The notes below the pieces were generated by a model. The model was given only the letters and a program-made list of their open reading frames with translations, did not search any database and was not told where the DNA came from. Shown here one piece after another: positions 1-64,000 of a stretch of 64,000 bases of DNA; position 1 is the stretch's first letter, and each line of letters starts with the position of its first letter. Position numbers and translations under genes: made by a program. The DNA comes from Pseudarthrobacter sp. BIM B-2242 (GTDB taxonomy: Bacteria > Actinomycetota > Actinomycetes > Actinomycetales > Micrococcaceae). The DNA lies in contig NZ_CP061721.1 in NCBI RefSeq assembly GCF_014764445.1, positions 62,001-126,000 on the forward strand. The letters run 5' to 3'.

Positions 1-397
1 CCTCGGGAACGAGGCAGAGCTTTTCCACCGGGACGCTGAGCAGTTCCACCATGGCCCCGTCGGAGTAGCAGCCGATGCAACCGATGCTGCGGCAGACGTT
101 TTGCCTGCCCAGCTGGCACGGCTCGCACTGGCCGCAGTAGATCATGGGGCTGATGGCCACCCGGTCACCGGCACGAAAGGCACCGCCATCCTCGCCAATG
201 GCCTCCACCACGCCTGAAGATTCGTGGCCTTGGATGATGGGCAGATCGGTGGGGTAGTCGTCTTCAAAGATGTGCAGATCGGTTCCGCAAAGAGCCACAT
301 GGTGCATGCGGACCAGAGCGTGTCCGGGTTCCAGGGAAGGTTCGGCCACCTCTTCAAAGCTGATGGTTTCTTTGGCAATGGTGCGTGCTGTCAGCAT
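1..397 (-). CDS. Zinc-dependent MDR alcohol dehydrogenase, N-terminal part (runs off the window edge)
   Basis: The frame stays open from an ATG at 397 to the window edge, so only about the first 132 residues are visible. It is a zinc medium-chain dehydrogenase, which oxidises an alcohol or polyol with NAD(P). Seen are the catalytic-zinc motif LCGTDLH, the GHE motif (QGHESSG), and the structural-zinc cluster CGQCEPCQLGRQNVC. Its start lies 14 bp after the stop of the YciI gene on the same strand, so the two are probably co-transcribed. The substrate cannot be told. The cofactor domain is outside the window. Confidence 0.85.
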   Translation of the reverse strand, partial: MLTARTIAKETISFEEVAEPSLEPGHALVRMHHVALCGTDLHIFEDDYPTDLPIIQGHESSGVVEAIGEDGGAFRAGDRVAISPMIYCGQCEPCQLGRQNVCRSIGCIGCYSDGAMVELLSVPVEKLCLVPE

Positions 398-411
398 GGG
401 ATTTCCGGCCC

Positions 412-702
412 CTACTTCTCGTTGGCGCCGAAAAAGATGTTCCACTGCCGGATGCTGCGTTCTTCCACCCGGTCGTTCTGGAAGAACGGGTCCTGGTCCA
501 TGAGGGCTTCAACATCGGCTTTGGACTCACCGGTGATGAGAAGCAGTGCCCCGGGGGCCTCGTCCGGGCCGAACGGGCCACTCTTGACCAGCCGGCCGCC
601 GTCGAACTGCGACTGCAGGAACTCGACGTGGCGGGGGCGGTGCTGGTCGCGGCCGGCTGCGGTGTCATCAGAATATGAATAGGTGACGGCGAAAGTAGGC
701 AT
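412..702 (-). CDS. YciI family protein
   Basis: A 96-residue protein of the YciI / dimeric alpha-beta barrel fold. It begins MPTFAVTYSYSDD and carries the family features HVEFLQSQFDGG (the conserved His), SGPFGPDEAPGALL and the ESKADVEALMDQDPF segment that ends in a conserved D-P-F. YciI proteins are small cytoplasmic enzymes or binding proteins of poorly known function. It lies directly upstream of the alcohol dehydrogenase gene, suggesting one transcript and a shared, unknown pathway. Confidence 0.85.
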   Translation of the reverse strand: MPTFAVTYSYSDDTAAGRDQHRPRHVEFLQSQFDGGRLVKSGPFGPDEAPGALLLITGESKADVEALMDQDPFFQNDRVEERSIRQWNIFFGANEK

Positions 703-876
703 GGGAAATTCCTCTGCATTGAGTCCGGGGGTTCAGGTGGGGCCTCACTTTTTTATGAGGGCGGTCACACCGTGTTATTCAATGGTGGGGAATTGATTGA
801 GACTTGTCCAATACCTACTGAGTCAATGACAATGTGTAGATTTTACATAATCAGGGGCGGCCCAGGGTGGAGGCTG

Positions 877-1770
877 TTAGGCGGGGGTGGGGAGGACTTC
901 CTCAGCCACTTCTAAAGCAAGTGTCAGGGCAGGTGAGGTGAGCGCCGGGTTCCAGGCAATGCCGGATTCGAGCTGCGGTGCATGGCCGGAGAGTGGAATG
1001 AATACTGTTCCGGCAGGCATGATGCCGGCAACGGAGTCAGGCATCAGGCTGACGCCCACGCCGCCGGCGACGAGTGAGAGGGCGGTGTAGGGGTCCGTTA
1101 CTTCCTGGGCCACGCGGGTGCGGAACCCTGCAATGGTGCAGGCGGAAAAGATGGCCTCGCGCAGTGTGGAGCCCTGGGCCTGGCGCATGGTGACGAAGCC
1201 GTCTTCGGCCAGTTCGTTCAGGGCGATGCTTTGCCTGCCGGCAAGTGGGTGGTCTACCGGGACGGTGGCTCCGAGCGGTTCTATCGCGATGCGCCGGGTT
1301 GCCAGGGATGGTGCGTCCACGGGCAGGCCGATGAAGGACAGGTCCAGGGAGCCGTTCCGCAGGTGGCCCAGGGCGTCCTGGGTCAGGAGTCCGCCATGGA
1401 GGGTGAGGTCCAGGCCTGGGTAGCGGTTCCGCAGAGCCCGGGTCAGTGGCGGCAGCGTTTTGTGATTGAGCGCCCCTGAGAACCCGATGGCCAGACGCCC
1501 GTAAACAGTTCCGGTTTCAGCGGTGGCAGCGCGGCGGGCGAGGTCCAGTTCCTCGAGGATCTTCCGTGCGTGGGGCAGGAGCGACAATCCGGCAGTGGTC
1601 AGGGAAACGGCTCGTGTGTTGCGTTCAAACAGCTCTGCGCCCAAGTCCTTTTCCAGCTTTTTGATGGTCTGGCTCAGGGGCGACTGTGCCATATGCAGGC
1701 GAGTCGCGGCCCGGCCGAAGTGAAGCTCCTCGGCGACTGCCAAAAATGCCTCGATTTGCCGCAGTTCCAT
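877..1770 (-). CDS. LysR-family transcriptional regulator
   Basis: About 297 residues from the ATG of MELRQIEAFLAVAEE, the usual LysR N-terminus. An ATG four codons upstream is possible but would add an atypical MRRH. The winged HTH covers about residues 1-60 (GRAATRLHMAQSPLSQTIKKLE is the recognition region). The rest is the periplasmic-binding-like effector domain, starting near YGRLAIGFSG. It is the next gene upstream of the YciI/alcohol dehydrogenase pair on the same strand, with a gap of about 170 bp, so that pair is a candidate target. The effector is unknown. Confidence 0.9.
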   Translation of the reverse strand: MELRQIEAFLAVAEELHFGRAATRLHMAQSPLSQTIKKLEKDLGAELFERNTRAVSLTTAGLSLLPHARKILEELDLARRAATAETGTVYGRLAIGFSGALNHKTLPPLTRALRNRYPGLDLTLHGGLLTQDALGHLRNGSLDLSFIGLPVDAPSLATRRIAIEPLGATVPVDHPLAGRQSIALNELAEDGFVTMRQAQGSTLREAIFSACTIAGFRTRVAQEVTDPYTALSLVAGGVGVSLMPDSVAGIMPAGTVFIPLSGHAPQLESGIAWNPALTSPALTLALEVAEEVLPTPA

Positions 1771-2313
1771 GTGCCTCCTCATCCGCCGTTCCGGCCGTCA
1801 TCCCAAGGCTACTTCGTGCAGGCCGGCGGCCTGCCCCCGCAGATGGCGAGTGCAACGCCAAACCCCGGATCACGATCACTCACCCGGTCTGGACGGCACC
1901 CAAAGGCTAAGACCGGAAGTCATTTCCGGCCCCAGCTTCAATGACCCATGCCCGGTGCGCCCAGTCCGGGCCCAGCGGCGGCAGCGAGAGGTGGTTTCGC
2001 CGTTGAACCGCCAGGGTGCGGCTGGCGGGGCACCCGGTCTGAAGCATCCTGATGGCCGTGACGGGGATGTTGAGCTGCGCCGGTACCTGGTGGGTGTGGG
2101 GGAGCAGGGCCTCTTCCGGCGGCCGGCGGTTCCACCCGGCGGGTGCTGCGTGGATCAGCCGGACAGCCGTAGGGCGTTCAGGCTCGCGAGGTCTCAGGTA
2201 GGGCAGCTGCCCGGCCAGACACAACCGGGGCAAGGGCTTCGGTGGAGGGCAATTCTTCGGCCCCTGCAACAAACCTTTGGCCGCCGGGTTCCCGTTACTC
2301 CTGCTCTACAGCA
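1771..2313. other. Intergenic region, no gene recognised
   Basis: This 543-bp stretch separates the LysR gene from the end of the FAD dehydrogenase gene. It is GC-rich, so frames stay open by chance on both strands, but none has a ribosome-binding site, a conserved motif or a hydrophobic pattern I recognise. The LysR promoter should lie at its left end. Confidence 0.5.
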
Positions 2314-4077
2314 CTAGATTGCCTTAGATGCCTCCAGAGTAGTGGCTGCCCGGGCTGCGGCGACCGCGTGGCGGGCCGCCTGCCAGCCGAAGGTCATGCC
2401 GGAGCCGACCTGCACCCCTGCGCCGGGGTATTCCGAACCCATGACCGAGGCGGCATCGTTTCCGGCAGCGTAGAGTCCGGCGACGGGTTTGCCCTGGGTA
2501 TCAAGTGCCTGCCCGTTACCGTCGGTGAGCACCCCGTAAGCGGTCCCCAGGGGTGTGGGCACTACGGCCATGGCATAAAACGGTGCCTTCAGCAGCGGCC
2601 CGATGTTCGGGTTCGGCCCGTGGTCCGGGTCCCCGGCCACCTGTCCGAAGAGCAGCTCGCCTTTGTGGAAGTCCTCATCCACGCCGGTGGCGGCAAAGCC
2701 GTTGTAGCGCTGCACGGTCGATTCCAGGCCGGCGGCGTCCACGCTGATCTGCCCCGCCAAGCCGGCGAGGGTCTCTGCCTCGTAGAGATAGCCGTCCTTG
2801 ATGTAGCGCCGCAATGCCGCACGCGGCAGGTGGGGCATCGTGATCATGCCGAGCCCGTATTTTGCCAGGGTCCGCGAGTCCACGATCAGCCAGGCCGGTA
2901 CTGCAGCAGCGTCCGTGGAAGCGAACATGGCCCGTACGAAGCGGTGGTAGGAACAGGATTCGTCCACGAAGCGCAAGCCGTTGGAGTCTACGGCGATCAC
3001 GCCGGGACGGGCACGGTCCCAGATATGCGGGAAGACCACGCGGGAACCGTCCCTTCGCCGCCCGATCGAGCTGGGGAACCACAGGGCGTTTTCCCCGTTA
3101 TCCCGGCCCAGGGCGGCCCCGGCCTCCCTGGCCAGGGACAGGGTGTCTCCGGTGGACCCTTCCCCGGCCCGCGAGTAGAGCGGCGTGGGGGAAGGCAGCA
3201 GCTTCGCGCGCATTTCAGTGCTTTGGGCGAAGCCGCCGCCGGCGAGCAGCGCGCCCTGGCGGGAACGGATGCGCAGGCGCGTGCCGTTGTGCACGACTGC
3301 GGCCCCGATTACGCGGTCCCCTTCCTTGAGCAGTTCCGTGGTTTGGGCGCCGAAAAGGAATTCCACCCCGCGGTTGCGCGATTCGTGGAACATCCGGGCC
3401 ACAAGCCCGTTGCCCATGACCAGACGCGTGCCACGGGGACGGGTGAGCCGGTCAAGTGCCCACCGCAGGCCGAGTTGTGCAGCCAGAGCCACGGCCTTGC
3501 CGCGCTCAGCCAGCGAACCGGTGTAGAGCTTGAGCAAAGCGGACACGTCCGCACGGCGCAACATCAGGGTCCCGCCCATAAGTGCGAACTCAGGCACCGG
3601 CGGACGGACACGGGCGAAGTCGGACTTGTCCAGCAGGCGCCCGTTGAAGGGCTCCGGCTCCAAGGCGCGGCCGGTCTTGCCGGTCTCGGGCAGTTCGGAG
3701 TGGTAGTCGACCACGGCAGGGGATTGCCGGAAGGTAACGCCAAGCTCATGCATTGCCTCCAGCATCTTCGGCGCAGCGTCCAGGTAGGCGAGCCAGCCCT
3801 CCCGCGGGGCCTGACCGCCCACGACGGCATCCAGATAGCGTGTGGCCCGGTCGTAATCGTCCAGGATTCCGTCTTCTCGCTGGAACCGGTTGTTGGGCAC
3901 CCAGCACGTCCCGGCCGAGTACGCGGTGGTTCCCCCAAGGAATTCGGTTTTTTCCAGAACCAGGACGTCCGAACCCTGCGCCGCGGCGGTCAACGCCGCT
4001 GAAAGCCCCGCCGCTCCCGTGCCAAGCACCAAAAGGTCCACTTCCTGATCCCACTTGTCCACCGAGGACGTTTTCAT
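2314..4077 (-). CDS. FAD-dependent dehydrogenase of the 3-ketosteroid delta1-dehydrogenase / fumarate reductase family
   Basis: About 587 residues from ATG 4077 ([11 protein letters not shown]). The FAD Rossmann motif GTGAAG is at residues 19-24, followed by [19 protein letters not shown], the KstD-type second FAD contact. Near the C-terminus are [10 protein letters not shown], whose Tyr matches the catalytic region of KstD enzymes, and the FAD-closing [14 protein letters not shown] and [11 protein letters not shown]. Such enzymes remove hydrogens alpha,beta to a ketone, as in steroid ring A, on the cytoplasmic side. No other steroid gene lies nearby, so the substrate is open and the call is to the family. 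An in-frame ATG 46 codons upstream gives a non-homologous-looking Arg-rich extension and is rejected. Confidence 0.85.
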
Positions 4078-4580
4078 GCTTCTCCTTCGCGCACATCGGC
4101 GTGCGTCACGTGCTGAATGTCCTCCCCAGTATGAGCGCCAGACCATGTAGCGTCCATGACTAATTAAGTTATTGATTATGTGCGAAATAAGAATAGTGAT
4201 GCGCGTGAACGGCAATGAGTGGTCGTACCAGGACGAGGATCTTGGGCCGCAGCAGTTAGCTTCGGAGCAGCCGGCATCGGAGCAAAGGTAGATCCGAGTG
4301 GCTCCTCGGCGGAGGTGTTTGGCCTTCCTGGCCGCGGCGGTTTGGGCGGAACGATCATCGGCGGACGGTCAGCACAGCGCATCAACTTTAGACATCACGG
4401 AAAGGCTGACTGAGAAATGACGCGGCCACCGTGGAAACATGAACTAGATGCCTAAGGCCTCCCGTTCTGCGCTGAACGCAGCACATCAGCATGACTGCAG
4501 TGGAATTCGCTCGCGGTCTGCGCAAGCTCCTGACGAGGGGAAACTCGGAATTCACCACGGACCGGGAGTCCTCGCAGCTA
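4078..4580. other. Intergenic region upstream of the FAD dehydrogenase
   Basis: About 500 bp without a credible gene. At 4150-4200 it is AT-rich (TAATTAAGTTATTGATTA), unlike the surrounding sequence, and probably contains the promoter of the FAD dehydrogenase. Nothing else is recognised before the toxin-antitoxin repeat starts near 4581. Confidence 0.4.
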
Positions 4581-4629
4581 CTTCTACTCCCGTGGTTTAA
4601 GAGCCGATAACCGGCCTTTCGTCAGCCTG

Positions 4630-4651
4630 AGCTGGGGGAGAGGCCCCAGCT
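4630..4651 (-). terminator. Hairpin downstream of the toxin gene (copy 1)
   Basis: AGCTGGGG and CCCCAGCT form perfect 8-bp arms around a 6-base loop just after the toxin stop codon. There is no strong T tract. In the second copy the same place is mutated and the hairpin is lost. Confidence 0.45.
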
Positions 4652-4673
4652 GGCACATCTTTCCTGAGGTCGG

Positions 4674-4967
4674 CTAACGCGGCTTGTACACGTCGGATCG
4701 GTGTTCGATGCGGTGGACATACAGGATGTGCTCTTCGACGTCGAGGGTGAACAACACCCTGTAGTCACCGCGGCGTGCGGTGCGCAGGCCGCGGAGTTCG
4801 TTCGTCAACGGTTTACTCAGCCGGTAAGGGTTATCGGCCAGGACGCCAGTGACGAATTCGACGATCGCTGCCGCTGCCTTCTCGGGCAACCGCCGAAAAC
4901 CCTTCAACGCGGGGCTGGTAACTTCGACCTTCCATGACGGATGACCGGCGGTCTGTGCATCAGTCAC
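4674..4967 (-). CDS. RelE/ParE-family toxin (copy 1)
   Basis: A 97-residue RelE/ParE-fold protein. RelE relatives cut mRNA on the ribosome, while ParE relatives block gyrase. Characteristic stretches are ALKGFRRLPEKAAAAIVEF in the first helices, then GLRTARRGDYRVLFTLD and HILYVHRIEHRSDVY, the RelE core that contributes the basic residues. It starts with GTG inside a GTGA overlap with the antitoxin stop, so it is translationally coupled. It differs from the 10.5-kb copy at five of the last 86 residues, and completely in the first ten or so. Confidence 0.9.
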   Translation of the reverse strand: MTDAQTAGHPSWKVEVTSPALKGFRRLPEKAAAAIVEFVTGVLADNPYRLSKPLTNELRGLRTARRGDYRVLFTLDVEEHILYVHRIEHRSDVYKPR

Positions 4968-5239
4968 CGCGGCGGCAGCCCGAATTCACGGCGGAGGTCA
5001 TCACCGCTGGTCGTGTTGCCTTCGGCGATGTCGCGCCGGGCCTGGTCCAGATCTTCGCGGATGCCAGGCTGGGAAAGCCAATGGATTGTTTCCTGCAGAG
5101 ACTCGAGGTCCGCCGCGGACATCAGCACTGCCGACGGGTGCCCGTGGCGGGTGATCTGGATGATCTCGTGGGTCTTGTCAGCTTCCTCCACGAGGGCGGA
5201 AAGCTTGTCCTTGGCTTCGCTGAGCGGTACCGTTCTCAT
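4964..5239 (-). CDS. Phd/YefM-family antitoxin (copy 1)
   Basis: A 91-residue antitoxin beginning MRTVPLSEAKDKLSALVEEA, the standard Phd/YefM DNA-binding N-terminus. HGHPSAVLMSAADLESLQET follows, and the C-terminal part (residues about 50-91) would wrap the toxin. It precedes the toxin with a 4-bp overlap. Phd/YefM proteins repress their own promoter, and a 7-1-7 palindrome lies just upstream of the start. Five residues differ from the copy at 10179. Confidence 0.92.
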   Translation of the reverse strand: MRTVPLSEAKDKLSALVEEADKTHEIIQITRHGHPSAVLMSAADLESLQETIHWLSQPGIREDLDQARRDIAEGNTTSGDDLRREFGLPPR

Positions 5240-5262
5240 GGCACAACTCTAGCCGAAACTCA

Positions 5263-5277
5263 GGCTAGTCACTAGCC
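5263..5277. promoter_or_regulatory. Antitoxin operator palindrome and promoter (copy 1)
   Basis: GGCTAGT-C-ACTAGCC is a perfect 7-1-7 palindrome 24 bp upstream of the antitoxin start. On the minus strand, TTTACA, 17 bases and TAAAAG read just upstream as -35 and -10 elements, which would put the palindrome at or after the transcription start. This fits autorepression. In copy 2 the right arm has mutated to ATTGGCC. Confidence 0.65.
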
Positions 5278-5351
5278 CAACTTTTAGCCGATAATGGATA
5301 CTCTGTAAAGCTGGGGCAGGTCGATTGCATTGTGCAGACGGGGACGCAATG

Positions 5352-5918
5352 CTAGGCCAGCTTGGCTTGGCGCAGGTATTGATAGACCGTCTCCCGGCTG
5401 ATTCCGTAGTCACGGGCGAGGATGACTTTGGGTACGCCGTCGCCAGCGCGATGTACCAGTTCGGCGGCTCGCTCGGGCGACAGGGTCTTTTTTCGTCCTT
5501 TGTAAACACCTCGTTGTTGTGCCAGCTTGATGCCTTCCCGCTGGCGTTCCCGGATAAGTGCCCGTTCGAATTCCGCGAAGGCCCCCATGACCGAGAGCAT
5601 GAGGTTTGCCATGGGGGAGTCCTCGCCGGTGAAGACCAGGCTCTCTTTAACGAACTCAACGCGCACACCCTTGCGAGTGAGGCCTTGAACCAGTGCACGA
5701 AGGTCATCCAGGTTTCGGGCGAGCCGGTCCATGCTGTGCACCACCACTGTGTCCCCGTCGCGAGCAAAGCGTTGCAACTCGTTGAGCTGTGGCCTGGCCG
5801 TATCCCTGCCGGATGCTTTGTCCGTAAACACTCGGTCCAAAATCTGGCCTTCGAGCTGGCGCTTCTCATTCTGGTCTAGGGAACTGACCCGGACATACCC
5901 AATGCGCTGACCCACCAT
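5352..5918 (-). CDS. Small serine recombinase (resolvase/invertase family)
   Basis: A 188-residue site-specific recombinase. The catalytic region GYVRVSSLDQN puts the nucleophilic Ser at residue 12, and the conserved arginines are in HSMDRLARNLDDL. The long E helix (MLSVMGAFAEFERALIRERQREGI) leads to a C-terminal HTH (PKVILARDYGISRETVYQYLRQ). The length fits Tn3-type resolvases and DNA invertases. ATG 5918 is chosen because GGAGG lies 6 bases upstream, while the ATG at 5930 has none. No transposase is adjacent, so it may be a relic of an element or act on local sites. Confidence 0.92.
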   Translation of the reverse strand: MVGQRIGYVRVSSLDQNEKRQLEGQILDRVFTDKASGRDTARPQLNELQRFARDGDTVVVHSMDRLARNLDDLRALVQGLTRKGVRVEFVKESLVFTGEDSPMANLMLSVMGAFAEFERALIRERQREGIKLAQQRGVYKGRKKTLSPERAAELVHRAGDGVPKVILARDYGISRETVYQYLRQAKLA

Positions 5919-5929
5919 GACTGCCTCCA

Positions 5930-5953
5930 ACTCTCATGCGTGACATTGAGTGT
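5930..5953. promoter_or_regulatory. Imperfect palindrome upstream of the recombinase
   Basis: ACTCTCA and TGAGTGT arms (one mismatch) flank 10 bases directly upstream of the recombinase start. Resolvases often bind dimer sites next to their own gene. This is a weak candidate. Confidence 0.25.
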
Positions 5954-6058
5954 TAGGGCCAAGCGAACGCGGCGTCAAGGCTCTCCGGCTTTCGCATCGA
6001 CTGTCGAAGCCGGCGCAGGTGATGCTGAGGTTATGCTCGTGCCGATTCCTACGCAAAT

Positions 6059-6700
6059 CTATTCAGCAGAAGGGTTCGTACTGCTGTGTGGGTGCTGCTG
6101 AATATACGACTCGTAGGACGGGCGTGAGTCCAGCCAGGGCCAGCCGCCTTCCCTAGGACCTGCCGTAAGGGAGCCTAGGACCGGGAGGCCAAGTTCTGCA
6201 CGCATGGCGTCACGAAGGACATGAAGCAGATCTTGGGCTTGAAACCACGCCGGGTAGTAGGAAGTGAACGCATGCCGCTTCTGGACTCGCCAGGTTATTT
6301 CCATCAGGGCGCCCGATACCCGGTCTGCGAGATCAGCAACATGACTGGTTGCCAGCAACTGAATCTCCCCAAGCAGTGGCTGAAGTGAGTCGTCCCAATT
6401 TATGAAGTATTCCGTGAGCCTCTCAGAGATGATTTCGTCGTCTTCATCGGAAACTTCCGAGTCCCCGTCATACGACAAGAAAGCAGCTACCCCATCAATC
6501 TCTCGAAGCATGACTTCGGCTAACGCCAGATATTTCGCATAGGCCGCGCGCCGGTCCAGAAGCCAACGACGGCTATCCTCGACCTTGACCTTGCGCATCT
6601 CGCTCGAACGAGCCAGCAGGGCCGATACGACGGCAACAGCAAGGCCGCCGCCAATTGTGAATCCGCCGGTAAGAAGCGCTGTGGTCGTCTGGGGATCCAT
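6059..6700 (-). CDS. Hypothetical membrane-anchored protein
   Basis: A 213-residue protein I do not recognise. One hydrophobic segment at about residues 8-30 (LLTGGFTIGGGLAVAVVSALLA) is followed by a positively charged stretch (RSSEMRKVKVEDSRR), so the bulk should be cytoplasmic. That part is helical and acidic around residues 75-90 (DGDSEVSDEDDEIISE). Similar single-pass proteins with a helical cytoplasmic tail are common on actinobacterial islands and have no known function. It lies between the recombinase and DUF4193 on the minus strand. Confidence 0.65.
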   Translation of the reverse strand: MDPQTTTALLTGGFTIGGGLAVAVVSALLARSSEMRKVKVEDSRRWLLDRRAAYAKYLALAEVMLREIDGVAAFLSYDGDSEVSDEDDEIISERLTEYFINWDDSLQPLLGEIQLLATSHVADLADRVSGALMEITWRVQKRHAFTSYYPAWFQAQDLLHVLRDAMRAELGLPVLGSLTAGPREGGWPWLDSRPSYESYIQQHPHSSTNPSAE

Positions 6701-7106
6701 GCTTTGATCCTAAGAGGGGCGGCGTCACTCAAGGCGCAACTATTACATGGTCGAGCAAGAAAAAGTGGTAAACCGGTTGCACCGGAAGCCCGAATCCCCA
6801 AGCCCGGTCAGCTCTAGTGGCTGCGAGGAAAGGTGTGTGAGTGATGCATCTGGTGCAATAAGCAGACCTTTACTTTACGTAACGTCCGCTATGGGCGGCC
6901 GGTGTCCGCGTGGGGGAGCGATGTACGTTTCGGGGGAGGGTCGAATGCCCTGGCGTTGGGCGGCGCGGGAATGCGCTGACGCGGGGCCGCCTGGCGTGGA
7001 CCCGTCGTATTCCGGTCCTTTGACATGGGAACAACGGCTTATTGGTGTACGTTGCAGTCTCATCAGAAAGAACACCGTAGAAAACGTCAGAAATGAGAAG
7101 CACCTA
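6701..7106. other. Intergenic region between divergent genes
   Basis: About 400 bp between the divergent membrane-anchored protein and the DUF4193 gene. It should carry both promoters. TTACGTAA near 6876-6883 is a perfect 8-bp palindrome. No further gene is convincing: the frame open from 6747 is only a 5' extension of DUF4193. Confidence 0.4.
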
Positions 7107-7409
7107 GTGGCAACCGATTACGACGAAGTCCGTTCCGACGTCAAGGAATCCCAGGATTCTTCCCTGGAGGCTTTGCAGTCTGCGAATGCCCCTGATGCCC
7201 GCAGCGTCGTCACCGAACTGGACGAAGCCGATGCACTCGATGAGGGCCTGACTCCTGGGGGAGAGATCGTCGCCGAAGAGCTCATTGTTCAGGTCATTCC
7301 CCAGGCAGCGGACGAGTTCACCTGCTATTCCTGTTTCCTCGTCAGGCACCGGTCCCAGCTCGCCCGCGAAAGCAATGGCCACTCGTACTGCATCGAGTGC
7401 GAAGGCTAA
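7107..7409 (+). CDS. DUF4193 family protein
   Basis: 100 residues, matching the actinobacterial DUF4193 family. It starts MATDYDEVRSD, has an acidic middle (VVTELDEADALDEG), and ends with a zinc-ribbon-like C-terminus: FTCYSCFLVRHRSQLARE and YCIECEG, with two CxxC pairs. I chose the GTG at 7107 because the family begins MATDYD, and the upstream open frame has no such sequence. These proteins are abundant, cytoplasmic and of unknown function. The gene is usually chromosomal, so here it may be core sequence that the island inserted around. Confidence 0.9.
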   Translation: MATDYDEVRSDVKESQDSSLEALQSANAPDARSVVTELDEADALDEGLTPGGEIVAEELIVQVIPQAADEFTCYSCFLVRHRSQLARESNGHSYCIECEG

Positions 7410-7419
7410 GCGCCTTCGC
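7399..7419 (+). terminator. Hairpin over the DUF4193 stop codon
   Basis: GCGAAGGC and GCCTTCGC are perfect 8-bp arms with the loop TAAGC, which contains the stop codon. No T tract follows, so it may affect mRNA stability rather than terminate. Confidence 0.35.
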
Positions 7420-7580
7420 AAGGGCGTAGCATCCGACGGCACGCCGCCATCAGGGTGGTGCATCCACCACCAGCGGGGGTCGGGTAGTCCCAGGAGGCTT
7501 AGGAAGGCATCACTTTTGGGCGTTGCTTCGATGACTCGGGAGTGGATTTTCTACCCTGACGGGAAGATTGTTGTTGCGGT

Positions 7581-7943
7581 TCAGGCAGCCTGCGTAGCCA
7601 CTGCTGCCAAGGGCCCCGCGTTCTCCGGGGTGAGGATGCTCAGCCTGTAGTCGGACTGGAACGGATCGACACGGGCAGGCAGATGGTGGGACCTCGAGCA
7701 GGCCCGCAGTTCCTCCAGCGCATCAGGCTCGATCCGCGGCCGGGTCATATCAAGCTCCAGGGTCATACCCGCGGTGAGCGAGTTGGCGCGCTTCATGACT
7801 TCGTACAGGCCGTGGACGCTTTTGGATGTCACATGGCCCTGCGCGGCAACCTGCGCCCTCGCGCAGTCGAGGTCAACCCGGACCAGCACCCGCAGCTTGT
7901 CTGTCGTCACGAAAAATTTTCTCCGCTCTAAGTCGAGTGCCAC
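7581..7943 (-). CDS. Hypothetical protein, possibly STAS-like
   Basis: 120 residues starting from GTG 7943. The GTG at about 7911 (VTTDKLRVLV), preceded by GGAGA, is an alternative start. The alternation VRVDLDCARAQVAAQGHVT, SLTAGMTLELDMTRPRIEP and LEELRACSRSHHLP resembles the beta-alpha pattern of STAS domains, where the central aspartate region follows the second strand. I recall similar Arthrobacter proteins but know no function. It is an isolated gene, convergent with DUF4193. Confidence 0.6.
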   Translation of the reverse strand: MALDLERRKFFVTTDKLRVLVRVDLDCARAQVAAQGHVTSKSVHGLYEVMKRANSLTAGMTLELDMTRPRIEPDALEELRACSRSHHLPARVDPFQSDYRLSILTPENAGPLAAVATQAA

Positions 7944-8177
7944 GACACTGTGGCGCCCCGGACAACACTAGACCCCATGTGATCCAGGCAACACATCCGG
8001 CCGCGTTGGATTGTGTCATGACCGGTGCCGCGGAAGGGGTGCACCCGTAGTGCAAACGCCCGATCGGGACCCCTCCCGGTCTCGCTGGTGAGCGCGCGTA
8101 TTCGGAGCCTGCGAATACCGTTGCTTCACGACTTGGCCGCCGAGGACGTGAGTCGCCGCGGGGTCGGTGATTGCTGG

Positions 8178-9569
8178 TTATGAGTGAAGTGCTGCGCGGG
8201 CGAAGGCTTGCCCCGGCTTGACGGTGCCGGGTTTGAGCCCGAAGCGGTCGTCGAAGATGCCGAGGTTCAGCAGGGCGTCTTGTGCGTCGACGAGCAGTGC
8301 TTGGACGGTGTTCGGTTCGAGTTCGGCTCCGGTTCGGGTGCTCCAGCCGAGTGCGCCGAGACCGAAGGAGACGGCTGCAAGGAAGCCACCCCATTCGGTT
8401 TGTCTGGCCGCGGCGACCTCAAGGAGTAGTAACAGCGCCGCGTCACGCTCGGAGTCATGACGGTGTCGGTGGGCGACGGAGCGGGCCAGAAAAAGCCAAA
8501 GACCTGCAGGATCATCGAGCAGCCGCTTGGCGGCGGATGTGAGGACAAGTCTGCCTTTAATTTTGCGGACCAGACCGAGTCGTTGAGCGCTTTCGCGCAG
8601 CTGAAGAACGGGCAGGGTCTGGTCCTCGCGGTTGGCTTTGCCGATCCAGTCCCTAGCCCACCCGAGCTCGGTCATTGCCTCCCGGACCACGGCCGGCGGC
8701 AGCCAGCCGGCAGCGGTGAGGGACAGACCCTCGCGCCCGACGCGGCGGGTGAGCCAGAGATACGGGGCAGTCATCGCCTCGGCGACGGCTGCTTCGACCG
8801 TTGCGGGGCCATCGAGGCCGGCGCCGCGCAGGTACGCACGGAATTCACGCCGTAGTCCGGGAGGCATCCGGTTCGCGAGTTCCTGGGTCAGTGACTCGGT
8901 TCCGGAGCGCTCTCCGTTCGCACACGGAGCAGGGAACATCAGGGCCAGTTCATGATTCACGGCATTGATATCGAGCTGGTCCGGGTCGAATTTCTGCCAG
9001 GGCCCGGCTGTCCAGGCCGCCCAGGCGTGAAGGTTCTCGTGGTCTTCGTGGCCGGGGTCCGCGAGGGCGTCGAGCAGGTCGTAATAGCCGCCGATGCCAC
9101 CGGAATCTTCCAGCGGCGCCCGCCGTGCGCCCGCTACGAGCCGCGCCCTTGGGGCGTTGGCAGGCAGGGGGAGGGTTCCGCTGAATTCAAGGCGGTGGAT
9201 CCAGCCGTCTCCGAAGTCATATTCATAGAACAGGGGACCGGATTCAGGGGTGAGGATCTGGCCCAGGGTCCAGTCCGTCTCGGGCAGGTCGTCGTCAGAG
9301 TCTTCCATCAGGTCCAGAGGGACCCAGCGCCGGGGCTCGCGCACGATCCCGTTGACGGCGCGCAGACGAACATAGGGGTCGGTGTCCGTGAAGGAATGCA
9401 GGTGATAATCCCGCCAGCCCACGGCCGCTTGCAGGACCTCGTGGACTCTGTCCAGGGTCAGGGAAGAATCGACCTCGAGGAGCCGCCAGATGGCTGGCTC
9501 GCTGCCCACGACCGATACCTTTAGCCGCAGCAACATCGACCCGGGACCTCCATCTGTAGCGCGCATCAT
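8178..9569 (-). CDS. pRiA4b ORF-3-like family protein
   Basis: About 463 residues. The plasmid pRiA4b ORF-3 domain covers roughly residues 7-200: LLRLKVSVVGSEPAIWRLLEV, LTLDRVHEVLQAAVGW, YHLHSF, then FYEYDFGDGWIHRLEF and the closing WAAW...FDPDQLDINAVN. The C-terminal half has a helical region (residues about 215-460) typical of the long family members. The function is unknown; it is a frequent passenger of plasmids and insertion elements. An ATG at 9836 would add 89 low-complexity residues; I chose the ATG pair at 9566-9569, next to the domain. Confidence 0.85.
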   Translation of the reverse strand: MMRATDGGPGSMLLRLKVSVVGSEPAIWRLLEVDSSLTLDRVHEVLQAAVGWRDYHLHSFTDTDPYVRLRAVNGIVREPRRWVPLDLMEDSDDDLPETDWTLGQILTPESGPLFYEYDFGDGWIHRLEFSGTLPLPANAPRARLVAGARRAPLEDSGGIGGYYDLLDALADPGHEDHENLHAWAAWTAGPWQKFDPDQLDINAVNHELALMFPAPCANGERSGTESLTQELANRMPPGLRREFRAYLRGAGLDGPATVEAAVAEAMTAPYLWLTRRVGREGLSLTAAGWLPPAVVREAMTELGWARDWIGKANREDQTLPVLQLRESAQRLGLVRKIKGRLVLTSAAKRLLDDPAGLWLFLARSVAHRHRHDSERDAALLLLLEVAAARQTEWGGFLAAVSFGLGALGWSTRTGAELEPNTVQALLVDAQDALLNLGIFDDRFGLKPGTVKPGQAFARAALHS

Positions 9570-10121
9570 CACAGCACTATCCTGCCAGTCCCGGTGTTTG
9601 GCGAGACTCCTGCCCGCGGGGGAGGGGATCCCGGGCGTATCGTCTGCGACGGTCTCGAAGGACAGCTCCACGTCGCCTGCAGGGCCAGCTGTCGCCGACG
9701 TCCGGGGCGAACGTGCCGCCGTGGAACAGCCGGACAAGCGCCCCAGTCGCTGGCCGGCAAATTCCGCGATGGTGTGGCTAGGCCTGCCCCGGGGAAGACA
9801 GCGGCAAACCGGCGGTCCCTCTGAAAGGTGGGCCAAGACGGCGTAGTCCAGCCAACAATAGCCATATCTACCGTTGTCTATCGTTCGCTATAGCTACCTA
9901 TATTTCACTAGACATTCGTAGAGATGAGGTTGCATGGCGTCCTTCATCAAACGCCAATCCAATTGCGCCTTGAGCCGCCGCCAAATACCAAGACACCACG
10001 CCGTTCCCACCTCTAAGCTGCTCCTCCGCGACAGGCGGCATGGACCCGCCAGCGCGGGAAATGTTAGCCTTAACCAGACCCCTTTTATGTCTTGTCATAC
10101 TGTCAGCTTGACATAATACCT
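9570..10121. other. Gene-poor stretch upstream of toxin-antitoxin copy 2
   Basis: About 550 bp with no convincing gene. Around 9850-9915 it is unusually AT-rich for this genome, with repeated CTATC/CTATAG/CTACCTATA-like words, which may be a promoter or an old element edge. TTGACA at 10108-10113 is the -35 of the antitoxin promoter. Confidence 0.4.
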
Positions 10122-10137
10122 ATTATCGGCTAAAAGT

Positions 10138-10152
10138 TGGGCTAGTCATTGG
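10138..10152. promoter_or_regulatory. Antitoxin promoter and degraded operator (copy 2)
   Basis: TTGACA at 10108, 17 bases, then TAAAAG at 10131 form the promoter. The following GGCTAGT-C-ATTGGCC retains only the left arm of the palindrome that is perfect in copy 1. Confidence 0.55.
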
Positions 10153-10178
10153 CCTAAGCTCAGGCTAGAGTTTCAAGC

Positions 10179-10454
10179 ATGAGAACCGTACCGCTCAGCG
10201 AAGCCAAGGACAAACTCTCGGCCCTCGTGGAGGAAGCCGACAGGACCCACGAGATCATTCAGATCACGCGGCACGGGCACCCGTCAGCGGTGCTGATGTC
10301 CGCGGATGACCTGGAATCCTTGCAGGAAACGATCCACTGGCTGTCCCGGCCGGGCATCCGCGAAGACCTGGACCAGGCGCAGCGCGACATCGCCGAAGGC
10401 AACACGACCAGCGGTGCTGATCTGCGCCGCGAATTCGGACTGCCGCCGCGGTGA
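10179..10454 (+). CDS. Phd/YefM-family antitoxin (copy 2)
   Basis: 91 residues, nearly identical to the antitoxin at 4964-5239 (five substitutions, all outside the first 20 residues). It has the same MRTVPLSEAKDKLSALVEEA DNA-binding start and the same GTGA overlap with its toxin. Both genes are intact, so this copy can be active. It may cross-bind the toxin of copy 1. Confidence 0.92.
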   Translation: MRTVPLSEAKDKLSALVEEADRTHEIIQITRHGHPSAVLMSADDLESLQETIHWLSRPGIREDLDQAQRDIAEGNTTSGADLRREFGLPPR

Positions 10455-10744
10455 CCGGCACAGAACCCGGTGATACGGGGGCGTGGAAGGTCGAAGTCAC
10501 GAGTCCGGCACTGAAGGGTTTCCGCCGGCTCCCCGAGAAGGCGGCAGCAGCGATAGTTGAATTCGTCACCGGCCCGCTGGCCGATAATCCCCGGCGGCTG
10601 AGCAAACCCCTCACGAATGAACTGCTCGGCCTGCACACGGCACGGCGCGGCGACTATCGCGTGCTGTTCACTCTCGACGTTGAAGACCACATCCTGTACG
10701 TCCACCGCATCGAACACCGATCCGACGTCTACAAGCCGCGTTAG
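10451..10744 (+). CDS. RelE/ParE-family toxin (copy 2)
   Basis: 97 residues from a GTG start inside the GTGA overlap. From WKVEVTSPALKGF onward it differs from copy 1 by five residues, including V to P and R to L/H changes. The first ten residues (MTGTEPGDTG against MTDAQTAGHP) are unrelated, which suggests relaxed constraint or replacement there. The RelE core RRGDYRVLFTLD and YVHRIEHRSDVY is unchanged. Confidence 0.9.
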   Translation: MTGTEPGDTGAWKVEVTSPALKGFRRLPEKAAAAIVEFVTGPLADNPRRLSKPLTNELLGLHTARRGDYRVLFTLDVEDHILYVHRIEHRSDVYKPR

Positions 10745-11030
10745 CCGAACTTCAAGGAAACGTGCCAGCTGGGAGCCTCTCCCCCGGTTCAGGTTGACGA
10801 AAGGCCGGTTATCGGCGTCCAACCCACGGGAGTAGAAGCGGGGAGAACTCCCTGCGCTTGCGGACTGGCACTGGCTCGCCGGTTTTTGTTTTGCATCTCC
10901 GTAGACCGCAGTCATGCGCGAGGTCGTCGAGAGCCGCATCAACCAGGTCAACTAGCTGCGTGGACGCTGCCTTGCGGACGTTCTCGTAGGTGTTGTCATG
11001 AACGGTGTAGTTTCGCTGGCTCAGGTTCAT
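10745..11030 (-). CDS. Possible small hypothetical protein
   Basis: A frame from ATG 11030 (MNLSQRNYTVHDNTYENVRK) reads about 73 residues to 10809. Its first half looks protein-like (STQLVDLVDAALDDLAHDC), but the last part lies in the inverted repeat and the start overlaps the end of the TetR gene by 35 bp. It may be a remnant cut by the repeat. The rest of the interval, down to 10745, holds only repeat sequence. Confidence 0.25.
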
Positions 11031-11652
11031 GCGGGGCGGCGTCAACGTCGGCTTCCGGCACGAGGATAAGGTCGAGGTAGGCCTTGAGGATGCCGGGCAC
11101 GTCCACGGTGTCGGGGCTCAGGAGCCACTCGGTTTGGATTCCTTCCCAGAGGGCCACGATGGTGGGTCCTGCCACGTCCGGGTCGACGCCCGGCCGGAGC
11201 CGGCCAATGCTCGCGAGGTAGCGCAGCTCCCCGCTGTATTCATTCCGAAGCCGGGCGAAGCGCTGGACGAAGTAGCCGCGGGCCGGGTGGTCCTCGGTGG
11301 TTGCTTCTCCGGAGAGTACGGAGTAGAGCTCTACGAGGTGGGGTAGGCCCTCGTTGTGTTCCGCCTGCCGCACGATGGTTTCGGCAAACCGTTGCCGCGT
11401 GCCCGGGGTGCTCGTGGAGATCCGGTCGCGGTACTCGAGCACCGCCACGAGCAGCTGAGCCTTGGTGGGGAAGTGGTGGAGGAGCGTGGTCTGGCTGATC
11501 CCTGCCCGGTCCGCGACGTCCTGGATGCTGCCGCCGTTGTAGCCACGCGACCCGAAGACCTCTACAGCGGCCTCAAGAATTTGCCGTTGACGCTCAGCGG
11601 TCTTGGCGTACGGGCCGCGCGGGCCCGAGCGTACCGTCGCATTTTTAGTCAT
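10996..11652 (-). CDS. TetR-family transcriptional regulator, probable repressor of the galactoside operon
   Basis: About 218 residues from ATG 11652 (MTKNATVRSGPRGPYAKT). The TetR HTH is at about residues 17-63: AERQRQILEAAVEVFGSRGYNGGSIQ, then DVADRAGISQTTLLHHFPTKAQL. The C-terminal ligand domain follows. It is divergent from the sugar ABC transporter / lacZ operon, with a 9-6-9 palindrome between them, so it probably controls both directions. The inducer is presumably a galactoside or a product of it (inference). An ATG 21 codons upstream would run into the palindrome and is rejected. Confidence 0.9.
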   Translation of the reverse strand: MTKNATVRSGPRGPYAKTAERQRQILEAAVEVFGSRGYNGGSIQDVADRAGISQTTLLHHFPTKAQLLVAVLEYRDRISTSTPGTRQRFAETIVRQAEHNEGLPHLVELYSVLSGEATTEDHPARGYFVQRFARLRNEYSGELRYLASIGRLRPGVDPDVAGPTIVALWEGIQTEWLLSPDTVDVPGILKAYLDLILVPEADVDAAPHEPEPAKLHRS

Positions 11653-11674
11653 GGGTTCCAGTCTAATTTCATTA

Positions 11675-11698
11675 AAACCCGAGCATGTACTCGGGTTT
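11675..11698. promoter_or_regulatory. Palindromic operator between tetR and the galactoside operon
   Basis: AAACCCGAG-CATGTA-CTCGGGTTT is a perfect palindrome with 9-bp arms, the size TetR dimers bind. It lies 22 bp upstream of the tetR start and 76 bp upstream of the binding-protein start, in the only gap between the divergent units. Confidence 0.75.
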
Positions 11699-11774
11699 CG
11701 TGTTAGCCTTGTCACGTCGGGCCGTACAGCCCCGGCGCCGTATCCGCGGCGCTGACCATAACGAAGTGGGACTC

Positions 11775-13115
11775 ATGCCATCTCTGACACGACGACAACT
11801 CCTTTCCGCTGGACTCAGCGCCTCCGCCTTGGCCCTTCTCACCGGGTGCGCCACTCCGGGCACTGTTTCCGTCAATGCCGCACCTGCCATCCCTGCGGCC
11901 GGGACCGGTGAGAAGGTGACACTCACGTACTGGTCCTGGCTCAAGAATGTTCAGAAGGTCGCCGATATCTGGAACGAGAGCCACCCGAACGTCCAGGTTG
12001 AAACGGTCTGGATCCCCAGCGGCAACCGTGGCGGGTACGCCAAGCTTTACGCCGCGCTAGCGGCGGGCGGTGGCCCTGACCTCGCACAGGTTGAAATGCG
12101 TACCGTCCCTGAGTTCATGCTCGTCAACGGGCTCGTGGATCTCTCTCGCTACGGTGCCCGTGAATACGCGCACCGTTATGACCCCGCACTTTGGAGCCAA
12201 GTGAGCTTCTCCGGGGGCGTCTACGGCATCCCCCAGGACTCGGGGCCGATGGCCACGTTCTACCGCCCCGACGTCCTGGCCAAAGTAGGCGCGGCGGCAC
12301 CGTCGACTTGGGAGGAGTGGGCAGCCGTCGGGAAGGAGCTCCGCGGTGCCAACGCCTACATCGACTGCTTCTCTCTCGCGGACACCTCCTACTTCGTCTC
12401 TTTCGCCGCACAGGCTGGGGCTCGCTGGCTGCGCTCGGCCGAGGACGGATGGATCATCAACATGACCGACGATTCAACGCTGAACGTCGCGCGGTTCTTT
12501 GACCGGGCGATCGACGCCGGGATTGTTACTACCGCCTACGGGCCCTTCACCCCCGGCTGGTACGCGGCGGCTGCGAAGGGGGAGCTCGCCTCGCTCACGA
12601 GCGGCAGCTGGGCGGATGCCCTTGTGCAGAGTGTCAGCGGCGGAGCGGGCAAGTGGCGCGTGGCGCCCATGCCCATTTGGGACTCCAGAGGGTATGGCTC
12701 GAGCTACCTCGGCGGGTCCACCGCGGCGGTCCTGGCTAACAGCAAGCACCCCCGCGAGGCCCTCGAATTCGCTGTCTGGATGACGTCCACGCAGGCCGGC
12801 ATCGACGCCGAGATCACTAACAGTGGCATCGGATGGTCGCCCGCGCCGGGCATCATCGGGGCAAAGCGCGAAAAGCCCTCCGACTTTTTCGGGGGGCAGA
12901 ACTACAACCAGGACGTGATGGTGCCGGCGAGTAAGTCGCAGAACATGGACTGGTCTTGGTGGCCGGTCACCACGCAGTCTTTCAACATCCTAGGCGACGG
13001 GTTCCGCCGCAAGGCATCGGGCACGAGCCTTGTCGACACCGTAGTAGCCGCCGAGCAACAGATCATGACGGCCTTCAGGAACAAGGGTCTGACAATCAGG
13101 AAGGAGCAGGCATGA
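11775..13115 (+). CDS. Sugar ABC transporter substrate-binding lipoprotein
   Basis: 446 residues, a family 1 (MalE-like) extracellular binding protein. The signal peptide starts TRRQLLSAGLSASALALLTGC, giving a lipobox with Cys near residue 25 and a twin-arginine-like motif. The mature protein has the family layout: LTYWSW near the start, a WNESHPNVQVETV strand, GGGPDLAQVE, GVYGIPQDSGPMATFYRPDVL and the C-terminal lobe with GGSTAAVL. It delivers a sugar, probably a beta-galactoside given lacZ downstream, to the two permeases. No ATPase is encoded in the operon, so a shared MsiK-type ATPase elsewhere is likely. The stop overlaps the next start (ATGA). Confidence 0.92.
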   Translation: MPSLTRRQLLSAGLSASALALLTGCATPGTVSVNAAPAIPAAGTGEKVTLTYWSWLKNVQKVADIWNESHPNVQVETVWIPSGNRGGYAKLYAALAAGGGPDLAQVEMRTVPEFMLVNGLVDLSRYGAREYAHRYDPALWSQVSFSGGVYGIPQDSGPMATFYRPDVLAKVGAAAPSTWEEWAAVGKELRGANAYIDCFSLADTSYFVSFAAQAGARWLRSAEDGWIINMTDDSTLNVARFFDRAIDAGIVTTAYGPFTPGWYAAAAKGELASLTSGSWADALVQSVSGGAGKWRVAPMPIWDSRGYGSSYLGGSTAAVLANSKHPREALEFAVWMTSTQAGIDAEITNSGIGWSPAPGIIGAKREKPSDFFGGQNYNQDVMVPASKSQNMDWSWWPVTTQSFNILGDGFRRKASGTSLVDTVVAAEQQIMTAFRNKGLTIRKEQA

Positions 13116-14061
13116 GCGCCACCGCAGAAACCGCACATCCGTCAGCACCCCAGCGGGATAGGCACGGACGGGCAAGGCAGCAGCGCCGCACCGTCACCCG
13201 CGCACCCTGGATCCTGCTTGCGCCCTTCCTGGCGCTCTTCGCCCTCACCTTCATCTTCCCGATCATCGCTGCAGTCGGTTCGAGCTTCACGAAAGTTACC
13301 CGCAGCGGCCTCTTCGGCGAGACGGGCGTCCACTCCGGATTTGCGGGGTTCGAGAACTATGCCCGCGCCCTCGGGGACGGAAGCTTCCTCGCCTCAATCG
13401 GCCGCGTGCTGCTCTTCGGCGTGGTCCAGGTTCCTGTCATGATCGCCCTCTGTACAGTTCTCGCGCTCCTGCTGGAGTCGGCCTCGGCTAAGTGGCCCGG
13501 GTTCTTCCGCGCGGCTTTCTTCATGCCGTATGGCGTGCCGGGCGTCATCGCGACCATTCTCTGGTCTTTTCTCTACGTCCCAGGCCTGAGCCCGCTCGTG
13601 GACGCTGCCAAGTCTGTGGGTATCACCGTGAACTTCCTTGGCCCGGATACCGTGCTGTGGTCCATCGCCAACATCGTTACGTGGAGCTACACGGGCTACA
13701 ACATGCTGATCGTCATAGCCCAGCTCAAGGCAATCCCTAACGAGGTTTATGAAGCTGCGCGTGTGGACGGTGCCGGACCTTTCCGTGTCGCGTGGACCAT
13801 TCAGCTGCCGCTTATCCGGCCCGCCCTCGTGCTCACCACGGTGTTCTCGATCATCGGCACGCTTCAGCTGTTCGCCGAGGCACAAGTCCTCCAGACTGTT
13901 GCGCCGGCCGTCGACAGCCAGTACACCCCGAACCTGTCCGCCTACACCACTGCCTTTGCGTACAACGACTACAACGTCGCCGCCGCCCAGGCCGTGCTCA
14001 TCGCCCTCGCGGCCTTCATCCTCTCCTTCACCTTCCTCCGGTTCACGAACAGGAAGTCCTC

Positions 14062-14065
<4 letters not shown>
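13112..14065 (+). CDS. Sugar ABC transporter permease (MalF type)
   Basis: 317 residues with six membrane segments. The first is at about residues 30-55 (ILLAPFLALFALTFIFPIIAAV), after a charged N-terminus. The EAA loop, which docks on the ATPase, reads EVYEAARVDGAGPFRVAWTIQLPLIRPAL. This is the MalF-like half of the importer, in the cytoplasmic membrane. Its ATG overlaps the binding-protein stop and its own stop overlaps the next permease, so all are co-translated. Confidence 0.93.
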
Positions 14066-19065
<5,000 letters not shown>

Positions 19066-19069
<4 letters not shown>

Positions 19070-20087
19070 AAATACTGGTCACAGGGGGCACGGGCTACAT
19101 CGGTTCCCACACCGTTCTTTCCCTGCAGGAAGCCGGCCACGACGTGGTCGTCATCGACAACCTGGTCAACTCCAGCGACGAATCACTGCGCCGCGTGGCG
19201 GAACTCAGCGGCAAGACCGCAGAGTTCCATCACGTAGACCTGGTGAACGAGGCAGCCCTCGACAAGGTCTTCGCCGGCAACGCCATCGACGCAGTCATCC
19301 ACTTCGCGGGCCTCAAAGCGGTGGGTGAATCCGTGCGGGAGCCGTTGAAGTACTACTCCAACAACCTTGTGGGCACCCTGAACCTGATCCGTTTGATGGA
19401 CAGGCATGACGTCCGGTCCATCGTGTTCAGCTCCTCCGCCACCGTCTACGGCGAACACAACCCCATCCCCTACGTGGAAAAGATGGAGATCGGGGCCAAC
19501 AACCCCTACGGACGCACCAAGGAACAGATCGAGGACATCCTCCCGACCTCGGCGCGGCCGACTCCCGCTGGCACATAGCATTGCTGCGCTACTTCAACCC
19601 GGTGGGCGCCCACCCCTCGGGCCGCATCGGCGAGGATCCCCAGGGCATCCCCAACAACCTGGTCCCGTTCATCGCCCAGGTGGCCGTGGGCCGCCGCGAA
19701 AAGCTCATGGTCTTCGGCGGCGACTACGACACCCCCGACGGCACCTGCCTGCGCGACTGCATCCACGTGATGGACCTCGCGGAGGGGCACGTCGCGGCGC
19801 TGAACCATATCGCAGGACGCACCGGCGTGTTCCGCTGGAACCTCGGCTCCGGCACGGGCTCCTCCGTCCTGGAGGTCCTACGCGCCTTTGAAAAGGCCGT
19901 GGGCAAGCCCATCCCCTACGAGATCACCGAACGGCGCGCCGGAGACCTCCCTGCCTTCTGGGCCGACGCCACCTCCGCCCTGGCCGACCTGAGCTGGTCC
20001 ACCACCAAGTCCGTGGACCAAATGTGCGAAGACCACTGGCGCTGGCAAAAGAACAACCCCCAAGGCTATAGATCCCACCGAGAATGA
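19066..20087 (+). pseudogene. galE: UDP-glucose 4-epimerase, broken by one frameshift
   Basis: The gene reads normally for about 158 codons (GGTGYIGSH at the NAD site, HFAGLKAVGES, SSSATVYGEHN, NPYGRTK with the catalytic Tyr and Lys). It then shifts frame at 19541-19544, where CATCCTCCCGACC lacks one base, and would end at 19578. In the other frame the homology continues without loss (DLGAADSRWHIALLRYFNPVGAHPSGRIGE to HWRWQKNNPQGY). Restoring one T or C gives a complete enzyme of about 340 residues. It should convert UDP-galactose to UDP-glucose. Either a real recent mutation or an assembly error. Confidence 0.9.
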
Positions 20088-20107
20088 ACAATAGGAGCAG
20101 TGGATAA

Positions 20108-20359
20108 ATGCAGACAGAGAATTCCACCTGCACCGACTTCCACGAGCATGAACGCACGCAACACGATTCCATCACCATCCACGTGCACACACGATCCCAT
20201 TTGGAGGCCGGCGTGGAGGCCGCAGTCCAAGAACTCGCTGCTTACGCGAGGTATCGGAAGCAGGGAATTCTGGTAACCCGGACGGCTCCGGGAACGGTCA
20301 TCGTAAGCCTTGACCCAAATGTTCCCTACGGCATGAGCTACGAACGAACAACCTGGTAA
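20108..20359 (+). CDS. Small hypothetical protein
   Basis: 83 residues (MQTENSTCTDFHEHERTQ). It is polar and His-rich at the start, then LEAGVEAAVQELAAYARYRKQGILVTRTAPGTVIVSLDP, a helix-strand-strand pattern. AGGAG lies 12 bases upstream of the ATG. It lies 20 bp after galE in the same direction and could be the last gene of the operon. I do not recognise a family. Confidence 0.5.
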   Translation: MQTENSTCTDFHEHERTQHDSITIHVHTRSHLEAGVEAAVQELAAYARYRKQGILVTRTAPGTVIVSLDPNVPYGMSYERTTW

Positions 20360-20454
20360 TACACGCAGGCGATAGGGCGAACTCAGCCTTATGGCTGTCT
20401 TGGGCTTTTCTGATGGCCCCTTTCCAACATGGCAACTCAACCTAGGAATTACGC

Positions 20455-21480
<1,026 letters not shown>

Positions 21481-21567
21481 ACGCAAAAAGACAACATCAC
21501 TTACGAACGCCATGCTCCCCGTCACAAATCTGCTCAGCGTTCTGCTGCCATGAAACTCGAGGACGAC

Positions 21568-21822
21568 ATGCCAACAAGCACCACGCCGAATCAAGACCAA
21601 ACAAACATCCACTCTTTCGCACCGTGGCAGCCTATCGACGACTGGACAGTGCTGACCGGCCAGGACGTCGAAGTTCACACTCAGGGCAGCGTGACCGACC
21701 GCGGGCGGGTCGAAGCTGTCATGGCCGACGGATCTCTACTGTGGCTGATGCAGGAAGGAGCCCACAGCCGGCGCGTCGTAGAACAACAACCAGGAACGTA
21801 CATACGCCGTACCTGGAACTGA
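21568..21822 (+). CDS. Small hypothetical protein
   Basis: 84 residues from ATG 21568, which has CGAGGA six bases upstream. The middle reads like a small barrel: WTVLTGQDVEVHTQGSVTDRGRVEAVMADGSLLWLMQ, then RRVVEQQPGTYIRRTW. This resembles Sm/SH3-like folds in pattern only. Function unknown. An upstream ATG (21550) in the same frame would add six residues. Confidence 0.6.
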   Translation: MPTSTTPNQDQTNIHSFAPWQPIDDWTVLTGQDVEVHTQGSVTDRGRVEAVMADGSLLWLMQEGAHSRRVVEQQPGTYIRRTWN

Positions 21823-22080
21823 CAGCGATCGTGTCGGGGGAGCTAGACCTGCGCACTCCAGCTTCAACGGCCAGCGGCTCCCATCCCATGGCGTCCGGAT
21901 GGTGTAGCTCCGAGGCTTTTCGTCAGTGAAGGGCCCACCCCAACCTGACGTCAGGCGGACGCGAAGTAAGCGGCAGAATAGGGTCAAAAGGAAGTTCCTA
22001 CACGTCCCCGGCGAACAATCTCAGATTCAAACCTGACAGCCGACCCTGGTGATGAGCTCGGGTCGGCGAGGTGCCTGGCA

Positions 22081-22103
22081 TTGTGCAACAGCCTGTTGCG
22101 CAA
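22081..22103. repeat. Palindrome TTGTGCAACA-GCC-TGTTGCGCAA
   Basis: A 10-3-10 inverted repeat with one mismatch, sharing its last base with the next palindrome. The left arm shares TTGTGCA with the large palindrome at 23486. Confidence 0.6.
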
Positions 22104-22127
22104 TTGTCCAGAGACTGTCTGGACAAT
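22103..22127. repeat. Palindrome ATTGTCCAGA-GACTG-TCTGGACAAT
   Basis: A perfect 10-5-10 inverted repeat. The half-site ATTGTCCAGA appears again, inverted, at 23576-23585. A related GGACAATCC-TGAT-GGGTTGTCC (one mismatch) follows at 22151-22172. Confidence 0.7.
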
Positions 22128-22189
22128 GAGTTCCGCTGCCCCACAGCCGGGGACAATCCTGATGGGTTGTCCACCGCTACGGCTGCTGA

Positions 22190-22211
22190 GGGAGCTACCC
22201 CAATAGCTCCC
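22190..22211. terminator. Possible hairpin terminator GGGAGCTA-N6-TAGCTCCC
   Basis: Perfect 8-bp arms with a 6-base loop, in the gap between the orphan at 21568-21822 and the convergent lipoprotein gene. No T run follows. Confidence 0.3.
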
Positions 22212-22348
22212 GATTCCAGCCGTGGAAAACCCGGACTGACCCCACCTGTGGACTGTTCGGTTCTCTGCGTGCCGGTACGACGTGTGTGCCCTCTTTTCCT
22301 AATTCCCATTCAGTTCGAGTACTGGGGTGAATTAGGAGTCCCCTGGCA

Positions 22349-22857
22349 TTACTGAAAATCCGATGCATATTCATGGTCGGGAAGGTAATAGCAGTCAGAC
22401 ATAGCGTTTACCGTCAGCGCGTTTGGTTTCCACTCGTCAAAGGACAGGAAGATATACCCAAGGTCCGTATGGGCAAGTTCAAGTTGATCAACACCATTCG
22501 TGAAATGGTTATCACCAGGTGCCCATCCCTCGGCTGCCATGTGGTTCTTGATGTCATCAAGAAGTTGAGCCTGGTTCCGCCCGCCGCTGAGGTCGATCCA
22601 CCTCATCTCGCTCAACCGCCACTCCCCGTCGTGACTGTCGTCCTTGGGCCGCGCACAGCTGGATAGCTCGTCAAGGTTATCCGAGGCACGGACCGATGCT
22701 TCAGGAAACATCGCCTCGATGTCATCCACCGCGGAGCGGATCATCGGTTTGACCTCGCTCAGCGTTTCGCTCTGGTCGGCACGTTGTCCTGGCGCGCAGG
22801 AGACCAAAGTTGGTGCCAGGACCACTGCGCAGAGAGCTGCATCAGGCCGCTTTTCAT
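22349..22857 (-). pseudogene. Putative lipoprotein, signal peptide out of frame by one base
   Basis: The mature part (CAPGQRADQSETLSEVKPM to the C-terminus) is one open frame of about 150 residues with no known domain; it has a second Cys pair (SSCARP and DCYYLP). A GTG at 22825 starts it but gives no signal peptide. ATG 22857 has GAAGGA eight bases upstream, and if its A4 run (22851-22854) had one more A, the frame would read MKKRPDAALCAVVLAPTL, ending in the lipobox VSC: a textbook lipoprotein signal. So the gene probably lost one base, or the sequence has an error. Confidence 0.6.
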
Positions 22858-22959
22858 ATGTTCCTTCGGGTGGAAACAGGGGCTTGATCGCTTCGACCGT
22901 GTGGATGGCTCCATCATTTATTGACTGTCCCGTGTTCCCAATAGCGCCGCAGCGATGAA

Positions 22960-23364
22960 TTAGTCGAACTGGCGGGTCGTCTGGTCGGGGATTCCCCGCT
23001 CCGCCCGCAGGCGTTTAGCCCTAGCTGCCACTCTCGCCATCCCCACGGCGTACACCGCCCCTGCCAACCCGGCCGCCGTCAGGAACAAGGCGCTCCACAT
23101 GGGATCTTGGCCCCTGCTGGTGGGTCCGGCCACCAGAAAGACAGAGAAGACTGCCACGGCAGCGAAGACGCAAGCCATCACCAGGAAGCCGCCGGCGGAC
23201 CGCACCTGGGGGTGGGAGCTGGCAGTGACCACTCCGAGCTCATCTTTGGCGTAGCTGTGAAGCCTACCTTCCACGGTGCGGAACAGGATTCTCTTGTCAC
23301 CACGTGCCAGTGCCTGTTCGTGATGATTGCGGACTTGGCCGTCGTTGTTGGGGCCGCCGCCCAT
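22960..23364 (-). CDS. Hypothetical membrane protein with two transmembrane segments
   Basis: 134 residues from ATG 23364 (MGGGPNNDGQVRNHHEQALARGD). A soluble N-terminal part has a strand-rich stretch (KRILFRTVEGRLHSYAKDELGVV). Two membrane segments follow: GGFLVMACVFAAVAVFSVFLV and ALFLTAAGLAGAVYAVGMA. A basic tail (ARAKRLRAERG) puts the C-terminus in the cytoplasm. No family is recognised. The frame is open further upstream to 23637, but that part overlaps the palindromes and does not look coding. Confidence 0.6.
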   Translation of the reverse strand: MGGGPNNDGQVRNHHEQALARGDKRILFRTVEGRLHSYAKDELGVVTASSHPQVRSAGGFLVMACVFAAVAVFSVFLVAGPTSRGQDPMWSALFLTAAGLAGAVYAVGMARVAARAKRLRAERGIPDQTTRQFD

Positions 23365-23485
23365 GTTGCTGCCTGAAATGCCGTTCTGCACGCGGGTCCT
23401 GTCGGATCGACGAAAGTTTTGAAAGGCTAAAGCAAAAACGTCGGCCGTGGTTGGAGGCGCTCCGGGGTGCCCGATCCTGGATGCT

Positions 23486-23514
23486 GCTTTGTGCAGACAG
23501 TGTCTGCACAAAGC
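23486..23514. repeat. Perfect 29-bp palindrome
   Basis: GCTTTGTGCAGACA, one G, then its exact complement TGTCTGCACAAAGC: 14-1-14, perfect. It lies 122 bp upstream of the membrane-protein start. TGTCG-A-CGACA (23520-23530) follows directly. Confidence 0.75.
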
Positions 23515-23557
23515 AATGATGTCGACGACAACTTTGCCGGCCCGATGCGCACAACAG

Positions 23558-23589
23558 CTGAATTGTTCAAAGTTCTCTGGACAATTCAG
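23558..23589. repeat. Imperfect palindrome with ATTGTCCAGA half-site
   Basis: CTGAATTGTTCAAA, GTTC, TCTGGACAATTCAG: 14-bp arms with two mismatches, the outer nine bases perfect. The right half equals the half-site of the palindrome at 22103-22127. Confidence 0.6.
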
Positions 23590-23626
23590 GCTGATTCCCG
23601 CACTGCGGGTCGATTTTGAAGGCCCT

Positions 23627-24000
23627 TTACTCGGCACTTTCGGTTACTTCGGAGTCCGGTTCGGCCCATTCCAAGGCGGCGACGAGGTGTCCCTCGTCGG
23701 GAAGTGCTTTCTGTTCCGCTGCGGGCAATTTGTCGTAGGTGTAGGCGGAGACGGCCATGGGGGATGTTGAGCGTCCGAGGCTGTATCGGACGCTTCGGTC
23801 GTTTTTGGTGCCGCAGATGAGCATTCCTATGGTCTCGTTATGGTGATCGCGCCGGAGCATGTCGTCAACGAGGGCGACATAGAAGTTGAGTTGGCGGCAT
23901 ATTCGGGCTGGAACTTGCCAGTTTTCAGCCCGATGACCACATAGCGGGAATGTTCTGTTCCATCGAAAGCTTCGATCCTGTCTCCTGGCCTGAAGGTAAA
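23627..24000 (-). pseudogene. Decayed YhcG (DUF1016) PD-(D/E)xK nuclease, C-terminal remnant
   Basis: The 77 residues ending at 23627 (MLRRDHHNETIGMLICGTKNDRSVRYSLG and onward) are the C-terminal part of the YhcG nuclease domain. The preceding RYVVIGLKTGKFQPEYA continues it in another frame: one base is missing at about 23900-23905, where GCCGCCAACTC should read as an EYAGQLNFYVALVDD-like sequence. The catalytic ELK is GLK here. Nothing upstream resembles the N-terminal domain. YhcG is often on defence or mobile islands; this copy is dead. Confidence 0.8.
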
Positions 24001-24138
24001 TTTGCTGTCCTTTTTCGAATGATGCTGGCGCAATGGCAATCTCCTCAAGGTGTGTGTGCCGAGCCCGTGGTCTCTGGCGGTCGTCGACGCCCTCATATGA
24101 AGGACGCGCTGGCCTCCGGAAAATCTGAGAAGGGTGCC

Positions 24139-24618
24139 TTAGATGCCCAATTCTTGTCTCAGTGCTGCGACATGACCCTGGGGATCCACGTGGTACTTCG
24201 CGAGAAGTACGGACCCATCGGCGTTCAGGACAACAGTGGAACGGATAACGCCTTCAGTGACGCGCCCGTCGATGAGCTTCTCGCCCCAGGCGCCGTAGGC
24301 GACGGCGACTGCGTGGTTCTCGTCGGACAGCACGGGGAAGGTCAGGGAGAAATCGTTTGTGAAACCGGCCAGCGCCTCGCGGGCGTCCGGGGAGATGCCG
24401 ATGACCTCGTAACCTTTGCCCTGCATCGACGCCAGGTTGTCGCGGAAGTCGCAAGCTTCGGTGGTGCAGCCAGGGGTGGCGGCCTTGGGGTAGAAGTACA
24501 CAATGACGTTCTTCCCGCGGTAATCGGCAAGGGCTGTATCGCGGCCCTGTGCGTCCTTGAGAGTGAAGTCAGGGGCCCGGGTTCCGGGCTGGAGTTTTGC
24601 GGTCAGGGCGTGGATCAT
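24139..24618 (-). CDS. bcp: Thioredoxin-dependent peroxiredoxin, BCP/PrxQ type
   Basis: 159 residues from ATG 24618, with AAAGGAA upstream. It reduces hydrogen peroxide and lipid hydroperoxides using thioredoxin, in the cytoplasm. The active site PGCTTEACDF has the peroxidatic Cys51 and the resolving Cys56 of the alpha-PrxQ type. Other hallmarks are LQPGTRAPDFTLKDAQG at the start, YFYPKAATPGC, VIGISPD and FPVLSDEN. A further 22 residues upstream are open but lack a ribosome-binding site. Confidence 0.93.
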   Translation of the reverse strand: MIHALTAKLQPGTRAPDFTLKDAQGRDTALADYRGKNVIVYFYPKAATPGCTTEACDFRDNLASMQGKGYEVIGISPDAREALAGFTNDFSLTFPVLSDENHAVAVAYGAWGEKLIDGRVTEGVIRSTVVLNADGSVLLAKYHVDPQGHVAALRQELGI

Positions 24619-24680
24619 GGCATTTCCTTTGGGAGAATGTGGCGGTTGCAGGCAAAGATCAGGTGAAGGGGCTTCTGGCG

Positions 24681-25364
24681 TCATATGCAGTATTCCGCGG
24701 GACCGCGGACGGTGGCGTGTGCCCCGGGTACAAACTGGTAGCCCTTCCCGCGGACGGTGGCCACGGCTTGGCGGGCGTTTCCGAGCTTTCGCCGAATCCT
24801 GCCCACGTACGTATCAATGGAACGGGTGGCAGCGCCGGGCGTTTCAAATGTGTCCAGGAACTGCTGAAGCTCCTCCCGCCCCACGATGCAGGACAGGTGC
24901 GTCACCAGGTATCGGAGGACCTTGTATTCAACACCGGTGAGATGCACAGGCTTTCCGTCCAGGAGGACCTGGTTGGCAGCGAGGTCAACAGTCACGTGGC
25001 TGACCGGACCGGCTGAGGGCGGCAGCCGGGTTCCGCGGTCGTCCGCGGTTTCCGCCCACGCTGCACCCTTTCCCGCAGCGGAAGGAAGCTCCGCCGTGGA
25101 AGGAAGCTGAGAGGAGTCGGCTGCGGCTCCTTCCACGGCGGACGTGGCAGCCCCGGGGGCAGGCCATTGGACTTCTGCCTCCGGAGCAAACTTAAGGGCG
25201 TAATCGAGAACCAGCCGGGCGGAACGCGCCAGCGCCGCTCCGTCCACGTCGGATTCGGATCCGCACATGATCCAGACCGCCAGGCCGCGTACGGCTGGAG
25301 GCGGGCATTCTCGGGGAAAAGACTGACCGGCACGGCGCCCGGGGTGATGCACATGTACTGCCAT
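24681..25364 (-). CDS. Winged-helix (OmpR-type) DNA-binding protein downstream of allB
   Basis: About 227 residues from ATG 25364, eight bases after the allantoinase stop, so co-transcribed. The C-terminal 90 residues are an OmpR/PhoB winged helix: DGKPVHLTGVEYKVLRYLVTHLSCIVGREELQ, then RSIDTYVGRIRRKLG and VRGKGYQFVPG. The N-terminus (AVWIMCGSESDVDGAALARSARLVLDYALKFAPEAEVQW) is not a receiver domain and has no phosphorylated Asp motif. A low-complexity A/S/P linker joins the two. It may be an atypical regulator of this locus. The first 35 residues may be out of frame (see findings). Confidence 0.75.
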   Translation of the reverse strand: MAVHVHHPGRRAGQSFPRECPPPAVRGLAVWIMCGSESDVDGAALARSARLVLDYALKFAPEAEVQWPAPGAATSAVEGAAADSSQLPSTAELPSAAGKGAAWAETADDRGTRLPPSAGPVSHVTVDLAANQVLLDGKPVHLTGVEYKVLRYLVTHLSCIVGREELQQFLDTFETPGAATRSIDTYVGRIRRKLGNARQAVATVRGKGYQFVPGAHATVRGPAEYCI

Positions 25365-25372
25365 GGCTTGCC

Positions 25373-26716
25373 TTAGATGCCGCCGCGGCGGATGAGCTTG
25401 CCGGTGGGGGTCTGACCGTCCACCAGGCTGCCGCGCAGGAAGGTTTTCCGAACCACGCCGGAGAGGGCCGTGCCGTCGTAGGGGGTGATGGGGTTCTTGT
25501 GTTTGAGTTTGGCGACATCCACCACGAAGGCGTCGTCGGGCGCGAAGATGGAGAAGTCGGCGTCGTAGCCCAGGGCGAGCTGGCCTTTGGTGGCCAGGCG
25601 GGCCAGGGCGGCCGGCTTTTCGGACATCCAGGAGATGACCTGTTCGAGCGGGATGCCGCGGTGCCGGGCCTCGGTCCAGACCAGCGGCAGGCCCAGTTGC
25701 AGCGAGGACACGCCGCCCCAGGCCACGGCGAAGTCGCCGTTTTCCAGGTCCTTCAGGTCCAGCGTGCTGGGCGAGTGGTCCGAGACGATGCAGTCGATGG
25801 TGCCGTCCTGCAGGCCCTGCCACAGCAGTTCCCGGTTGGAGGCCTCGCGGATGGGCGGGCAGCACTTGTAGGCGGTGGCGCCATCGGGGATTTCCTCGGC
25901 CGTCAGTGTCAGGTAGTGCGGGCACGTCTCAACTGTGAGCTTTACCCCGTCACGCTTCGCGCTGGCGATCATGGGCAGGGCGTCCGACGACGAGAGGTGC
26001 AGGATGTGCGCACGGGCACCGGTCCAGCGTGCCCGTTCAATGACCTCGGCGATGGCCTTGTTTTCCGCACCGCGGGGGCGGGAGGCCAGGAATGTTTCGT
26101 AGTGGTCCCCACCCGGGTGCGGTGCCCGGTCAATGGCGTGGGAGTCCTCCGCATGGACGATCATGAGCGAGTCAAAGGTCCTGAGTTCGGCCATGTCCTC
26201 CTCCATCTCATCCGCATCCAGATGTGGGAATTCGTCCACACCGGAATGCAGCAGGAAGCATTTGAAGCCGAACACGCCTTCGTCGTGCAGCGGGCGCAGG
26301 TCCGCTTTGTTGCCTGGAATGGCGCCGCCCCAGAACCCGACGTCGACGAATGCCTGGTCCTCGGCCACTTCGCGCTTGAGCTTGAGCCCGTCCACGGTGG
26401 TGGTGGGCGGGATGGAGTTCAGCGGCATGTCAATGATGGTGGTGACGCCGCCGGCGGCGGCAGCCCGGGTGGCGGAGGCGAAACCCTCCCACTCGGTGCG
26501 GCCGGGCTCGTTGACGTGGACGTGGGTGTCCACCAGGCCCGGGATCAGGGTTTCGTCGTCGGCGAGCTCAATCAGCTCGGTTCCGGAGAGGCCGTTGCCG
26601 AGAGGTTCGATGGCGACGATTTTCCCGCCGCGGACGCCCACTTCACGGGGTGCAAGGCCGGCGGTGGTCAGGATGTGCTGGCCACGGATGACCAGGTCAA
26701 AGCCTTCTTTAGACAT
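25373..26716 (-). CDS. allB: Allantoinase
   Basis: 447 residues, a cyclic amidohydrolase that opens allantoin to allantoate. Metal ligands are visible in order: [16 protein letters not shown] (HxH), [10 protein letters not shown] (carboxylated Lys), [21 protein letters not shown] and CIVSDHSPS (Asp). [11 protein letters not shown] and [12 protein letters not shown] are typical of AllB and separate it from dihydropyrimidinase. Its start overlaps the end of the glycerate kinase gene by 8 bp. It links the ureide steps to glyoxylate use in one transcript. Confidence 0.95.
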
Positions 26717-27917
26717 GGAGGTCCTCCTTGCTGATGGGGGAACGGGACAGCTTTTTTGCTGCCAGCTGTTCGCTGATGTGAATTCCCACCTGCTCCAGAA
26801 GCGTTCCTGCCTCTGCCATGCACGTGGTGACGTTGGTTTCAAGCTCGGTGAGCGCGTAGACGTCCTCGAACCCCGCGGCGGTTGCCTGCTCCTGCGCCAA
26901 GGTGGTGCGTCCGCAGACGGCGATGACCGGAACGCCCTGAGCGGCAGCGGCCCGTGCAACGCCAATGGGAGTCTTGCCCAGCAGGCTTTGCTCGTCCAGG
27001 CTGCCTTCTCCTGTGATGACCAGGTCCGCCCCGGCCAGGCGTTCAGCGAGTCGGGTGAATTCAAGGACAACATCGATGCCCGGGCGGCGGGTTGCTGCCA
27101 GCACGGCAATGGCGGCGTAACCTACTCCGCCGGCAGCTCCCGCGCCCGGAGCTTCCGCGGCCTTGATGGCGCGGTGACCGATTTCCCTGGCCAGGACTTC
27201 GACAAACCTGGCCAGGGCGGCGTCGAGCATGCGGACGTCCTGTTGTGCGGCTCCCTTTTGCGGGCCGAAAACCGCTGCGGCGCCCTGTGCGCCGAGCAGG
27301 GGATTATCGACGTCGGAAGCCAGCACAAAGCGTGTGTCCTTCAGCCGGGGCTCAAAACCGGTGAAGTCGATGGTGTCAAGGCGGGCCAGGGCTGCGCCGC
27401 CGGCGGGCAGTTCATTGCCGTCCGCATCCAGAAAGCGCGCCCCCAGGCCCTGAAGGACGCCGGCGCCGCCGTCGGTGTTGGCGCTGCCACCCACACCGAG
27501 GATGATCCGGTGGCAGCCTGCGTCCAGTGCTGCGCGGATCAGCTGGCCCGTTCCCAGGCTGGTAGCGGTAGTGGCGGACACCGAATCAGGTTGGTTTCCG
27601 CGGATGACCCGGGGCAAAACCGCGAGCCCTGATGCTGTTGCCATCTCGATGACGGCCTCGCTGCCCCGGACAGCGTACTCCGCGTCAACCGGTTCACCGG
27701 TGGGTCCGGAGACCCGAGCGGTGCGGCGGCTGAAGCCGGAGCCGACGGCGGCATCGAGGGTTCCCTCGCCGCCGTCGGCTACCGGTAAACGGACTATGTC
27801 CAGGTTGCTGATGTGCGCCGTAGCGGCCCCGCGCTGCAGTCCCTTTTCCAGGTGCAGGCAGACGTCCGGGGCGGACAGCGATCCCTTGAACTTGTCCGGG
27901 GCGATCACAATGCGCAT
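26709..27917 (-). CDS. glxK: Glycerate kinase, type 1
   Basis: 402 residues. It phosphorylates D-glycerate with ATP to a phosphoglycerate, the last step of the glyoxylate-glycerate route. The GlxK family signs are [22 protein letters not shown] at the start, [41 protein letters not shown] and [17 protein letters not shown]. The type 1 fold is unlike the MOFRL kinase of plants. It lies 2 bp after gcl and overlaps allB, so all three are one transcript. Confidence 0.94.
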
Positions 27918-27919
27918 GG

Positions 27920-29698
<1,779 letters not shown>

Positions 29699-29759
29699 GG
29701 TGTGCTCCTAGTGAAACTTTGGGGGCCCGTGCGGGCTGTTTTTGGGTGTGCTGAGGGAG

Positions 29760-29787
29760 CCGCCGTCGTTTTCATGTACGACGGCGG
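29760..29787 (-). terminator. Hairpin between glxR and gcl
   Basis: CCGCCGTCGT and ACGACGGCGG form perfect 10-bp arms around an 8-base loop in the 130-bp gap after the glxR stop. No clear T tract follows. It may be a partial terminator or a processing site separating glxR from gcl. Confidence 0.5.
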
Positions 29788-29828
29788 GTCCCCTGCTGGT
29801 GTTTCTTAGGCGCCTGTGGCGCTGGTGC

Positions 29829-30707
29829 TTATTTCCGGCCGCTGAACTGGAGGACCTGCTTGAAGAGTCCTGAGTGGTCCAGTGCGCCGTCGCCCTGGTT
29901 GACGGTGGCGGCGACGAGCTGGGCGACGACGGCGCCGAGGGGGACGGCGACGTTGGCTTCGCGGGCGGCGGAGGTGACGATGCCCAGGTCCTTGTGGTGC
30001 AGGGCCAGGCGGAAGCCGGGGTCGAAGTTGCGGTCCAGCATCTTCTGGCCCTTCTGGTCGAGGACCTTGGAGCCGGCCAGGCCGCCGCCGAGGACCTTGA
30101 GCGCGGCGTCGGTGTCCACGCCGTAGGCCTCAAGGAAAGCGATGGCCTCGGCGAGGACCTCGATGTTGACGGCCACGATCAGCTGGTTGGCTGCCTTGAC
30201 GGTCTGGCCGGAGCCGGACGGACCCACGTGGACGATTGTCTTGCCGACGGCGTTCAGGATGTCCTGGGCTGCCTCGAAGTCTGCCTTTTCGCCGCCCACC
30301 ATGATGGACAGGACGGCGTCGATGGCGCCCTGCTCGCCGCCGGAAACCGGGGCGTCCAGCGGGCGGATACCGGCTTCGCGGGCGTCGTCGGCGAGCCTCT
30401 TGGCAACGTCAGGGCGGATGCTGGAGGCGTCGATCCAGAGGGTGCCCTTCTTCGCGTTGGCGAAGACGCCGTCCGTGCCGCTGACTACGCCGTCAACGTC
30501 GGGGGAGTCCGGCACCATGGTGATGACGACGTCGGCATCCTTAACTGCATCAGCAATGCTCGTGGCACCCTTGCCGCCTTCGGAGACGAGCTTGTCGATC
30601 TTGTCCTGGCTGCGGTTGAAGCCGGTGACGGTGTGCCCGGCCTTGACCAGGTTGATGGCCATGGGCAGGCCCATGATTCCGAGTCCGATAACTGCAACGT
30701 TGCTCAT
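29829..30707 (-). CDS. glxR: 2-hydroxy-3-oxopropionate (tartronate semialdehyde) reductase
   Basis: 292 residues of the beta-hydroxyacid dehydrogenase family. It reduces the Gcl product to D-glycerate with NAD(P)H. Seen are the nucleotide-binding GLGIMGLPMAINLVKAG at residues 7-23, MVPDSPDV, the substrate motif DAPVSGGEQGA, and SGSGQTVKAANQLIV with the catalytic Lys. The position between hyi and gcl supports tartronate semialdehyde over other 3-hydroxyacids. Confidence 0.94.
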   Translation of the reverse strand: MSNVAVIGLGIMGLPMAINLVKAGHTVTGFNRSQDKIDKLVSEGGKGATSIADAVKDADVVITMVPDSPDVDGVVSGTDGVFANAKKGTLWIDASSIRPDVAKRLADDAREAGIRPLDAPVSGGEQGAIDAVLSIMVGGEKADFEAAQDILNAVGKTIVHVGPSGSGQTVKAANQLIVAVNIEVLAEAIAFLEAYGVDTDAALKVLGGGLAGSKVLDQKGQKMLDRNFDPGFRLALHHKDLGIVTSAAREANVAVPLGAVVAQLVAATVNQGDGALDHSGLFKQVLQFSGRK

Positions 30708-30751
30708 GATGGTTCCTTTTCTGAAAGTCTGTGGTGATTGCGGAAGCCGGA

Positions 30752-30815
30752 CCCAACTAGGTAGCGCTATCTGTCGTTTAGAGCACTAAACGACAGATAG
30801 CGCTACTCAGTTGGG
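30752..30815. repeat. 64-bp near-perfect hairpin between hyi and glxR
   Basis: Two 30-base arms with only two mismatches enclose the loop AGCA. The core arms are TAGCGCTATCTGTCGTTTAG and its exact complement. It ends 12 bases before the hyi stop on the minus strand. It is much longer than an intrinsic terminator and has no T tract, so it looks like a REP/MITE-like palindrome, possibly acting as an mRNA 3' protector. Confidence 0.7.
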
Positions 30816-30827
30816 CTGGGCGGTTGG

Positions 30828-31628
30828 TTAGCGGGAGGCGTGTTCGCGGATGGCCCAGCTGAACGCGGTCTCCTGCGGTTCCTTGTACTCGAGGCCGATG
30901 TAGCCTTCGTAACCGAGTTCGCGGCTGCGGGCGATCCATGCGCCGAGGGGAAGCTCGCCGGTGCCGGGGGCGCCGCGGCCGGGATTGTCGGCGATCTGGA
31001 TGTGGCCGAAGTCCTTGGCGTGGTTGTCGATGACGGCTGCGACGTCGTCGCCGTTGACTGCCAGGTGGTAGAAGTCGGCGAGGAGCTTGACGTTCTCTGC
31101 GCCGGAGGCTTCCTTGACGCGGGCAATCACTGTGAGGGCATCCGCTGCGGTGAGAAGCGGGTACCGGGGGGCGCCGCTGACAGGTTCGAGGAGGACGGTG
31201 CCTCCGATCCGGGCGACACCTTCAGCGGCTGCGGCCAGGTTCTTGACCGCCAGTTCGTCCTGCTCTTCGGGCGTGAAGTCGTCCTGCCTGTTGCCGTAGA
31301 GGGCGTTGAAAGCCTGGCAGCCCAGGCGCTCACCGATGCCGGCCACAACGTCGATGTTGTCCTTGAACTCGGAGCAGCGTCCCTTCCAGGAGACCAGGCC
31401 GCGGTCGCCCCCGGGCATGTTGCCGGCGTTGAAGTTCAGGCCGGTGAGCTGGACCCCTGCGTCCTTGATGGCGTTCTCGAATTTGGCGACCTGGGCGTCC
31501 GTGGGGACGGAGGTTTCGAAAGGCCACCAGAACTCGACCGCGTCGAAGCCTGCGGCCTTCGCGGCTGCGGGGCGCTCGAGCAGGGGGAGCTCCGTGAGGA
31601 GGATGGAGCAGTTCACTGTGTACGTCAT
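30828..31628 (-). CDS. hyi: Hydroxypyruvate isomerase
   Basis: 266 residues, an AP-endonuclease-2-like TIM barrel that interconverts hydroxypyruvate and tartronate semialdehyde. The start MTYTVNCSILLTELPLLERPAAAKAAGFDAVEFWWPF is typical of Hyi. Metal and active-site glutamates lie in VLLEPVSG near residue 145 and IGLEYKE near 248. LLADFYHLAVNGDD and IQIADNPGRGAPGTGEL complete the family pattern. Two IclR-type operator elements stand 60-95 bp upstream. Confidence 0.94.
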   Translation of the reverse strand: MTYTVNCSILLTELPLLERPAAAKAAGFDAVEFWWPFETSVPTDAQVAKFENAIKDAGVQLTGLNFNAGNMPGGDRGLVSWKGRCSEFKDNIDVVAGIGERLGCQAFNALYGNRQDDFTPEEQDELAVKNLAAAAEGVARIGGTVLLEPVSGAPRYPLLTAADALTVIARVKEASGAENVKLLADFYHLAVNGDDVAAVIDNHAKDFGHIQIADNPGRGAPGTGELPLGAWIARSRELGYEGYIGLEYKEPQETAFSWAIREHASR

Positions 31629-31688
31629 CGTAGGTCCTTCCGGGGAGGGCTTGTGTCCACATTCCCATTCGCGTCCCGGTTTATCCGT

Positions 31689-31724
31689 TTCCGCTTTATG
31701 GAATTTAGATTCTGCTTTATGAAA
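31689..31724. promoter_or_regulatory. Tandem IclR-type operator upstream of hyi
   Basis: TTCCGCTTTATGGAA (31689-31703) and TTCTGCTTTATGAAA (31710-31724) start exactly 21 bp apart. The same paired arrangement is found at the malic enzyme/iclR, uricase-divergent and uraD promoters. The local AT content is far above the surroundings. Confidence 0.8.
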
Positions 31725-31803
31725 AGTCTAGGGAATGGTGAAGCTGGAGTCAAGGGGCGGCGGCAGGGAGCGGAGAGGCCCCTCCCGGATTCACAACAAA
31801 CAA

Positions 31804-31835
31804 AAACGGACGGCCCCTGGCAGGGCCGCCCGTTT
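31804..31835 (-). terminator. Intrinsic terminator after the ureidoglycine aminohydrolase gene
   Basis: On the minus strand, 13-bp arms (AAACGGGCGGCCC with one mismatch) and a 6-base loop are followed by TTTTTG. It begins 13 bp after the stop and ends the malic enzyme to allE transcript. Confidence 0.8.
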
Positions 31836-31848
31836 CAGTTGGTCGCGA

Positions 31849-32661
31849 TCAGGTCAGGCGGACTTGCCGGTTCATGTCCTTATAAAGCAGGTAGCGGAAC
31901 TCGCCCGGGCCGCCGGCATAGCAGGCTTGCGGGCAAAAGGCACGGAGCCACATGAAGTCCCCGGCTTCCACTTCCACCCAGTCGTTGTTGAGCAGGTACA
32001 TGGCCTTGCCTTCAAGGACGTACAGGCCGTGCTCCATCACGTGGGTTTCCGGGAAAGGGATCACGCCGCCGGGCTGGAACGTCACGATGTTCACCTGCAT
32101 GTCGTGGGCGAGGTCGTTGGAGTCCGTGAAGCGGGTGGTCTTCCAGACGTCGTTCGTGTCCGGCATGGACGTCGGTTCCACGTCCTTTTCGTTGGTGACA
32201 AAGGATTTGGCTTCGTAGCCTTCCAGGCGTTCGTAGGCTTTGCGGATCCAATGGAATGAGACCACGTCATCGGACACGTTCTCCAGGCCCCACTCCGAGC
32301 CGGCAGCCAGGTAGGCGTAGCCGCCTTCCTCCAGCTGGTGCAGTTCTCCGTCGAGGGCGAGGTTGACTGTGCCGCGGGTAACGAAAATGACGCCTTCCAC
32401 CCCGGCCTCGAACTCGGCCTTGGGGGCGCCTCCGCCCGGGCCGATCTCGACAATGAGCTGCGAGAAGGTGGTGGCAAAGCCGGAGATGGGGCGGGCGATG
32501 ATCCAGGAGCGGGTGTTGTTGAAGCCGGGCAGGTTGGACGTGACGATATCCGTCATGACGCCCTTGGGGATGACGGTGTACGCCTCCGTGACGATGGCGC
32601 GCTCGGTGGTGAGGTGGGTCTGGGGCGGCAGGCCGCCCTCAGGGGAGTAGTACTTTCCCAT
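31849..32661 (-). CDS. allE: (S)-ureidoglycine aminohydrolase
   Basis: 270 residues with two cupin barrels. It releases ammonia from (S)-ureidoglycine to give (S)-ureidoglycolate; Mn binds in the C-terminal cupin. Motifs: GKYYSPEGGLPPQT at the start, IVEIGPGGGAPKAEFEAGVEGVIFV in the first cupin, NIVTFQPGGVIPFPETHVMEHGLYVLEGKAMYLLNNDW in the second (His and Glu ligands), and MWLRAFCPQACYAGG with YLLYKDMNR at the end, all typical of the bacterial YlbA/AllE enzyme. It is the last gene of the malic enzyme-aceB transcript. Confidence 0.93.
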   Translation of the reverse strand: MGKYYSPEGGLPPQTHLTTERAIVTEAYTVIPKGVMTDIVTSNLPGFNNTRSWIIARPISGFATTFSQLIVEIGPGGGAPKAEFEAGVEGVIFVTRGTVNLALDGELHQLEEGGYAYLAAGSEWGLENVSDDVVSFHWIRKAYERLEGYEAKSFVTNEKDVEPTSMPDTNDVWKTTRFTDSNDLAHDMQVNIVTFQPGGVIPFPETHVMEHGLYVLEGKAMYLLNNDWVEVEAGDFMWLRAFCPQACYAGGPGEFRYLLYKDMNRQVRLT

Positions 32662-32676
32662 TAGGATGATCCTTAC

Positions 32677-33954
32677 TTAAGAGTTGGAAGGGGCGGCGAG
32701 CCGCGGGTGGGCCAGTGCGGTCAGGTGCGGGACGCCGACGCCGGCAAGCGCCTGGACTTCGTCCACGCCCACGGCGCCGCACTGGAACCCGCGCAGCACG
32801 AAGGCTGCCAGCGCGCGGGCCGTGGCGGGTTCGTCCATCACGCCGCCGTCGGTCTGCTCCACGTAGTTCCGCAGCCGGGCCGCGGCAGCCGGGAGTCCTT
32901 CGCGGTAGAACGCATACGTGGCGGCGAAGCGGCTGGGCAGCTGGGCGGGGTGGAGGTCCCAGCCCTGGTAGTAGCCGCGCTCCAGCGACCGGCGGACCAG
33001 GCGGCCGTGCAGCGCCCAGGCGTTTTCGACGTTGTCACCCACGGGGATGATGTTGGTGGAACCGTCAGAGAGCCGGATGCCCGTTCCCGCGACAGCGAGC
33101 TGCATTACTTCCTTGGCGAAGTCGGCCACGGGGTGTTCCATGGACTGGTATTCGGCGGAGATCTGCAGCGATGCGGAGTAGTCGTAGGTGCCGTAGTGCA
33201 GGGCGCTGATGCGTCCCGGGACCAGGTGCGGCAGCTGCGCTACCGGGGAGGTGCCGTCCGGCCCCAGGATGAGCTGCGGGGTTTCCACCTGGACCTCGAA
33301 GCGGAGCCGGCCGGCAGGGAGGGAGTGGACTTCCTCAAGCCGGGAGACCGCATAATCCATGGCCTGGACCTGGGCCGCCGTGGTGACTTTGGGCAGGGTC
33401 AGGACCAGGCCCTCGGGAAGTTCGCCGGCCGCTGCGAGCCCGGAGACGAAGAGGTCCAGCGTCCGGAGCCCCCGGGCACGGGTGGCAGCTTCGAAGCACT
33501 TGAACCGTATGCCGATGAACGGGGGAGCGGTGCCGGCCGCGACTGCGGCGGCCACGGCGGACGCGGCGGCAACCGCGGCGGCGTCCTCGGCATCATCGCC
33601 TCTGTCCCCGAAGCCGTCCTCGAAGTCCAGGCGGAGGTCCTCGATCGGTTCGCTTTCCAGCTTTTCCCGGACCCGGGACGCAACCGCCCCGGCGAGGTGG
33701 GCGTCCTGGCCCAGCAACGCGCACAGGCGTTCCAGCCCGCCGTGAGCTGCCGCCGTCGTCAGCGCCTGGGAACCCCAATCGGCGGCGAAGGAGGGCGTGA
33801 ACCGGTCGGCGGGGACGTAGACGGTGTGGACGGGCTGGCGTGAGCCGTCATCGTCCGGATAGTTCCGCTCCAGCAGTTGGTCCGTGGCGGCCAGCCGGGC
33901 ATTGATGCCTGCGATATCCGCCGCGGTGAGCGACGGGGTGTAAGAGGCAGCCAT
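32677..33954 (-). CDS. DUF6986 protein, HpcH/CitE-like aldolase fold
   Basis: 425 residues. The layout resembles the HpcH/HpaI/CitE TIM barrel: DLRLDFEDGFGDRGDD near residue 108, IGIRFKCFEAATRARGLRTLDLF, LVLTLPKVTT, RLRFEVQVETPQLIL and GRISALHYGTYDYSASLQIS. Known relatives are malyl-CoA and citryl-CoA lyases. It is packed between aceB (3-bp gap) and allE (15-bp gap), so a role in glyoxylate chemistry is likely. Its actual reaction is not known to me. Confidence 0.8.
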   Translation of the reverse strand: MAASYTPSLTAADIAGINARLAATDQLLERNYPDDDGSRQPVHTVYVPADRFTPSFAADWGSQALTTAAAHGGLERLCALLGQDAHLAGAVASRVREKLESEPIEDLRLDFEDGFGDRGDDAEDAAAVAAASAVAAAVAAGTAPPFIGIRFKCFEAATRARGLRTLDLFVSGLAAAGELPEGLVLTLPKVTTAAQVQAMDYAVSRLEEVHSLPAGRLRFEVQVETPQLILGPDGTSPVAQLPHLVPGRISALHYGTYDYSASLQISAEYQSMEHPVADFAKEVMQLAVAGTGIRLSDGSTNIIPVGDNVENAWALHGRLVRRSLERGYYQGWDLHPAQLPSRFAATYAFYREGLPAAAARLRNYVEQTDGGVMDEPATARALAAFVLRGFQCGAVGVDEVQALAGVGVPHLTALAHPRLAAPSNS

Positions 33955-33957
33955 GGC

Positions 33958-35571
33958 TCAGCCCACCAGTTCGTAGGCCGGGGTGGTGAGGAAGTCCGTG
34001 TAGTCCTCGGAGAGGCAGATTTCCGCTATCAGGTCGCTGGCCGGCCGGTAGTAGCGGGTGAAAGCTTCGTCGCCGGCTTCGGTGCGGAGCCGCTCGGTTT
34101 CCTCGGCCAGGATTCGCTCCACGAGTTCCCGGGTGACGGTGTTGCCGGTGTCCGCCAGGAGGGACTTGTTCCGGATCTGCTGCCAGACCTGGGACCGGGA
34201 GATCTCGGCCGTGGCGGCGTCTTCCATCAGGTTGTGGATGGCCACGGCGCCGTTCCCGGAGAGCCAGACGCCGGTGTAGGCGACGGCAACATAGAGGTTT
34301 AGGCGGAGCCCGGCCTCCGTGATCTGGCCGTCGGCCGAGGCGATGTCCAGCAGCTGGTCAGCCGTGACACTGACCTCCGGGCGCTGCTTGTCCAGCTGGT
34401 TGGGACGGCCGCCGTTTTCCGGATCGCCAAGCACGGCGTCGAACACCTCCTGGCAGGTGGACACCAGGTCCGGGTGCGCCACCCAGGAACCGTCGAACCC
34501 GTCGTTGGCTTCACGGGTCTTGTCCGCGCGGACCTTGGCGAACGCTGCCTCGGTTACCTCGGGCTGTTTGCGGTTGGGGATGAACGCCGCCATGCCGCCC
34601 ATGGCGAAGGCGCCGCGCTTGTGGCAGGTCTTGACCAGCAGTTCGGTATAGGCGCGCATGAAGGGTGCGGTCATGGCCACGGAGGCGCGGTCCGGGAGGA
34701 CAAACTGTTCGCCTGCGTCGCGGAAGTACTTGATGATGCTGAAGAGGTAGTCCCAGCGGCCGGCGTTGAGTCCGGAGGCGTGGTCCCGGAGTTCGTAGAG
34801 GATTTCGTCCATCTCGAACGCGGCGGGGATGGTTTCGATCAGGACGGTGGCCCGGACCGTGCCCTGCGGGATGCCGAGGTAGTCCTGGGCGAAGACGAAG
34901 ACCTCGTTCCAGAGGCGGGCCTCGAGGTGGCTCTCCATCTTGGGCAGGTAGTAATAGGGGCCGTGGCCGTTGAGAATCAGTTGTTTGGCCACGTGGAAGA
35001 AGTGCAGGCCGAAGTCCACCAGCGCACCCACGGCGGGTTCGCCGTCGATCAGCAGGTGTTTCTCGGGCAGGTGCCAGCCGCGCGGTCGGGCCACCACCAC
35101 GGCCAGCGGCGCATCGGTGCGCAGGCTGTATTCCTTGCCTTCGGCGGAGCTGTAGCTGAGGGTGCCCCGGGCGGCGTCGCGGAGGTTCAGGATGGAGTCG
35201 ATGACGTTTCCCCAGGTTGGCGTGCTGGCGTCCTCGAGGTCGGCCAGCCACACCTTGGCGCCGGAGTTCAGGGCGTTGATGGCCATTTTCGCCGGGGAGG
35301 CGGGGCCGGTCATTTCCACCCGGCGGTCCTGCAAAGGTGCCGGCGCCGCTGCAACTTTCCAGTCGCCGTCGCGCACGTCCCGGGTTTCAGGCAGGAAGTC
35401 CAGCTTGCCGGTTTCTGCGACCTTCTGGCGCTTGGCGCCGCGGGCAGTGAGCGTCTCGTTGCGGGTGCCGGCGAAGCGGAGGTGAAGTTCTTCGATGAAT
35501 GCCAGCGCCTCGGGGGTGAGGATTTCCTCAGCCCGGTCGATCGGCCGGGGGTCTGTGACGGTGATGGCCAT
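33958..35571 (-). CDS. aceB: Malate synthase A
   Basis: 537 residues from ATG 35571, after AAAGGACCAG. It condenses glyoxylate with acetyl-CoA to malate. Family signs include [70 protein letters not shown] (metal Glu and catalytic region), [29 protein letters not shown] and [11 protein letters not shown]. This is the A form, without the large G-form insertion. No isocitrate lyase is nearby, so here it uses glyoxylate made from ureides. Confidence 0.95.
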
Positions 35572-35609
35572 TTCTGGTCCTTTCGTTGGCTGCGGGTCAG
35601 GCGGTGTCA

Positions 35610-37058
35610 TCAGAGTGCGGCGGCGTAGACCGCGTCGCCCGTCGGGGCAGCATCATGCGGTGCGGCGGCGTTTGCTGCATGTCCTGCGGCTTGTGCCACC
35701 GCAGTTGCGACGTCGGCCGCAACGTGCGGATCGAAGACGCTGGGAATGATGTAGCTGGCGTTGAGCTCATCGTCTGCCACCCGGTTGGCGATTGCCTCGG
35801 CCGCGGCCACCAGCATTTCGGGGGTGATGTCCGAGGCTCCGGCATCCAGGAGTCCGCGGAAGAATCCCGGGAAGGCCAGAACGTTGTTGATCTGGTTGGG
35901 GAAATCACTGCGACCGGTAGCTACGACTGCAGCGTGGCGTGCCGCGACGGCGGGGTCGATCTCCGGGGTGGGGTTGGCCATGGCGAACACGATGGAGTCC
36001 TTGGCCATGGAGGCAACGTGTTCCTCACCGATCACGTGCGGTGCGCTCACGCCGATGAACACGTCCGCGCCCTTGAGGGCTTCGTGCAGCGTGCCGGCGA
36101 AGCCTTCCTCGTTGGTGTTGGCAGCGATCCAGGTTCGGTGCTCGTCGGCATATTCCTGGCCGGCGTGAATGGCCCCGGAACGGCCGGCGGCCACAATATG
36201 GCGGGCGCCCTGGGCTTTGAGGAGCTGGATGATGGCGGAGCCGGCGGCACCGACGCCTGACACGACGATTCTCACGTCCTCAAGCTTTTTGTCAACGACG
36301 CGCAGGGCGTTGACCAGGGCGGCGAGGGTGACGATCGCGGTGCCGTGCTGGTCGTCGTGGAAGACGGGGATGTCCAGTTCTTCGCGGAGGCGGTTCTCGA
36401 TCTCGAAACAGCGGGGTGCGGCGATGTCCTCAAGGTTCACGCCGCCGTAGACAGGAGCGAGAGCTTTGACGATTTTGATGATTTCCTCGGTGTCCTGGGT
36501 GTCCAGGCAGACGGGCCAGGCATCGACATTGGCGAACTGCTTGAACAGTGCCGCTTTGCCTTCCATGACGGGCAGGGCTGCGGCCGGGCCGATGTTGCCC
36601 AGGCCCAGGACGGCCGAACCGTCCGTGACCACAGCGATGGTGTTGCGCTTGACGGTCAGGTTGCGGGCCAATGCGGGATCCTCGGCAATAGCCATGCATA
36701 CGCGGGCGACCCCCGGGGTGTAGGCGCGGGAAAGATCGTCACGGTTGCGCAGGGCGACCTTGGGGACAACTTCAAGCTTGCCGCCGAGGTGCATCAAAAA
36801 GGTGCGGTCCGAGACGTGCTGGACGGAAACGCCCTCGAGGGCGTTGAGTGCGTCCTTGACCCGCGCGGCGTGGGCGTCATCAGTGGTGTTGCAGGTGACG
36901 TCGACAACCAGGGTCTCGTGGTGGGACTCGGTGACGTCCAATGCCGTGATGGCTGCGCCTGCCGCTCCGACTGCCGCGGCCAGCTCACTGGTGGCCGAGA
37001 AGCTGGACGGCGCTTCCACGCGCAGGGTAATCGAATTTCCGGGGCTGGGGTTCGCCAT
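35610..37058 (-). CDS. NAD(P)-dependent malic enzyme with N-terminal ACT domain
   Basis: 482 residues. It decarboxylates malate to pyruvate. An ACT-like regulatory domain fills about residues 5-80 ([23 protein letters not shown]). The malic enzyme domain follows: [68 protein letters not shown] (metal Asp), then the NAD motif [16 protein letters not shown] and [10 protein letters not shown]. First gene of the transcript to aceB, DUF6986 and allE. The ACT domain suggests amino-acid or purine-related allostery (inference). Confidence 0.94.
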
Positions 37059-37109
37059 TGAAGAGTCCTCTGTTCTGGCCCATGGATGGCCGGACTACTG
37101 GAAAGATAT

Positions 37110-37145
37110 TTTCGTATTATGGATATTATTATCTACTTTGTGGAA
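37110..37145. promoter_or_regulatory. Tandem IclR-type operator between malic enzyme and iclR
   Basis: TTTCGTATTATGGAT (37110-37124) and ATCTACTTTGTGGAA (37131-37145), 21 bp apart, in the 208-bp divergent promoter region. It can serve both the catabolic transcript and autoregulation of iclR. Confidence 0.78.
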
Positions 37146-37266
37146 TTACAAGCCTCGAAACCGAGTCCCGCCGGCCTATCTCCGATGCGGTATCGTGAGA
37201 CGTCTAGGGCATTCTTTTCACGATGCGGATAAGATTTGTCGGAAACCGAGTCGCAGGAGCAGTCCC

Positions 37267-38022
37267 ATGGCTGAGAAATCCCCCGGAGGCGTTCAGTCTG
37301 TTGAGCGCGTCTTTGAACTGTTGGAACTGATTACTGATGCAGGCGGGGACGTCACGCTCAGTGAACTCTCGTCCTCGACCGACCTTCCCCTGCCCACCAT
37401 CCACCGGCTCCTGCGCACCCTGGTCACTCTTGGCTATATCCGTCAGCTGCCCAACCGCAGGTACGCCTTGGGCCCCCGGTTGATCAGGCTCGGCGAAGGC
37501 GCTAACAAGCAGCTGGGTGCCGTGGCCCGGCCGCAGCTCAAATCCCTCGTGGATCACTTGGGGGAAACGGCCAACATGGCCGTGCTGGATTCGGACATGG
37601 TGATCTACGTGGCTCAAGTTCCTTCCTTGCATTCCATGCGGATGTTCACCGAAGTTGGACGCCGCGCCCATACCCACGACACCGGCGTGGGTAAGGCCAT
37701 CCTGGCCCAGCTTGATGACGCGGCGGTCCGCGGGATCGTCGCGCGTACCGGAATGCCCACGCCGACGTCCAAGAGCATTGGCGACATCGAATCCCTCCTG
37801 GCGGACTTGGACCGGATCCGGGAACGCGGGTACGCCATTGACGAGGAGGAACAGGAGTTGGGCGTCCGGTGTTTTGCCATGGCCGTACCCAACGCCCCCA
37901 CCCCCGCCGCGATCTCGGTCTCCGGACCTGTTTCGCGCGTTGACCGGTCCTTCGGCGACCGCGCCGTCCCTATGCTTCGGGAAGCCGCGCAGGCGATTTC
38001 GGACGAGCTCAACCGCGCCTGA
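37267..38022 (+). CDS. IclR-family regulator of the purine/glyoxylate genes
   Basis: 251 residues from ATG 37267. A winged HTH at about residues 8-70 (VQSVERVFELLELITDAGGDVTLSELSS, PLPTIHRLLRTLVTLGYIRQLPNRRYALG) precedes the IclR ligand domain (LGETANMAVLDSDMVIYVAQVPS, GRRAHTHDTGVGKAILA, RGYAIDEEEQELGVRCFAMAVPN). It resembles AllR-type regulators, which sense glyoxylate or allantoin. The divergent position and the operator pairs point to control of the surrounding genes. Ligand and sign of regulation are inferred, not seen. Confidence 0.92.
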   Translation: MAEKSPGGVQSVERVFELLELITDAGGDVTLSELSSSTDLPLPTIHRLLRTLVTLGYIRQLPNRRYALGPRLIRLGEGANKQLGAVARPQLKSLVDHLGETANMAVLDSDMVIYVAQVPSLHSMRMFTEVGRRAHTHDTGVGKAILAQLDDAAVRGIVARTGMPTPTSKSIGDIESLLADLDRIRERGYAIDEEEQELGVRCFAMAVPNAPTPAAISVSGPVSRVDRSFGDRAVPMLREAAQAISDELNRA

Positions 38023-38059
38023 TCCTGTCTCTGACGTGGTTCGGCTTGCAGCGCTACGG

Positions 38060-38094
38060 ACGGCGGCCCTTCTTTCGGGAGGGCCGCCGCCGTC
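38060..38094. terminator. Bidirectional terminator between iclR and the purine permease
   Basis: GGCGGCCCT (38063-38071) and AGGGCCGCC (38081-38089) form a strong hairpin between the convergent genes. Confidence 0.7.
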
Positions 38095-38107
38095 GTTAAC
38101 TGTGGTT

Positions 38108-39616
38108 CTAGTGTTCAGGTGCCTTCCCGGATGACTGGACCGCAACTTCCTTGCCGTCGCAGTCGATGAGCTTGCCGCCTTCATAACGGTCGCCGTCGGC
38201 CAGGCACTTGAGGTCCTCTTCCCGGACCACCCGGCCGGTGCCGGCAACAAACACGGATTGGTTCTCTGAGTTGCCGGCCTTTAGGTGGTTGAACAGCAGG
38301 TTAAGCAGGATGGCCATGACCGCTGCCGAGCTGATGCCGGAGTGGAAGATGGTGCCGAACCAGGTGGGGAACTTGTCGTAAAAGGTGGGTGCGGCGATCG
38401 GGATCATGCCAAAGCCGATCGAAGCGGCCACGATGATCAGGTTCATGTTGTTGCGGTATTCCACCTTAGCCAGGGTCCTGATGCCGCTGGCCGCGACGGT
38501 ACCGAACAGGACGATCCCCGCGCCACCAAGAACGGCGGTCGGAACGGCTGCGACCACGCGGCCCAGGACGGGCAGCAAGCCCAGCAGCACCAGGATCACA
38601 CCGCCGGCCGCCACCACGTAGCGGCTTTTGATTTTAGTGACCGCCACCAGGCCGACGTTCTGCGCGAACGCGCTCTGGGTGAACGAGCCGAAAATCGGTG
38701 CGATCAGGCTGGAGCCCATGTCGGCGCGCAGCCCGGCTGCGATCCGCTTGGAGTCCGTCCGTGTGCCAACGATCTCTCCGACGGCGAGAATGTCCGCCAT
38801 GGTTTCGGTCAGGATCACCAGCACCACAATCACCATGGAGATGATGGCTGCGATTTCGAACGTTGGCGCACCCAGGTGGAACGGCGTGGGAAATGCCACG
38901 ATAGGCCCGTTGCCCACCTTGGAAAAGTCCGCCATGCCAGCCAGCACCGCCACGATGGTGCCTACCACCATGGCCAGAAGTATGGACAAGCGGGAGATCG
39001 TGGCACTGCCGACCTTGCTCAGGAGGAGGACGAGCGCGAGGGTGATGGCCGCCAGCCCGATATTGGCCATGCTTCCGTAGTCCTCTGCTTTCCGGTTTCC
39101 ACCCATGGCCCAGTTGGCTGCCACAGGCATCAGCGTCAGCCCGATGGTGGTGATAACAGTGCCGGTGACTACGGGAGGGAAGAAGCGGACGATCTTGGAG
39201 AAGACCGGCGCGATCAGCAGGCCGATTGCTGCCGAAACCATCACCGCTCCGAAGACCGAGGGCAGGCCGCCACCCCCGCTGACGATGGCCACCATTGTGG
39301 CGACGCTGGCGAAGGAGACGCCTTGGACCAGCGGCAGTTGCGAGCCGAAGAACGGAACGCCGATGGTCTGCAGCAGGGTGGCAAGGCCACCCATGAAGAG
39401 TGCCGCCGCGATGAGTACTCCAATGTCTGCGGGGGAGAGGCCGGCCGCCTGGCCGACGATCAGCGGGACGGCAATGATCCCGCCGTACATGGTGAGGACG
39501 TGCTGGAAGCCGTAGGCAAAGCTGCTGCCGATGGAAAGGCGCTGGTCTTCCGGACGATCCGCAACAGGGCGTTTGGTGCGCGGAGTGGCGGCTTTAAGGG
39601 GTTTGTTGATGTTCAT
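38108..39616 (-). CDS. NCS2-family purine (urate/xanthine) permease
   Basis: 502 residues with about 14 membrane segments of the UapA/UraA fold. It imports xanthine or urate with protons. The first membrane segment contains FAYGFQHVLTMYGGIIAVPLIVG, in which QH is the family's conserved TM1 pair. The TM8 signature reads VILTETMADILAVGEIVGT, with the conserved Glu, and FTQSAFAQNVGLVAVTKIKSRYVVAAGG is the NCS2 TM10 motif. The neighbouring uricase gene makes urate or xanthine the likely substrate. The start region carries a 19-bp duplication (see findings). Confidence 0.92.
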   Translation of the reverse strand: MNINKPLKAATPRTKRPVADRPEDQRLSIGSSFAYGFQHVLTMYGGIIAVPLIVGQAAGLSPADIGVLIAAALFMGGLATLLQTIGVPFFGSQLPLVQGVSFASVATMVAIVSGGGGLPSVFGAVMVSAAIGLLIAPVFSKIVRFFPPVVTGTVITTIGLTLMPVAANWAMGGNRKAEDYGSMANIGLAAITLALVLLLSKVGSATISRLSILLAMVVGTIVAVLAGMADFSKVGNGPIVAFPTPFHLGAPTFEIAAIISMVIVVLVILTETMADILAVGEIVGTRTDSKRIAAGLRADMGSSLIAPIFGSFTQSAFAQNVGLVAVTKIKSRYVVAAGGVILVLLGLLPVLGRVVAAVPTAVLGGAGIVLFGTVAASGIRTLAKVEYRNNMNLIIVAASIGFGMIPIAAPTFYDKFPTWFGTIFHSGISSAAVMAILLNLLFNHLKAGNSENQSVFVAGTGRVVREEDLKCLADGDRYEGGKLIDCDGKEVAVQSSGKAPEH

Positions 39617-39642
39617 GGCAGACTTTCTGGTTCATGGCAGAC
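39611..39642. repeat. Direct repeat over the permease start codon
   Basis: GTTCATGGCAGAC occurs at 39611-39623 and 39630-39642 (19-bp period), so the ATG context is duplicated. The upstream copy opens a 13-codon reading frame that overlaps the true start. Confidence 0.7.
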
Positions 39643-39678
39643 GTCTTCGTCTGTCTAACGTGGTCTGGCTGTGGATTC

Positions 39679-39732
39679 GACGGGCTCAATCACTTGCTCA
39701 GCGACGGCCGGTGGCCTGTGATTGAGCCCGTC
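39679..39732 (-). terminator. Hairpin after the uricase gene
   Basis: GACGGGCTCAATCAC and its exact complement (15-bp arms, 24-base loop) lie 14 bp after the uricase stop, between it and the permease. The loop can fold further. Confidence 0.65.
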
Positions 39733-39746
39733 GGAGTACCGATGAT

Positions 39747-40655
39747 TTAGCAGAATCCGGTGATGCCGGACCAGGCGATGTCAGCGGGGGTGGCGTCGTC
39801 ACGCTGGACTGTGGCCTCAATCAGGCCGTAGGGACGGTCTGCTGCGAAGAAGACCTCGTTGGGGTTGTCGAGGCCAAACGGCGAAAGATCCACGAGGAAG
39901 TGGTGTTTGTTCGGCATCGAGAACTTGATCTCGTCAATGTCGCTGTGGGCTTCCAGGACCTTCGTGCCCATGTCGAACAGGGTCTGCTGCAGGGCGTGGG
40001 AGTAGTTCTCCGTGAATCCTTCGAGCAGGAGCGCTTTGACGTCGTCGTAGCTCTTGTTGAAGTCCACGGTATTGAAATCGGTTCCGGTCTTGAAGCGCCA
40101 GCGGGCGGAAACGTCGGTGGCCAGGATACGGTCCGTGGTTTCGGCGAGAGTGGTGTATTTGTCCTTCGGGTAGCCCACGAAGCCCGACTCCGTGGACTTC
40201 AGGACGGTCAGGTCCCTCAGGCCGGAGATCAGGTGTGCGTCGGCGCCGTCCCGGACCAGGACCGCCGTGCGGACTTCCTGGCCGTTGCGCACGAATGAGT
40301 GGTTGTGCCCCTCACCGTGCGCCTGGATGCGGTCCCAGCTGTAGGACTCGGCTTCCCAACGGCCTCCCGTGACCCAGGCGAAGCCGGACGTGAAATGTTC
40401 GCCCAGGCGCAGGAGGAAGGCCTCGGGAGAGCCGACGCCGTCACGGGCAAAGGCATAGATGGTGTTTTTCTGGGTGTCGGTTGGCACCACATGTCCGTTA
40501 TCGCCCTCCAGGTGGGCGGCCGCGAAGTCTCCGCGCAGCTGCGAGGTGACGTTCAGGTCTTCAATCTCATGGCGGTCCGTGTCCCGCGTGATCTTTACAA
40601 CCCGGACTTCGGCCTTGCCGTACTGGTTGTGGCCGAGGATGATTTTGCTGCTCAT
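39747..40655 (-). CDS. pucL: Urate oxidase (cofactor-free uricase)
   Basis: 302 residues from ATG 40655 (MSSKIILGHNQYGKAEVRVVKI). It oxidises urate to 5-hydroxyisourate with O2, needing no cofactor. Both halves of the T-fold tandem are present. Motifs: IEDLNVTSQLRGDF, TDTQKNTIYAFARDG (catalytic Thr-Lys region), HFTSGFAWVTGGRWEAESY, VLKSTESGFVGYPKDKYTTLAETTDRILATDV and PNKHHFLVDLSPFGLDNPNEVFFAADRPYG. It ends GITGFC, not in a peroxisomal tag, as expected for a bacterium. It strongly resembles Arthrobacter uricase. The product goes to the HIU hydrolase at 45152. Confidence 0.96.
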   Translation of the reverse strand: MSSKIILGHNQYGKAEVRVVKITRDTDRHEIEDLNVTSQLRGDFAAAHLEGDNGHVVPTDTQKNTIYAFARDGVGSPEAFLLRLGEHFTSGFAWVTGGRWEAESYSWDRIQAHGEGHNHSFVRNGQEVRTAVLVRDGADAHLISGLRDLTVLKSTESGFVGYPKDKYTTLAETTDRILATDVSARWRFKTGTDFNTVDFNKSYDDVKALLLEGFTENYSHALQQTLFDMGTKVLEAHSDIDEIKFSMPNKHHFLVDLSPFGLDNPNEVFFAADRPYGLIEATVQRDDATPADIAWSGITGFC

Positions 40656-40744
40656 GGTCAGATTCCCAACTTCAGGTACGTGGCACTGCGTCCACATAGA
40701 AAGTAAGCGCGCGTTACCCGCACGTTTCTTGTACCGTCGGCCCA

Positions 40745-40860
40745 TAAAAAAGAGCCGACATCGATAGATGTCAGCTCATTACGACCCTGCCTGCTGCTCC
40801 CAGGTTACGTGGCTTTCGGCCACGAATTGACAATTAGCGTAGCCCAGCCCGGCCGTGTTG
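40745..40860 (-). ncRNA. Candidate structured leader RNA with intrinsic terminator upstream of uricase
   Basis: Reading the minus strand: a hairpin CGTGGC-CGAAA-GCCACG (40808-40824), then CCTGGGAGCAGCAGG and AGGGTCGTAATGAGC, then the hairpin GAGCTGACATC-TATC-GATGTCGGCTC (one mismatch) followed directly by six T (40746-40751). This has the layout of a riboswitch or attenuator, with the terminator 97 bp before the uricase start. It matches no riboswitch class I know. It could instead be an independent small RNA. Confidence 0.5.
40752..40777 (-). terminator. Intrinsic terminator upstream of uricase
   Basis: 11-bp arms with one mismatch (GAGCTGACATC/GATGTCGGCTC), loop TATC, and a TTTTTT tract on the minus strand. 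No complete gene lies upstream in that direction, so it must end a leader or small RNA. Confidence 0.8.
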
Positions 40861-40864
40861 TACA

Positions 40865-40890
40865 TCACAAACTGAAAAATCGGTTTGTGA
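40865..40890. promoter_or_regulatory. Inverted repeat TCACAAACTG-AAAAAT-CGGTTTGTGA
   Basis: 10-bp arms with one mismatch around an AT-rich 6-base spacer. A GTGTTGTACATCAC near-palindrome overlaps its left side. Probably a repressor site for the uricase direction, distinct from the IclR elements. Confidence 0.5.
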
Positions 40891-40939
40891 CTGCCGGCTC
40901 CCCGGATCCGTTGACGAGCACGGGTGGGACATCTATGCT

Positions 40940-40975
40940 TTTCGTATAGTAAAACTTTACTTCCACAATATGGAA
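40940..40975. promoter_or_regulatory. Tandem IclR-type operator between uricase and the 61-residue protein
   Basis: TTTCGTATAGTAAAA (40940-40954) and TTCCACAATATGGAA (40961-40975, a near-perfect palindrome) start 21 bp apart, as at the three other catabolic promoters. Confidence 0.8.
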
Positions 40976-41004
40976 TCCAAATGAACCATCCAGAGGAGGA
41001 TCAG

Positions 41005-41190
41005 ATGTGCCCGCAGGACAAGACGCCGGTGATACCGGCACAAGCTGAAACCCTCGTAGCCCAGGAGTTCTACTTCCCCCTGGGCAGCGGAACGGATCCT
41101 GACTTTTATGTGCCCACAGACGCGGAGCGTCTTCGGCGGGGCGGCGGGTTCTCCCGATGGCTCCGAGCGCTGCCCGTTTTCAATCGGTAG
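41005..41190 (+). CDS. Small hypothetical protein divergent from uricase
   Basis: 61 residues from ATG 41005, preceded by a perfect AGGAGG five bases away, one of the best ribosome-binding sites in the window. Sequence features: MCPQDKTPVIPAQAE, then LVAQEFYFPLGSGTDPDFYVPTDAERLRRGGG and a basic, aromatic end (FSRWLRALPVFNR). There is no membrane segment or known domain. The operator pair directly upstream puts it in the purine/glyoxylate regulon. It is followed by a strong terminator, so it is a stand-alone transcript. Confidence 0.75.
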   Translation: MCPQDKTPVIPAQAETLVAQEFYFPLGSGTDPDFYVPTDAERLRRGGGFSRWLRALPVFNR

Positions 41191-41227
41191 CGTCCCAGGG
41201 CTGCAGGATTGCAGTTCGTAAGCAGGT

Positions 41228-41262
41228 GAAGTCGGCGGCACTGTTCCAGTGCCGCCGACTTC
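41228..41262 (+). terminator. Strong hairpin terminator after the 61-residue protein
   Basis: GAAGTCGGCGGCACT, loop GTTCC, then the exact complement: perfect 15-bp arms 38 bp after the stop. Confidence 0.75.
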
Positions 41263-41394
41263 GACAATTCCGGACAAGTGCCCCGGAGCCCCGACCCCCG
41301 GGAACTCCCAGCCGTGCTCCTCCGTGAGCGAATCATCCGTGGGCCTTGGTGCGGCTACCGTCGCCATAACCGCTCGTCAATCATGAAGTGGCAA

Positions 41395-41428
41395 GTTGGC
41401 AGCCGCACTAACCAGCTCTGCTGCCAAC
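41395..41428 (-). terminator. Hairpin after aceE
   Basis: GTTGGCAGC and GCTGCCAAC, perfect 9-bp arms about 20 bp after the aceE stop on the minus strand. Confidence 0.5.
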
Positions 41429-41447
41429 CTGCCTCCAGTGTTACCGG

Positions 41448-44189
<2,742 letters not shown>

Positions 44190-44229
44190 GTCCAAGCCTC
44201 GTTTCATCATTGAATATTCGAGCGGTCTT

Positions 44230-44265
44230 TTTCGCAATGCGAGAAAGATTTCTTGTCTTACGAGA
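44230..44265. promoter_or_regulatory. Tandem palindromes in the aceE promoter
   Basis: TTTCGCAATGCGAGA (44230-44244) and TCTTGTCTTACGAGA (44251-44265) also start 21 bp apart but have a CGAGA half-site instead of TGRAA. They lie 41-76 bp upstream of the GTG start. Probably the site of a related regulator. Confidence 0.6.
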
Positions 44266-44544
44266 ATAGACGAGGGGTTGCCGCCGGCAAAATTGCGGAG
44301 AGCCAGGCTCGGCCAGGCCAAGCACGTCGAGATGTGGATACCCTGTCGACGCAGCCTCAAAAGTGGCGTTGGCAAGCCGTATCCGGTATGCCGGAACCAT
44401 CCTAAAGTCATGTCTCCGCAGGTTCCTGCCGCTTTATCAACGGATTGTGACTGACCGGACGATCCTTTGACTGACTCCCCGGTTTTGTTGCCCGTAGGCT
44501 TCTCGCCGGCGGCGCAATGGCTGCCCCACTCCCAAGGAGGTCCA
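44266..44544. other. Divergent intergenic region between aceE and the SDR remnant
   Basis: About 280 bp with no credible gene. It should contain the aceE promoter at its left and the old SDR promoter at its right. Nothing else stands out. Confidence 0.4.
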
Positions 44545-45040
44545 GTGCTAAATACCCAAAAATTGGACCTAAAAGTTGCTGTTGTCACCGACGCCGGAGG
44601 CGACGCTGGCTGTGAACCTGACCGGAGCCATGCTCTGTGCTGCTGCCGCAGTCCGGGCGATGAAGGCGCAGTCGCCCCAGGGCGGTCGGATCATCAACAA
44701 CGGATCTATCGCGGCGCATTCGCCGCGGCCCCGGAGCGTTGCCTACACCGTCACCAAACACGCCCTGACCGGACTGACCAAGAGCATCGACCTGGACGGG
44801 CGAGGCTTCGGCGTCACCTGCGGCCAGATCGACATCGGCAACACCGCCACCGAATTAATGGACCACATCGGTGTCGGGTCCGGGGCAGTCCAAGCCGACG
44901 GTAGCCGCAAGGTGGAGCCTACCTTCCCTGTGGAGGACGCGGCGCGCGCGGTCCTGCTAATGGCCCTGATGCCGGCGTCCGCCTCCGTTGGTTCCCTAAT
45001 CCTCACGGCGGCAGGAATGCCATTCATAGGGCGTGGGTAG
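44545..45040 (+). pseudogene. Short-chain dehydrogenase/reductase with internal deletion
   Basis: AAGGAGGT precedes a GTG at 44545 that reads [21 protein letters not shown], the first strand of an SDR Rossmann fold. About 15 residues later the normal sequence resumes in a different frame, at the position before [21 protein letters not shown], and runs to the end ([31 protein letters not shown] with catalytic Ser, Tyr and Lys; [16 protein letters not shown]). About 90-95 residues, including most of the NAD site and the NNAG motif, are missing, so it cannot be functional. Confidence 0.85.
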
Positions 45041-45151
45041 CCCTTCGCGCGGCTGGCAGGCCAGCCCCAAGACCAGATTCCAGCTTTCCTGCAGCCGCAT
45101 GAACATGCCCGTGCTTCTCAGGAGCTGTAGCCACCTTGGGGCGGGCACCTC

Positions 45152-45493
45152 TTAGCTCCCGCGGTAGCTCGAAAACGAAAATGGGCTCAACAGCAGTGGG
45201 ATGTGGTAATGCGGTTCATTTCTGTCCACAGTGAAGGTGAGCACGACCTCGGGGAAAAAGGCTGGAGTGTTCCGTTCTGCGAAGTACTCTGCTGTGGTGA
45301 ATTTCAGCCGGTAGGTTCCGGAGGGCAGGAATTCCGGCCCGATTTCCTTTACCCGCCCGTCGGAATCCGTCTGTGCAACGGCGATCTCGGACCACGAACC
45401 ACTAACCAGAGCGTGCAGCCCGACGGGCACTCCCACCGCCGGCTTTCCTGTAGCAGTGTCCAGAATGTGGGTAGTTACATGTGAAGTTGTCAC
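45152..45493 (-). CDS. hiuH: 5-hydroxyisourate hydrolase
   Basis: 113 residues, a transthyretin-related protein. It hydrolyses 5-hydroxyisourate, the uricase product, to OHCU. Characteristic are the N-terminal VTTHILDTATGKPAVGVPV (His), the central GRVKEIGPEFLPSGTYRLKF (Arg region), HYHIPLLLSPFSFSSYRGS, and the C-terminal YRGS signature that separates it from animal transthyretin. GTG 45493 overlaps the uraD stop by 4 bp. Confidence 0.96.
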   Translation of the reverse strand: MTTSHVTTHILDTATGKPAVGVPVGLHALVSGSWSEIAVAQTDSDGRVKEIGPEFLPSGTYRLKFTTAEYFAERNTPAFFPEVVLTFTVDRNEPHYHIPLLLSPFSFSSYRGS

Positions 45494-45987
45494 TCGCTGA
45501 TCATTCCCTCAAGCCTGTGGACTGCGATCTCACGCAACTGTTGCTGGACGACGCGCACTTCCTCGTGCGGCGTGTTGGAGATCCTCACCTGGAGGGCCTC
45601 CAAAACTTCTTCCTTGCTGCGACCGGCTGCACGGATCAAAAAGACCTGTCCGAACTTCTCTTCGTAGCTCCGGTTTCCTTCGGAGATTGCGGTCATCACT
45701 GCAGCGGGAGCAGCGCCGAGAGCCTCTTGTTCATCCCGTGAGAACTGAGCCTCGGAACTATTGCCTTGGGCACGTTCGCCTATCCGCGGGTGGTGAGCCA
45801 GTGCGGATTCAACTTCGTCTGCGGTGAACGGGGATGCGGCGCGACGGGCGAGGAGGAGCAGGTCGTGCCTTGATGAAAATGGCCGAGCGTCGGCGATCTC
45901 CTCGATCCACCGGGGGATATCAAGACAGGGCCGCAGCGCGGCGACAATGTCTGAGCGGTCGGACTCGTTGAACTCTTCGAGAAACAT
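45490..45987 (-). CDS. uraD: OHCU decarboxylase
   Basis: 165 residues from ATG 45987, with AAAGGA six bases upstream (a GTG directly before it is less well spaced). It decarboxylates OHCU to (S)-allantoin, the last step of urate breakdown. Motifs: FNESDRSDIVAALRPCLDIPRWIEEI, AHHPRIGER with the catalytic His, FGQVFLIRAAGRSKEEVLEALQVRISNTPHEE, and the C-terminal VQQQLREIAVHRLEGMI. Coupled to hiuH. A paired IclR-type operator lies 30-65 bp upstream. Confidence 0.96.
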   Translation of the reverse strand: MFLEEFNESDRSDIVAALRPCLDIPRWIEEIADARPFSSRHDLLLLARRAASPFTADEVESALAHHPRIGERAQGNSSEAQFSRDEQEALGAAPAAVMTAISEGNRSYEEKFGQVFLIRAAGRSKEEVLEALQVRISNTPHEEVRVVQQQLREIAVHRLEGMISE

Positions 45988-46018
45988 CACAATCCTTTGC
46001 TTAGTGATCCATGACGAA

Positions 46019-46054
46019 TTTCATCATGTGAAATAATAATTCCATCATGTAGTA
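46019..46054. promoter_or_regulatory. Tandem IclR-type operator upstream of uraD-hiuH
   Basis: TTTCATCATGTGAAA (46019-46033) and TTCCATCATGTAGTA (46040-46054) start 21 bp apart. The first is a perfect palindrome in its outer five bases. Confidence 0.78.
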
Positions 46055-46165
46055 GTGAAGCTCAGGAATTTTTCCCTGTCAACCTCGCGGAAGTGCGCAG
46101 ATGCCCGGCGCCAAGTTAGGAGCGGGCCTATGCGCCGGCCCAACGTGGCCGATTTTGGCGGAATC

Positions 46166-46810
46166 CTAGGCGTTGTAGGGGGTAGGCAGTCTGGATGAAG
46201 GCGCGCTTGGTAAGGGACGGCCTCCGCCCTTGACCCGACCCAGATAGGCTGCCGCCACGAGGAGTACGCTCACCACCGCTGCGGTTCCAGCAGCGACCTC
46301 CCACTCGATGGGCCAGTATCCGATCAGTCCCATGAACGCGGGAACTGTCGTTGTTACCTGACTGGTCAGTACGAGTGACCAGCCGTTGAACGGCGTGAGG
46401 CCCTGGCGCCCGAGCGCCGTACGGATAAAGAACAGGATCCACAAGAAGGCCCAGGACAGCCACAGGACACCGAGCAGTGGGTCCCCGGGAAGCGACGACA
46501 TGGCAAGAAAGATCCCAAAACCGCCGACCCACCCGCTAAACCACCCCACTCCCTTGGTTCCGAGGTGCAGGAGGATGTCCAGCCCGCAATACACGTAGGT
46601 CAACCCGAACAGAAACATGCCGGATGCACCCAGGAAGAGTTGGGGGGACAGGCTGGTGGTAAGCCCTGCATAGGTGACACCCAGGGCAAGCTGGGTCGAG
46701 CCGATAAGGATGCTGAATACCGCCGAGTCCCGGGGGGAAATGCGGCCCAACAGTGCGAGCCCATTCACCAGCAGTGCCGCTCCGGATAGAAGGAGGCACA
46801 GGTAGATCAT
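46166..46810 (-). CDS. AmiS/UreI family urea/amide channel
   Basis: 214 residues and six or seven membrane segments, with almost no soluble loops. Typical stretches are MIYLCLLLSGAALLVNGLALLG, FSILIGSTQLALGVTYAG, FGLTYVYCGLDILLH, GVLWLSWAFLWILFFIR and FMGLIGYWPIEWEV. AmiS/UreI proteins pass urea or short amides through the membrane. No amidase or urease is adjacent; next to the purine genes, release or uptake of urea or ureides is plausible. A GTCCACTC-TG-GAGTGGAC palindrome (46840-46857) lies 30 bp upstream of the start. Confidence 0.88.
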   Translation of the reverse strand: MIYLCLLLSGAALLVNGLALLGRISPRDSAVFSILIGSTQLALGVTYAGLTTSLSPQLFLGASGMFLFGLTYVYCGLDILLHLGTKGVGWFSGWVGGFGIFLAMSSLPGDPLLGVLWLSWAFLWILFFIRTALGRQGLTPFNGWSLVLTSQVTTTVPAFMGLIGYWPIEWEVAAGTAAVVSVLLVAAAYLGRVKGGGRPLPSAPSSRLPTPYNA

Positions 46811-47300
46811 GGGGCCAACTCTCGTGAACTGCAGTCAGAGTCCACTCTGGAGTGGACCGTTGGTCGGGAGAAAACGCAAAGCCGAAACGGGACCCGTAGA
46901 TACTCGTTCCGTTCAGCAGTCCACTAGCCCGCCCGCGGTGTGGGGGTTACTGAGCGAGGTTACGTTCGAGCTTTCGCAGGGTCAAGAAGTTTTGTTAATT
47001 GTCGATTATGACTGGCGTAGGCAGAGCGGGTGAGGGCTAGTGGACGGGGTGGTTTTCCGACGTTCGTCGGATGCACGCTGGAACATCCAAGCGCTCGTCA
47101 ACGGAACCTGACTCTTTCATCAACCGCGATCCCGGGCTCGGCGGCTGCTGTGATCGGCGAACCCTGTGAACTGCTCTCGGAGCCACTTCGTGAGGTTGGA
47201 TAAAGCCAGTGCCTGCGATCTTTCTGCAAGGTTGCTATCGTCGCAAGTGATGGTGCCGCCAAGTCGGCGAGCCCTTGCTGCTCCTGGACGAAGGATCATT
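46811..47300. other. Divergent intergenic region
   Basis: 490 bp between the amide channel and the amino-acid importer. It contains the perfect 8-2-8 palindrome GTCCACTC-TG-GAGTGGAC at 46840-46857, probably an operator for the channel gene, and a less GC-rich stretch at 46985-47015. No gene is recognised. Confidence 0.5.
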
Positions 47301-48122
47301 ATGAAGCGCACACGAGTTTCCGTCATTGGCCTCATCGCGGCTGCCGGACTGGCACTGGCCGGATGCGGTTCCGCGTCCACGGGTCCATCCAGCTCGGCAC
47401 CTGCCGGTGGCACGGATACTTCTTTGAGCGACGTCAAGAGCGCGGGCGTGCTTAAGGTCGGCACCGAGGGAACCTACAAGCCCTTCTCGTTCCATGCCAA
47501 TGGCAGCGGGGAACTCACCGGTTTCGACGTGGAGATCATCACGGCAGTCGCCGGCAAGCTGGGCGTCAAGGCCACGTTCCAGGAAACCCAGTTTGATGCC
47601 ATCTTTGCCGGCCTGGAAGCCAAAAGGTTCGACGTCGTAGCCAACCAGGTCTCGATCACTGACGAACGCAAGGCAAAATATGATTTCTCGACCCCTTACA
47701 CGGTCAGTACGGGCGTCATTGTCACGAAGGCCGATAACAACAGCATCACTTCTTTTGACAGTCTTAACGGCAAAACCACGGCGCAATCGTTGACCAGCAA
47801 CTGGTACAAGCTGGCCCAGCAGAGCGGCGCCAACGTCGAGGCAGTTGAGGGCTGGGCGCAGGCCATCGCGCTGCTCAAGCAGGGACGGGTCGATGCAACA
47901 ATCAACGACAAACTGACCTACCTGGACCAGCAGAAGGCTTCACGCGATGACAGCATCAAGATTGCCGCCGAAACCACAGACAAGTCATTGAGTGCCGTCG
48001 CGCTTCGGAAAGGCTCAACCAGCCTGACGGACGCTGTCGACAAGGCGCTCACCGAACTGCAGGCCGACGGTACCCTGGCCAAGATTTCGCAGAAATACTT
48101 CGACGCGGACGTGACCAAGTAG
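47301..48122 (+). CDS. Polar amino-acid ABC transporter substrate-binding lipoprotein
   Basis: 273 residues. The lipoprotein signal peptide ([22 protein letters not shown]) puts the lipidated Cys at 22. The mature protein is a family 3 binding protein: [65 protein letters not shown], and a C-terminal lobe. This is closest in pattern to cystine (FliY/TcyA) or glutamine binders. The ATG has AAGGATC upstream. Followed by permease and ATPase, so a complete importer. Confidence 0.92.
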
Positions 48123-48159
48123 CGGCGATGCACATCGTTCAAGAACGCCGCGCCGGGTC

Positions 48160-48822
48160 ATGATCAACTGGGAACTCGTTTGGGGGGCACTGGGACCGAT
48201 CCTCTTGGGTGCCGTTACCGGGACCATTCCTGTGGCCCTGGTCTCATTCGCCTTTGGACTGCTGCTGGCCCTGATCGTCGCCTTGATGCGGTTAAGCCGT
48301 AACCGGGTCCTCTCGACGATCGCCCGGATCTACATTTCGGTGATCCGGGGCACGCCCCTCCTGGTGCAGTTGTTTGTCATCTTTTACGGGCTGCCCTCCA
48401 TCGGGGTCACCATCAGTCCCTGGCCGAGCGCCATCATCGCCTTTTCCCTCAACGTGGGCGGCTACGCCGCGGAGGTCATCCGGGCAGCCATCCTGTCCGT
48501 ACCTAAAGGCCAGTGGGAGGCCGGCCATACGATCGGGATGTCCCGCCGCCAGTCGCTGGTCCGGATCATCCTGCCGCAGGCCGCGCGGGTCTCCGTCCCG
48601 CCCCTGTCCAACACCTTTATAAGCCTGGTCAAGGACACTTCGCTGGCTTCGCTGATCCTCGTGACCGAACTGTTCCGCCAGGCGCAGCAGGTAGCGGCCT
48701 TCAGCCAGGAATTCATGCTCCTGTATTTGGAAGCGGCCGTCATTTACTGGATCATCTGCCTGGTCCTCGCCGGCGGACAGTCCGCCCTTGAGAAGAGATT
48801 GGACCGCTATGTTGCCCACTGA
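48160..48822 (+). CDS. Polar amino-acid ABC transporter permease
   Basis: 220 residues with five membrane segments, His/Glu/Gln family (HisM/TcyB). It has the family motif [20 protein letters not shown] near residue 67, and the EAA loop [51 protein letters not shown]. It forms the channel with the ATPase whose start it overlaps by 14 bp. Confidence 0.94.
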
Positions 48823-49594
48823 TTCCGGGTCCACGGAGAGCGCCCAGCTCCTGGGCGTCCGTGGACTCCGCAAGTCGTTCGGCGGGCATGAAGTCCTGAA
48901 ATCCATCGACGTGAACGTCAGCCGGGGTGAAGTTGTCACCTTGATTGGACCGTCCGGTTCCGGCAAGACCACTGTGTTGCGATGCCTGAACGGGCTTGAG
49001 GTTCCCGACGCCGGAGTGGTGGACTTCGCCGGTGAGCTGACCGTCGACTTTTCGGCCCCGGTGTCGAAGCAGCAGTTGGCGGCGCTGAGGGACCGCAGCG
49101 CGATGGTGTTCCAGCACTACAACCTTTTCCCGCACAAGACCGCCCTGGAAAACGTCATTGAGGGCCCGGTGCAGGTGCAGAAGCGGTCCAAGGTGGAGGC
49201 CGTGAAGGAAGCCAGGGAATTGCTGGCCCGGGTGGGGCTTGAAGACAAGGAAAACAGCTATCCCTTCGAACTCTCCGGCGGCCAGCAGCAGCGCGTCGGA
49301 ATTGTGCGTGCGCTGGCCCTGCGTCCGCAGCTCCTGCTTTTTGATGAGCCCACATCGGCGCTCGATCCGGAACTGGTCGGCGACGTCCTGACTGTCATCA
49401 AGGAGCTGGCGGACGAGGGCTGGACCATGGTGGTGGTAACGCACGAGCTCGCGTTTGCCCGTGAGGTCGCCGATGAGGTCATCTTCATGGACGGCGGGGT
49501 GGTGGTGGAGCGCGGCCACCCCGACACGGTGCTCCGTAACCCTCGGGAGGAACGCACCCGGCAGTTCGTGGACCGGCTGCTGAACCCGTTCTGA
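48809..49594 (+). CDS. Polar amino-acid ABC transporter ATP-binding protein
   Basis: 261 residues from ATG 48809, overlapping the permease end. Walker A is GPSGSGKTT near residue 49; then the Q loop [14 protein letters not shown], the signature LSGGQQQRV, Walker [18 protein letters not shown] and the switch [21 protein letters not shown], all typical of GlnQ/TcyN ATPases. It energises import by the two preceding proteins. Confidence 0.95.
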
Positions 49595-49663
49595 TCGCCA
49601 TTGCCCTGCCAACCTCGACGCTCGCGCGGGCACGATAACGGAGCACCATAGGGCCGTCCGGTA

Positions 49664-50425
49664 TCACCCAAGGCCAGCGCCCGGCTGCTCCGGCACCGCC
49701 GGCGCAGCCAACCCGCCGTCCCGCATCACCGCCACCGCGTCCGTCATCGGAACGAACTCCGTGTCGTGCGTGACCATCACCGTGGCCACCCGGAACTCGT
49801 CGGTGACCCGGCGAAGCAGCCCGACGATCGACGCGCTGCGCTCATGGTCAAGCGCCGCCGTCGGCTCATCCACCAGCAGCACTTTGGGGCTGCCCATCAG
49901 CGCGCGGGCGATGTTCACGCGCTGCCGCTGCCCGCCGGAAAGCTGGTGCGGCCGCTTGTCCGCAGACGCCTCCAGCCCCACGAGACCCAGCAGCTCCAAA
50001 GCCCGGGACCGCGCAGCCTTCAGCGGCTTTCCGCGCAAATGGTGCCCAATCATCAGCTGCTCGACGGCGGTGAGCGACGCCAGGAGGTTGGGTTGCTGGA
50101 AGATGATGCCCACTTTCTCCCGGCGCACGGCGGTCCGGTCGGCATCCTTCAGATCCGCCGTAGTGATCCCATCGATCAGCACGCGCCCACTCGTGGGGCG
50201 GACCAGGGTGGCAGCCACCGCCAGGAGGCTGGACTTGCCCGAGCCGGACGGGCCAACGAGAGAGACCATGTGACCGGCCGCGACCCCCAGGCTGACGCTG
50301 TCCAGGGCCTTGATGGTTCCGCCGCCGTCCGGGTATTCGAGGGTGACGTTGTCCAGGGTCAGGGGGAGTGCGGCGCTGTCCGCCGACGCGGCGAGCGGTG
50401 TGACGGACAAAGAGGAGACAGTCAT
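49664..50425 (-). CDS. ABC transporter ATPase, MacB/LolD type
   Basis: 253 residues from ATG 50425. Walker A GPSGSGKSSLLAVAATLVRPTSG, Q loop FQQPNLLASLTAVEQL, signature LSGGQRQRVNIARALM, Walker B VLLVDEPTAALDHERS, and switch MVTHDTEFVPMTD belong to the MacB/FtsE group, which works by mechanotransmission rather than by carrying a substrate through the membrane. It pairs with the FtsX-like permease 33 bp upstream. Likely export of, or resistance to, a peptide antibiotic (inference). Confidence 0.93.
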   Translation of the reverse strand: MTVSSLSVTPLAASADSAALPLTLDNVTLEYPDGGGTIKALDSVSLGVAAGHMVSLVGPSGSGKSSLLAVAATLVRPTSGRVLIDGITTADLKDADRTAVRREKVGIIFQQPNLLASLTAVEQLMIGHHLRGKPLKAARSRALELLGLVGLEASADKRPHQLSGGQRQRVNIARALMGSPKVLLVDEPTAALDHERSASIVGLLRRVTDEFRVATVMVTHDTEFVPMTDAVAVMRDGGLAAPAVPEQPGAGLG

Positions 50426-50457
50426 CGGAAAGGACCTTTCGTGGAGGGGAGGGGTTT

Positions 50458-51621
50458 TCAGTTGCCGCCGAGGGCGATGAGCGGGTCCACCGCGGTGACC
50501 CGGCGGACTGCCAGCGCGGCGCCCGCCAGCCCGAGGGCAACAATTCCCAGCACGGGCAGCAGCGTGGTGGCGGGAGTGACGAGGAACGGTGCGGCCTGCG
50601 CCGCGGCGAACCCGCCGAGCACACCCACCGCCCCGCCAAGCCCCGCGCCGGCCACGAGCACAAGCAAGGCCTGGGTCATCGCGTCGCGCAGCACATACCT
50701 GCCGGACGCGCCCATGGCCTTGAGAACGGCGATGTCGCGGGTCCGCTGGACGGTCCACACGGTCAGGAAGGCCACGATCACCAGCGCAGAAATTCCATAC
50801 AGGAAGCCCTGCATCAGCATCAGCGAGCCGTTCTCGCTCTTAAAGGAACCGAGCGCTTGGAACGAACCCGTCCGGCTCGCGCTGACCGTGCCCGCCGCGG
50901 CATTGGCGGCCGCCTCGTCCACCACGGCACCGTCCTCGTAAGTGACTGCGAGGACGGTGGCCACCGGCGGGTTCGCCGCCGCACCGCCAGCCGCGCCGCC
51001 CGCCGCACCGCCAGCCGGTGAAATGTGCGCCACCTCAGCCCAGGACGGCAGCGCTGTCCACACCACACCGGTGTGCGAATACCACTGGTCATCCACAACA
51101 GCCGTGACGGTCAGGTCTTTGCCGCCCACCGTGGCGGTGTCGCCGACGTCGAGCGCCAAATCTGCCGCAACCGTGGAACCGATCACCACCGTCCCCGCCC
51201 GCACCGGTGACGGCGCCAGCTGCCCGTCCGACGCAACGCCGAACACCGCCACATTGGTGGTCCCGCCGTCGCCCGCCTGGAAGCGCGTCTGGCTGATGCC
51301 CAGCGGCTCAGCCCGCGCCACGCCGGGAACGCGCTGCCACGCATCCACCTGCGCGGCTGTCACCTCGCTCTCGGTGAAGGACGCCGTCGGCTCGTTACTG
51401 CCCGGCGCGCCAAACACGATGCTGTCCACCGGCCGGGGCCCGGGTCCGGACCCGCCAGCGGACCCGGCCCCGAGCTTCCCGATTGCCGACGTGGACTGGT
51501 CGCCCAGTCCGGCGGTGAGTCCGGACAGGAGCACAAGCAGCAGCGTCACAAGGGCCACCACACTGCCCATCAGGGCGAACCGGCCTTTGGCGAACCGGAT
51601 GTCACGAATAGCGAGAAACAC
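50458..51621 (-). CDS. FtsX/MacB-like ABC permease
   Basis: 387 residues from GTG 51621, with GGAAG upstream. The N-terminal membrane segment (FALMGSVVALVTLLLVLLSGLTAGL) is followed by a large extracytoplasmic domain (about residues 40-265). This contains a low-complexity stretch of GGAA repeats around residue 205. Three C-terminal membrane segments form the FtsX domain: GFLYGISALVIVAFLTVWTVQRTRDIAVLKAMGAS, LVLVAGAGLGGAVGVLGGF and LLPVLGIVALGLAGAALAV. Adjacent to its ATPase and divergent from a two-component system. Confidence 0.92.
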   Translation of the reverse strand: MFLAIRDIRFAKGRFALMGSVVALVTLLLVLLSGLTAGLGDQSTSAIGKLGAGSAGGSGPGPRPVDSIVFGAPGSNEPTASFTESEVTAAQVDAWQRVPGVARAEPLGISQTRFQAGDGGTTNVAVFGVASDGQLAPSPVRAGTVVIGSTVAADLALDVGDTATVGGKDLTVTAVVDDQWYSHTGVVWTALPSWAEVAHISPAGGAAGGAAGGAAANPPVATVLAVTYEDGAVVDEAAANAAAGTVSASRTGSFQALGSFKSENGSLMLMQGFLYGISALVIVAFLTVWTVQRTRDIAVLKAMGASGRYVLRDAMTQALLVLVAGAGLGGAVGVLGGFAAAQAAPFLVTPATTLLPVLGIVALGLAGAALAVRRVTAVDPLIALGGN

Positions 51622-51637
51622 GTTGCACTTCCTTCGG

Positions 51638-51669
51638 GGAGGGTGGATTTCCTTCTGAATCCACCCTCC
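51638..51669 (-). promoter_or_regulatory. Perfect 12-bp inverted repeat in the leader of the MacB-type operon
   Basis: GGAGGGTGGATT, 8 bases, AATCCACCCTCC, ending 16 bp upstream of the permease GTG start. It can be a hairpin next to the ribosome-binding site or an operator for the response regulator. A looser GGTTGA...TCAACC repeat follows at 51702-51743. Confidence 0.6.
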
Positions 51670-51786
51670 CGCGCGCCGGACCGGCCCACATCGGGAAGAC
51701 GGTTGATCCCCCGGGGACGAAGGGTTGAAGCCCCCGTCAACCTTTTGATTGATCCGCCCCCGGACTCCGGCGCCTAAGCTGAAGGA

Positions 51787-53079
51787 ATGCCTGCCGCGGA
51801 CCCACAGACCACCCCGTCGGGGGCCGCAGTCCTGCGGTTCCTGCGGGTGACACTTCATGTGGGCTTCACCGTGCTGCTGCTTGTCGCCATCCTGCGGCTT
51901 CACCTTTTGCAGGGAATGGCCGACGGCGGCGCGGACGCGGGTGTGCGGCGCTACCTCTGGTCCGCGCTCGCCGTCGCCCTGGCCGGGGCTTACCTCGCCG
52001 GCACCCTGCTGGAGAAGCGGTACGACGCCGGCCGCTCAACGTTCAATCCCCATCCTTACGCCGTCCCGTGGCTGGGCCTGGTCACGGCGCTGTGGGGCGT
52101 CCTCCTCGCCGGCAGTGCCGAGTTCTCCTGGGTGGCCTTCCCGCTGTTTTTCCTGCACCTGCATGTGCTGCCCCGCCCCGTCGCCCTGGTCACCATCACG
52201 GTCATGACAGCGGCAGTTGTGGCCTCGCAATGGGTGGCCAGCGGGCTGCCCTCACCCACCCTGCCGATGGTCCTGGGTCCGGTCCTGGGCGCCGGGTTCG
52301 CCGTGGTCACCGGGCTCGCCTACCGCGCACTGTATCTGGAGGGCGAAGCGCAGCGCCTCGCCGCGGAGGAGCTCCGGCGGACCCGCGCCGAGCTGGCCAG
52401 GACCCAGCACGAGGCCGGAGTGGCCGCCGAGCGCGAACGCCTGGCCCGCGAAATCCACGACACCCTGGCGCAGGGCCTGTCCAGCATCGTCCTGGTGGCC
52501 CGGGCCGCGGAGAAGTCCCTGGCAAGCGGCGATCTTGCCACCGCTGCCGAACGGTTCGCGCTGGTCCAGCAGACGGCGTCGGAAAACCTGTCCGAAGCCC
52601 GCAGCTTTGTCCGCGGCCTCACCGCGCCCCGGCTCCAGGAGTCCTCTCTGCCCGAAACCCTTACAAGGCTCTGCGCCGAGACCGAAACCCTGGCCGCCGC
52701 GCGCGGCGAAGGGCTCCACTGCCGGTTCGAGCTGGTGGGTGACCCGGCCGAGCTGCCGCCGCAGTACAGCGTCACGCTGCTCCGCGCCGCGCAGGCCAGC
52801 CTCGCCAACGTGAGAGTCCACGCGCAGGCGGGCTCCGCCGTCGTCACCCTCTCGTTCCTCGGGGACGAGGTCACGCTGGACGTGTACGACGACGGCACGG
52901 GTTTTGATCCCGAAGCGCCGGGTTCCGGTGTGGCTGGCCGCGCGGACGGGAGCGGCTTCGGGCTGCGCTCGCTGGCCGCCCGCGTGACGGAACTGAACGG
53001 TTCACTGGAGGTCGAGTCCGCACCGGGGGAGGGGACCGTCGTCGCAATCCGGCTTCCGCTCACAGGGGAGCAGCGCTGA
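51787..53079 (+). CDS. Sensor histidine kinase, NarL/LiaS type
   Basis: 430 residues. Five or six membrane segments fill residues 15-185 with no large sensory loop. A coiled stretch (AQRLAAEELRRTRAELARTQ) leads to the HisKA_3 box REIHDTLAQGLSSIVLVARAA, with phosphoacceptor His224. The ATPase domain follows: AQASLANVRVHAQAGSAVVTL (N box), DVYDDGTGFDPE and GSGFGLRSLAARVTELNGSLEVES. It probably senses envelope stress or an antibiotic through the neighbouring MacB-like transporter. Its stop shares a base with the response regulator start. Confidence 0.94.
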   Translation: MPAADPQTTPSGAAVLRFLRVTLHVGFTVLLLVAILRLHLLQGMADGGADAGVRRYLWSALAVALAGAYLAGTLLEKRYDAGRSTFNPHPYAVPWLGLVTALWGVLLAGSAEFSWVAFPLFFLHLHVLPRPVALVTITVMTAAVVASQWVASGLPSPTLPMVLGPVLGAGFAVVTGLAYRALYLEGEAQRLAAEELRRTRAELARTQHEAGVAAERERLAREIHDTLAQGLSSIVLVARAAEKSLASGDLATAAERFALVQQTASENLSEARSFVRGLTAPRLQESSLPETLTRLCAETETLAAARGEGLHCRFELVGDPAELPPQYSVTLLRAAQASLANVRVHAQAGSAVVTLSFLGDEVTLDVYDDGTGFDPEAPGSGVAGRADGSGFGLRSLAARVTELNGSLEVESAPGEGTVVAIRLPLTGEQR

Positions 53080-53732
53080 TGGGGACGTTGCGCATCCTGC
53101 TGGTGGACGACCACCCCGTGGTCCGCGCCGGCCTGCGCGCCATGCTTACCGAATTCGAGGACTTCAGCATTGCCGCCGAGGCCGCGGACGGGGACGCGGC
53201 GCTGCATGAACTCACCCGGCTCCGGACGCTGGGGGAGCGCGTGGATGTTGTCCTGATGGACCTGCAGATGGGCGCCGGAATGGACGGGGTCACTGCCACG
53301 GCGGCGATCAGGCAGCTGGATTCCGCGCCGCCGGTCCTGATCCTCACCACGTACGATACCGAGGCGGACATCCTGGCCGCCGTGGAGGCGGGCGCCAGCG
53401 GCTACATGCTCAAGGATGCGCCGCCTGAGCAGATCCGCCAGGCGGTGCTGTCCGCTGCGGCTGGTCAGACGGCGCTCGCTCCGACGGTTGCTGCGCTGCT
53501 GATGTCGCGGATCAGCAGCCCGGGAACCGCCCTGACGCCGCGTGAGGTGCAGCTGCTGGAACTGCTGGCCACCGGGCTGACGAACAGGGCCATCGCGCGG
53601 CAGCTGTTCATCTCCGAGGCCACAGTCAAGACCCACCTGGTGCACATCTTCGGCAAGCTCGGCGTCGACAACCGCACATCCGCCATTGCCGTGGCTGCGC
53701 AACGCCGGATCATCCGGGCACCGGGGCAGTAG
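53079..53732 (+). CDS. LuxR/NarL-family response regulator
   Basis: 217 residues. The receiver domain (about residues 3-120) has VDDHPVVRAGL, the phosphorylated Asp61 in DVVLMDLQMGAGMDG, TTYDTEADILAAVEAGASGYMLKDA with the conserved Lys. The HTH (about residues 148-212) reads LTPREVQLLELLATGLTNRAIARQLFISEATVKTHLVHIFGKLGV. Partner of the kinase directly upstream (TGATG overlap). Its likely target is the divergent MacB-like operon. Confidence 0.95.
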   Translation: MGTLRILLVDDHPVVRAGLRAMLTEFEDFSIAAEAADGDAALHELTRLRTLGERVDVVLMDLQMGAGMDGVTATAAIRQLDSAPPVLILTTYDTEADILAAVEAGASGYMLKDAPPEQIRQAVLSAAAGQTALAPTVAALLMSRISSPGTALTPREVQLLELLATGLTNRAIARQLFISEATVKTHLVHIFGKLGVDNRTSAIAVAAQRRIIRAPGQ

Positions 53733-53773
53733 CGCCCTTCGCCTTCGCGTACGCTGCGCGGGTGGGCGTCGAA

Positions 53774-54244
53774 TCAGGTGTTGTTGGCGTCCCGCAGCTC
53801 GGCCATGGCTTCGGCAACAAGCTGCGCCCGTTCGGCTCCCAGGATGTCCACGAAGTTGGCGTAGACCAGACCGGCCACAAAACAGGCAAGTTCATTGGCT
53901 GTCGCCGTACCCTCGGTGCTCAGCTCCAGGTAAACAACCCGGCGGTCCTCCACGCAGGGGCTGCGCTGGACCAGGGACCGCTTAGCGAGCCTGTCGGCGA
54001 TCTTGGTGAAGCCGCCGTTGCTGAATGCCACCTCGCGGGCCAGTTTCGCCATCGGCATCCGTGCACCGGGGGTGCGGACCAGCCGCAGGAGCGTCTCGGC
54101 CTCGGCGGGTTCCAGCGAGAAAGCGGAAGAAACTTCCGCGTGCACCTTCTTGTTGGTGTGCTGGAAGCCCTCGATGACCAGGCCCCACTGCGAAATCACA
54201 TCAAGGTCCCCGGTGGTCGGGGTGTGCTTCTGCGTGGCCGGCAT
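53774..54244 (-). CDS. MarR-family transcriptional regulator
   Basis: 156 residues from ATG 54244, with AAAGGG eight bases upstream. In-frame codons up to 54277 are alternatives. The winged helix reads AEAETLLRLVRTPGARMPMAKLAREVAFSNGGFTKIADRLAKRSLVQRSPCVEDRRVVYLELSTEG, with the MarR wing DRR. It is downstream of the FMN reductase gene on the same strand, but a terminator intervenes. The target is unknown. Confidence 0.92.
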   Translation of the reverse strand: MPATQKHTPTTGDLDVISQWGLVIEGFQHTNKKVHAEVSSAFSLEPAEAETLLRLVRTPGARMPMAKLAREVAFSNGGFTKIADRLAKRSLVQRSPCVEDRRVVYLELSTEGTATANELACFVAGLVYANFVDILGAERAQLVAEAMAELRDANNT

Positions 54245-54345
54245 GGAATCCCTTTCCACGCCCATAATACGCTCCACGTAAATGCCTTTTCTGGTCAGAT
54301 TTCAGGATGCGGAGGGCCGGTTGGCCTCCCACTTAACAGCGAAAA

Positions 54346-54386
54346 CCGGTGCTTCCGGCGGGCGGGTGGCCCGCCGAAAGCACCGG
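54346..54386 (-). terminator. Strong hairpin between FMN reductase and marR
   Basis: 18-bp arms (CCGGTGCTTCCGGCGGGC, one mismatch) with a 5-base loop, 20 bp after the reductase stop. Confidence 0.75.
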
Positions 54387-54405
54387 CGCTCGGGGTGTGC
54401 GTAAG

Positions 54406-54981
54406 TTACGCGGCGACAGATGCTTCGGCGCGGACGGCTTCGAGGGCCTTGGTCCACGGCACGAGCTGGTCCAGGACCGGAGCCAGGGTCTGTGCCTGCA
54501 GTTCGGTGGGCTTGAAGACCGAGAAGTTCTCGAAGTCGGTAAACAGGGAGAACATGCCGGTCTTCTGCACGTGGGCGACCTGCAGCTCGGACAGGATGCC
54601 GCGCAGGTGCTCAACGGCGCGGACGCCGAAGGCCGAACCATAGGAAACGATGCCGGCTGCCTTGTTCGCGAACTCGGCATTCAGGTACGACAGGGCGTTG
54701 GCCAGTGCCGGCGCCACGGAGTGGTTGTACTCAGGGGTGATGAAGACGAAGCCGTCGAACTCGGCGATCTTGGCGGCCCAGGCGATGGTGTGGGCGTTCT
54801 GGTAGTTCTGGTACGCGGCCGGGTAGGCCTCGTCCAGCATCGGCAGGTTGTAATCGGCGATGTCGACGATCTCGAACTCAGCGTCGGTGCGCAGCTGTGC
54901 CTGGGCGAGAACCCACTCGGCAACGCCGGCGTTGTTGCGGCCGGGACGGGTGCTGCCGGTGACGATGGCGATCTTAGTCAT
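54406..54981 (-). CDS. NAD(P)H-dependent FMN reductase
   Basis: 191 residues, a flavodoxin-like fold of the SsuE/ChrR-like group. The FMN phosphate loop is IVTGSTRPGRNNAGVAEW at residues 6-23. The second FMN contact is FITPEYNHSVAPALANALSYLNAEFANKAAGIVSYG. Such enzymes reduce free FMN, quinones or azo dyes, in the cytoplasm. It stands alone. Confidence 0.93.
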   Translation of the reverse strand: MTKIAIVTGSTRPGRNNAGVAEWVLAQAQLRTDAEFEIVDIADYNLPMLDEAYPAAYQNYQNAHTIAWAAKIAEFDGFVFITPEYNHSVAPALANALSYLNAEFANKAAGIVSYGSAFGVRAVEHLRGILSELQVAHVQKTGMFSLFTDFENFSVFKPTELQAQTLAPVLDQLVPWTKALEAVRAEASVAA

Positions 54982-55241
54982 GAACTACTCCTCTGATGGA
55001 ACGAATCGCGGACGATCCTCCGCAACGCTTCAAGATACAACTATATCCGTGGAAACTATTTCTGTAAATACTATCATTGTGTGGTCCTCATCACCGAGGG
55101 CTGCTTCGGGAGATGAAGGGCGCTTGCCCGCGCCGGTGCTGCACCGGGTGCTGTTTCGGGAGTGCCCCAGCGCGTCAATATTGTCCGACGGCGGTGCGAT
55201 ACTGAGGGTTGCATCACAATGACGTTGGGGGAACTTCGGAA

Positions 55242-56393
55242 ATGGTCCTTGATACAGCAACCTTGAGGATCGCCTTTGGCGTGATGGCCTTGGTGCTGGG
55301 TCTGCTGTTCTACTTTTCGTCGTACCGCACCACCCGGTCTCCGTATAGCGGCTGGTGGTGCCTCGCGCTTGTGTTTTTCCTTGGCGGCTCCGCCGCGTTC
55401 CTCCTCAACGGGACCTCCCACCAGTGGTGGGCAAACATCCTGGGCAACGTGCTGCTGGTCCACGGCGGTGTTGCCGTCTGGGCGGGGGCGCGGTCGCTCC
55501 GGGAAGTAGCGCCGAAACGCTGGCTGTTCACGGGGCTGCCGCTTGTCACCCTGCTTGCCACGGCCCTCGACGATCCCGGGACCAACGTCTGGGCCGGCGG
55601 CGTGGTGTTCCTCGCGGCCATGTGCCTTACGCTGGCTCTGGCATCGCAGGAACTCTGGCGCCTGGAGCCGGGCTATTCGCGGGTCCGGGTGCCGATGGCT
55701 GCCGCGGCCGCGGTCATGGCCGTCTTCTACTTCGGCCGGCTGGTTTTCTTCCTTCTGGACGGCCAGGACGGCCCCATTTTTGTCACATACTTCGGGTCCG
55801 CTGTGACCACCATGGTCACCATGGTGCTGCTGGTGGTGGTCTCCTTCAGCATGGCCGGGCTGAGCACCGAACAGCAGACCCGCGCCCTGCGTATGGTGGC
55901 CACCCGCGATGACCTCACCGGCCTGCTGAACCGCAAAGCCTTCCTCGACCTCGCCGCCGGGTTGCTCAATGACCGCGCCGTCACGCAGGGAACCGGCGCC
56001 CTGATCCTCGCCGACCTGGACAATTTCAAGGCAGTGAACGACACCTACGGGCATGCTGCCGGCGACGTCGCACTGCAGGCTTTCGCCGGGGCATGCCAGG
56101 ACACCGTCCGGTCCACGGACCTTGTAGGACGCTATGGCGGGGAGGAATTTGTGCTCCTGATTCCGGGCGCCTCCTCTGCACGGGCTGAACACATTGCGGA
56201 GGAAATCAGCCGCCGCCTGGCCCAGGTGCCTACTGCCGACGGACTTGAAATGCCCACCGTCAGCTATGGCGTGGCACTTTATGATGCCGGGACAACGGAC
56301 ATAGACCATGTCATCGCCGCCGCGGACGAGGCCCTGTACACGGCCAAATCCCTGGGCCGCAACCGCACGGTACACAGCGACCGCCGCCGATAA
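55242..56393 (+). CDS. Membrane diguanylate cyclase (GGDEF domain)
   Basis: 383 residues from ATG 55242. Six membrane segments cover about residues 8-200, then the GGDEF domain (about 213-378). The active site is GGEEF at 299-303, with DLDNFKAVNDTYGHAAGD before it. RSTD stands five residues ahead of RYGGEEF's Gly pair (about 290-293) and is a proper RxxD inhibitory site. So it should make cyclic di-GMP and be inhibited by it. No phosphodiesterase lies nearby. Confidence 0.94.
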   Translation: MVLDTATLRIAFGVMALVLGLLFYFSSYRTTRSPYSGWWCLALVFFLGGSAAFLLNGTSHQWWANILGNVLLVHGGVAVWAGARSLREVAPKRWLFTGLPLVTLLATALDDPGTNVWAGGVVFLAAMCLTLALASQELWRLEPGYSRVRVPMAAAAAVMAVFYFGRLVFFLLDGQDGPIFVTYFGSAVTTMVTMVLLVVVSFSMAGLSTEQQTRALRMVATRDDLTGLLNRKAFLDLAAGLLNDRAVTQGTGALILADLDNFKAVNDTYGHAAGDVALQAFAGACQDTVRSTDLVGRYGGEEFVLLIPGASSARAEHIAEEISRRLAQVPTADGLEMPTVSYGVALYDAGTTDIDHVIAAADEALYTAKSLGRNRTVHSDRRR

Positions 56394-56412
56394 TGCGCGG
56401 CGGCTCAGCCCG

Positions 56413-57927
56413 TCAGTTCAGCTTCCCGGCCAGCCGCTGGCGCATCTGGATGCTCGCCTCGTTCAGTCCGATCAGCTCCACGTCCCGGCCATGCCGGCGG
56501 TACTTCTCAGTGACCGAGTCCAGTACCGCGATGGTGGACGCGTCCCAGAGATGCGAGGCGTGCAGGTCCACGATTACCCGGCTGATGTCCGGCTCGGCGT
56601 CCAGAGCGTATTCGAACTGGGTGTAAAGGTCGTTAGAGGAGGCGAAGAACAGTTCGCCGTCCACGGTGTACTTGGCCACGGTTTCGCCGTTGAGCTCGAC
56701 GACGGTCCGCTCCACCGTGGCGAAGTGCGCCACCCGCCGGGCAAACAGGGCCATGGCCGCCAGCACGCCGGCGCCGACGCCGATGGCCAGGTTGTGCGTC
56801 ACGGAGACCACGGCAACGGTGATCAGCATGACGCCGGTCTCGGACTTCGGCATCCTCCGCAGGGTCCGCGGCGCGATGGAGTGCCAGTCGAAAGTGATGG
56901 CCGAAACAAAGATCATCACGGCCACAAGGGCGGCCATCGGGATCAGGCCCACCACGTCGCCCAGCGTCACCACGAGGACCAGCAGGAAGACGCCGGCCAG
57001 GAACGTGGACACCCGGCTCCGCGCGCCGGAGCCCTTCACGTTGATCATCGTCTGGCCGATCACCGCGCAGCCGCCCATGCCGCCGAAGAAGCCGGTGACG
57101 ATGTTCGCCACGCCCTGGCCCCAGGACTCGCGGGTCTTGTTGGAGCGCGTATCCGTGATGTCGTCCACCAGCTTGGCTGTCATCAGGGACTCCAGCAGGC
57201 CCACCAGGGCCATCGACAGCGAGAACGGAGCAATGACCTGGAACGTCTCCCACGTCATCGGGACGTTGGGGATGAACAGGGACGGCAGCTGGCCCTTGTC
57301 CTGAACCGTGGGGACATCCACTCCGGCGAGGACGGCAAACAGGGTGAGCACCACAATGGCCACCAAAGGTGAGGGCACCGCCGTCGTAATTCTTGGCAGC
57401 CCCACCACAATGACAAGGCCCACTGTCACAAGCGGATACACCATCCAGGGGACGCCGATCAGTTCCGGGATCTGGGCCATAAACACCAGGAGGGCCAGCG
57501 CGTTTACAAAGCCCACCATCACCGAGCGCGGGATAAAGCGCATCAGCCGGGTCACTCCCAGGACAGCCAGGAGGATCTGGAAGACGCCCGCCAGGATCAC
57601 GGCGGCGATGAGGTGGTCCAGGCCGTGGCTGCGCATCAGCGGCGCGATGACCAGGGCCACGGCACCGGTGGCAGCAGAAATCATGGCGGGCCGGCCGCCC
57701 ACGAACGAGATGGTGACGGCCATGATGAAAGACGCGAACAAACCGATCCGCGGATCCACGCCCGCGATGACCGAGAAAGCGATGGCTTCCGGAATCAAGG
57801 CCAGCGCCACCACCAGCCCGGCGAGTGCCTCGGTCTTCAGCCGACGCGGAGACCGTAATGTGGCGCGGACGGATTGGAGCTGCTGCGGTGTGCCGGTCCG
57901 GGCGTCCCGGGCGCTGCGTGCGGGCAT
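56413..57927 (-). CDS. SulP-family anion transporter with STAS domain
   Basis: 504 residues from ATG 57927 (MPARSARDARTG). Ten or more membrane segments: LKTEALAGLVVALALIPEAIAFSVIAGVDPRIGLF is the SulP entry motif. FFGGMGGCAVIGQTMINVKGSGARSRVSTFLAG is the consensus loop. The STAS domain fills the C-terminal 110 residues (VDLHASHLWDASTIAVLDSV). SulP proteins carry sulfate or bicarbonate, and the specificity is not visible. Convergent with the cyclase gene, only 19 bp apart. Confidence 0.93.
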   Translation of the reverse strand: MPARSARDARTGTPQQLQSVRATLRSPRRLKTEALAGLVVALALIPEAIAFSVIAGVDPRIGLFASFIMAVTISFVGGRPAMISAATGAVALVIAPLMRSHGLDHLIAAVILAGVFQILLAVLGVTRLMRFIPRSVMVGFVNALALLVFMAQIPELIGVPWMVYPLVTVGLVIVVGLPRITTAVPSPLVAIVVLTLFAVLAGVDVPTVQDKGQLPSLFIPNVPMTWETFQVIAPFSLSMALVGLLESLMTAKLVDDITDTRSNKTRESWGQGVANIVTGFFGGMGGCAVIGQTMINVKGSGARSRVSTFLAGVFLLVLVVTLGDVVGLIPMAALVAVMIFVSAITFDWHSIAPRTLRRMPKSETGVMLITVAVVSVTHNLAIGVGAGVLAAMALFARRVAHFATVERTVVELNGETVAKYTVDGELFFASSNDLYTQFEYALDAEPDISRVIVDLHASHLWDASTIAVLDSVTEKYRRHGRDVELIGLNEASIQMRQRLAGKLN

Positions 57928-58141
57928 GGTGTGCGTCCATTCGTGCTGGTGAAGCGCACGTCTGCAGCTTCTGCCGATAAGTTGGCGGGACCGCATGCCG
58001 CTTCGTTCGGATAACGACGGGCGCGTCCGCCCCTACCAGTCTGGGGCACGCCGCATCCCAACTGCTAAAATGGCGGGGTTGTAGACCGGCCTATAGCTGG
58101 TTCAGCCAGCGCCGTAACGTAAGTAGGGGACCACACAAAAC

Positions 58142-59761
58142 ATGACGGCAGGCGGTTCGCACCTCAGCACTTCGGAGACTTTCCCGGGCCCGTCGAAAAA
58201 GACGCCGGCCGCGACGGAAGTCCCGAAGTCCGCCGCGCCCCCAGCCACCGTGCCTGCCAAGCGCCGGGCTTACATCGCCATCTGGCAGGGGTTCCTCGGC
58301 GCCCTGATGATGTTCGTCGGTTCCATCGGCACCGGCTGGATCGCCAACGGTTCACCCATGATCCGCCAGCCGGTGGTCATCGCGCTGCGGACCGAGGGCT
58401 GGGGCGTCACCCTGTCCACCGTCCTCCTCACGGTGGGAGCCATGCTGCTGATGCGATCCTGGCTGCGGCTCGGCCAGCGGCTAGGGGACTGGGGTGAGCA
58501 TTCCCTGCGGTCGGTGGTGATCGCCATTTCCGCCTGGTCCTTCCCCCTCCTCCTCGCCGTTCCCATCTTCTCCCGCGACGTGTATGCCTACACCGGCCAG
58601 GGGCGCCTGGTCATGGAAGGCCAAAACCCCTACGAGGTGGGCATCTCCACCCTCAGTAACTGGTTTTCGCTTGGCGCGGACCCCGCCTGGGCCGAGAACA
58701 GGACGCCCTACGGGCCCTACTTCCTGTGGCTCGCGCGCGGCGTTGTGGGGCTTACCGGCGCCCAGCCTGACGTTTCCGTCTTCCTTTTCCGGCTGCTGGC
58801 CGGTGTCGGGGTGCTGCTCTGCGTCATCTACGTGCCCAAGCTTGCCGAACTGCACGGCATCAACGGCGCCAGGGCCTTGTGGATTGCGGTGGCCAACCCG
58901 CTGTTCCTGATCAGTTTCGTGGCCAGCGCCCACAACGATGCACTCATGGTGGGCCTCGCCGTCGCCGGTGTCTACTTCGCCGCGACGAAACATTACCTCA
59001 CGGGCATATTACTGGTCACCGCGTCCATCGGCATCAAGCCGATCACCGTCCTGCTGCTCCCGTTCATCGGGGTCATGTGGGCCGGGCCCGCCGCGTCCTG
59101 GACGCGAAAGTTCCTGATCTGGGGCGCGACGGCGGGAATCAGCTTCGCTGTGCTTGCCCTCAGCGGCATCCCGTACAACCTTGGCCTCGGCTGGGTATGG
59201 GCCATCATGGACCCGACGCCGGGGTACACCGGCTATTCGCCGTCCGGCTTCCTGGGGCAGCAGGTTGAGTTCCTCGGCAACGTGCTGGGGCTGCCCGGCG
59301 GCACCTTCGCGGACCTGCTGCGTACCGGGATGAAGTGGACTGCCATCGGGCTGGTCCTGCTGCTGATGTTCCGCGGCGACTACTCGCGTGCGGTGCGCCG
59401 GCTGGCCCTGGCGTTCACCGCTGTCGTAATGCTCTCGCCCATTATCCAGCCCTGGTACATCCTGTGGTTCCTCCCGTTCCTGGCCGTCACCGGCATCCGG
59501 AACGACTGGCAGATCCGAAGCCTCTACGTAGGCGTCACGTTCTTTGTGGTGTTCGGCGCCCAGGACCAGCTCTCGGTCTGGTCCTTCGTGGAGCTCCCCA
59601 TTGATGCGTCGTCACTGGCGTTCGTGACGGCCCTGCTCTTCACGTTCTACCTGCTGGTCCTGGACATCCACACGCGGAAGCTGCTGATCGAAGGCAAACC
59701 GCTTGACTGGGCCCGGCATGCGTGGGGCTGGCTGCAGGAACAGCGGGCCGCGCGGCGCTGA
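58142..59761 (+). CDS. Membrane alpha-1,6-mannosyltransferase, MptB-like (GT-C)
   Basis: 539 residues. A Pro/Ala-rich cytoplasmic N-terminus (about 40 residues) precedes 12-13 membrane segments. The first external loop holds IFSRDVYAYTGQGRLVMEGQNPYEVGIS, the GT-C acidic motif DVYAY of MptA/MptB enzymes, and RTPYGPYFLWLARGV. These use polyprenyl-phosphomannose to extend the mannan core of lipomannan-like glycolipids. It fits Arthrobacter, which has such glycolipids without mycolic acids. Further glycosyltransferases lie at 62-64 kb. Confidence 0.9.
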   Translation: MTAGGSHLSTSETFPGPSKKTPAATEVPKSAAPPATVPAKRRAYIAIWQGFLGALMMFVGSIGTGWIANGSPMIRQPVVIALRTEGWGVTLSTVLLTVGAMLLMRSWLRLGQRLGDWGEHSLRSVVIAISAWSFPLLLAVPIFSRDVYAYTGQGRLVMEGQNPYEVGISTLSNWFSLGADPAWAENRTPYGPYFLWLARGVVGLTGAQPDVSVFLFRLLAGVGVLLCVIYVPKLAELHGINGARALWIAVANPLFLISFVASAHNDALMVGLAVAGVYFAATKHYLTGILLVTASIGIKPITVLLLPFIGVMWAGPAASWTRKFLIWGATAGISFAVLALSGIPYNLGLGWVWAIMDPTPGYTGYSPSGFLGQQVEFLGNVLGLPGGTFADLLRTGMKWTAIGLVLLLMFRGDYSRAVRRLALAFTAVVMLSPIIQPWYILWFLPFLAVTGIRNDWQIRSLYVGVTFFVVFGAQDQLSVWSFVELPIDASSLAFVTALLFTFYLLVLDIHTRKLLIEGKPLDWARHAWGWLQEQRAARR

Positions 59762-59787
59762 CTGCCGGTGAGCGGGTCCTCTGCCGG

Positions 59788-59827
59788 TCGCCATACCTTC
59801 AGCCGACGGTTGAATCTCGTATGGCGA
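59788..59827. promoter_or_regulatory. Inverted repeat upstream of the second TetR gene
   Basis: TCGCCATAC (59788-59796) and GTATGGCGA (59819-59827), perfect 9-bp arms 22 bases apart, directly before the TetR start. A possible autoregulatory site. Confidence 0.45.
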
Positions 59828-59844
59828 AGGTAGAATTCGCTGGC

Positions 59845-60444
59845 ATGAGGACAATCGCCGACGACCTTGAAGCTCCTGACGTCCATACCCGCATCGTGGT
59901 GGCGGCCTACGGATTGTTTTCGCGCCGCGGCATCCGCGATGTCGGTGTGGATGAGCTGATCCGCGCGTCAGGCGTCGCCAAGGCAACGTTCTACCGGCAC
60001 TTCCCGTCGAAGGATGATCTGGTGCTCGCCTTCCTGAAGCGGCGCGACGAGCTGTGGATGTTGGGGTCCGTCGTTCCGGAGGCCAAGAGCAGGGCGGACA
60101 ACCCCGAGGACCAGCTGCTGGCCATCTTCGATGTCTACCACCAGTGGTTCCAGGACGACGACTTCGAAGCCTGTTCATTCGTGAAAGTGCTGCTGGAAAT
60201 GGGGGCGTCGCATCCGCTGGGGAAGGCCAGCATCGAATACCTGGCCAGGATCCGTCAGCAGGTCCGGATCCTCGCCGATGAAGCGGGACTGGAGGACTCC
60301 GAGGCGTTCGCACTGTCCTGGCACATCCTCATGAAGGGCTCCATTATTGCCGCTGCCGAAGGCGACAAGCTGGCCGCCCGCCGGGCCCGGAAGATGGCCG
60401 CAGCACTTATTGCAGAACACCGGCCCCATGGCCTGAACTCATGA
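59845..60444 (+). CDS. TetR-family regulator of the adjacent MFS transporter
   Basis: 199 residues from ATG 59845; an ATG at 59821 is also in frame but lies within the inverted repeat. The HTH (about residues 12-58) reads HTRIVVAAYGLFSRRGIRDVGVDELIRASGVAKATFYRHFPSKDDLVLAFLKRRDE. The C-terminal domain binds an unknown ligand. Its stop overlaps the MFS start (ATGA), so regulator and transporter are co-translated, the usual pattern for a self-regulated efflux or uptake pair. Confidence 0.92.
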   Translation: MRTIADDLEAPDVHTRIVVAAYGLFSRRGIRDVGVDELIRASGVAKATFYRHFPSKDDLVLAFLKRRDELWMLGSVVPEAKSRADNPEDQLLAIFDVYHQWFQDDDFEACSFVKVLLEMGASHPLGKASIEYLARIRQQVRILADEAGLEDSEAFALSWHILMKGSIIAAAEGDKLAARRARKMAAALIAEHRPHGLNS

Positions 60445-61652
60445 TCCCCGCCACCCGGACCGCACCGGATCGCACTGCAAGGTTCGGCGTCGCCTTCATC
60501 GGTGTTCTGCTCATCGCAGTCAACCTCCGGGTCTCCTTTGTCAGCGTGGGACCGGTCCTCGCGAACATCAGCGGCGAACTTGAGCTCTCCAGTGCAGCGG
60601 CAGGGTTCCTCACCGGTCTGCCTCTCATCGTCTTTGCCGTGTTCTCACCCGTGGCGCCCGGCTTCGCTGCCCGGCTTGGCCTGGACCGGGCGCTGTGGAT
60701 GTCCCTGCTGATCCTCGCTTCGGGCATCGTGCTTCGCTCACTTCCCGTGCCCGGCTTCATCTGGGCGGGCACCGGACTGATCGGCCTCGCCATCGCGTTT
60801 CTCAACGTTCTGGTGCCTTCCCTCGTAAAACGTGACTTCCCGATGAAGGTCAGCCAGGTCACCGGAAGCTACACCGCCACACAGGCCGCGTTCGCGGCGA
60901 TCGGGGCCGCCGTCGTCGTGCCCTTGGCCCAAACCTCCCCGGCCGGATGGCGGCTTGCCCTCGGCATCTGGGTGGGGTTAGCTCTCATCGCCATGGCCGT
61001 GCTCCTGCCGTGGCTGCGCCGGCACAGCCCCGGCGCCGCAGAGGCCGCCAAACCGGCCGTCTCCTACCGCTCGCCCTGGGGCTCAGCCCTGGGCTGGCAG
61101 GTGACGATCTTTATGGGACTGCAGTCGATCGCGTTCTACGTCCTGATGGCCTGGCTGCCCACCATCGAACAAAGCCGCGGTGTCCCGGCAGCCACTGCGG
61201 GCTTCCATCTGTCCCTTTTCCTGCTCGTCAGCGTGTTTGCCAGCCTTGTTGCAGGCGGAATCCTCCACCGGGGCTCGGACCAGAGGCTGGTGTCGTTCGC
61301 GAGCGGCGCGCTGATGTTCGTGACCTTCCTCGGCCTGGCCCTTGCGCCGGACCTCATCCTGCTGTGGGTCCTCCTTGGGGCAGTGGGCTGCGGAAGCCTG
61401 ATCGTCATTGCCCTGTCGCTGTTCAGCCTGCGGTCGGTGAATTACCCGCAGGCAGCGTCCTTGTCCGGCATGGCGCAATCTGTTGGCTACGCCCTGGCTG
61501 CAGTGGGCCCCGTGATGTTCGGCGCGCTTCGCGACGTGAGCGGAGACTGGACGCTTCCGCTTCTCGCCACCGCAGGCATCATGGTGCTCCTTGCGTTGAC
61601 GGGGGTTCTTGCCGGGCGTGACCGGGTGATCAGCGCCAGTCACGCCGTCTAG
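60441..61652 (+). CDS. MFS transporter, CynX/NimT family
   Basis: 403 residues, 12 membrane segments. The start of the first (FGVAFIGVLLIAVNLRVSFVSVGPVLANI) and the following loop VAPGFAARLGLDRALW are typical of CynX/NimT (cyanate and nitroimidazole transporter) proteins. A central cytoplasmic loop around residues 190-215 (RRHSPGAAEAAKPAVSYRSPW) divides the halves. The substrate is unknown. Translationally coupled to the TetR gene. Confidence 0.92.
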   Translation: MIPATRTAPDRTARFGVAFIGVLLIAVNLRVSFVSVGPVLANISGELELSSAAAGFLTGLPLIVFAVFSPVAPGFAARLGLDRALWMSLLILASGIVLRSLPVPGFIWAGTGLIGLAIAFLNVLVPSLVKRDFPMKVSQVTGSYTATQAAFAAIGAAVVVPLAQTSPAGWRLALGIWVGLALIAMAVLLPWLRRHSPGAAEAAKPAVSYRSPWGSALGWQVTIFMGLQSIAFYVLMAWLPTIEQSRGVPAATAGFHLSLFLLVSVFASLVAGGILHRGSDQRLVSFASGALMFVTFLGLALAPDLILLWVLLGAVGCGSLIVIALSLFSLRSVNYPQAASLSGMAQSVGYALAAVGPVMFGALRDVSGDWTLPLLATAGIMVLLALTGVLAGRDRVISASHAV

Positions 61653-61676
61653 GGGCTTGCGTGCAGCGGCGGAATG

Positions 61677-61889
61677 TTAGTGAAAAAGCCATGATCCGTC
61701 CTGCGGCGGGTCTGGCTTTCTCCGCCATTTATGGATCAGGGCCAGGAAAGGCCAAGCCAGCAGCTGCAACAGGCCGGCGGTGAGCAACAAACCCACCGCA
61801 AGGAGAATCAGCGGCGAGTACAGCAGTAAAACACCAAAAACTGTGGCGATGTACCCGACAACCAACGCAGCAACTGCCCCGGGTTCCAT
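61677..61889 (-). CDS. Small membrane protein
   Basis: 70 residues from ATG 61889, with AGGAG well placed upstream. Two hydrophobic segments (VAALVVGYIATVFGVLLLYSPLILLAVGLLL and GLLQLLAWPFLALI) are followed by a basic C-terminal tail (HKWRRKPDPPQDG). No family is recognised. It lies convergent to the MFS gene. Confidence 0.7.
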   Translation of the reverse strand: MEPGAVAALVVGYIATVFGVLLLYSPLILLAVGLLLTAGLLQLLAWPFLALIHKWRRKPDPPQDGSWLFH

Positions 61890-62200
61890 AGGGCTCCTCT
61901 TGAGTTTTTCGTCATTCCTTGGTGCCGTGATGCAAGCCGCGCGGCTGGCTGGGGACGGGAGGGGTAAGGGACCTTGCCCGCTACGAGTGGCTGGCACCCT
62001 GAGGGGAACCAGCAGCGGAAAACGACTGTGAGTGGGAGGTTGAGCAGCCGCTACGCATCACTCCGGAAGGCTGGGGGAGATCTGCACCCAGGCTAAAAAT
62101 TGTGGCGCCGCACGCTGCATAACGGTGTCATCAAAGCGTACTCTTCAGGCCGGTGAGCGAGGAAGAACACGGGTGCCGCATGCCGTTGCCGGTCTGCGCT
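61890..62200. other. Intergenic region
   Basis: About 310 bp between the small membrane protein and the end of the mannosyltransferase-like gene. I see no gene, RNA or clear terminator in it. Confidence 0.4.
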
Positions 62201-63487
62201 TTAGGCGGTCCGCGCCTCCGGCACCGCCGCCTTTTTCCGGCCCAGCTCCGCCGTCCGCTTCACCGACCACCACAGCAGCACCACCAGCAGCACGTTGCGC
62301 GTCGTGAGGATTGCGGCCATCACCGGATGGGCGTGGATGAGCGGGGTGTAAAACAGCGGGTAAATCACAAAAGTGGTCATGGCGATCCCCATCAGCAGGG
62401 CGGCCGGGACCTTCCAGCGGTCCCAGTCGTGGGTCAGGCCGGCGATGATCACCGGCGCCAGCCAGATGATGAACTGCGGCGAACCCACCTTGTTGAACAC
62501 GATGAACGCCGTGGTCATCATCAGGGCGCCTTCGAGGAAGAGTTCTTCCCGCTCGGCCCCGCGCTTCAGTGCACGGACCAGCAGGATGGCTGCCACCACC
62601 GCGGCGACGATCAGCAGCGGCTGCATCAGGAACGCCGCCACCGATGCGCCCGGGCCGTAGACCTCGGTGGAGTTGATGGCCGTATTGTCCGCCATTTTGG
62701 AGCCGGCAATGTTGAACACGCTCAGCCATACCCACGGCGTGGAGAACGTGGCCTCAAGCTGCATGCCCCGCTCGCCCTGGTTGGTGAGGAAGTCCATGAT
62801 GTGCGGCAAACCGCCGGACAGGTACGTGCCCAGGCCCACCACGGCGGTAACGGCGACGCCGGAGGCCAGCACCTGGATGCGCTTGCGGCTGGCGATCACA
62901 ATCGGCACCAGGACGGCCGCCGGCCACACCTTGATCCACGTGGCGACGCTCAGCAGGACGCCCGCCACCACGGGGCGTTCAGCGGCGTAGAGCAGGGCGA
63001 TCAGCACCAGGGGAGCGGTGATGCCTTCTACCCGGGCGAAGCTCAGATACCCCATAAAGACGGTGAAAAACAGCCACCACCAGGCCGGGGCAATGCCGCG
63101 CACCTTCCGCGGACCGCGGGTCAGGTACACGAGGCCGACGGCGTTGAGGGCCGTGATGATCAGGAACCAGCAGAGCAGGTAGAGGCTGGGTCCGGCGATG
63201 TTCGCGAGGAAAATCGGGATCTGTGCCAGCACCGGGTAGACCCACGGGCTGATCTTCCCGTCGAGGCTGTCCGGGTTGTAGCCGTCCATGGCCCACTGCC
63301 GGTACTGCTCGGTGTCGCTGAACGTATCGCCGCTGAGGAAGAAGGACGCCATCCAGCCCAGGAAATACAGGTGGATAACCGCGAAGCCCCACCAGACGCT
63401 GGACGGACGGGCAAACCAGTCCACCACGCGGGCGGGCAGGAGCGTGCTGCGGACAGTGACCAGCCGGTCGAAGAACGTCGTGGAAAT
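62201..63487 (-). CDS. GT-C/GT87-like membrane glycosyltransferase with apparent ATT start
   Basis: About 428 residues with 10-11 membrane segments. The family features are FSDTEQYRQWAMDGYNPDSLDGKISPWVYPVLAQIPIFLAN in the first external loop, and KVGSPQFIIWLAPVIIAGL near the end, as in polyprenol-phosphate mannosyltransferases. AAGGAG lies seven bases before ATT (63487), where the protein would read ISTTFFDRL; no ATG fits, and the next GTG codons are about 25 codons later. It follows a paralogue by one base and probably acts with it and the MptB-like enzyme in envelope mannan synthesis. Confidence 0.82.
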   Translation of the reverse strand: MSTTFFDRLVTVRSTLLPARVVDWFARPSSVWWGFAVIHLYFLGWMASFFLSGDTFSDTEQYRQWAMDGYNPDSLDGKISPWVYPVLAQIPIFLANIAGPSLYLLCWFLIITALNAVGLVYLTRGPRKVRGIAPAWWWLFFTVFMGYLSFARVEGITAPLVLIALLYAAERPVVAGVLLSVATWIKVWPAAVLVPIVIASRKRIQVLASGVAVTAVVGLGTYLSGGLPHIMDFLTNQGERGMQLEATFSTPWVWLSVFNIAGSKMADNTAINSTEVYGPGASVAAFLMQPLLIVAAVVAAILLVRALKRGAEREELFLEGALMMTTAFIVFNKVGSPQFIIWLAPVIIAGLTHDWDRWKVPAALLMGIAMTTFVIYPLFYTPLIHAHPVMAAILTTRNVLLVVLLWWSVKRTAELGRKKAAVPEARTA

Positions 63488-63488
63488 G

Positions 63489-64000
63489 TCAGGACTCCTT
63501 GAGCGCGGGGACGGACGCGGGAGCCTTCTTGCCCAGCGAGTAGAGCCGCCGGACAGACCACAGGAACAGCACCACCAGGAGCACATTGCGGATGGTCAGC
63601 ACGCCGGCCATCAGCGGGTTGTTGTGGCTCAGTGCATCGTAGAACAAGGGGTAGATGAAGAAGGTGGCCACGGCGATGGCGATGAGCATGGCCGCGGGGA
63701 CCCGCCATTCACGCCAGCTGTGCGCCAGGCCCACTGCCACCGCGGGGGCCAGCCACACCATGAACTGGGGCGAGCCCACCTTGTTGAACACCACAAAAGC
63801 CGTGGTGAGCGTGAGGGCGCCGGCGAGCAGCAGCTCGGTGCGGTCCACGCCGCCCCCGTTTGCGTCGTGGTTCAGCTTGCCGTTGTGCAGCGCCCAGAAC
63901 GTCAGGCCTGCCACCAGCAGCGCCGCCAGGATCAGCAGCGGCTGCATCAGCACGGACATCACGGCGGTACCGGGTCCATCCACCTGCATCGAGTTGATGT
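63489..64000 (-). CDS. GT-C/GT87-like membrane glycosyltransferase paralogue (partial)
   Basis: The C-terminal 170 residues of a gene that continues beyond the window: the frame is open to base 64000 (INSMQVDGPGTAV). It aligns with the end of the neighbouring gene: LMQPLLI, TTAFVVFNKVGSPQFMVWLAP, FIYPLFYDALSHNNPLMAGVLTIRNVLLVVLF. The pair is a tandem duplication that has diverged considerably. Its role is presumably polyprenol-phosphate sugar transfer at the outer face of the membrane. Confidence 0.85.
   Translation of the reverse strand, partial: INSMQVDGPGTAVMSVLMQPLLILAALLVAGLTFWALHNGKLNHDANGGGVDRTELLLAGALTLTTAFVVFNKVGSPQFMVWLAPAVAVGLAHSWREWRVPAAMLIAIAVATFFIYPLFYDALSHNNPLMAGVLTIRNVLLVVLFLWSVRRLYSLGKKAPASVPALKES

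Follow-up and report, generated by a model that had tools for sequence, protein, structure and literature searches.

Predicted tandem IclR-type operators and a candidate purine-responsive leader RNA in a urate and glyoxylate gene region of Pseudarthrobacter

Introduction

The genes for urate breakdown and glyoxylate disposal lie close together in Pseudarthrobacter sp. BIM B-2242, and their arrangement raises the question of whether one local regulator ties the two processes together and how far its control reaches at uricase. The host is a soil bacterium related to Arthrobacter. An original prediction, made from the letters of the DNA, held that paired near-palindromes at four promoters are bound by the product of a nearby iclR gene. 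It was followed up in the window (the whole 64,000-nucleotide stretch of DNA analysed, from whose first letter all positions are counted), in other parts of the genome and in related genomes. The genes concerned are the following; all except uox, iclR and the short open reading frame are named from sequence (for hyi, from the open reading frame and its translation).

27920..29698, minus strand: gcl, glyoxylate carboligase
29829..30707, minus strand: glxR, tartronate semialdehyde reductase
30828..31628, minus strand: hyi, hydroxypyruvate isomerase
33958..35610, minus strand: aceB, malate synthase
35610..37058, minus strand: malic enzyme gene
37267..38022, plus strand: iclR, IclR-family regulator (P0001, 251 aa), Pfam HTH_IclR and IclR_C
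38108..39616, minus strand: pucK, NCS2 purine permease
39747..40655, minus strand: uox, uricase (TIGR03383, 368.6 bits, cut-off 168.4)
41005..41190, plus strand: short conserved divergent open reading frame, 61 aa
41448..44210, minus strand: aceE, pyruvate dehydrogenase E1
45152..45493, minus strand: hiuH
45490..45987, minus strand: uraD

A second copy of aceE, 91% identical, is found elsewhere in the genome. Open reading frames similar to the one at 41005-41190 occur in the related loci L068, L071, L073, L077 and L080, and a counterpart was looked for and not recovered in L069 and L070.

Paired operator elements

The predicted operator elements, none of which is assigned a strand, are located as follows.

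31689..31724, no strand: tandem pair of hyi, about 60 bp upstream of its start
37110..37145, no strand: tandem pair between the malic enzyme gene and iclR
37216..37230, no strand: lone palindromic box, with iclR starting about 36 bp downstream, score 13.0
40940..40975, no strand: tandem pair between the uricase leader (minus) and the short open reading frame (plus)
44230..44265, no strand: tandem pair of aceE (the fifth), some 20 bp ahead of its start, score 18.3
46019..46054, no strand: tandem pair ahead of uraD-hiuH, with the uraD start about 31 bp downstream

The four pairs originally proposed, with 15-bp elements starting at 31689/31710, 37110/37131, 40940/40961 and 46019/46040, are all present at these coordinates, and in each pair the two elements start 21 bp apart. 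Read by eye, three of the eight half-sites fit TTYCR-N5-TGRAA exactly and the other five depart from it at one or two positions, in line with the variation that had been allowed for. Measured against TTCCA-N5-TGGAA as the ideal palindrome, they have 4, 5, 4 and 4 mismatches per pair in coordinate order, and they are the top four spacing-21 pairs of the window, the runner-up having 6. The AT-rich islands described earlier are also borne out, the 36-bp pairs having 25-31% G+C in low-GC intergenic DNA of a window with 64%. When a matrix was built from three pairs and scored on the fourth, the left-out pair gave 36.3 (31689), 31.7 (37110), 41.0 (40940) and 30.7 (46019) and was never outscored by an untrained position within the window. 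Beyond the window, 399,300 bp of the chromosome (about 8% of the genome) were sampled, and there the top spacing-21 score was 11.5 and none reached 15.

The set of four is real and incomplete. A fifth pair (44230/44251, spacing 21) stands upstream of aceE, its score of 18.3 being barely above the 17.0 of a pair at an IclR-paralogue locus discussed below. The single box at 37216 is a probable autoregulatory site of iclR; boxes near its position score in several relatives too (e.g. L069, L077, L079 and L085). The pair at 40940 does lie between uricase and the plus-strand open reading frame, as proposed, but some 285 bp separate it from the start of uricase, an interval that contains a conserved leader RNA. 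An operator pair was looked for at the xdhA locus of the same genome and none was found.

In 40 orthologous loci of relatives there are 97 pairs at a spacing of 21, none of them inside a mapped reference gene, while any other spacing from 15 to 39 has at most 3. They cluster upstream of hyi, malic enzyme/iclR, uraD, uox and aceE: a pair precedes hyi in 17 of 17 relatives, the malic enzyme gene in 28 of 29, uraD in 8 of 12 and aceE in 4 of 6. No pair precedes uox in 13 of 20 loci, in part because uox sits within operons there. The scatter over unrelated genes that would have told against a regulon was thus seen neither in the genome sample nor in the orthologous loci.

The IclR-family regulator

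The gene at 37267 does encode a regulator of the IclR type, with both family domains well above their cut-offs (PF09339, 64.5 bits against 22; PF01614, 136.5 bits against 24). Among NCBIfam models the best is BhcR (192 bits, cut-off 350), followed by IclR (149.5, cut-off 380) and AllR (114.7, cut-off 406); none is passed, and P0001 would therefore work like these proteins without being filed as any of them. The glyoxylate-site residues of E. coli IclR are Gly160, Ala161, Asp212, Ser239 and Ser241 (Table 1 of PMC11323563), and in an alignment read by eye P0001 has Gly, Val (for Ala161), Asp, Ser and Ser at these positions, four of the five being identical.

Assigning the pairs to this protein has to be weighed against the possibility, given a low probability here, that they belong to an IclR paralogue or an unlinked factor. 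The genome holds 17 further IclR-type matches, and one paralogue locus, L013, has a 21-bp-spaced pair of its own just upstream; this pair is weaker (17.0), and the motif type is therefore not unique to P0001. However, none of the other 16 paralogue loci reaches 15 (the best of them gives 14.3), and a pair scoring at least 15 adjoins the iclR orthologue (53-92% identical) in 36 of the 40 loci, being missing in 4. The pathway and the regulator are also absent together: among 27 family genomes chosen for absence of an IclR orthologue, a uricase match at E 1e-40 is absent in 26 and a hyi match, at the same threshold, likewise in 26. A chance resemblance of AT-rich promoter DNA was rejected as extremely improbable: all four pairs do lie in low-GC intergenic DNA, but each is recovered by a matrix of the other three, nothing comparable occurs in the 399,300-bp sample, and relatives have 97 pairs of one spacing.

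The prediction that the paired sites are operators of the divergent local IclR-family regulator is thus well supported at the level of sequence. The wider claim that this protein links urate breakdown to glyoxylate disposal gains support of the same kind from the sites, their conservation and the shared absences; as a full account it falls short at uricase, where an RNA element lies downstream of the operator.

The uricase leader RNA

This element has the following parts.

40744..40833, minus strand: the uricase leader RNA (type A), lying between the 40940 pair and uox and comprising P1 hairpin, near-invariant core, terminator and U tract
40808-40824, minus strand: P1 hairpin
40772-40804, minus strand: core
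40752-40777, minus strand: intrinsic terminator

The terminator overlaps the core, of which its 5' arm GAGCTG is a part. In an alignment of 27 copies, fitted to the proposed structure model, 27 cells are changed on both sides of a pair in P1, involving all five P1 pairs, compared with 5.2 +/- 2.3 in shuffles, none of 500 being as high. For the terminator the 18 double-changed cells are likewise unequalled in 500 shuffles; its further pair types are matched or exceeded in number by 368 of 500 shuffles and so do not surpass chance. A MAFFT alignment (A3) that misaligned the two subtypes (A and B) with each other was excluded from the counts. The folding z of the uricase leader is -3.27. The element is thus a conserved, structured 5' leader RNA whose covariation is confined to P1 and the terminator.

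An H-type pseudoknot (CCUG/CAGG together with CAGC/GCUG) may form, whereas in the minimum-energy fold CCUG pairs with the first CAGG and not, as the pseudoknot proposes, with the second. The pseudoknot and P2 are near-constant, being the same in 107 of 107 type A copies and, in type B, in 46 of 46 (pseudoknot) and 45 of 46 (P2). One U-G change is seen in L125. As they hardly vary, covariation gives the pseudoknot and P2 no support. A coding origin of the core was rejected: in the frame that would give TWEQQAGS, L069 and L080 carry a stop in place of the Trp codon, and the window differs from most relatives by an indel in P1 that changes the frame upstream. The leader matches no family in Rfam 15. 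Weak Rfam matches near 41098-41437 were judged to be chance.

Distribution and subtypes

At E 0.01 the RNA model matches 93 of 395 genomes of the family, three of which (G142, G166 and G311) were judged false as the core is absent; in the genus of the window it matches 71 of 77 genomes (counted by hand). Two further weak matches in the window's own genome (19.6 and 15.7 bits) were also judged false. Type A is found upstream of uox, pbuX (xanthine permease), an xdhA-like gene, a PnrA/BMP-type transporter gene and a small-protein gene, and an operator pair lies at most 420 nt upstream of it in 80 of 120 cases. The second subtype, type B, precedes the gene for 8-oxoguanine deaminase in 55 of 55 cases examined; a search of the window's own genome for such a deaminase, run without a positive control, gave no match.

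A DNA-pattern scan for type A gave at least 118 stretches and 80 named loci; it missed type B because its first gap was fixed at 4-6. Among the 80 loci listed, 73 are from Micrococcaceae and 7 from unrelated taxa (L188, L192, L193, L232, L242, L257 and L263), the latter judged to be chance. The genes there are uox (50), small protein (14), BMP (2), pbuX (2) and none (12), the last comprising the seven chance matches, four loci cut at their end and L204. The small-protein genes after type A, at least 14, are without a known purine link.

A search of the order with the RNA model matched 31 of 396 genomes, 13 in family f1 and 18 outside it. Of the latter, G406, G453, G570 and G657 (family f13) and G485 and G750 (f19) were accepted and G675 (f13), in which P2 is broken, is doubtful; 10 of the other 11 (all except G630) were inspected and lack the core, most of them being terminators and nothing more. 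In a search of the class, 15 of 394 genomes matched the type B model, with a clear type B core in 5 and none in the ten weak matches. Of 127 distinct type A copies, 103 continue into a terminator whose arm overlaps the core, against 5 of 56 of type B, so that a mechanism based on the terminator leaves most type B copies uncovered.

These observations make the uricase leader a candidate purine riboswitch, and they bear on what else it could be. The strongest competitor, though an unlikely one, is that an RNA-binding protein acting as antiterminator or attenuator binds the element, and no metabolite does; a near-invariant core suits a protein site as well as an aptamer, and its overlap with a terminator arm fits such a role. 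No ANTAR-type double hairpin with hexaloops is visible in the leader, however, and two sequence subtypes split by downstream gene are more typical of aptamer variants. A reading as a small RNA, or as a simple terminator or attenuator lacking a sensor, is still less probable. The leader does end in an intrinsic terminator before uox, and terminators alone account for many false model matches outside the family, but copies assigned to a gene lie in sense orientation before a recurring gene group and, by the same terminator criterion, 51 of 56 type B copies keep the core without a terminator.

A proposed two-layer control

The explanation that probably holds overall joins the IclR operators and their regulon to an ON switch in the uricase leader RNA. 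The local regulator would bind the paired boxes as two dimers on the same face of the helix, separated by two turns, and most likely repress, or dually control, hyi-glxR-gcl, malic enzyme-aceB, iclR itself, uraD-hiuH, the uricase region and the duplicated aceE, in response to glyoxylate or a nearby breakdown product. The uricase transcript would begin at or near the operator and run through P1, the core and the intrinsic terminator. Urate or a neighbouring purine (xanthine or 8-oxoguanine) may stabilise the pseudoknot, which would take away the 5' arm of the terminator and let transcription continue. Two signals would then be required for uricase, one from the end product, conveyed by IclR, and one from the substrate side, conveyed by the RNA.

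With slightly more confidence than doubt, the RNA may be taken as a new riboswitch class of the Micrococcales, with a small pseudoknot aptamer and two subtypes that sense products of purine oxidation. Type A, at genes for uricase, xanthine permease, xanthine dehydrogenase and nucleoside uptake, would respond to urate or xanthine; type B, at 8-oxoguanine deaminase, would respond to 8-oxoguanine or a related purine. Placed in series with an IclR repressor, it would make uricase an AND gate of a substrate signal read by RNA and a glyoxylate-side signal read by protein.

Relation to known systems

In Streptomyces coelicolor, AllR is an IclR-type repressor of the allantoin genes and hyi that is released by allantoate and glyoxylate. 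Tandem IclR-type palindromes of the form WTTYCRYW3RYGRAAW, with 18-22 nt between centres, have already been described (Suvorova and Gelfand 2021, PMC8222616), and the present sites resemble them in half-site (TTYCR-N5-YGRAA) and in a 21-nt period within that range. What differs is the Micrococcaceae purine/glyoxylate regulon with uricase, uraD-hiuH and aceE, which may already stand in the supplementary regulon lists of that article. E. coli AllR and IclR (PDB 1tf1, 2o99) exert a glyoxylate-linked control over gcl-type genes and malate synthase genes (PMC11323563), as the present regulator would do, and P0001 keeps most of the ligand-site residues of E. coli IclR, whereas the half-site order is opposite to that of the E. 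coli IclR site TGGAAATNATTTCCA (quoted in PMC8222616). Paracoccus denitrificans BhcR, which responds to glyoxylate and controls the beta-hydroxyaspartate cycle (PMC11323563), is the best NCBIfam match yet far from its cut-off; according to the same article residue 161 is Ile in BhcR, so that neither protein has Ala there.

On the RNA side, the NMT1 or xanthine riboswitch of Proteobacteria, an OFF switch likely acting on translation with a P1-J1-P2a-J2 fold, shares the purine-oxidation gene context, including 8-hydroxyguanine-deaminase-like amidohydrolases (PMC7373994, PMC8266621); its Rfam 15 covariance model does not match the uricase leader. Variants that bind xanthine or guanine belong to the guanine riboswitch class (PMC9295807) and would be alike in sensing xanthine-like purines if the present reading of the leader is true; that class, too, has no match to the element in Rfam 15. 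No report of this leader RNA was found in the available text, supplementary files aside, of the literature searched, including PMC11109978 and PMC8632094.

Significance

The described xanthine/urate riboswitch NMT1 is a proteobacterial OFF switch (PMC7373994), and an actinobacterial class would be separate from it. If the proposal is true, a urate- or 8-oxoguanine-responsive actinobacterial RNA immediately upstream of the genes for uricase, 8-oxoguanine deaminase and a xanthine dehydrogenase would be directly testable and usable as a sensor, and the small-protein family, which has no family match of any kind, would receive its first functional lead. The operator set offers a checkable regulon leading from purines to glyoxylate, with the duplicated pyruvate dehydrogenase E1 gene as its unexpected member.

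Probable operator pairs of the purine and glyoxylate gene cluster

The minus strand carries, in order, allB, glxK, gcl, glxR, hyi, a candidate ureidoglycine aminohydrolase (cupin-type), a CitE-like lyase, aceB and malic enzyme and, beyond the divergent iclR, pucK, uricase, aceE, hiuH and uraD; gene names were read from translations, except for uricase (TIGR03383) and the IclR domains. Malic enzyme and iclR have one intergenic region in common. The original prediction of two 15-bp near-palindromes, 21 bp apart start to start, in AT-rich islands at four promoters is borne out in position and spacing at all four. These pairs are the top four at spacing 21 across the window, with 25–31% G+C against 64% for the window, and each is recovered by a matrix from the other three (leave-one-out), no untrained window position being better. 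A fifth pair and a single box had been missed.

31689/31710, pair, about 60 bp upstream of hyi
37110/37131, pair, about 51 bp upstream of malic enzyme
37216, single box, score 13.0, about 36 bp upstream of iclR (37267..38022, +)
40940/40961, pair, about 285 bp upstream of uricase (uox, 39747..40655, -)
44230/44251, fifth pair, score 18.3, about 20 bp upstream of aceE (41448-44210, -)
46019/46040, pair, about 31 bp upstream of uraD

Outside the window, 399,300 bp of the chromosome, sampled in twenty 20-kb pieces that together make up about 8% of its 4.78 Mb, held nothing above 11.5 at spacing 21. A 91% identical second copy of the aceE of the purine cluster lies at G000:C1:2392519-2395269 of the same genome; the cluster copy has the operator pair upstream, and the second-copy locus has none (best 0.5). 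Among 17 loci of IclR paralogues in this genome, only L013 has a pair of at least 15 (17.0; next best 14.3), so that related regulators may use similar boxes. This 21-bp-spaced pair (L013:1459-1494) is just upstream of the IclR-type gene G000:C1:2546622-2547311 and is perhaps its own operator.

A short ORF divergent from uricase (41005-41190, +) has a conserved core, EFYFPLGSGTDPDFYVP...RWLRALPVF, and similar ORFs of 55–69 aa occupy the same place in five relatives' loci (L068, L071, L073, L077, L080); a simple ORF pick did not recover it in L069 and L070. It probably encodes a small protein, not described before, that is governed by the 40940 operator. Elsewhere in the window, two near-identical 91-aa genes lie about 5 kb from each other, one on each strand (4964-5239, -; 10179-10454, +), and we take them to be antitoxin-like, of the Phd/YefM type.

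Conservation of the operators

The regulator was searched in 120 family genomes and an orthologue was found in 73 (E about 1e-78 or better; hand count). Forty loci around orthologues, hand-picked to span 53–92% identity, were scanned with the window matrix; a pair had to score at least 15, and where pairs overlapped only the highest-scoring one was counted. Spacing 21 occurs in 97 pairs; no other spacing in the range 15–39 occurs in more than 3. No tblastn match to a reference gene contains any of the 97, which is not a full intergenic test since only reference genes were mapped. The loci were selected by presence of the regulator, so the following counts, of genes preceded by a pair at no more than 450 bp, show conservation and not an independent link: hyi 17/17, malic enzyme 28/29, iclR 35/40 (36/40 if any pair of at least 15 counts), uraD 8/12, aceE 4/6, uox 7/20, aceB 4/34, pucK 1/18, allB 1/6 and citE 1/31. 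No pair precedes hiuH (0/12), ughY (0/31), glxR (0/13), gcl (0/8) or glxK (0/5), as expected for genes inside operons. Pairs are missing before iclR in L053, L060, L064 and L065. A partial control took 27 of the 47 family genomes that have no regulator orthologue: hyi gave no match at E 1e-40 in 26 of the 27, and neither did uricase in 26 of the 27. Neither of the two exceptions shows a pair (at spacing 21 the best scores are 2.3 and 1.4). In L345 uricase directly follows hiuH, so that its promoter may sit further upstream.

The regulator and its likely effector

The iclR product, P0001, has both IclR domains and scores below the NCBIfam cut-offs of BhcR, PcaR/PcaU, IclR, KdgR and AllR. PDB alignments pair its effector domain with E. 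coli IclR over 148–149 residues. PMC11323563 lists in Table 1 the effector-site residues Gly160, Ala161, Asp212, Ser239 and Ser241 for IclR, with Ile at 161 in BhcR. In that numbering P0001 keeps Gly160, Asp212, Ser239 and Ser241, and residue 161 is Val, as compared with Ala in IclR and Ile in BhcR. Because these residues are largely kept, glyoxylate or a close relative is the likeliest effector, as judged from sequence. The operator set makes up an apparently new regulon of a type already described (PMC8222616).

A leader RNA upstream of uricase

When the DNA between uricase and the 40940 pair is aligned with relatives, seven of eight rows share a stretch whose conservation greatly exceeds that of the flanks; it is absent from L081.

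40744..40833, -, leader RNA: P1 hairpin, ACCTGGGAGCAGCAGGCAGGGTCGTAATGAGCTG, terminator and U tract

For the leader in the window, the folding energy is -32.8 kcal/mol (z -3.27). Rfam 15 gave no match in the window at gathering scores; by E-value there were only weak matches away from the leader and, in five relatives' loci, two tRNAs and a weak match over one of them. A covariance model of the leader matches 93 of 395 family genomes and, by our count, 71 of 77 in the window's genus; G142, G166 and G311, counted among the 93, have no core and were rejected. In the organism's own genome the uricase copy is the one convincing match. In L118 and L119 a type A leader precedes uricase, each genome having at least two model matches; the L118 uricase copy is probably plasmid-borne.

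The elements form two sequence subtypes, type A (CCTGRGAGCAGCRGGCAGGGTYGTAATGAGCTG) and type B (CCTGGATCAGCAGACAGG-N(3-6)-ACTGAGCTGG). Of the 33 core columns, 28 hold one and the same letter in all 107 distinct type A copies that carry no more than 6 substitutions. Type A precedes uricase, a PbuX-type xanthine permease (505.8 bits; cut-off 414.15), a PnrA/Bmp lipoprotein (129.3; cut-off 24.1), in one genome an XdhA-like protein (405, below the cut-off of 467), and a small protein of about 77–100 aa (L120, L123, L126, L137-L144, L146) with the pattern RRKRTRHPR..GDRV.FAEG...GTGVVD...IIWVWTDEGQGRRMFLQG, one tested member of which had no Pfam or NCBIfam match. Among the 80 named matches listed for the type A DNA pattern, uox follows in 50, the small-protein gene in 14, pbuX in 2 and BMP in 2; the other 12 yielded none of these genes (7 chance matches in unrelated taxa, 4 cut off at the locus end, 1 unassigned). 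Type B precedes 8-oxoguanine deaminase in 55/55 distinct elements, one with an odd projected start (tblastn with one query protein, 694.1 bits, cut-off 532); these loci were partly fetched for neighbouring purine genes. A less biased class-wide search of 394 genomes gave five strong matches, all type B cores: three precede the deaminase by tblastn (L328, L331 and, as a short match only, L330) and two are the L068 and L071 elements already counted.

P1 shows both-sided changes in 5/5 pairs across 27 copies, in an alignment that was fitted to our model and leans towards it. The whole structure has 27 both-sided cells, all in P1 (shuffles average 5.2 and come up to 27 in 0/500 cases; slid versions give no more than 2), and its five pairs with such changes are reached by 13/500 shuffles. 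The terminator has 18 such cells (0/500 as high; slid at most 3), with no excess of further pair types over shuffles (368/500 as high). The CCTG/CAGG stem and a CAGC/GCTG pseudoknot, identical in 107/107 type A copies and in 45/46 and 46/46 type B copies, respectively, are proposed from conservation and geometry alone; L125, outside this comparison set, has TAGC/GCTG. GAGCTG is conserved without a following terminator in 51 of 56 type B elements, which argues for a part in the sensor beyond the terminator alone.

Possible joint control by operator and leader RNA

Searches of open-licence papers turned up no earlier report of the leader RNA. The closest counterpart there is a xanthine/urate riboswitch of Proteobacteria (PMC7373994, PMC8266621); the leader RNA departs from it in sequence, in taxon and, if our reading is right, in the direction of control. 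An operator pair of at least 15 lies within 420 nt upstream of 80/120 type A and 33/52 type B elements, close relatives included, so that the RNA often lies in series with an operator. In such an arrangement, the IclR protein would report on the pathway's lower end and the RNA on its upper end.
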